Of a stretch of 23,049 nt of DNA, positions 1 through 23,049 are shown in pieces. Under the pieces are notes generated by a model. The model was not told where the DNA came from and did no database searches. It worked only from the letters and a program-made list of their open reading frames with translations. The first letter of the stretch is position 1. Every line of letters begins with the position of its first letter. Source of the stretch: a virus. Both the position numbers and the translations under genes were made by a program. Location: IMG/VR virus record IMGVR_UViG_3300025881_001273, positions 1 through 23,049 of that record; one strand, 5' to 3'.

Positions 1-54
1 GTTCGGCTCTGCGAAGGTGTCAAGTCGATGATTTGGGACCGTCGTAACCTGTAA
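1..54 (+). CDS. C-terminal end of an unidentified upstream gene (partial)
   Basis: The frame is open from the first base and ends at a TAA at 52-54, giving 17 residues that end in WDRRNL. A short hairpin and a two-hairpin element follow directly, which is what follows real stop codons elsewhere in this region. That placement is the main support for it being a gene end. The fragment is too short to assign a family, and an open frame of this length can occur by chance. Confidence 0.35.
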   Translation, partial: VRLCEGVKSMIWDRRNL

Positions 55-161
55 TCAGCTTCGCTGATCGCAGCGGGAACTTCCTTCCTGTGAAGCAATT
101 CACGGGAAGGAGGTTCACGAAGCGATTTGCTTCATCCCTTCACGCCATTCTGGTGTGAAGG
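54..161 (+). repeat. Intercistronic hairpin element 1 (four hairpins in series)
   Basis: A 6-bp hairpin (54-59/63-68) is followed by a 17-bp stem with two G-U pairs (78-94/99-115) closed by a GCAA tetraloop. Three bases later comes the short hairpin GAAGC-GATTT-GCTTC (119-133), then an 11-bp stem with a 3-nt loop (137-147/151-161). It ends just before the SD of the 77-aa gene. This is the first of nine elements of this design in the first 5.2 kb. No U-run follows the large stem, so it is not a textbook intrinsic terminator. Confidence 0.8.
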
Positions 162-179
162 AACACATAGGAGAAGACC

Positions 180-413
180 TTGCCCGACGAAATTGAATGC
201 GAAAAGTGCTTTCAGCTCGATCTCGACATTTACACGGAGATCTGCTGTGGCTGTGGCGACTGTGCCAGTAACGCCGAACATGCGGCATCGAAGATTGATG
301 CGTGCCCCTGTGAAGCATCCAGTCCCGACTGGGAAGCTGACTGGCTTGCAGAGCACCGTGATTGTGCCGAAGACTCCGATTGCGGCTGTAAAGGCTTCAT
401 GAGCAGGGACTGA
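180..413 (+). CDS. Cysteine-rich small protein, probably metal-binding
   Basis: This 77-aa protein appears to start at TTG, because AGGAG lies at 171-175 with normal spacing and no ATG or GTG fits. It has 11 cysteines: C7 and C10 as C-x2-C, C22, C23, C25 and C28 in a tight cluster, C42 and C44, then C62, C68 and C70. It is otherwise acidic. Spacing this dense suggests zinc or iron-sulfur binding, or a disulfide-rich fold. No family is recognised and no signal peptide is visible, so a cytosolic metal-binding role is more likely than secretion. Hairpin elements bracket the gene on both sides. Confidence 0.65.
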   Translation: MPDEIECEKCFQLDLDIYTEICCGCGDCASNAEHAASKIDACPCEASSPDWEADWLAEHRDCAEDSDCGCKGFMSRD

Positions 414-427
414 GCGAGTGGCAGCGT

Positions 428-510
428 GATCCTGCAGGGCCTGAGTGGCTCTGCGGGATCCCGAAGCAGCTTGCTTCATGGTTACCGTGCCGCATTATGC
501 ATACGGTAAC
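428..510 (+). repeat. Intercistronic hairpin element 2
   Basis: A 14-bp stem with two G-U pairs (428-441/447-460, loop TGAGT) is followed two bases later by the short hairpin GAAGCA-GCT-TGCTTC (463-477). A third inverted repeat, GTTACCGT/ACGGTAAC (481-488/503-510), comes next. It begins 14 bases after a stop codon, is preceded by GCAGCG, and ends directly upstream of a promoter-like sequence. Here it could separate the upstream transcript from the next one. Confidence 0.8.
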
Positions 511-513
511 GAT

Positions 514-543
514 TTGACGGCTCGGCAGTTTCCGTAGTATGGT
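514..543 (+). promoter_or_regulatory. Putative phage promoter P1
   Basis: TTGACG at 514-519 and TATGGT at 538-543 are separated by 18 bases. The -35 box sits in the longer string GATTTGACG, and CCGTAG lies directly before the -10. The same GATTTGAC and CCGTRG arrangement recurs near 1133 and 4143. It lies 54 bases upstream of the next start codon and directly after a hairpin element. Confidence 0.6.
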
Positions 544-596
544 GATTGCCGTCGCCGATTCAACTCGGACCAACCACACATAACAGGAGGTGGCCA

Positions 597-776
597 ATGG
601 CTACTAGCTCCACAGTTTCCCCCGTCAGTACGGCTGTGATGCCGAAGACCGTCGTAGACGCCGAAGCAGTGTTCTTCGACTGGGACTACGATTTCCCCCG
701 CATGAAGTCTTCACAGGACGCCATCTGGGACGGAGATTGCTTCTACGACGAAGTCGTCTGCGAGAATCCCTTCTAG
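597..776 (+). CDS. Small acidic hypothetical protein
   Basis: The start is ATG 597, chosen because AGGAGG at 585-590 is well spaced; an in-frame codon at 546 lies within the promoter zone. The product is 59 aa. Its first 20 residues are rich in Ser, Thr and Val, and its second half is acidic and aromatic, including FFDWDYDF and CFYDEVVCENPF with two cysteines. No family is recognised. It is the first gene after promoter P1 and lies 47 bases before the next small gene, so the two are probably co-transcribed. Small acidic early proteins in phages often bind host proteins, but nothing specific is visible here. Confidence 0.6.
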   Translation: MATSSTVSPVSTAVMPKTVVDAEAVFFDWDYDFPRMKSSQDAIWDGDCFYDEVVCENPF

Positions 777-823
777 GGCCGTCGCGGTATCACAGGAACC
801 AACCACACACATAGGAGGTCACC

Positions 824-1009
824 ATGACAGGTGGCAGAGATTCAGCTACTACGAAGTTCCTTCGTAACAGGGACCGAAACAACGACGGCCAATGCACCCA
901 CTGCCGCCCCAACAGGGGCTGCTGTGACGATAACAAGCGTGACGGCAAATGGATCTCCGATGGAGATCGTGCAGTGTTTCGACCGTCGAAAGACAAGCGT
1001 CGCAAGTGA
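824..1009 (+). CDS. Small basic Cys4 zinc-finger-like protein
   Basis: Two frames overlap here. ATG 824 is preferred because AGGAGGT at 813-819 and the leader ACACACATAGGAGGTCA match those of other genes in this region. The 61-aa product has C24-x2-C27 followed by C33 and C34, embedded in Arg, Asn and Asp residues, and ends in a strongly basic tail (KDKRRK). This looks like a small zinc-binding nucleic-acid-associated protein, but no named family is recognised. The alternative frame starting at 831 gives a low-complexity Thr/Ala protein without a usable SD and is probably a shadow. Confidence 0.6.
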   Translation: MTGGRDSATTKFLRNRDRNNDGQCTHCRPNRGCCDDNKRDGKWISDGDRAVFRPSKDKRRK

Positions 1010-1018
1010 TTGCAGCGG

Positions 1019-1068
1019 GAAGCCTTCACACGGCAATCGTGTGAGGGTTTCACGAAGCACTCAGCTTC
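1019..1068 (+). repeat. Intercistronic hairpin element 3
   Basis: A 14-bp stem with two G-U pairs (1019-1032/1038-1051, loop GCAAT) is followed after two bases by GAAGC-ACTCA-GCTTC (1054-1068). It starts 10 bases after the TGA of the 61-aa gene and is preceded by GCAGCG. The stem arms differ in sequence from the other copies but still pair. Confidence 0.8.
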
Positions 1069-1132
1069 AACGGGCTGCCCGCCAACTAGGCACCCGTACA
1101 TAGCGACTCTTACCTACGGTGGGCCAGCCGAT

Positions 1133-1162
1133 TTGACTGGTTGGCTTGCCGTGGTGTAAGGT
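1133..1162 (+). promoter_or_regulatory. Putative phage promoter P2
   Basis: TTGACT at 1133-1138 sits in GATTTGACT, with TAAGGT at 1157-1162 after 18 bases. CCGTGG at 1149-1154 matches the conserved segment of P1 and P3 but is shifted by two bases, so TGTAAG (1155-1160) is an alternative -10. An inverted repeat GCCGT/ACGGC (1148-1152/1163-1167) spans the -10 and could be an operator. It lies about 80 bases upstream of the Gp88-like gene. Confidence 0.6.
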
Positions 1163-1240
1163 ACGGCAGAAATTCGAAACCCCGAGACGCCGACCAAGGC
1201 ATCTCGACATACACACAATGGCTTCACAGGAGGCTCACAT

Positions 1241-2104
1241 ATGAAAGCTGCAACATTCCAACTATCGATGATCCGAACTTTGTTCGTCTTCATCAGTACC
1301 ACTCTTGGTGGCGGCAAAGCGCCGTACCTCTTCACACCTCAGCATGCCAGCACCAAGCTGAACCACAACCGAGATGTGACCGACGATTTCGAGCAGATCG
1401 TTTGTTACATGTTGCCTCACACCCTAGCCAAGCGGCTCTATGAGCTGCTGTGGACGGGGCCTACGATGTCGGTCAAGTTTCGGAACGTTTGCCGCTCTTC
1501 AACCAGAGGTTGCAGGGCAGCTTGCCTTCACACTTCGGGCCGTCTGGCCATGGCCGAAATAGCGAAGCTAGCCAGAACGGTGCTGTTCTCCATGACACAC
1601 CTCACAGACGGCGACTACTCAGCCTTCTGGCGGCTCGCCGACGCCGAGATCACACGAAACAAGGCCCGTGTGGCAGCCAAGGGCAAGACGCTGGTCGTTC
1701 GTGTCAACGGAACGTCCGATGTCGAGATCCCTGGCTGGATCCTTCGGAAGCATCACGATGTGATCTTCTCGGATTACACGAAGCACGAGGATGTGAAGCT
1801 GAGCTGGTCCCTACGGCACCCCAACCAGTACCGAGTCTTTTCCGCCACGGAGAACACGCCGATATCACAGATCCGTACCCTGCTGGAAGCTGGCCACAAC
1901 GTAGTTGTCCCGTTCGACATCGTCCCGAAGGGCGAGATGATCGCCGAGTGGCACGGCATGCCTGTCATCGACGGTGACAAGCACGACCTTCGGTTCCTCG
2001 ACGAGCCTGGCAACATCGTCGGTCTTCGGTACAAGCTGCCCCGTGACCGTAGCGTCAACCATCACGGCTTCATACAGGAGACGGCAGTCTCCCTAGTTGC
2101 CTGA
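1241..2104 (+). CDS. Gp88-like (DUF7227-type) phage protein
   Basis: This 287-aa protein starts at ATG 1241 behind AGGAGG at 1228-1233. Its centre and C-terminus carry the signature I associate with the mycobacteriophage Gp88/DUF7227 family: C84, then GCRAACLHTSGR (C91, C95; residues 90-101), VRVNGTSD (153-160), DYTK (178-181), a 'PNQYRVFSATEN' segment near 195-205, VVVPFDI (221-227) and VIDGDKHDLRFLD (242-254). Family function is unknown; the conserved cysteines could hold a metal or cluster. The first 80 residues lack the CPG-type cysteine motifs seen in longer relatives, so this may be a short version. It is the first gene after promoter P2. Family assignment is by motif memory and moderately sure. 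Confidence 0.75.
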   Translation: MKAATFQLSMIRTLFVFISTTLGGGKAPYLFTPQHASTKLNHNRDVTDDFEQIVCYMLPHTLAKRLYELLWTGPTMSVKFRNVCRSSTRGCRAACLHTSGRLAMAEIAKLARTVLFSMTHLTDGDYSAFWRLADAEITRNKARVAAKGKTLVVRVNGTSDVEIPGWILRKHHDVIFSDYTKHEDVKLSWSLRHPNQYRVFSATENTPISQIRTLLEAGHNVVVPFDIVPKGEMIAEWHGMPVIDGDKHDLRFLDEPGNIVGLRYKLPRDRSVNHHGFIQETAVSLVA

Positions 2105-2123
2105 CGTAGTCGACGGCGACGGC

Positions 2124-2169
2124 GACGGCATCGCCCTGTGTGGTGGTGCCGTCTCCGATGCTCTGCATC
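2124..2169 (+). repeat. Intercistronic hairpin element 4
   Basis: A 12-bp stem (2124-2135/2142-2153, two G-U pairs, loop CTGTGT) is followed three bases later by the short hairpin GATGC-TCT-GCATC (2157-2169). The design matches the other elements, but the second hairpin has a different sequence. It lies between the Gp88-like gene and the 80-aa zinc-ribbon-like gene. A short GACGGC tandem repeat precedes it. Confidence 0.7.
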
Positions 2170-2194
2170 ACTCACATATACAGAAAGAAGCACC

Positions 2195-2437
2195 ATGACA
2201 TACCTCAACATGCCTTCGGCATCCATCACCCACCTCACAGCCAAATGCACCCAGTGCGGCCACGAAGAAGGCTGCGGAGTGCCCACCGCTGCCTTCAAGG
2301 CATACAAGCGAGGCGGCTCAGTCCAGTCTCACTTCCCCGTAGGGGAATACACGGCCCAGAACCGTGAAGTGATCATGGACAACGTCCCCCGTCCCTTCCC
2401 GCACTTCCTGTGTGGCCCCTGCTGGGACGAGCTGTAG
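2195..2437 (+). CDS. Small zinc-ribbon-like protein
   Basis: ATG 2195 is preferred because AGAAAGAAG lies just upstream; a longer frame from 2138 would begin inside the hairpin element. The 80-aa product has CTQCG (C18, C21), C27, and near the C-terminus LCGPCWDEL (C73, C76). Two C-x2-C knuckles about 50 residues apart are typical of zinc-ribbon proteins. The segment between them is probably a small beta fold. A C-terminal CGPCW-type ending is common in small actinophage proteins of unknown function. The role may be nucleic-acid binding, which is an inference. Confidence 0.65.
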   Translation: MTYLNMPSASITHLTAKCTQCGHEEGCGVPTAAFKAYKRGGSVQSHFPVGEYTAQNREVIMDNVPRPFPHFLCGPCWDEL

Positions 2438-2443
2438 ACGACT

Positions 2444-2511
2444 CTCACTCCGTCCCCTTCGGGGGGCGGGATGAGGGATGCTCTGCATCACACACCGAAG
2501 CACTCCGCTTC
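2444..2511 (+). repeat. Intercistronic hairpin element 5 (three hairpins)
   Basis: A 14-nt-arm stem (2444-2457/2462-2475) with one C-A mismatch and two G-U pairs is closed by a C(TTCG)G tetraloop, one of the most stable RNA loops. It is followed one base later by GATGC-TCT-GCATC (2477-2489), identical to the second hairpin of element 4. GAAGC-ACTCC-GCTTC (2497-2511) comes next, as in the other elements. This copy therefore carries both kinds of short hairpin. Confidence 0.8.
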
Positions 2512-2532
2512 ACATACATGAAAGGATCGACT

Positions 2533-3150
2533 ATGTCGATCGGAACTGTCCCATCCACCCTCAACGGCCAACGTGTGGTCGCCGCGTTCCTGCAAGCTGC
2601 AGGGCAAGGCACCGTCCAAGTTTGGCATGGCATCGTCGATGCCCCGAACATGTGCCGAGGCACTCACAACCCTGCACGTCGCTTCGTGTTCTTCACAGAT
2701 GCACGAATCGACGCCGACTCTTGGGGAAGCGGCTCCTACGACTTGTCGTGGGGCGAAGCCGTCGTGAAGTTCCAAGCCAAGCTTCACAGCCAGCGGCACG
2801 CCATGCAGTACAGCTTCGTTGCCGAAGGCTACAGCCTGAATGGCACCGTCGACGGCTTGGCAGCTCAGATGCTGAGTGAGTACGCCGTCAGCCACGGCGA
2901 CAGGCTCGACTCACAGACTGTGCGGCTGGTGCAAGACGATCAGCCACACCCCGTCGACATCGTCGAAGGTGCAAACGCCTTCATCGCTGCCACAGAGATG
3001 GGCGAAGCGTCAACGGCCATGGTCCGTCGGCTCACACACAGCATGCACAAGTTCGGCTGCTTGTACGGCGAGACGGAAGCCGACGGCACCGAAGTCGTCT
3101 GCCACGGCTGTGAAGCGTACGACGTAGTCGTAGACCGCTGGTCGCTCTGA
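2533..3150 (+). CDS. Hypothetical protein, 205 aa
   Basis: ATG 2533 follows AAGGA at 2522-2526; an in-frame ATG at 2518 has no SD. No family is recognised. The protein is soluble, without membrane segments. It has a Trp/Phe-rich first half containing SWGSGSYDLSWGEA near residues 56-69 and a repetitive alpha-type middle. Two C-terminal cysteines lie in the segment VVCHGCEAY (C-x2-C). The start codon is inside a perfect 7-bp inverted repeat (2525-2531/2535-2541), which could control initiation. Hairpin elements lie on both sides of the gene, so it may be a single-gene transcript unit. Confidence 0.65.
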   Translation: MSIGTVPSTLNGQRVVAAFLQAAGQGTVQVWHGIVDAPNMCRGTHNPARRFVFFTDARIDADSWGSGSYDLSWGEAVVKFQAKLHSQRHAMQYSFVAEGYSLNGTVDGLAAQMLSEYAVSHGDRLDSQTVRLVQDDQPHPVDIVEGANAFIAATEMGEASTAMVRRLTHSMHKFGCLYGETEADGTEVVCHGCEAYDVVVDRWSL

Positions 3151-3159
3151 GTACAGCGG

Positions 3160-3207
3160 GATCCCTGCAGGCATCTGTCTGTGGGGATCACGAAGCACTC
3201 AGGCTTC
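3160..3207 (+). repeat. Intercistronic hairpin element 6
   Basis: An 11-bp stem with two G-U pairs (3160-3170/3179-3189, 8-nt loop) is followed after two bases by GAAGC-ACTCAG-GCTTC (3192-3207). CAGCG precedes it shortly after the TGA of the 205-aa gene. It ends eight bases before the AGGAAG that serves the 74-aa gene. Confidence 0.8.
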
Positions 3208-3231
3208 ACCTACACAGGAAGACACACACAC

Positions 3232-3456
3232 ATGACCACCCCGAAGACCATCCTTGAGTCCCGAATCCACATCCCCTTGGTCGATCTGCAAGCCGCTCTG
3301 CGGCACGACATGCGGGTCGCCACAGACGAGGGTTTCCCGAACGTCGCTGCCAGAGCCAAGGCCGTCCTGCTAGAGATCGACAAAGTCCTCGAAGCCCACG
3401 GCACCTTCGTCAGCGCATCCATCGTCATCGCCTCCGCTCAGGACGGTGAAGCGTGA
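3232..3456 (+). CDS. Small helical hypothetical protein
   Basis: This 74-aa protein starts at ATG 3232, with AGGAAG at 3216-3221 about ten bases upstream. It looks mostly alpha-helical, with an amphipathic stretch from about residue 17 to 55 (VDLQAALRHDMRVATDEG through LLEIDKVLEAHG), and has no cysteine or membrane segment. No family is recognised. Its TGA overlaps the GTG start of the next 38-aa membrane protein, so the two are probably translationally coupled. This suggests, without proving it, a soluble partner for a membrane peptide. Confidence 0.6.
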   Translation: MTTPKTILESRIHIPLVDLQAALRHDMRVATDEGFPNVAARAKAVLLEIDKVLEAHGTFVSASIVIASAQDGEA

Positions 3457-3569
3457 GCCGCATCCACGATGCTGCCTTCGTTGCCGCACTGCTTGCTTTA
3501 GCAATCCTTGCAGCGACTCGGATCCCCTACGTTCTCGGCCCTGATGCCTGCTGGACATCCTGCACATAG
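3453..3569 (+). CDS. 38-aa single-pass membrane peptide
   Basis: A GTG at 3453-3455 overlaps the TGA stop of the previous gene, and the frame runs to TAG at 3567-3569. The product has a hydrophobic span at about residues 8-22 (AAFVAALLALAILAA) followed by RIPYVL and a short tail with two cysteines (CWTSC). There is no clear SD, so translation would depend on coupling to the gene before it. The hydrophobic helix and GTGA overlap make it more than a random frame. A holin-like or host-membrane-targeting role is possible but unproven. Confidence 0.5.
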   Translation: MSRIHDAAFVAALLALAILAATRIPYVLGPDACWTSCT

Positions 3570-3589
3570 GGGCTACTACACAGGGGCGT

Positions 3590-3619
3590 TTGTACAGGGC
3601 TGTGAGGGCTGCGTATAAT
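3590..3619 (+). promoter_or_regulatory. Putative strong sigma-70-type promoter
   Basis: TTGTAC (3590-3595) and a perfect TATAAT (3614-3619) are separated by 18 bases, the same spacing as the three GATTTGAC promoters, though the sequence is otherwise different. It sits in a 158-base gap upstream of the 88-aa gene and points towards it. It is the best -10 match seen in an intergenic region of the window. Confidence 0.6.
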
Positions 3620-3647
3620 GAGAACGCAGTTCTCCAGCCTTGCATTC

Positions 3648-3669
3648 GCGGCTCCCCTCAGGGAGCCGC
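3648..3669 (+). promoter_or_regulatory. Leader hairpin
   Basis: A perfect 9-bp stem (GCGGCTCCC/GGGAGCCGC) with a CTCA loop lies about 25 bases after the predicted transcription start. A second inverted repeat, TGGCTGCT/AGCAGCCA (3694-3701/3704-3711), lies shortly before the start codon at 3728. No U-run follows, so this may be a structured 5' leader, an attenuator or a stability element rather than a terminator. Confidence 0.6.
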
Positions 3670-3727
3670 TCATTAAGAAAGAACCTACAAAGTTGGCTGC
3701 TGTAGCAGCCACAGAAAGAGAGCAGAT

Positions 3728-3994
3728 ATGAGAACAGACATCGGAGCGTTCTGGGGGATCATGGTCATGATCCTGATCACAGGGAGCTGGGTGCTGAGCC
3801 TGTGTCACGAACGCATGAAGAAACGAGAAGCCGACGGCGAAGCCTTCGGCCATGTGCTGGAAGCTGCCATGCATGGCGGCTTCGTGCAGGGCCACAACTT
3901 CACAGACGCAGACATGATCACAGAGGCTCCGCTCCTACCCACGGAGTACCCCGAAGTCCCCAACTACTACGCCGACTGGGAGGTGAAGTCATGA
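3728..3994 (+). CDS. Small membrane-anchored protein
   Basis: This 88-aa protein begins at ATG 3728 behind AAAGAGAG. Residues 8-26 form one hydrophobic segment (FWGIMVMILITGSWVLSL), followed by a basic stretch (HERMKKREADG). This implies a signal anchor with the C-terminal part in the cytoplasm. The rest is acidic, ends in a Pro/Tyr-rich tail (PTEYPEVPNYYADW) and has no recognised domain. It is the first gene after the TATAAT promoter and overlaps the next gene by four bases (ATGA). A role at the host membrane is an inference. Confidence 0.65.
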   Translation: MRTDIGAFWGIMVMILITGSWVLSLCHERMKKREADGEAFGHVLEAAMHGGFVQGHNFTDADMITEAPLLPTEYPEVPNYYADWEVKS

Positions 3995-4122
3995 ACCATT
4001 CAGACCGATCACAGGCAGACAAGCACCAAGAACGTGTGGAGCGTGCCCGTGGCATCTGCGGACCGCTCGCCACCCGCATCATTGCGGAGGAGAGGGACGG
4101 CAACGAGCCTCGACTGTTCTAG
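3991..4122 (+). CDS. Hypothetical 43-aa basic/acidic peptide
   Basis: ATG 3991 overlaps the stop of the membrane-anchored gene (ATGA), with GGGAGGTGAAG just upstream. The frame ends at TAG 4120-4122. The peptide is charged (SQADKHQERVERARG ... IIAEERDGNEP) and probably one amphipathic helix, with a single cysteine. GACT/AGTC (3974-3977/3987-3990) flanks the SD, but four pairs can arise by chance. The tight overlap and good SD are the only support for it being real. Confidence 0.55.
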   Translation: MNHSDRSQADKHQERVERARGICGPLATRIIAEERDGNEPRLF

Positions 4123-4142
4123 GCCCTACGGGAATCCCCGAT

Positions 4143-4172
4143 TTGACGAGCTGCCACCATCCGTGGTAGATT
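4143..4172 (+). promoter_or_regulatory. Putative phage promoter P3
   Basis: TTGACG (4143-4148) within GATTTGACG, then TAGATT (4167-4172) after 18 bases. CCGTGG (4161-4166) lies directly before the -10 and 12 bases after the -35, as in P1. It follows a small CGGG/CCCG inverted repeat after the previous gene and lies about 50 bases before the next start codon. Confidence 0.6.
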
Positions 4173-4223
4173 GATGGGGCAATCAACGCCGAGCAAGTCG
4201 TTCGGCAGACATAGGAGGTCGGC

Positions 4224-4517
4224 ATGCCCGACACGAACACAGACACATCCACCATCACAGACACCGAGACAAGCGAGAAGCAGCGTTGGCGCTTCGTCGT
4301 CTATGGCTACGGCTTCTGGGGTAACGGCAACACCTACGACGAGGCTCTCGACAACGCCGAGAAGCACAACGGGTTCCGTCGCAAAGACGGTCACGTACTC
4401 GTTGCCTTCACTCGGGACGTTCAGGACGTGCAGTGCAGCGTCTTCGGGCTGACATGGAACTGGACATCCGATGGGGTCGGCGACTTCGTCGAGATCCCGA
4501 TGAATAGCTGGAAGTGA
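4224..4517 (+). CDS. Hypothetical protein, 97 aa
   Basis: ATG 4224 follows ATAGGAGGT at 4211-4219. The N-terminus is Thr/Asp-rich and looks disordered for about 17 residues. An aromatic, Gly-rich beta-like segment follows (RWRFVVYGYGFWGNGNTYDEAL), which recalls small phage proteins with a 'WGNG...A' repeat, then a short C-terminal acidic part. No family is assigned. It is the first gene after promoter P3. The start codon is in the loop of a 5-bp inverted repeat, GTCGG/CCGAC (4218-4222/4228-4232). Confidence 0.65.
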   Translation: MPDTNTDTSTITDTETSEKQRWRFVVYGYGFWGNGNTYDEALDNAEKHNGFRRKDGHVLVAFTRDVQDVQCSVFGLTWNWTSDGVGDFVEIPMNSWK

Positions 4518-4519
4518 GC

Positions 4520-4574
4520 GTGCAGGGCACAGGGCCACAGCGACTCTGTGCCTTGCACGAAGTCTTCCGACTTC
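4520..4574 (+). repeat. Intercistronic hairpin element 7
   Basis: A 13-bp stem with one G-U pair (4520-4532/4546-4558, 13-nt loop) is followed with no gap by GAAGTC-TTCC-GACTTC (4559-4574). The identical 16-base short hairpin recurs in element 9. Compared with elements 1-6, the short hairpin has T-C and G-A in place of C and G on the two arms, so the pairing is kept by paired changes. Confidence 0.85.
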
Positions 4575-4582
4575 ACACATAC

Positions 4583-4597
4583 GTACCTTGGAGGTAC
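4583..4597 (+). promoter_or_regulatory. Shine-Dalgarno within an inverted repeat
   Basis: GTACC-TTGGA-GGTAC pairs over five bases, and the SD GGAGG (4590-4594) straddles the loop and the 3' arm. The start codon at 4603 follows eight bases after the SD. Pairing would mask part of the SD. Similar arrangements occur at 5209, 6788, 8568 and on the minus strand at 22682. Confidence 0.6.
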
Positions 4598-4602
4598 ACA
4601 TA

Positions 4603-4896
4603 ATGAACATCGAAATTTGCAATGACGTCGACATTGACGCTGACGAGCTGGTCGAAGAGGCCCGTAGCTCGATCGAGTCGATGATCGAGGACGTGCTGGA
4701 CACCCGAGACGAGGATGCGTCAGAGCTGAGTGCTCATGACATCCGCAACCTGATCGCCGAGGCACAGGCTGCGACCCTGCAGAGCGCAGCGTTCCGCCAT
4801 GCCGTCAGGGAGGCAGTCAAGGTGATGATCGACAGCGGCTTCCTCGTACTCAAGGGGAACGTCGCCATGTACACCGCCCCGTCCGATCTGGCCTGA
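4603..4896 (+). CDS. Hypothetical acidic helical protein, 97 aa
   Basis: ATG 4603 is chosen over an in-frame TTG at 4588 because GGAGG lies at 4590-4594. The N-terminal half is very acidic and helical (DADELVEEARSSIESMIEDVLD) and the middle is Ala/Gln-rich. A more hydrophobic C-terminal half (AVREAVKVMIDSGFLVLKG) ends in a Pro/Ser tail. No family is recognised. The charge and shape would suit a protein-protein interaction role. It lies between two hairpin elements. Confidence 0.6.
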   Translation: MNIEICNDVDIDADELVEEARSSIESMIEDVLDTRDEDASELSAHDIRNLIAEAQAATLQSAAFRHAVREAVKVMIDSGFLVLKGNVAMYTAPSDLA

Positions 4897-4905
4897 TGGC
4901 AGCGT

Positions 4906-4957
4906 CCACCCTGCAGGGCACACACGCTCTGCGGGGTGGGCGAAGTCATTCGACTTC
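4906..4957 (+). repeat. Intercistronic hairpin element 8
   Basis: A 14-bp stem with two G-U pairs (4906-4919/4926-4939, loop ACACAC) is followed after two bases by GAAGTC-ATTC-GACTTC (4942-4957). GCAGCG precedes it within a few bases of the TGA of the 97-aa gene. It lies 25 bases upstream of the ribbon-helix-helix gene. Confidence 0.85.
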
Positions 4958-4982
4958 ACACACAGGAAGCACATACAGACCT

Positions 4983-5138
4983 ATGACCAAGCAACCTCAG
5001 CACAAGGTTCTGGTGGCCCTACCAACGGACCACCACATCCGCATCAAAGAACGTGCAGAAGCCAACGAGCGTTCTGTCAACGGCCAGATCCGTTGGGAGC
5101 TGCGACGCTACGAGGCGGAACGTTCTCTCGGCACCTGA
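4983..5138 (+). CDS. Ribbon-helix-helix (Arc-type) DNA-binding protein
   Basis: This 51-aa protein starts at ATG 4983; AGGAAG at 4963-4968 is the nearest SD and is rather distant. It has the layout of Arc/MetJ proteins: a short beta strand (KVLVALP, residues 8-14), then helix 1 (DHHIRIKERAEANE), a turn with SVN, and helix 2 (GQIRWELRRYEAERS). The length fits the family. Such proteins act as dimers that bind operators and often repress their own genes. Its targets could be the early promoters or the palindrome at 8468, but this is speculation. Hairpin elements flank it. Confidence 0.75.
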   Translation: MTKQPQHKVLVALPTDHHIRIKERAEANERSVNGQIRWELRRYEAERSLGT

Positions 5139-5149
5139 CGGCAGCGTCG

Positions 5150-5199
5150 ATGTCACACAGTCTGCGTACTGTGTGGCATGGGCGAAGTCTTCCGACTTC
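5150..5199 (+). repeat. Intercistronic hairpin element 9
   Basis: An 11-bp stem with one G-U pair (5150-5160/5169-5179, 8-nt loop) is followed after four bases by GAAGTC-TTCC-GACTTC (5184-5199), identical to the short hairpin of element 7. GCAGCG lies at 5141-5146. This is the last element of the series; downstream gaps hold only simple hairpins. Confidence 0.85.
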
Positions 5200-5208
5200 A
5201 CACACACA

Positions 5209-5224
5209 TGACCACAGGAGGTCA
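5209..5224 (+). promoter_or_regulatory. Shine-Dalgarno within an inverted repeat
   Basis: TGACC-ACAGGA-GGTCA pairs over five bases and contains the SD AGGAGG (5216-5221), five bases before the last G of which the loop ends. The DUF932 start codon follows at 5229. The arrangement matches the one at 4583. Confidence 0.6.
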
Positions 5225-5228
5225 CATA

Positions 5229-6155
5229 ATGGGAGCAATCCCCGAAACCATGATGAGCAACAGCGGCACCACGCCGTGGCATGGCATCGGAACGGTCATC
5301 GACCGTTTCTGCACAGGCCGTGAAGCTCTGCACCTAGGCGGCATTGCCTGGGGCGTCCACAAGTCATCCCTGTACCTGGGAGGCAGCTACACGCCGTTGG
5401 AAACTCACGTCGCCTTGAAGACGACGGACGGAGCTGTGCTGGATGTCGTCTCACCCAAGTACGAGATCCTGCAGAACACGGAGCTGGCCGACATCGCCGA
5501 CGAGCTGGACCTGAGCGTCCAGACCTGCGGCCAGATGTGGGGCGGCAAGTTCGTCTGGATGCTCGTCGACTTGGGCGAGTCGCCTCGCTTCGACGGCACC
5601 GACGAGGCCATCCACCGTTGGCTGCTCATCTCCACATGGCACGGCAGCGGCTCGTTCCGCATCGAGGGTGTCAACATGCGAGTCGTCTGTGAGAACACGC
5701 TCAAGATCGCTGTCTCTGGCGGCGAGCTGTTCCACAGCATCCAGCACCGTTCATCTGCACAGGAACGTCTGGCCGAGGCGAAGGCTGCACTCGTCGAGAC
5801 GTACACAGCGTTTGACGAGTTCGATGCCTGGGCTGCAGGGCTGATGGACAAGGCGTACAGCCGTGTCACCTTCGGCGAGGAGCTGCTGCCTGCGTTGTTC
5901 CCGAAGCCTGCGGATGACGCCACAGACCGTGTCAAGGCCAACTGGATGGAGCGACGTGCAGACATGCGCCGCATCTTCGATGGGCCGACCATCGGAGGCG
6001 AGCAGACTGCATGGCACTTCCTGCAGACGGTGAACGAGTACGAGCTACACGTACAAGGCAACGACAAGGGCCGTCAGGCTCGCATCGCTGGCAACTGGGC
6101 CAAAGACAACTTCCCGCTGACCAACAAGGCCGCACGGATCCTCGTCCGAGCCTGA
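5229..6155 (+). CDS. DUF932 (phage/plasmid-like) protein
   Basis: ATG 5229 is supported by AGGAGG at 5216-5221; the frame is open further upstream but without an SD. The 308-aa product has the hallmarks of DUF932/TIGR03299 proteins: an N-terminal PWHGIGT motif (residues 16-22), a SPKYEILQN segment near 75-83, a central VNMRVVCENTL segment (about 149-159), a GEELLPALFP region and a closing NEYELHVQGNDKGRQ...NKAARIL stretch. The family is common in phages and plasmids. Its biochemical role is unresolved, though it is often placed among DNA-replication or recombination genes. Here it lies upstream of the nuclease, helicase and primase block. Confidence 0.85.
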   Translation: MGAIPETMMSNSGTTPWHGIGTVIDRFCTGREALHLGGIAWGVHKSSLYLGGSYTPLETHVALKTTDGAVLDVVSPKYEILQNTELADIADELDLSVQTCGQMWGGKFVWMLVDLGESPRFDGTDEAIHRWLLISTWHGSGSFRIEGVNMRVVCENTLKIAVSGGELFHSIQHRSSAQERLAEAKAALVETYTAFDEFDAWAAGLMDKAYSRVTFGEELLPALFPKPADDATDRVKANWMERRADMRRIFDGPTIGGEQTAWHFLQTVNEYELHVQGNDKGRQARIAGNWAKDNFPLTNKAARILVRA

Positions 6156-6166
6156 TAGGCAGCCTC

Positions 6167-6199
6167 TGTGGGGCAGGAGCGTCATGCTCCTGCCCCGCA
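6167..6199 (+). terminator. Strong stem-loop after the DUF932 gene
   Basis: A 14-bp GC-rich stem with a single T-G wobble (6167-6180/6186-6199) has a GTCAT loop and starts 12 bases after the DUF932 stop. It is very stable, but no U-run follows, so termination is uncertain; actinobacterial terminators often lack U-runs. No GAAGC-type hairpin follows, unlike the nine upstream elements. Confidence 0.6.
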
Positions 6200-6231
6200 C
6201 CAACCGTTCACACAGACAGAAAGAAACCGAT

Positions 6232-6414
6232 ATGACCGATACAACCAACAAGCCAATATGCCCAGGATGCGGGGGCTACATACCCAACAACGACACGCCA
6301 GGGCTGTACCCAGGAGCGTTGTCCCGCAAGGACAACAAGACCATGGTCTGCTCCGCATGCGGCACAGCCGAAGCGATGGACGACTTCGCAGCGTCGCTGG
6401 AGCGATCCCGATGA
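6232..6414 (+). CDS. Zinc-ribbon protein, 60 aa
   Basis: ATG 6232 follows AGAAAGAAA. The product has two C-x2-C-G knuckles, CPGCG (C10, C13) and CSACG (C40, C43), about 27 residues apart. This is the classic four-cysteine zinc ribbon. The intervening loop has Pro and Gly, and the C-terminus is a short acidic helix. Such ribbons bind DNA, RNA or proteins. It shares an ATGA overlap with the next gene, so the two are probably co-translated. Confidence 0.75.
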   Translation: MTDTTNKPICPGCGGYIPNNDTPGLYPGALSRKDNKTMVCSACGTAEAMDDFAASLERSR

Positions 6415-6602
6415 GGCTCGTGTTGAACGTCCACCTGCGTGACGGCCTGCCCGAGGGCAAGGCCGCGTATCTGGAAGCGATGGAAGGCATCGCCGAAACG
6501 ATTCTGGAAGGCTTCCAAGCAAACGACAGGAACGAGTGGTGGGTTACCAGCGTGGCCGTACAGCCCGCTCCCAAGCCGCTCATGCACAGTCGAGACTTGT
6601 AG
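6411..6602 (+). CDS. Hypothetical protein, 63 aa
   Basis: ATG 6411 overlaps the stop of the zinc-ribbon gene (ATGA), which decides the start; a longer open frame upstream is a shadow of that gene. The product starts with a beta-like stretch (MRLVLNVHLRDGL), continues as a helix (AAYLEAMEGIAETILEGF) and ends with WWVTSVAVQPAPKP. This alternation of strand, helix and strand may be a small ferredoxin-like or RHH-like fold, but no family is recognised. A strong hairpin follows directly. Confidence 0.6.
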   Translation: MRLVLNVHLRDGLPEGKAAYLEAMEGIAETILEGFQANDRNEWWVTSVAVQPAPKPLMHSRDL

Positions 6603-6609
6603 GCGACAA

Positions 6610-6642
6610 GCAGCCCGCCGCCCCCACAGGGTGGCGGGCTGC
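6610..6642 (+). terminator. Strong stem-loop after the 63-aa gene
   Basis: A 14-bp GC-rich stem with one G-U pair (6610-6623/6629-6642, loop CCACA) lies seven bases after the stop codon. There is no U-run. It probably acts as a terminator or 3'-end stabiliser and begins a 200-base gene-free stretch. Confidence 0.65.
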
Positions 6643-6655
6643 CTGATGTCCGCAA

Positions 6656-6735
6656 TCACAGGAGAACACATACACACATCAGACAGCAGCGTGAGCTGCA
6701 CCCCGTCTGAGCAGACCACCGATGGAAATTCCATC
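6656..6735 (+). promoter_or_regulatory. Structured gene-free leader with an orphan SD
   Basis: The gap 6603-6803 holds ACAGGAG (6657-6663), an SD-like sequence with no start codon at a usable distance. A nested hairpin follows: outer CAGAC/GTCTG (6680-6684/6705-6709) around GCAGC-GTGA-GCTGC (6686-6699), which has a GNRA-type loop. A perfect 7-bp palindrome, GATGGAA-A-TTCCATC (6721-6735), comes next. It may be a regulatory leader for the gene at 6804 or the remains of a lost gene. Confidence 0.45.
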
Positions 6736-6787
6736 ACGCCTACGGTGGCTGCGAATCGGGGCACAGGCAAGGCATACACACACACAA

Positions 6788-6800
6788 GGCCGAGGAGGCC
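6788..6800 (+). promoter_or_regulatory. Shine-Dalgarno within an inverted repeat
   Basis: GGCC-GAGGA-GGCC pairs over four bases with the SD GAGGAGG running from the loop into the 3' arm, four bases before ATG 6804. It is the shortest of the five such sites, so chance is harder to exclude. Confidence 0.45.
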
Positions 6801-6803
6801 ACA

Positions 6804-7085
6804 ATGAGCACATCAGTAATGATCTACCCTGCAGACGCAGAAGAATACGAGACGGGCATCGGCGTCGAGATTTATCTCGGCAACGGTGGCCATGCCCCAG
6901 ACGTAGAGATGCACACAGACGATCTCCCGTCAGCCATCGCAGCCGTACGCAAATGGCACGCAGACCGACGGCTCGGCTGCCCCGACATGTTCGTCGTTGT
7001 AGACGCCAAGATGTCGTTCTGGGTGAGCGGTGGGCCAGCACACAGGCCCAACACTCGCCCAGCACGCCTCGGGATGGACGGGTAG
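6804..7085 (+). CDS. Hypothetical protein, 93 aa
   Basis: ATG 6804 follows GAGGAGG. The product reads as alternating strands and a helix: MSTSVMIYPADAEEY, GVEIYLGNGG, a helix around SAIAAVRKWHADRR, then MFVVVDAKMSFWVS and a basic, Pro-rich tail. One cysteine is present. No family is recognised. The next gene follows after one base, so they form an operon. The strand-helix-strand pattern could be a small ACT- or ferredoxin-like fold, but this is only an impression. Confidence 0.6.
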   Translation: MSTSVMIYPADAEEYETGIGVEIYLGNGGHAPDVEMHTDDLPSAIAAVRKWHADRRLGCPDMFVVVDAKMSFWVSGGPAHRPNTRPARLGMDG

Positions 7086-7086
7086 C

Positions 7087-7599
7087 ATGGGCTACATGGA
7101 CAACGTCGAGATCGCCGACATCCTCGCAGGAGGCCCGCGCAGGGATCTGGACGATGTCATCATCACAACTCCTACGCCTGTGCGAACGGGCGTCTACAGG
7201 GTGCCTGAGGAGCTGCCGCTACTCGACTACTTGGAGCAGCAGGTTCGTGTCCATGACTTCGTGGAGATCATGGACGAGTTCTACGACTGGGTCGAAGAGG
7301 ATCGCTACCCTGTGTGGCTGGAGATCTTGGACGCATACAACGTCCACAACGAGTCACCCGAGCAGGCCCGAGGCCCGCACGGGGTCAGGGCTGTGAGACG
7401 CATGTACAACAAGTACGGCGAAGCTGTGTGGCGCGCGAACCCTCACCTGACCAAGGCCGACGTGTACAGGCACATGGTCGAGATGGGTTTCGACGGCACA
7501 CAATGGGCGTTCTACCAGTTCCTGAATCGCAACGGCGGAGATGCCGCTACCAACACAGAACGCACCCGTCTAGCTAGGGGGAAAGGCCGTAGGCCATGA
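7087..7599 (+). CDS. Hypothetical protein, 170 aa
   Basis: ATG 7087 lies one base after the previous stop and has GGACGGG upstream; ATG 7096 is a possible alternative. The protein is acidic in its first two thirds (DYLEQQVRVHDFVEIMDEFYDWVEED) with no cysteine. A more basic C-terminal third (VRRMYNKYGEAVWRANPHLTKADVYRHMVEMGF) looks like several short helices and may be a helix-turn-helix. The tail RTRLARGKGRRP is strongly basic. Nucleic-acid binding is plausible. It overlaps the nuclease gene by four bases (ATGA), tying it to the replication block. Confidence 0.65.
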   Translation: MGYMDNVEIADILAGGPRRDLDDVIITTPTPVRTGVYRVPEELPLLDYLEQQVRVHDFVEIMDEFYDWVEEDRYPVWLEILDAYNVHNESPEQARGPHGVRAVRRMYNKYGEAVWRANPHLTKADVYRHMVEMGFDGTQWAFYQFLNRNGGDAATNTERTRLARGKGRRP

Positions 7600-8447
7600 G
7601 GAAGACGTACACGTTCCGTCAGTCGTGGGCCAAAGACTTTCTGCTGTGCCCCGAGCGCAGCAGACGTTCCGCGTTCGATCCCGAGTGGGATTCGCCAGAC
7701 ACAGACGCCACAGTGCTGGGCACAGCCCTGCACGAGTACATGGAGTCGCGCCTGCACGGGCTGAGCCACAGCGAAGCCGAAGAGGACGCTGTGGCGTGGC
7801 TCGACGCGCGCATGGAAGCCAAAGACTTCGAACGGATCCAGATCAAAGGAGACGACACCCTGCGAGGGAAGCTCGTGGGGATGGCGTCGCGCATGAACAC
7901 CAGCGTCGTTCCATCGGTCCCTCCAGTGGACCCTGCAGAGATCGAACGCGTCTTCAACGTTCCCCTCACAGCCGACGGCACCATACGCCTCAAGGGCGCA
8001 TGGGACGCGCGCGACATCAACGGCCGCATCTGGGACTGGAAGACCGCAGCACAGATCGACCGTTACCAAGGGTGGGAGATCGACCGCTGGTACGTGCAGC
8101 CGACCTTCTACTGTGTCGCAGCCGCCATCGTTGACCTTGTAGACGAGTACGGCGAGGACACAGCCATGGAGCTGATGTGGAAAGAAGCGCCTACGAGCGC
8201 GATGGCCGAGGTCGACTTCACATTCGCAGTCGTGTCCAAGTCCACACAGCCCATCGCTCAACTGTTCCACACGACGCGCAACATCGGGCACGCCTCATGG
8301 CTCGCAGAGCAACTACGCTCGTTCGTGACCCTGTACGAGGGCGTAGGCGTCGACTACGCATGGCCGAAGAACGACCAGCACGCTCTGTGCAGCGCCAAAT
8401 GGTGTCCAGCGTGGGGCGACTGCAAAGGCAGACACTTCACACAATGA
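7596..8447 (+). CDS. Cas4/RecB-like PD-(D/E)XK exonuclease with iron-sulfur cysteines
   Basis: This 283-aa protein starts at ATG 7596, overlapping the upstream stop. It has the RecB/Cas4 nuclease layout: C18 in LLCPER, GTALHE (42-47) with the conserved His46, GAWDAR with D137, DWKT with D147 and K149 as the D-x-K pair, and QPTFYC (Q168, Y172) as the motif after the core. C265, C270 and C276 lie at the C-terminus. The single N-terminal cysteine plus three C-terminal cysteines match the [4Fe-4S] arrangement of Cas4 and AddB. It probably processes DNA ends in phage replication or recombination. No CRISPR array or cas1 gene lies nearby, so a CRISPR role is not implied. Confidence 0.85.
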   Translation: MRKTYTFRQSWAKDFLLCPERSRRSAFDPEWDSPDTDATVLGTALHEYMESRLHGLSHSEAEEDAVAWLDARMEAKDFERIQIKGDDTLRGKLVGMASRMNTSVVPSVPPVDPAEIERVFNVPLTADGTIRLKGAWDARDINGRIWDWKTAAQIDRYQGWEIDRWYVQPTFYCVAAAIVDLVDEYGEDTAMELMWKEAPTSAMAEVDFTFAVVSKSTQPIAQLFHTTRNIGHASWLAEQLRSFVTLYEGVGVDYAWPKNDQHALCSAKWCPAWGDCKGRHFTQ

Positions 8448-8520
8448 TGGCCGTACAGTGGCCGTACATGACTTTAAAGTCATATTCAAGACTGATTGTA
8501 CGTCACTGCAGCAGTGGCTG
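8448..8520 (+). promoter_or_regulatory. Palindrome and short repeats upstream of the 161-aa gene
   Basis: The 138-base gap 8448-8585 starts with two copies of TGGCCGTACA (8448-8457 and 8459-8468). A perfect 16-base palindrome, ATGACTTTAAAGTCAT (8468-8483), follows, and a further inverted repeat, CACTGC-A-GCAGTG (8504-8516), lies downstream. The palindrome is AT-rich against a GC-rich background. It could be a repressor or activator operator, or part of a replication origin, since replication genes surround it. TTGTAC at 8496-8501 resembles the -35 at 3590, but no convincing -10 follows. Confidence 0.5.
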
Positions 8521-8567
8521 TACCTTGTAGACCTGAGCAACGGCAAGCAGAGTTCGTTGCCAGTACC

Positions 8568-8581
8568 GCCCATAGGAGGGC
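8568..8581 (+). promoter_or_regulatory. Shine-Dalgarno within an inverted repeat (start-associated-sequence-like)
   Basis: GCCC-ATAGGA-GGGC pairs over four bases around ATAGGA, four bases before ATG 8586. The layout is close to the 13-base start-associated sequence of cluster K mycobacteriophages, which as I recall it is GGGATAGGAGCCC. Here the flanking arms are swapped. Confidence 0.55.
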
Positions 8582-8585
8582 ACAC

Positions 8586-9071
8586 ATGAGTAAGAATGAC
8601 TACACACCCAAAGACCAGTTGATTGTCGCACAGGTCTGCGTCAAGGGAGCGATCGACATGATCGTGGCCGACAAGACGGACCAGCCGCTCGCTGCGGCTG
8701 CAGCGTACATCGAGAAGGTTGTGTGGGATCTGGCAGGCAGCGGAGGAGCAACTACTACGCTCCAGTCTGTCCCAGCCCCACAGGCTGCCCCCATGGCACC
8801 CGACGCCTTCGCAGACGCTGCCCGTGAAGCCTTCGGAGGAGCGCAGGTCATCTCGATGCCCACGTCCGACGTGGCACCCATGCCGCCGCACTCGGGAGAC
8901 TCCCGAGACAAAGCAGAGAAGGCAGCTAACAAGGCGTGGGGCAAAGCCCGCTACGCCATCGCCCCAGACGAGTTCTGGGACAACCGCCCAAAGAAGGCCG
9001 CTGGCGAGTACAAGCCCACCAGCCCCGACTTGAAGCACAAGGATTCAGCCCTAGCCCTCTGGCTAGACTAA
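8586..9071 (+). CDS. Hypothetical protein, 161 aa, in the replication block
   Basis: ATG 8586 follows ATAGGAGGG. The N-terminal 60 residues look folded (YTPKDQLIVAQVCVKGAIDMIVADK ... AAAYIEKVVWDLAG). A long Ala/Pro/Met-rich linker (about 65-120) follows, with many PAP and MP steps. A conserved-looking tail has GEYKPTSPDLKHKDSALALWLD, of which the 'P-D-hydrophobic-K-x-K...LWL' pattern also ends other phage DNA-metabolism proteins. No firm family is assigned; a helicase or ssDNA-binding accessory protein is possible from its position between nuclease and helicase genes. Confidence 0.65.
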   Translation: MSKNDYTPKDQLIVAQVCVKGAIDMIVADKTDQPLAAAAAYIEKVVWDLAGSGGATTTLQSVPAPQAAPMAPDAFADAAREAFGGAQVISMPTSDVAPMPPHSGDSRDKAEKAANKAWGKARYAIAPDEFWDNRPKKAAGEYKPTSPDLKHKDSALALWLD

Positions 9072-9082
9072 GTCCATCAAAT

Positions 9083-9116
9083 GGGCAGGGGTGCAGCTTC
9101 ACAGCCGCCCCTGCCC
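9083..9116 (+). terminator. Stem-loop between the 161-aa gene and the helicase gene
   Basis: A perfect 9-bp stem, GGGCAGGGG/CCCCTGCCC (9083-9091/9108-9116), encloses a 16-nt loop and may extend by two pairs. It lies 12 bases after the stop codon and has no U-run. It may end part of the upstream transcript. Confidence 0.55.
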
Positions 9117-9153
9117 GACCCAACCAACACACCCGCCTACTGGGAGGTAGAAC

Positions 9154-10260
9154 GTGGCAATGCCGCATATCCTTGACGACGCCCAAATCGAAGCAGCGAT
9201 AGCTGCGCAACAGACCACCTCCCATGGCACGGGGTCGGACACAGACGATGCTCATTCGCCCGTGTCCGACCCTGAGTGGAGGTTCGTGCGCCACCTCGGG
9301 TCCGCAGTCGACCCGCTCGTTGACGCCCTACAGAACATAGACGGACGCCTCATGTGGGGCATCCGCGACATCGACATCATGATGCGAGGCGTAGGCGACG
9401 GCGACCTGTGCTTCGTCACAGGCCGAGCACACAGCGGCAAAACGCAGCTCGTCATGCAAGCCATCTGCAACAACGCCCACGGCCGTTTCATCCTGTTCAC
9501 CCCTGACGAGATGGCCGAGCTTGTACTGATGAAGCTTGCAGCCATCATGCGAGGACTGAACCCCGAACATGTAGAGCAAGCCATCAAGGCAGGCGACAAC
9601 GACATGATCGACACCCTGAGAGCAGTCGCTGTAGACGACTTCCCGAACCTTGTGGTCATAGACGAGGGTCTTGACTTCAACGACATGGGCAAAGCCGTCA
9701 TGGAATGCGAACAGTATTGGGGTGCGCCTACACAGGGAGTCTTCATCGACTATCTGGAGCTGATCCCAGGCGACGGCGACCACGACGGAGTGACATGGAA
9801 GGTGCAGGAGCTGAAGCGCTTCGCCAAGTCAGCGAAACGCCCCATCGTCTGCTTGCATCAAGGCAAACGCTCCGACCGAGGCACAGCACGAGGCATGGAT
9901 TCGATGCGTTACGGAGGCGAGAACGAGGCCACCTACGTGGTCGAAGTGTTCCGCAAATGCCAAGACGAGTCGTTAGACGCCTACGAACGTGAAGCGGAGA
10001 AGAACACGATCACCGTAGGTGTCGTGAAGAACAAGCGTCCCCCGTCGAAGACGGGCTACGTGGACCTGCACATAGCGTCGCAGACAGGGGCGATCCGCCC
10101 GCTGCAGGAGGGCGACGGGTACGTCCCGCCGCCCGACGACGGCGCAGGCCCAACAGCCTCCCGAGCGTCGCACAACGCTGCCGCTCTCGCAGCTCTGAAA
10201 GACGAGATCAAAACGGTACAGCCAACCGCTGACCCCATCGTCAACCGACCGATGTTCTAG
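9154..10260 (+). CDS. DnaB-type replicative helicase ATPase domain protein
   Basis: GTG 9154 is chosen over ATG 9160 because GGGAGGT at 9142-9148 is six bases away. The 368-aa product carries a RecA-like ATPase core as in DnaB: Walker A GRAHSGKT (90-97) in the segment LCFVTG...LVMQA, a Walker B-like VFIDYLEL (196-203), a CLHQGKRSDRG switch near 240-250, and a C-terminal TVGVVKNKRPP segment resembling the DnaB end. The N-terminal primase-binding domain of full-length DnaB is not seen; 50-60 uncharacterised residues take its place. It should unwind DNA at the phage fork. The primase gene follows after seven bases, suggesting a helicase-primase pair. Confidence 0.85.
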   Translation: MAMPHILDDAQIEAAIAAQQTTSHGTGSDTDDAHSPVSDPEWRFVRHLGSAVDPLVDALQNIDGRLMWGIRDIDIMMRGVGDGDLCFVTGRAHSGKTQLVMQAICNNAHGRFILFTPDEMAELVLMKLAAIMRGLNPEHVEQAIKAGDNDMIDTLRAVAVDDFPNLVVIDEGLDFNDMGKAVMECEQYWGAPTQGVFIDYLELIPGDGDHDGVTWKVQELKRFAKSAKRPIVCLHQGKRSDRGTARGMDSMRYGGENEATYVVEVFRKCQDESLDAYEREAEKNTITVGVVKNKRPPSKTGYVDLHIASQTGAIRPLQEGDGYVPPPDDGAGPTASRASHNAAALAALKDEIKTVQPTADPIVNRPMF

Positions 10261-10267
10261 GGAAGAC

Positions 10268-11191
10268 ATGAGAGAAGCATTTATCGCCCTCTTCGGGGGC
10301 AACCCTGCCGTGATCGGCACCGAGAAAGGCGGCTGCGACCGCAGCCCACACAAGACGCTAGAGGCCCAAATTAGGTGGTGGGTTGGACAACTAGAGCAGC
10401 ACCTAGACGGCGGGCCACAAGCAGGCGTCTACCCCATGGTCAAAGCCCCCACAGGGTTCGTTGTCTGCTGGGGCTGCATCGACGTAGACGAGGGCGAAGA
10501 AGCGTCGCTGATCCACGCCCAGAACATCACGACCGTTCTCGACAAGTTCGGGATCACAGGATGGATCGAACGATCCCGCTCAAAGGGCTACCACGTATGG
10601 GTGTTCGCTGACGGCTGGCTGCCCGCCGAACTGATGCGCCACGCACTGCTGGCAGCAGCACAGATCGCTCAGGCACCGACCCGCGAGATCAACCCGAAGC
10701 AAGCATCTCTCGCCGACGGTGCCGTCGGCAACTACGTGCGGCTGCCGTACCCAGGAAACAACCCAGGCGAGGCAGAGCATCGACGCATGATTGTCGACTG
10801 CACGATGGAAGACTTCGCTAGCCAAGCTGCCGCCTCGACCGTCAAGGGGTCGCAACTGGAGCCTCTAGCCGCCCTGTACAAAGCACCCGCTCTGGTCACA
10901 GCCAAGAACTTCGGCGCAGGATCCGTCACACGCAACAAGTCTGCACGTAACCGTCTCTCGGGTCTAGCGTTCCACATGTACACGCAAGGCGTAGGCCGCA
11001 ACGACGACCGATCCGAATGGCTGTGGAGCTTCTCTCGGGAACTAGCCAAATGCGACTTGAGCTTCACAGAAGCACAAGGGTTCCTGTACGAGGCCCACGA
11101 CCAACACGCACCCAAATGGGTGACCCGAGCAGACCAGGGACGCCCACAGCTAGACAGGATGCTCTCCAAAGCATCTGGCCACGCCGCATAA
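10268..11191 (+). CDS. Archaeo-eukaryotic-type primase (PrimPol-like)
   Basis: This 307-aa protein starts at ATG 10268 with GGAAG a few bases upstream. It shows the three AEP-superfamily motifs: GCIDVDEGE (69-77) with D72 and D74 as the metal-binding D-x-D, SRSKGYHVWVF (103-113) with H109 as the S-x-H-type nucleotide site, and KQ...GAVGNYVRLPYPG (144-163) as in LigD- and TOTE-type primases. No zinc finger or helicase domain is fused to it. AEP primases make RNA or DNA primers and some also extend DNA. Coming straight after the DnaB-type ATPase, it is the likely phage primase, in place of a DnaG-type enzyme. Confidence 0.85.
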   Translation: MREAFIALFGGNPAVIGTEKGGCDRSPHKTLEAQIRWWVGQLEQHLDGGPQAGVYPMVKAPTGFVVCWGCIDVDEGEEASLIHAQNITTVLDKFGITGWIERSRSKGYHVWVFADGWLPAELMRHALLAAAQIAQAPTREINPKQASLADGAVGNYVRLPYPGNNPGEAEHRRMIVDCTMEDFASQAAASTVKGSQLEPLAALYKAPALVTAKNFGAGSVTRNKSARNRLSGLAFHMYTQGVGRNDDRSEWLWSFSRELAKCDLSFTEAQGFLYEAHDQHAPKWVTRADQGRPQLDRMLSKASGHAA

Positions 11192-11206
11192 CCACCTAAG
11201 GAAACC

Positions 11207-11356
11207 ATGGGAATCAGCCAGCTACCACCAGAAGAACGACCACAGAACTTGGAGCTAAAGGACCGCAAAGACATACGAGGCGACGAGCTACCCGAAGACT
11301 GGGTCGCACGCATCCTCGGCCCACGCCGCTACAGATATTACGCGAAAGGCACATGA
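11207..11356 (+). CDS. Hypothetical 49-aa charged peptide
   Basis: ATG 11207 follows TAAGGAAA, and the frame ends at TGA 11354-11356. The product is rich in Glu, Arg and Asp (LPPEERPQNLELKDRKDIRG) and ends in a basic, aromatic stretch (GPRRYRYYAKGT). No family is recognised. It overlaps the following membrane peptide by four bases (ATGA) and sits inside a run of tightly overlapping genes, which is the main support for it being translated. Confidence 0.55.
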   Translation: MGISQLPPEERPQNLELKDRKDIRGDELPEDWVARILGPRRYRYYAKGT

Positions 11357-11514
11357 TGCAATTCGAAATCACAGACACAGCCATACTCACCTTCGGGATA
11401 CTTTGGGCATCGATGTTCCTCACCCTGATGTGGTACCTGATCCGCAAAGACCTGAACGATGACCTGAACGACGCCGACTCGCCCAAGTCGAAACGCTGGT
11501 GGAGCGATGAGTGA
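11353..11514 (+). CDS. 53-aa single-pass membrane protein
   Basis: ATG 11353 overlaps the previous TGA. The product has one hydrophobic helix at about residues 9-30 (TAILTFGILWASMFLTLMWYLI), then a charged tail (RKDLNDDLNDADSPKSKRWWSDE). This predicts an N-out, C-in anchor. It overlaps the WhiB gene by eight bases. Small membrane proteins next to regulators may sense or disturb the host envelope, but no specific role is visible. It is not obviously a holin, because that role fits the minus-strand membrane protein better. Confidence 0.6.
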   Translation: MMQFEITDTAILTFGILWASMFLTLMWYLIRKDLNDDLNDADSPKSKRWWSDE

Positions 11515-11779
11515 CGACTGGAGAAACTCAGCGAACTGCCAAGGCAAAGACACTCTCGCTTTCTTCAGCGTAGAACCAAGCAGAAAACGAGAAGCCCTAG
11601 CGACGTGCGCCCCCTGCCCTGTAGCAGCCGACTGCCTGCAGGCCCGCATGGAAGAGATGGAAGAAACCCCACTAGATGACTGCGGGATCTACGGTGGGAC
11701 TACCCCCGCTCAACGACACAGGCTCAGGGGCAAGGACACCAGACGCAAACCCAGACGAAAGGCTACCTATGTCACGTAA
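11507..11779 (+). CDS. whiB: WhiB-family iron-sulfur transcription regulator
   Basis: This 90-aa protein starts at ATG 11507. It has the four WhiB cysteines C11, C34, C37 and C43 (the CAPCPVAADC segment gives the C-x2-C-x5-C trio), the GIYGGTT turn (60-66) and a basic C-terminal tail (HRLRGKDTRRKPRRK) for DNA contact. WhiB proteins bind a [4Fe-4S] cluster and act with the host primary sigma factor. Outside Actinobacteria and their phages they are essentially absent, so this gene is the strongest host marker here. Phage WhiB proteins can repress host genes and affect superinfection. It overlaps genes on both sides. Confidence 0.9.
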   Translation: MSDDWRNSANCQGKDTLAFFSVEPSRKREALATCAPCPVAADCLQARMEEMEETPLDDCGIYGGTTPAQRHRLRGKDTRRKPRRKATYVT

Positions 11780-12164
11780 ACCGATGCGGACTTACATACA
11801 GATAAAGCCTAGAGTTAAGCAAAGGCCACGGCTGGGTCGTCGAGGGCGTGTCTTCACGCCCGAAGCGACACTCGTGCATGAAGCAGCGATAGCTGCAGCA
11901 TGGAAGACAAAGTTTGGTCGACGGAAACCTCTGGAAGGGCCAGTGAAAGTCACGGTCGACTTCGACAAGCATGGCATGTGGATCGAAGTTGCTCCTACAG
12001 AGCTGCCCACTGTACTGCGAGGCGACATCGACAACTACATGAAGGCCGTGTTGGACGCTTTGAACGGGATCGCCTACATGGACGATGGCCAGATATCTGT
12101 ACTAGAATCCACATCCACAGGGCACCTGTGGATAAGTGAAAGCAAGAGTGAAGAAAATGACTGA
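11769..12164 (+). CDS. rusA: RusA-type Holliday junction resolvase
   Basis: ATG 11769 is supported by AAAGG just upstream; a longer in-frame extension overlaps the WhiB gene by over 100 bases and is unlikely. The 131-aa protein has the RusA signature GDIDNYMKAVLDALNG...MDDGQI (85-109), with D86, D88, N89 and K92 in motif 1, D96, and D105/D106 with Q108 in motif 2. The N-terminus (KPRVKQRPRLGRRGRVFTP) is basic, fitting junction binding. It works as a dimer that cuts four-way DNA junctions. The 11-base overlap with WhiB and 8-base overlap with the next gene suggest tight co-expression. Confidence 0.9.
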   Translation: MSRKPMRTYIQIKPRVKQRPRLGRRGRVFTPEATLVHEAAIAAAWKTKFGRRKPLEGPVKVTVDFDKHGMWIEVAPTELPTVLRGDIDNYMKAVLDALNGIAYMDDGQISVLESTSTGHLWISESKSEEND

Positions 12165-12312
12165 TCCCAAGACGCTGGTGGAGCTTTACGAAGAAGGCGA
12201 ACTGATGGGCGAATACGGCACAGTCGGTATCGACTGGGGCGAAGATGCCGATGAACTGATCGAACAATCCTGCGACTTGGAAAACCCCGAGTCGTGCGAG
12301 TCATGCCAATAG
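12157..12312 (+). CDS. Hypothetical acidic protein, 51 aa
   Basis: ATG 12157 overlaps the end of the resolvase gene by eight bases, with AAGAGTGAAG upstream, and the frame ends at TAG 12310-12312. The product is highly acidic (ELYEEGELMGEYG, DWGEDADELIEQ) and has three C-terminal cysteines (C39, C47, C50; the CESC ending gives C-x2-C). No family is recognised. Acidity may mark a DNA-mimic or a protein-binding peptide, which is only a guess. Confidence 0.55.
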   Translation: MTDPKTLVELYEEGELMGEYGTVGIDWGEDADELIEQSCDLENPESCESCQ

Positions 12313-12320
12313 GAGGCGAC

Positions 12321-12548
12321 ATGGGACCAAAGCCAGCGAAGAAAGCAGCAAAGAAACGCCAGTTGGCTGTGCCGATCCCCAAGGTTGAAGAGCCTGTGAT
12401 CGAACTAGAGCCGTGGCAAAACGACTACAAGATTGACATCGTCAAAGTCTTGTACGACAAGCAGATCCAGTTGCGTAAAAAAACTGCAGATGGGTACGTC
12501 CCGTTTGCCGTTGACAGCGGCTGGGTGTACTTGAAGAAAGACGTGTAA
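12321..12548 (+). CDS. Hypothetical protein with lysine-rich N-terminus, 75 aa
   Basis: ATG 12321 follows AGGAGG at 12311-12316, making the SD decisive over an in-frame upstream codon at 12294. The first 15 residues are a histone-like basic tail (MGPKPAKKAAKKRQL). A Pro/Glu hinge follows, then a compact segment (YKIDIVKVLYDKQIQLRKKTADGYVPFAVDSGWVYLKK). No family is recognised. A nucleic-acid-binding role is possible from the basic tail. The next gene starts two bases after its stop. Confidence 0.6.
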   Translation: MGPKPAKKAAKKRQLAVPIPKVEEPVIELEPWQNDYKIDIVKVLYDKQIQLRKKTADGYVPFAVDSGWVYLKKDV

Positions 12549-12550
12549 CG

Positions 12551-13042
12551 ATGGCTGGCGGGCCGTTCAGAGACATGGCGTGGAGCCAACGCTACGCCCA
12601 GATGGGCGACGTGGCAGAAGAGCGTTGCGCCGCATGGCTCGACAGCCAGAACCGTGGCTGGATCCCGTACGGCCTGAACCGTCCCCCACTCAAACTATCG
12701 ATGCTGTCCGAGTTCATCCGACACACCCCCGACTTCCTGACATCGCAGGCTCTAGTCGAAGCGAAAGGGTTCGGACGCGACAAGCTCGCCAAAATCAAGT
12801 ACGCCAATCTGGATGCTTTGATCGAATGGCAGAAACACCACCCCGTAGAAGTGTTCTTCTACGACTCCCACGAAGACCGTTCAATAGTTGTCGAGCTAGG
12901 TGCCCTCGTACGGGCTGTAGAAACCTCCCCGCGGGTAGGGAAAGGCGTGTTTGACGACGCTATCCCGAAGCCCTACTGGGCGTTCCCGTCCGATCTCCTA
13001 ACAGAGATCGGCGAGGTCCATCATGTCGAACCGTCGCCGTAG
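12551..13042 (+). CDS. PD-(D/E)XK-type endonuclease-like protein
   Basis: This 163-aa protein starts at ATG 12551. E23 and E24 lie in a first helix (GDVAEERCAAWLD), followed by TPDF (PD at 60-61) and LVEAKGFG with E70-A-K72. PD-x8-ExK is the classic restriction-endonuclease-fold motif. The segment after it (KIKYANLDALIEWQKHHPVEVFFYDS) fits the helix and strand that follow. It lies in the recombination block with a RusA resolvase and a Cas4-like nuclease, so a phage nicking, host-DNA-degrading or repair nuclease are all possible. No named family is assigned. Confidence 0.7.
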   Translation: MAGGPFRDMAWSQRYAQMGDVAEERCAAWLDSQNRGWIPYGLNRPPLKLSMLSEFIRHTPDFLTSQALVEAKGFGRDKLAKIKYANLDALIEWQKHHPVEVFFYDSHEDRSIVVELGALVRAVETSPRVGKGVFDDAIPKPYWAFPSDLLTEIGEVHHVEPSP

Positions 13043-13556
13043 GGAAGAAATGTCCGATGGAGAACGGGAAGAACTGTTTAACAAGTGGGACCGAATACTG
13101 CTTCGTGACGGGTTGCCTGTTGAACCGAGGCGTCCGTTGATGAGAGACAAGCAGAAAGATTCTGGTGGGGTTCGAAAGTGGAGAGGGCCGCGCGAGATCA
13201 GTTCGAACCTGATCGACGTTCTCGGCTACGACCAAAGATTGATGGACGCCACTGAGAAGCTCATGCAAGAGCCGCACAAGCCAATGGGCGGATATACCAC
13301 CGAAGAGCTACAGGAGCTACGAGAGACGCTCCTAGACGCCATAGAGGATACTTTGACGCTACGGGAAGCCGAAGCTATGATCTCCATCGTTCTCGGAGGA
13401 GAAACATACGCATCCGTCTCACAACGGATGGCGCTCCCCAAGTCAACATGTTACCTGACGGTAACCAGAGCTACCGAAAAAATGGAAGCCGCTCTTGAAA
13501 ACCGTCCACAAGTAATCAGATACCTACAGCGACACAGCCGAGAGGAAACAGAGTAA
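13023..13556 (+). CDS. Sigma region 4-like HTH protein
   Basis: ATG 13023 lies inside the end of the nuclease gene (20-base overlap), behind GAGG. The 177-aa product has a basic N-terminus (MSNRRRREE). Its C-terminal third resembles sigma-70 region 4: a helix TLREAEAMISIVLGG (about 112-126), then ETYASVSQRMALPKST forming helix-turn-helix, then a recognition-helix-like CYLTVTRATEKMEAAL. No region 2 is seen, so it cannot be a complete sigma factor. It may bind the -35 region, or appropriate host RNA polymerase for late genes. The family assignment is by eye. Confidence 0.65.
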   Translation: MSNRRRREEMSDGEREELFNKWDRILLRDGLPVEPRRPLMRDKQKDSGGVRKWRGPREISSNLIDVLGYDQRLMDATEKLMQEPHKPMGGYTTEELQELRETLLDAIEDTLTLREAEAMISIVLGGETYASVSQRMALPKSTCYLTVTRATEKMEAALENRPQVIRYLQRHSREETE

Positions 13557-13849
13557 TGACTGCAGCCATGGGATACTTCGAAGGGTTAGAAACCACCGCA
13601 ATAGCGGTGCAATACGACGGGTCCGTTTACACGGCCTACCTGATGCAAGCCTGGATCGAAGGCGACATCGCCCCCGAACCAGAAGAACAGCTACAAGACA
13701 ACACCACACAGCTATGCATCTACGGAACGATCATCGAAATTAGCCCCACAGACTGGCTAGTCAACACCATCGAAGGCGACTGGTACGTCTTCGGAGATGA
13801 ATCCTGGGCAGAAATGCAAGAATGGGTCGGTGAAGATGAAGCAGCGTAA
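13556..13849 (+). CDS. Hypothetical acidic protein, 97 aa
   Basis: ATG 13556 overlaps the previous stop (TAATG), with GAGGAAA a few bases upstream. The product is acidic and aromatic. It has an N-terminal beta-like segment (TTAIAVQYDGSVYTAYLMQAWIEGD) and a second one after a Gln/Asn-rich link (QLCIYGTIIEISPTDWLVNTIEGDWYVFGDES). No cysteine pair, membrane helix or known family is visible. It overlaps the next gene by 14 bases. Confidence 0.6.
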   Translation: MTAAMGYFEGLETTAIAVQYDGSVYTAYLMQAWIEGDIAPEPEEQLQDNTTQLCIYGTIIEISPTDWLVNTIEGDWYVFGDESWAEMQEWVGEDEAA

Positions 13850-14171
13850 CGCTGCACGCGACAACGCCCACAAAGCCCCACTGGGAGAACTAGGCTGGTT
13901 CGACTGGTCACCGCTCGCATGGCACTGCCATATCGGACGCAAGAAATACCCCGACGTAGACGGCAAACCAAACTGGATACTCGGAGGCAAACCAGACTCC
14001 GAGTACATAGACGCCGCCCTACGGCACCTAATGAAGATGGCTCAAGGCGAAACCCGAGACTCAGAGACAGGCACGCTGCACGCTGCCGCCGTCCAGTGGA
14101 ACATGGGTGCGCTAGTCACCCTCAACTACTGCCTAGACGGGACTGACACGTCGACGAGTCACAAGCCCTAG
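13836..14171 (+). CDS. DUF5664-like putative dATP/dGTP diphosphohydrolase
   Basis: ATG 13836 is preferred over an in-frame upstream codon because it gives the shorter overlap with the previous gene and has GGTGAAG nearby. The 112-aa product carries a segment like the dATP/dGTP diphosphohydrolase N-terminal domain (DUF5664): IGRKKYPD, a KPDSEYIDAALRHLMKMAQGE helix (52-72), and DSETGTLHAAAVQWNMGAL (75-93). H64, E72 and H82 are the likely conserved positions. Related enzymes clear dATP and dGTP in some phages, including those that replace adenine by 2-aminoadenine. No purZ-type gene lies in this window, so base replacement is not shown. Its 3' end overlaps the opposing minus-strand gene by 39 bases. 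Confidence 0.6.
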   Translation: MKQRNAARDNAHKAPLGELGWFDWSPLAWHCHIGRKKYPDVDGKPNWILGGKPDSEYIDAALRHLMKMAQGETRDSETGTLHAAAVQWNMGALVTLNYCLDGTDTSTSHKP

Positions 14172-14318
14172 CCAAGCAGCAGCACACGCGCCCACACCAG
14201 CAAGCTGATCGGCCGACAACTCGACACCGAACAGCACAGCCAACGCCAACGACGCCTGTAGGGCTGCTACAACCGCAACAGGCTCAGCCGCCAACAGGTT
14301 ACGAACATGAAACATCAT
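14133..14318 (-). CDS. Small holin-like membrane protein, 61 aa
   Basis: ATG at 14318 begins MMFHVRN, after GGGGC on the minus strand. Residues 13-32 form one hydrophobic helix (PVAVVAALQASLALAVLFG) and residues 39-53 a second (LAGVGACAAAWLGLV), joined by a turn with ELSADQ. A basic tail (TRRRVSPV) follows. This two-helix hairpin with a charged C-terminus is a common layout for small phage holins and tail-module membrane proteins. It lies 19 bases downstream of the 2180-aa gene, where T7-like phages place a holin. No endolysin gene is seen nearby. The final 39 bases overlap the plus-strand gene. Confidence 0.65.
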   Translation of the reverse strand: MMFHVRNLLAAEPVAVVAALQASLALAVLFGVELSADQLAGVGACAAAWLGLVTRRRVSPV

Positions 14319-14337
14319 GCCCCATAGTGGACGGCAT

Positions 14338-17300
14338 CTAGTTTTCGAAGAACGACGGGTTGTTGCGACGGAACTTCTCAAACTCGACATCCCTCGGGAG
14401 AGTCTCCCGAATACCCGCACCAGAAGTCCAGTTCACAATGTTCTGAAGCCAACGCTCCCCCGACTTCGGGTCGCCCTCCGTGCGGAACAAACGCCTAGTG
14501 GTAGCCATCACAGGCATAAACGATTCAAACCACCGCATGTGTTCCTTCGTGGCAGTCATCACCCCGTCCTCGTCATGCTCGATCATCCCCGCCGCATACA
14601 ACGCAGGAATAGCAGGAGCCAAAATGACCTTCCAAGCACTAGGCAACGGCTCCTGACGGCCCCGATACTCGGCATCGAAGAACAAGTCACGTTTGCCCAA
14701 CATCTCCAAAGGCACCTTGATCAACGGCGAAGTCTGAGCAGCAACCCGCCGCAAGTTAAACGACTCGTCGACATCGGTGAACGGCAGATCGGGAACGAGG
14801 AATATCGAGTTCCCGTTGCGTGTCCACGGCAACTGGATATTGAACCGCTCCGCAATCCACTTCGGCGTGTTCGCCTCACCCTCCGTGTCTTGCTCAATCT
14901 CAGCTTTCAAAGACCCAGCACGATTGTAGATCTTCGGGTTCGTAGCCATCATCTCCAACTGCAACGGCAGATTGTTGCGCGTCCACGTATAGAACGGGAA
15001 CACCCGACGCATCACACCACGCTCAAACGCAGACAAATTGTCGTAATCGAAATGATATTTGAACACGTCAGCCACGGCTTGCTCAATCGTCGCCCCAGTG
15101 GTCAACCTGTCCAACGCCAACGCCCCACGCAAATAGTTCTCAACGTGCATCGTCGGCTTCCGCAACCCACCAGCCACAAGGTTGTTCGGGTTGAACGGAT
15201 TCAAAGCGCCACCCTGACGGGCACCCTTCACAATTCGACCCAGCTCCGTTGTCTGACCGCCAGTCAAGACACCCATCCGAACCATCAACTCCATGTCATT
15301 AAGCAGCTTCGTGCCCTTAGGAGTCTCCTTCAGTTTCAAACCACGTTTACTACTACGCAACGCCATGACCTGCTCATCGACCGTGCCGCCCGCATCCATC
15401 ACCCGACGAACAGGCGTGTACATGCTATGGAACCGCTTATATGAGGAAACAGACACGCCAGCCAACGCATTGTTGAACGTGCCACCCATGAAGTTCCGAG
15501 AATGGAAACCAGGCGACGCAATAGCCCACGCCTTAAACAAGTCGTTGACTTTGTCAACAGAACGCAACAAGAACGACGGGCCGTTACGTGGCCCCATCGT
15601 CTGCCCCAACTCCGAGAACCCCCGAGCAATATCCTCAGGCAACTGGTGAGTCGAACCAAAGTTCACCCAACCATCCATCGCCTTACTCAACATCGTCAAC
15701 CGAGTCGGCATCGACAACGACGAAAACTCGTCAGCCAAAATGTCCCGATACCCCTGACGGAAAATCAGATCCGCCTCAGCCTGCTTCGCCTGCGCCTGTA
15801 GCCGCAACGACTCCGCAGCTAGCAGCTTCTCGTTAGCCTCAGCAGTCACCACACCCTGATGCAAGACACCAAACTGCTTCTGCACGTTGTCGTAGTGCTC
15901 ACGTTCCAGCCTGTCAGCAGTCCTGTAAGCGTCATCGGCTTCGCCCCGAAGCCGAAGCTCTTCCTGCTCCAACTTGATAGAAGCCTCATCGTGGGCATCT
16001 TCCAAATTTCGAATCTTGCGTCGACGATCACGAACAATCTTGCGGTTCTTGTCAGCCTGCCGCTTCGCCTGATCAGCAGCGCCATGCATGTCGCGACCAA
16101 CATCGCCCAAAGCCTCAGCCTCATCAAACTTTTCCTGCATCAACTCCATACGCTTCGTACGCATCAACGCACGAGCATCATCAACGGTCTTCACAAACCC
16201 CGACGAAGTCGTTGCATAAACCTTCCCAGCGCCCAACTCGTTAGCGGCGTCTACAGCACGCCGCAGCTTCTGAGTAGCCTCCATCGTTTCTGAAAGGAAC
16301 TTCTCCTGACCATCGATCATGCTCTTCAAAGACGAAACCAGATCGAGGTCGATCTCTTCGACCACTTCTTGCAGATCGATCAAATCATCGATGTCGTTGA
16401 CACCAAGGTCGTTCAAAGACCGCCTGTACTGCTTACGCATCTGGCCGAGTAGCTGACCAGCACGCCCACGCATAGCGTTCATCCTCGGCAATATGGACGT
16501 GACTTCTCCGCCCCGTAGGCCACCAGTGACCTTAGTCCTTCGCCCCACAGGGTTTGCCAACTCGCCCCACAAGTCAGATTGCTCAGTCAACAAATGCCTA
16601 TAACGGCTTACGGTCCGACCCCAGCCATCTGTATTCAACGACGACATCTCGGCATAAGGGGCCAGATCTTGGAGATCTTGATCGAGCTTGTCGACAGCTC
16701 TATGGAGTTCAGGATCTCCCGCCCCCGACGTTGTCTTTGTGGGTGCCGTGAATGATTCAGAAGCATCTTCAAGGTCTTCCAACACGACCCTGGGTTGCGG
16801 CTGCTCAATCGCCTGTCTGAGAGCGACACCTTCCTGCATCCCGTCGGTGAAATCACCCCCAAGCTTCGCACGGTTGAACCCCGACTCGCTGGTCCCAGGC
16901 AGCCGCGGCGGAATCTCCAACTGGGCATGATCGAAAGTGATAACTCCCCACGAACCCTTATCCTGACGGATCGGGTACAGGATCGAATCGTGACCGCGGC
17001 CCTTCAACTCCTGCTTAAAGTCGCGGGCAACCGACTGCAAGATCTCATCAACATCACTTATGGATCTCCCGCTCGCAGCCCAGTGAGAGTTATTTGTCAG
17101 CGGATAAATGAAGTCATCAAAGAAACCGCCAGCATTCGCCAAGACGGCATCCGACACCGACATGTTCGGAGGAGGCCACTCACGGGCATCATCAGCCTTC
17201 GGGATCCCCTGATAGGTGCCGAGCTTCGCATCAACAGGAGGAACGATCTGCTTCGTTGGATCAAACTTGACCCGATTAGACAACCCACCCTCCAAAGCCG

Positions 17301-20300
17301 CAATTAACTCGATGTACTCATCCTCATGTTTGCCCGAGTGTTGACCACCTGCCTGAGCGGCTTTGAACTTGGAAATAGCCTGATCGCCCTGCTGCTCCAT
17401 GCCACGCAACGTGTCAACAAAGCGACGCCGAAGAGCAGGAGAATCCCAGGGTTCGCCATCGACAGAGTTACTCAACGCCGTCCGCATGAAGTTGTTCGTA
17501 AACTGGGAATCCATCAATTCATCAACGATTCTCGTCGTCGAATCCAACGAACTCTGATCAGCGAACTTGATCGCAGCTTCCGTATACGACAAAGGCCGAG
17601 AAATCACCTTGCGGTTAACGTCGCGGCCCTGCATCAAAAGCCAGATCTCTTTAGCGTGCGGGATCCCAGCGGCTTCCAAATCTTCCAAACCGTAATGGCC
17701 GTTCTTAAACCCCGAATCCAACATGTCGGAATGAATCAAAGCCAAACCAGCACCGCGTGTTCGATGCGACCAATCTGCTGGATCAGGCAGCTTGTTCGCC
17801 GTACTTATGTCGGCAATGGTGCCGCCATAAACGGCAGGGTTATCAGCCCGAACTAGGAACCCCAACAAACTGTCGGATCCCTGAGCGGCCTCACCAAACT
17901 CGCCTGCATACAAAGACGCATACTCGACGTTCTGAGCCGAATGAACACCCAAGAACGAATCCAGCTCAAGAGTAACACGGTCACCCGCAGCAACCTGAGT
18001 ACCCAAATCCATCGAATCAAACTTCGAATTCACCCCGTGATACCAGACGACCTGATCGCCGCCATACGTCAAATAGCCCTTGGCCGAAACACCAAGCTGC
18101 CTGATCCCCAACTCGATCTCAGCCAACAACTCAGGCGCAAGTTCGTCATCCAACAACTCGACAAGTTCGTTAAGTTCATCCGTCAGCTCGTTACGGAGCT
18201 TTTCAGCCTCACGGAAATGCACCCGCTCAGGGGTCCACTCCAACGTGTCCCTAACGGTGCCAGATATTCGGCTATGTGCGACTACAGTCGCATCGATATT
18301 CGTCTTCAAACCCTTGATCTTGTTGTGGAGATCCAACGCAGGCGAACCAAACGATGACACGTTCCCGCTAGGCATACCCAACTGCTTCAGCAAAGGAGAC
18401 AGCTCAGCATTCAACGCTGCAACTACTTCCCGATCAAATGAGCTATCGGAACGATAAATGGCCTCTGTCAACTGCATCGCCCGTTTAGCGACAGCCGACA
18501 TCGCCGTGCCGCCCTCGACAACAGCATTAGCTTTCTTAATCAGCTCCATCGGAGCCTCAGGGTCACCCAACGACAAAATGTAATCAGCGCGAGCCTGTGA
18601 TATCACATCGTCTATCTGACGGATCTCCGTATCCAACTCGCTAAGACGTTCAAGAACCTGAGCCGCACCCTCAAAGTTGTCGTCATAAGCCCTAGCGAGA
18701 TCCGTGCCCTCAGCCCACAACGCCCGACGAGTCTCAGCTAAATCATTCAGCCCCTGCTGAATGCGGTGATACGACATGTCAGCGTCATTCGCTGCCTTCA
18801 AACTAGCCGTAGCAGCACCCTCAAGCTCTTCAACAGCGCCAGCATGCCCCGCATTCAACCTGTCCAACGCTGCACGAGAATCATCAGCAACAGCGTTCAG
18901 ATCGTCACCAGCATCCCGCCACACCTGGCCATTAGTAGGAGGATCCAGATCGACACCCCAACGCTGCGAACGGGCACGCCTAGCCTGCGCCACATCCAAC
19001 GCCGCCTGCACCTGTTCAGCAGTGGAATCAGCAGCTTGAGCGACAGCATGATTGTGCGTCGCCTCAGCATCAGCTACATGCCGTTCCCACTTATAAACCT
19101 GAACCTGCTTCTTTCGGAACGTCGCCAACGCCAAATGGGCTTTGTCATCAGCAACCTCCCGAGTGATCGCTATACCATTAGCGATCAGATAGTTCTCAGC
19201 AAACTTGCCCTGAACCCGTCGAGAAAGCATCGAAATGTGTTGAGGCATAGCCTCAAACCAGTCGTCCGAGAACCACTTAACGATGTCGCCGCCCCACTCC
19301 TGTTCCGCAGACTCCATAATTTCAAGAGCCTGCTCACGAGGAGTTTTCTTGAACGGGTGTGCAGAAGCATCGACCAAAGGGACGCCCATAAAGTCATTGC
19401 CAGCAACAATTTTGGCTTTCATTTCGAAGCTTTGTAGCTTCGTGTTGTCCGCAGCCAAACCGCGACGAGCCTGCCGCGCCCATTCACTAATTCCCTCAGC
19501 AACCTCCTTGGATGGCACTGCAGGCTGCCAATTCTCGCGGTACTTAATCCAATCCTCAACAACAACATTGCCATTAGCGTCAGGCATCTTGTTGACAGTG
19601 ACAGCATTGTTCGCCTCATCGCGAACCATGTCACCAAAGTCTTTCAACTCTCGCCACAAGCCAGCGTCCATCCCTGCAGGGAGAACGTCAGAACCCATAG
19701 CGTTATAAGCGTCCTTGCCGTTGATGTTTGCGTCTACAAGACGCCGAGCAATCGACTGTGCAACATTCTCTAACTGGTTGTTGAGCTGCTTCCCGATGCC
19801 CTTGCCCAAGTTGTTCGCATCGATGCTTAGGAACGCAGCTTTCCAATCGGTGATCGACGAAGTCGGATCCCGAACGATCTTCTTCCAAGTTTGCATGTCG
19901 CCGCCGAACAGGCCACCAAACTTCGAACGACGAATCTTCTGGAACCCCGCGTTCGCCCACGTACGAGGAAGCACCTTGAGCAGCGGGTTGTCCTGCCCCA
20001 AGACCTGCACATATTTGGCTTTGGTCGGGCTGCTACTGAGCCGACTCAAAGTCTTCCCGAAAGGGATCCTGAACTGAAGTCCGCCCTTGATGATGTCGTC
20101 AGCACCCAACAAACCAGCACTCTGGCCTGCTTTAGTCAAACGGGCAAGATCATCGGCTTTAGCTGCACGGATCCCGTGGCCAAAGATCTGCCGAGCAATG
20201 TCGTCAGTCGCTCCGCCGCCTGTCTTCAAACCCAACCTGACGACACCCATAGTGCCCTGGCGAGCTAACGGCAAAGTGCCCAACGTCAACCAAGTAAACG

Positions 20301-20880
20301 GATCCAACACGACATCGCCAACAAACCCAGCGATATTGTCCAGCGGCTTGTAGCCGAACATTTCGATCTCACCCAAGCCAGGTGCCCACTCGTCGAGAAC
20401 GTCACCAAACGTGATTTTCTCATCGAAGGCTTGACGTTTCCAATCGCCCAGCGAAAACGATTCTTCATCGTCAAACAAGTCGCCGACCTCTTTGAGGAGC
20501 GAAATGTTGCTCCGCATCCCCATCGACGCGATATCTAACATCCTTGTGCCAACGTCTAACAGGCTGCCACCAAGCGAGAAATCTTTCGACTCGCCCGCCT
20601 TCAAGAACCCTTCACGCAACGTCGCCAACAACTCATCAGAAAGAACACTGACCCCAGGCTCCCGCCCAGACAACGAAGGGCGCAGGCCCGTCGACGGCAA
20701 AGAACCGCCACCCATACCAACATTGTCAGTAATGGTGTCCGTAGGCTTCCACGCCGCAGGATTATCAGGATCAAAGCTCGCAAACGCTGGATTACGGCTG
20801 GCAATGCGCGTAACAGCAGTCGCCGACATGTTGTGCTTTGCCGCTATATCAGCAATGGCCTGATCAAAAGCTTCACTCAT
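14338..20880 (-). CDS. Giant internal-virion/polyvalent protein with ART-like domain, 2180 aa
   Basis: ATG 20880 overlaps the upstream TGA. The N-terminal 560 residues have short Gly-rich hydrophobic segments (e.g. IAGFVGDVVLDPFTWLTLGTLPLA). Long coiled coils follow at about 575-770 and 1560-1720. Between them, WYHG (Y947, H948), YASLYAG (987-993) and GHDSILYPI...TFDHAQLEI (1296-1323, Q1320, E1322) read like the start, middle and end of an H-Y-E/Q-type ADP-ribosyltransferase fold of phage polyvalent proteins, with a large insertion. The C-terminal region SPGFHSRN (1789-1796) through FPFYTW (1961-1966) is typical of such giant phage proteins. Gene order suggests an ejected internal-virion protein. 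No lysozyme-like motif is visible at the N-terminus. Enzyme activity is inferred. Confidence 0.75.
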   Translation of the reverse strand: MSEAFDQAIADIAAKHNMSATAVTRIASRNPAFASFDPDNPAAWKPTDTITDNVGMGGGSLPSTGLRPSLSGREPGVSVLSDELLATLREGFLKAGESKDFSLGGSLLDVGTRMLDIASMGMRSNISLLKEVGDLFDDEESFSLGDWKRQAFDEKITFGDVLDEWAPGLGEIEMFGYKPLDNIAGFVGDVVLDPFTWLTLGTLPLARQGTMGVVRLGLKTGGGATDDIARQIFGHGIRAAKADDLARLTKAGQSAGLLGADDIIKGGLQFRIPFGKTLSRLSSSPTKAKYVQVLGQDNPLLKVLPRTWANAGFQKIRRSKFGGLFGGDMQTWKKIVRDPTSSITDWKAAFLSIDANNLGKGIGKQLNNQLENVAQSIARRLVDANINGKDAYNAMGSDVLPAGMDAGLWRELKDFGDMVRDEANNAVTVNKMPDANGNVVVEDWIKYRENWQPAVPSKEVAEGISEWARQARRGLAADNTKLQSFEMKAKIVAGNDFMGVPLVDASAHPFKKTPREQALEIMESAEQEWGGDIVKWFSDDWFEAMPQHISMLSRRVQGKFAENYLIANGIAITREVADDKAHLALATFRKKQVQVYKWERHVADAEATHNHAVAQAADSTAEQVQAALDVAQARRARSQRWGVDLDPPTNGQVWRDAGDDLNAVADDSRAALDRLNAGHAGAVEELEGAATASLKAANDADMSYHRIQQGLNDLAETRRALWAEGTDLARAYDDNFEGAAQVLERLSELDTEIRQIDDVISQARADYILSLGDPEAPMELIKKANAVVEGGTAMSAVAKRAMQLTEAIYRSDSSFDREVVAALNAELSPLLKQLGMPSGNVSSFGSPALDLHNKIKGLKTNIDATVVAHSRISGTVRDTLEWTPERVHFREAEKLRNELTDELNELVELLDDELAPELLAEIELGIRQLGVSAKGYLTYGGDQVVWYHGVNSKFDSMDLGTQVAAGDRVTLELDSFLGVHSAQNVEYASLYAGEFGEAAQGSDSLLGFLVRADNPAVYGGTIADISTANKLPDPADWSHRTRGAGLALIHSDMLDSGFKNGHYGLEDLEAAGIPHAKEIWLLMQGRDVNRKVISRPLSYTEAAIKFADQSSLDSTTRIVDELMDSQFTNNFMRTALSNSVDGEPWDSPALRRRFVDTLRGMEQQGDQAISKFKAAQAGGQHSGKHEDEYIELIAALEGGLSNRVKFDPTKQIVPPVDAKLGTYQGIPKADDAREWPPPNMSVSDAVLANAGGFFDDFIYPLTNNSHWAASGRSISDVDEILQSVARDFKQELKGRGHDSILYPIRQDKGSWGVITFDHAQLEIPPRLPGTSESGFNRAKLGGDFTDGMQEGVALRQAIEQPQPRVVLEDLEDASESFTAPTKTTSGAGDPELHRAVDKLDQDLQDLAPYAEMSSLNTDGWGRTVSRYRHLLTEQSDLWGELANPVGRRTKVTGGLRGGEVTSILPRMNAMRGRAGQLLGQMRKQYRRSLNDLGVNDIDDLIDLQEVVEEIDLDLVSSLKSMIDGQEKFLSETMEATQKLRRAVDAANELGAGKVYATTSSGFVKTVDDARALMRTKRMELMQEKFDEAEALGDVGRDMHGAADQAKRQADKNRKIVRDRRRKIRNLEDAHDEASIKLEQEELRLRGEADDAYRTADRLEREHYDNVQKQFGVLHQGVVTAEANEKLLAAESLRLQAQAKQAEADLIFRQGYRDILADEFSSLSMPTRLTMLSKAMDGWVNFGSTHQLPEDIARGFSELGQTMGPRNGPSFLLRSVDKVNDLFKAWAIASPGFHSRNFMGGTFNNALAGVSVSSYKRFHSMYTPVRRVMDAGGTVDEQVMALRSSKRGLKLKETPKGTKLLNDMELMVRMGVLTGGQTTELGRIVKGARQGGALNPFNPNNLVAGGLRKPTMHVENYLRGALALDRLTTGATIEQAVADVFKYHFDYDNLSAFERGVMRRVFPFYTWTRNNLPLQLEMMATNPKIYNRAGSLKAEIEQDTEGEANTPKWIAERFNIQLPWTRNGNSIFLVPDLPFTDVDESFNLRRVAAQTSPLIKVPLEMLGKRDLFFDAEYRGRQEPLPSAWKVILAPAIPALYAAGMIEHDEDGVMTATKEHMRWFESFMPVMATTRRLFRTEGDPKSGERWLQNIVNWTSGAGIRETLPRDVEFEKFRRNNPSFFEN

Positions 20881-22244
20881 CGGATCAGCGCTGCAGCGGC
20901 ATCTTCTTGGAACTTATGCTCAGGGTCCGTTCCGATCGCAGCAAGCTCCTCAGGCGTCTGTGTGTCGAACAACAGTTGACTAGTAGGCGACAAGTCTGAC
21001 CCGCCGCCAACGTTGAAGTAATCCTCCATCACAGCGGCATACTGGCCGCTCGACAACAACGCAGCAATCTCAGCCTCGCCGTAACCCAACTCCTGCAACA
21101 TGGACCTTTCCAAATCCATCCCAGCAAACCGACCACCAGCAGTACCACCCCAAGAACGAGTCGGCGGATTCAACGCCAACTCCAAAGCAGCCTGACGGGC
21201 ATTCTCGCTCACCTCAAACTCCGTGCCAGAACGATCAGCCTGCCGCTGCGCCAACAGCGCAGCCATACTCGCCGACATAGCCGTCTTGCCGCCCTGAGCG
21301 ATCTGCTCAGCAGACCCCCTAGAACGACCCAACTGGCCCTCAGTGATCTGCGCCAAACGGGCAGACAAATCAGACTGAATCTGAGCCTCAGACGCAGCCA
21401 AACCAACCTCAGACTGGCCCTCCTCCTCAATGGCACGACGCGCCCCATCAGAAATCACATCAGAAGTCGAACCCAAACGACGCAACGCACCCTCCGTAGC
21501 AGCACCAATATCGCCGCCAGTACGCATAGCAGCACTAGCCATCATCGCATTAGTGCGATTTGAAGTCGACTCCAAATCGGCAGACATCTTCGTCAACGAA
21601 TCAAGAGCATCCAGACGGGCAGAATCCATCTCCTGCTTGCCCTGTTCCTTCTGCCTTTCCATCTCCTCAGTCATCAACTTGAACTGTGAAGCGATGTGTT
21701 CCATCGACCGAGCAAGAGTGTCCTCGATAGCGGCCTGCTGCATCGCCAATTTAGCTGTGTCTACACCCGTGCCACCCTTGGTGCCCTGCTTGTAATACTG
21801 GTCGAAGTGCGCCATGTTCGCTGCACGCTCGTACTCGGCTTCTGCCGCCCTAATATCGGCGCCGAGTCCGCCTGGTACGCGTTGCGATGCATAAGGGTGC
21901 GCCGAGGATGGATCTGCAGCGGCAAAAGCGGCCTTAGCTCTGGCTGCGATTACACCCGCCTCTGGAGATCCGTAAGACGAAACAGGAGTTTCGCCAGTCA
22001 TTGCATAGTTGATCAAAGTCTGACCGTTTTGCTCTGGAGAACCAGGCCCGACCGTAATATCCGTCAACGTGATCCCAGCGGCCCGAAGTCCCGCTAGATC
22101 ATCTGGCCCCATCTGGTTATATTCTTCAATGGTTGGTATCGGCACGCCGTTCTTCGACGTTGGCGCAGACGCATCTGCGATTCGCTCCTGCCATTCAGCA
22201 AGTGTTTCGTTTTCTTTGTCCCACTCATATGGTCCAAGCGCCAT
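20877..22244 (-). CDS. Helical virion-associated protein, 455 aa
   Basis: ATG 22244 overlaps the upstream stop by one base (TGATG). The N-terminal 150 residues are Gly/Pro/Ala-rich and may be partly disordered. Residues 163-230 form a strong coiled coil (TLARSMEHIASQFKLMTEEMERQKEQGKQEM), and residues 255-350 are Ala/Gln/Ser-rich helical with little aromatic content. The C-terminus is acidic (DPEHKFQEDAAAALIR). No enzyme motif is seen. Its place directly before the 2180-aa gene, and its rod-like helical composition, match the middle (T7 gp15-like) position of an ejection module by analogy only, with no sequence identity claimed. Confidence 0.7.
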   Translation of the reverse strand: MALGPYEWDKENETLAEWQERIADASAPTSKNGVPIPTIEEYNQMGPDDLAGLRAAGITLTDITVGPGSPEQNGQTLINYAMTGETPVSSYGSPEAGVIAARAKAAFAAADPSSAHPYASQRVPGGLGADIRAAEAEYERAANMAHFDQYYKQGTKGGTGVDTAKLAMQQAAIEDTLARSMEHIASQFKLMTEEMERQKEQGKQEMDSARLDALDSLTKMSADLESTSNRTNAMMASAAMRTGGDIGAATEGALRRLGSTSDVISDGARRAIEEEGQSEVGLAASEAQIQSDLSARLAQITEGQLGRSRGSAEQIAQGGKTAMSASMAALLAQRQADRSGTEFEVSENARQAALELALNPPTRSWGGTAGGRFAGMDLERSMLQELGYGEAEIAALLSSGQYAAVMEDYFNVGGGSDLSPTSQLLFDTQTPEELAAIGTDPEHKFQEDAAAALIR

Positions 22245-22675
22245 CAGCTCGTAGCCCCCTGCAACATGCCCGCAATCGCAGTACGACGCTGAGCCTCATT
22301 CAAATCAACATCAGCCAACTGAATCAAACGATTCATCTCAGCCGAAGAAAGCTGCTGAGACAAATCCATGCCCCGCTTCTGAAACCCGCGAGCCAAACCA
22401 GACTCAGCCTGCAAACGAGCAGTCTCAAAATCGCCCAACGCCTTGCCATAAATGCCGCTCTTCAGCAACCCACGACCCGTGAACTGCCCAGGGATCTGCT
22501 GCCGACGCGCAGTCAACTGCTTACCCAAACGTCGAGTCGCATCGAGGCGCTCGACGTTCAACGACTGCCGTTGAGCAGAGTTACGGACCAAAGCATTCTG
22601 ATAGCCGTAATCGGCGATGTCGCGCTGGCGATCAAACGCAGGCTTCTCGGCAGCAAAGAAATCAGACACAGACAT
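22244..22675 (-). CDS. Small virion-associated helical protein, 143 aa
   Basis: ATG 22675 follows an AGGAGG on the minus strand seven bases upstream. The protein is basic, Gln/Arg/Ala-rich and helical, with a Gly-rich break (GQFTGRGLLKSGIYGK, about 63-78) between two helical halves. No cysteine or membrane segment is present. In podovirus ejection modules the first, small protein has this kind of composition (T7 gp14 position), which is an analogy from order and size. It overlaps the next gene by one base. Confidence 0.65.
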   Translation of the reverse strand: MSVSDFFAAEKPAFDRQRDIADYGYQNALVRNSAQRQSLNVERLDATRRLGKQLTARRQQIPGQFTGRGLLKSGIYGKALGDFETARLQAESGLARGFQKRGMDLSQQLSSAEMNRLIQLADVDLNEAQRRTAIAGMLQGATS

Positions 22676-22681
22676 AACTAG

Positions 22682-22696
22682 CCTCCTATATGGAGG
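22682..22696 (-). promoter_or_regulatory. Shine-Dalgarno paired with its complement
   Basis: On the minus strand CCTCC-ATATA-GGAGG forms a perfect 5-bp stem in which the 3' arm is the SD of the 143-aa gene and the 5' arm is an anti-SD sequence. If it forms, the SD is fully masked. It controls the first gene of the putative ejection module. Confidence 0.6.
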
Positions 22697-22714
22697 TGGA
22701 CGGCGTTCTACCGC

Positions 22715-22876
22715 CTAAATAGCGGTATCTTCGGCTTCTACATCCTCGGTGTCGGGATCAACAGCCAACTGTTGCTGCATCTTGATGTTCTGTACGAGCA
22801 GCACACACAACTCAAACTCTGTTGGGTAACGTTCCTTGAATGCTTGGACTACTTCGTCTGCGGTTACTTCAATCAT
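22715..22876 (-). CDS. Hypothetical acidic protein, 53 aa
   Basis: ATG 22876 on the minus strand follows AAGGA, and the frame ends at TAG 22715-22717. The product starts with a helix-forming MIEVTADEVVQAFKERYP, continues with FELCVLLVQNIKMQQQL and ends in a very acidic tail (DPDTEDVEAEDTAI). It has one cysteine and no membrane segment. No family is recognised. It lies between the tail-fibre end and the 143-aa gene; a chaperone or assembly role is possible from position only. Confidence 0.6.
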   Translation of the reverse strand: MIEVTADEVVQAFKERYPTEFELCVLLVQNIKMQQQLAVDPDTEDVEAEDTAI

Positions 22877-22953
22877 GACAAATCCTTAAAAGTTAGTTTC
22901 CTGATTACTCTAGCGTATCAACTTCGGCTCGATTAGGAATCGGATCAGAGATG

Positions 22954-23049
22954 TCATAATGCCGCCTCTACCGCAGCCAATCGGGTTTTCAAATCTTTAA
23001 CAATCGCAATCAACGGAGCCACAAGAAACTCGTAATGAATCCCACGAGG
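22954..23049 (-). CDS. C-terminal end of a probable tail-fibre or tail-spike protein (partial)
   Basis: The frame enters from the right edge and ends at TGA 22954-22956, giving 31 residues: GIHYEFLVAPLIAIVKDL followed by KTRLAAVEAAL. A C-terminal 'tyrosine, hydrophobic stretch, then a coiled-coil-like helix' is the usual ending of peptidase S74-type intramolecular chaperone domains on tail fibres. The catalytic part lies outside the window, so this is uncertain. It would be the first gene of the minus-strand module seen here. Confidence 0.5.
   Translation of the reverse strand, partial: PRGIHYEFLVAPLIAIVKDLKTRLAAVEAAL

Follow-up and report, generated by a model that had tools for sequence, protein, structure and literature searches.

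The first 5.2 kb of the window (the whole 23,049-nucleotide stretch analysed here, IMG/VR record IMGVR_UViG_3300025881_001273, which probably derives from an uncultivated actinobacterial phage) carries small early genes, and nine of the gaps between them contain a two-hairpin element that begins at the stop codon of the preceding gene. An independent, sequence-blind scan of the 23 kb, based on a long stem (≥9 bp, ≤1 mismatch) followed after 0–4 nt by a short hairpin (≥5 bp), returned exactly the nine copies described in the first-pass annotation, all on the + strand within 54–5199 (short hairpins at 119, 463, 1054, 2157, 2477, 3192, 4559, 4942 and 5184). The same scanner found one site on the - strand, and 100 dinucleotide shuffles of 5.24 kb gave a mean of 0.01 elements and a maximum of 1. 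Fold z-scores of the elements ranged from -3.4 to -7.9. The features, with the long stem denoted H1 and the short hairpin H2, are:

55-67: extra TCAGC/GCTGA hairpin ahead of element 1
70..133, + strand: element 1; GCAGCG 70-75, H1 77-116, H2 GAAGC 119-133 (scanner, fold, covariance model E=8e-13)
411..477, + strand: element 2; TGA 411-413, GCAGCG 421-426, H1 426-462, H2 463-477 (scanner, fold, covariance model); another hairpin and a promoter-like site lie downstream
514..543, + strand: promoter-like site past element 2; TTGACG-18-TATGGT, by consensus match only
1007..1068, + strand: element 3; TGA stop, GCAGCG 1012-1017, H1 1017-1053, H2 1054-1068 (scanner, fold, covariance model)
2102..2169, + strand: element 4, GATGC type; TGA stop, GACGGCGAC motif, H1 2121-2156, H2 GATGCtctGCATC 2157-2169 (scanner, fold)
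2435..2511, + strand: element 5, hybrid; TAG stop and TAGACGAC 2435-2442, H1 2443-2476, H2 GATGC 2477-2489, GAAGC hairpin 2497-2511 (scanner, fold)
3148..3207, + strand: element 6; TGA stop, ACAGCG 3153-3158, H1 3158-3191, H2 3192-3207 (scanner, fold, covariance model)
4507..4574, + strand: element 7; TGA 4515-4517, GAGCG, H1 4520-4558, H2 GAAGTC/GACTTC 4559-4574 (scanner, fold, covariance model)
4894..4957, + strand: element 8; TGA stop, GGCAGC 4898-4903, H1 4904-4941, H2 4942-4957 (scanner, fold, covariance model E=1e-18)
4983..5138, + strand: small gene separating elements 8 and 9, Arc-like by a weak Pfam match to Arc that falls just below cut-off
5136..5199, + strand: element 9; TGA stop, GGCAGC 5140-5145, H1 5146-5183, H2 5184-5199 (scanner, fold, covariance model)

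The upstream stop codon is followed by a short motif (CAGC(G) or GACGAC-like), the long stem H1 (15–18 bp by the scanner's count) and H2, and most copies have a CA-rich leader between the element and the next ribosome-binding site; the H1–H2 spacer is 2 nt in element 1 and 0 nt in the other eight. H2 is near-constant in sequence, while H1 is free in sequence and fixed in pairing. The first-pass annotation had the stem sequences differing almost completely between copies, which agrees with this freedom but overstates it, as several copies are plainly homologous or share a CTGCAG core in the stem. The GATGC hairpins it had reported in elements 4 and 5 are indeed present; they are, however, the mark of a second subfamily, set apart by a 5' motif of its own (TAGACGAC-like) and found in six of six relatives, and element 5 is a junction at which a GATGC hairpin is followed downstream by a GAAGC hairpin, which belongs to the other type.

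A covariance model and a search of relatives, both proposed in the first-pass annotation, showed the family to be present in six related uncultivated phages, with 22 sites at E<2e-8 within the clade. Across 17 copies all 14 pairs of H1 show compensated double changes and 97.1% of cells are paired, and the covariation score of 0.707 compares with 0.219 for shuffled and ≤0.227 for slid alignments; in addition, RNAalifold recovered H1 unaided. H1 contains 42 G-U pairs and no A-C mismatches, which indicates that the transcript strand, rather than a DNA palindrome, is selected. The folding is thus under selection at the RNA level and is kept in the sense of the transcript, as had been suspected from the paired changes in the window, and the support for this is strong.

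The two-hairpin design proved to be one of two folds available to each copy. The stop-codon region and CAGC are complementary, in register, to the 5' arm and loop of H2, and the two covary, so that each copy has two mutually exclusive folds: fold B, consisting of H1 and H2, and fold A, predicted to be a single long irregular hairpin (~22–27 bp) that spans a small AG/AA internal loop and usually buries the stop codon. For the alternative fold, 135 of 200 in-register pairs can form, and none of 20,000 permutations did as well, a permutation p-value made optimistic by the relatedness of the copies; a register-free energy test gave p=0.013, 0.013 and 0.10 in three groups. Two mutually exclusive conserved folds therefore apparently exist, the support being good and, because the copies are related, short of conclusive. 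According to folding predictions, fold A is not preferred in free RNA in 11 of 18 elements, and masking the stop codon plus 10 nt brings the probability of H2 to ≥0.93 in 14 of 18. Between the folds, the next ribosome-binding site changes little in predicted accessibility, leaving unsupported an output through sequestration of that site. A pseudoknot between the H2 loop and the stop region was dismissed by reasoning on geometry, as 0–2 nt would have to span ~5 bp.

No U-run follows any element (0–3 T in the 8 nt past each), and no terminator-like site was found on the + strand of 1–6200. Between the last hairpin and the start codon, six elements leave 21–29 nt and element 1 leaves 46 nt, so that seven of the nine have neither a promoter nor room for one ahead of the next gene (21–46 nt); elements 2 and 3 are separated from the following gene by 119 and 172 nt. 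Based on the absent U-runs and the lack of promoter room, efficient termination at the elements is unlikely, and the earlier view that these are not classic terminators stands.

We favor, with a probability of about 0.5, a function as intercistronic mRNA processing or insulation elements that are sensitive to the terminating ribosome and have constant flanks that also serve as recombination seams. The nine sites would be copies of one cis-acting RNA family within a polycistronic early mRNA, acting post-transcriptionally to insulate neighbouring genes, either by blocking 3'-5' decay or as double-strand processing sites, or both. The presence of a ribosome on the stop codon may determine which fold is adopted, and fold A would resemble an irregular RNase III substrate of ~22–27 bp. 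The intercistronic RNase III sites of T7 are stable hairpins between genes of the polycistronic early transcript, each a duplex of about two helical turns and often with an internal loop. Fold A would resemble these as an irregular duplex of that predicted size with a small internal loop; the differences are the near-constant second hairpin, the stop codon within fold A, and H1, which by itself (15–18 bp) is on the short side for such a site. The two-hairpin scanner found no comparable array in the T7 genome.

More specifically, and as a tentative proposal that we consider more doubtful than probable, the element could be a switch that senses ribosome termination, with the upstream stop codon helically paired to the downstream hairpin's loop region and the fold depending on the finishing ribosome, serving the phage as an exchangeable standard connector between small genes. 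In the trp and erm leader attenuators, the choice between exclusive helices is made by a ribosome positioned on a stop codon or close to it. The predicted pair of conserved, mutually exclusive folds in each element is similar; unlike those single leaders, the elements sit at many gene boundaries and have no U-run terminator and no clear sequestration of a ribosome-binding site. Under the favored reading, each small gene would be an autonomous mRNA cassette, swappable without disturbing its neighbours. If this is true, it would show how small genes open to exchange retain separate expression within one phage transcript: by means of a standard RNA connector that both insulates neighbours and acts as a recombination seam. 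The question of how a modular phage genome continues to work once genes have been swapped would then be open to direct test; the stop-codon helix, if in use, would be a new arrangement of ribosome-controlled RNA switches.

The elements might alternatively be intrinsic terminators of the U-less ('I-shaped' or tandem) kind, or attenuators with a partial effect, so that expression would fall stepwise along the operon; folds A and B would then act as antiterminator and terminator, respectively, in a ribosome-sensing attenuator at every gene boundary. The mutual exclusivity of the folds fits this, as do stable stems a few nt from stop codons and the promoter-like sites that follow elements 2 and 3. 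A review states that U-less terminators ≤50 bp from the stop predominate in mycobacteria (PMC12288462), and the elements share with them a GC-rich stem without U-tract right after the stop; unlike them, the elements are mostly operon-internal and precede genes without their own promoter. Since this is the case at seven of nine, termination would have to be partial, no element is followed by a U-run, no canonical + strand terminator is present, and termination by U-less stems in mycobacteria is itself contested, to go by the title of Czyz 2014 as cited in PMC12288462; we regard this explanation as unlikely. Slightly less likely again is a translational coupling switch, in which the ribosome completing the upstream gene would open fold A, H2 would form and initiation at the next gene would be altered. 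In most copies the stop codon can pair with the region of the H2 loop, and this pairing covaries; it is consistent with coupling, as is the predicted gain of H2 under the ribosome mask, and the CTTC of H2 is weakly complementary to GGAG or GAAG ribosome-binding sites; however, the CTTC–GGAG pairing is just 4 bp, predicted ribosome-binding-site accessibility is nearly equal in both states, and at elements 2 and 3 the next gene is over 100 nt away (119 and 172 nt).

As for the recombination seams of the favored reading, a role in gene shuffling was absent from the first-pass annotation, as were the stop-codon fold and analogous gap hairpins in other genomes. Comparison with relatives showed that gene gain, loss and reordering occur at the elements. 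The Arc-like gene is missing from the relatives G001 and G002, each of which retains one fused element, with the crossovers in the two different constant flanks of H1. Element 6 is kept as a stop-to-start unit in both, despite a different following gene; the homologue of element 4 lies between different genes in G001, G003 and G006, and the element 7 orthologue in G001 has GAAGTT/AACTTC. Adjacencies are broken at seven of seven element gaps versus three of seven other gaps against G002 (p=0.035) and at six of seven versus three of seven against G001 (p=0.13), which is only modest evidence because the region of the elements coincides with the accessory region. The shuffling argument rests on the junction sequences above these counts. 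A reading in which the elements serve chiefly as recombination seams in the DNA, or as cruciforms that a resolvase cleaves, and in which the RNA structure is incidental, is very improbable: synteny breaks and crossovers do fall on them, adjacencies break there as counted, and the window encodes a RusA-like resolvase, but a DNA cruciform would not favor G-T over A-C as H1 does, and the accessory location alone accounts for part of the association.

Stem-loops at sites of gene shuffling have a counterpart in the PeSL (promoter early stem loops) of T4-type phages, which lie between small early genes and, as described in PMC4503421, are regarded as mediating intense shuffling; they combine an early promoter with a stem-loop, termed promoter-terminator motifs by their authors. 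The elements resemble PeSL in occupying small-early-gene gaps with crossovers and synteny breaks; they differ in that seven of nine have no promoter and none a U-run, and in that they also have a second hairpin, flanks of constant sequence and an alternative fold that involves the stop codon. Gap repeats are also known from actinophages, i.e., the Cluster O 17-bp palindromes, for which recombination between repeats was noted, Cluster K SAS/ESAS, and Microbacterium EC/EG/EI (PMC4351075, PMC7302621). These too are numerous in short gaps within the small-gene arm; their sequence is conserved (presumed protein-binding or start-associated), whereas in H1 it is the pairing; all 14 H1 pairs vary with compensation, which does not fit an invariant palindrome of the Cluster O type.

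The suggestion that no described element matches was not contradicted by our searches: Rfam 15 gave no match in the window at or above family gathering scores, positions 1–5240 had no DNA similarity to cultured phages, and literature searches found no description of such an element. Six cultured control phages yielded no covariance-model match at E values up to 1, and no array was found in the cultured controls Arthrobacter phages Prairie and Mufasa8, Microbacterium phage Kozie, Mycobacterium phage Giles and T7; phages at a greater distance that encode a related DUF932 protein also lack the element. Among viral contigs, a loose DNA pattern gave chance matches only, while matches to a strict GAAG-type pattern were confined to four known relatives. 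In bacterial and archaeal genomes there were 91 pattern matches, which we attribute to chance as the long stem was absent from all 80 stretches examined. The GATGC pattern matched the clade and one unrelated phage with an array of its own (G014), its remaining matches being chance. At least two further genomes, from actinophages or resembling them, contain analogous gap hairpins, and the cultured Streptomyces phage Gilson has an analogous gap architecture that makes related experiments feasible now.

The first-pass annotation had described a nine-copy family of two-hairpin elements in the first 5.2 kb of the window, and a scanner written to that design without tuning to the sequence returned exactly nine plus-strand sites, all within 54–5199 (elements 1–9), where the same scanner averages 0.01 sites in shuffled versions of this stretch. 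The folding z-scores of the elements ranged from -3.4 to -7.9, and they formed two subfamilies.

Subfamilies of the elements (window 54–5199)
GAAG type, elements 1, 2, 3 and 6–9, plus strand: stop codon, usually GCAGCG, a long stem, and a GAAGC or GAAGTC hairpin
GATGC type, elements 4 and 5, plus strand: a TAGACGAC-like motif, a long stem, and a GATGC hairpin

In the GAAG type an ACACACA-like leader is usually present after the short hairpin. The products of this 23 kb IMG/VR virus record include a GP88-like protein, a DUF932 protein, a PD-(D/E)XK nuclease, a DnaB-like helicase, a primase-like protein, WhiB and a RusA-like resolvase; WhiB, together with the actinophage relatives of the DUF932 protein, points to a probable actinobacterial host. 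No DNA similar to the first 5.2 kb was found among cultured phages, and the DUF932 gene is common to the window and six uncultivated IMG/VR relatives (98% identity in G001, 94% in G002, and about 67–69% in G003–G006). A 2180-residue protein encoded at 14338–20880 on the minus strand matched no PHROG, and its one relative in phage records is weak and partial (28.7% identity across 15% of the protein). Small hairpins enclose the ribosome-binding sites of the genes that follow element 7 (GTACC/GGTAC, 4580–4597) and element 9 (TGACC/GGTCA, 5208–5223), and similar hairpins precede genes in G003–G005.

The pairing of the elements is conserved at the RNA level. In a structure-blind alignment of 17 GAAG-type copies drawn from six genomes, both sides had changed at 14 of 14 long-stem pairs, 97.1% of cells were paired, the long-stem covariation score was 0.707 (versus 0.219 in shuffles and no more than 0.227 when the register was slid), and RNAalifold recovered the structure unaided. 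The long stem held 42 G-U pairs and no A-C pairs, so the transcribed strand is where selection on the structure acts. The short hairpin, for which a paired change had been proposed earlier, keeps GAAG/CTTC and covaries at the next pair (C-G or U-A); in the orthologous gap between window genes w11 and w12, GAAGTC/GACTTC of the window corresponds to GAAGTT/AACTTC in G001. With this alignment as its basis, a covariance model, applied in the search of related phages that had been suggested, identified 22 sites with E-values below 2e-8 across the window and the related phages, the majority being the model's own training sequences. It also identified one site (E=0.0019) in G014, an unrelated 57.6 kb IMG/VR phage record (IMGVR_UViG_3300031942_000005), whereas none of six cultured control phages gave a hit up to E=1. 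Among phages that encode a DUF932 protein, the more distant ones lacked the element.

The sequence 5' of the long stem, stop codon and CAGC included, is complementary to the short hairpin's loop and 5' arm. Pairing of the two would lengthen the long stem outward in register, past an internal loop (AG/AA); this alternative (fold A) and the short hairpin are mutually exclusive. Across 20 elements 135 of 200 positions paired, and in a slide test comparing nine positions, register 0 gave 123 pairs versus 30–84 in the others. In tests that treat the copies as exchangeable although they are related, permuting the 3' parts among elements reached the observed pairing in 0 of 20,000 trials, an outcome unchanged with 13 less redundant rows, and register-free duplex energies gave p=0.013 for the GAAG type, 0.013 for the GATGC type and 0.10 for G014 (combined p=0.0012). 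Clear helices occur in element 6 (TGAGT/ACTCA) and G002 (CUGUAG/CUACAG), and that of element 7 (GGAAG/CUUCC) is replaced in its G001 orthologue by UGAU/AUCA. The stop codon itself lies within the fold-A helix in most copies; in element 7 the paired bases are just 5' of it. Folding predicts that 7 of 18 elements prefer fold A as free RNA, and that with the stop codon and 10 nt masked, mimicking a terminating ribosome, the short hairpin has a probability of at least 0.93 in 14 of the 18. There is a real chance that this putative stop-codon switch is new.

By our own reading of the gene limits, the order of genes in the element region is not the same in the window as in its relatives, and the junctions fall within elements. 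G001 and G002 lack the Arc-like gene that stands between elements 8 and 9 in the window; the leftover element of G001 has the element 8 stem followed by element 9 leader sequence, switching in the block of short hairpin and ACACACA, and that of G002 has the element 9 stem, joined at the TGA..GCAGCGTC block. Element 5 joins a GATGC-type element to the short hairpin of a GAAG-type one; in G001 and G002 the gene that follows is preceded by that GAAG-type element in full. The element 4 sequence recurs in G001, G003 and G006, flanked there by other genes. This association with gene shuffling is clear in the junction sequences and modest as a count: adjacencies were broken at 7/7 element gaps versus 3/7 other gaps against G002 (p=0.035), and at 6/7 versus 3/7 against G001 (p=0.13).

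The elements themselves, their RNA-level pairing, the crossovers and the complementarity with the stop region are shown by these data, whereas what the elements may do is inferred throughout. They had been held not to be classic terminators, and indeed neither a U-run nor a canonical terminator was found at them. The last hairpin lies 21–29 nt from the next start codon in six elements and 46 nt in element 1, with no promoter between the two in these seven, so transcription must pass. We judge a post-transcriptional role in insulation or processing most likely, at a probability of about one half. An attenuator working without a U-run seems unlikely; U-less terminators have been claimed for mycobacteria, a claim that is contested (PMC12288462), and elements 2 and 3 stand 5' of promoter-like sites. 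With the stop codon drawn into the alternative fold, translational coupling also comes into consideration, and we regard it as slightly less likely still. DNA-level seams alone, as the junctions might suggest, are very improbable beside the G-U bias of the long stem. Three promoter-like sites, at 511–520, 1130–1139 and 4140–4149, have a common extended CGATTTGAC -35 region, and from this resemblance are perhaps one family of early promoters.

Similar architectures occur elsewhere. The two-hairpin design recurs in about nine gaps of G014, which has its own constant sequences (CCCGACCAGG, stem, CCGGG..CCCGG, ACACACAGGAG), and in several a motif 3' of the stop codon is complementary to an arm of the short hairpin. 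A cultured analogue is found in Streptomyces phage Gilson (MK061412, 90000–128338), where a variable gap hairpin of 5–11 bp lies directly 5' of about 30 of 39 AAGCTT sites and the ribosome-binding site of the next gene lies 3' of them, and where the gap stems have 23 G-U versus 2 A-C pairs. No description of either array was found in the literature searched. Described relatives in spirit are the promoter early stem loops (PeSLs) of T4-type phages (PMC4503421) and, among actinophages, the repeats that occupy gaps in Cluster O, Cluster K and Microbacterium phages (PMC4351075, PMC7302621), although in some of these comparisons the window's elements fail a defining feature. At 6596–6641 of the window, a CTTGTaggcgACAAG hairpin around a TAG stop codon with a long GC stem directly after it is a reversed-order relative of a G004 element at 15621, in which CTTGT is able to pair alternatively with ACAAG in the loop of the short hairpin.
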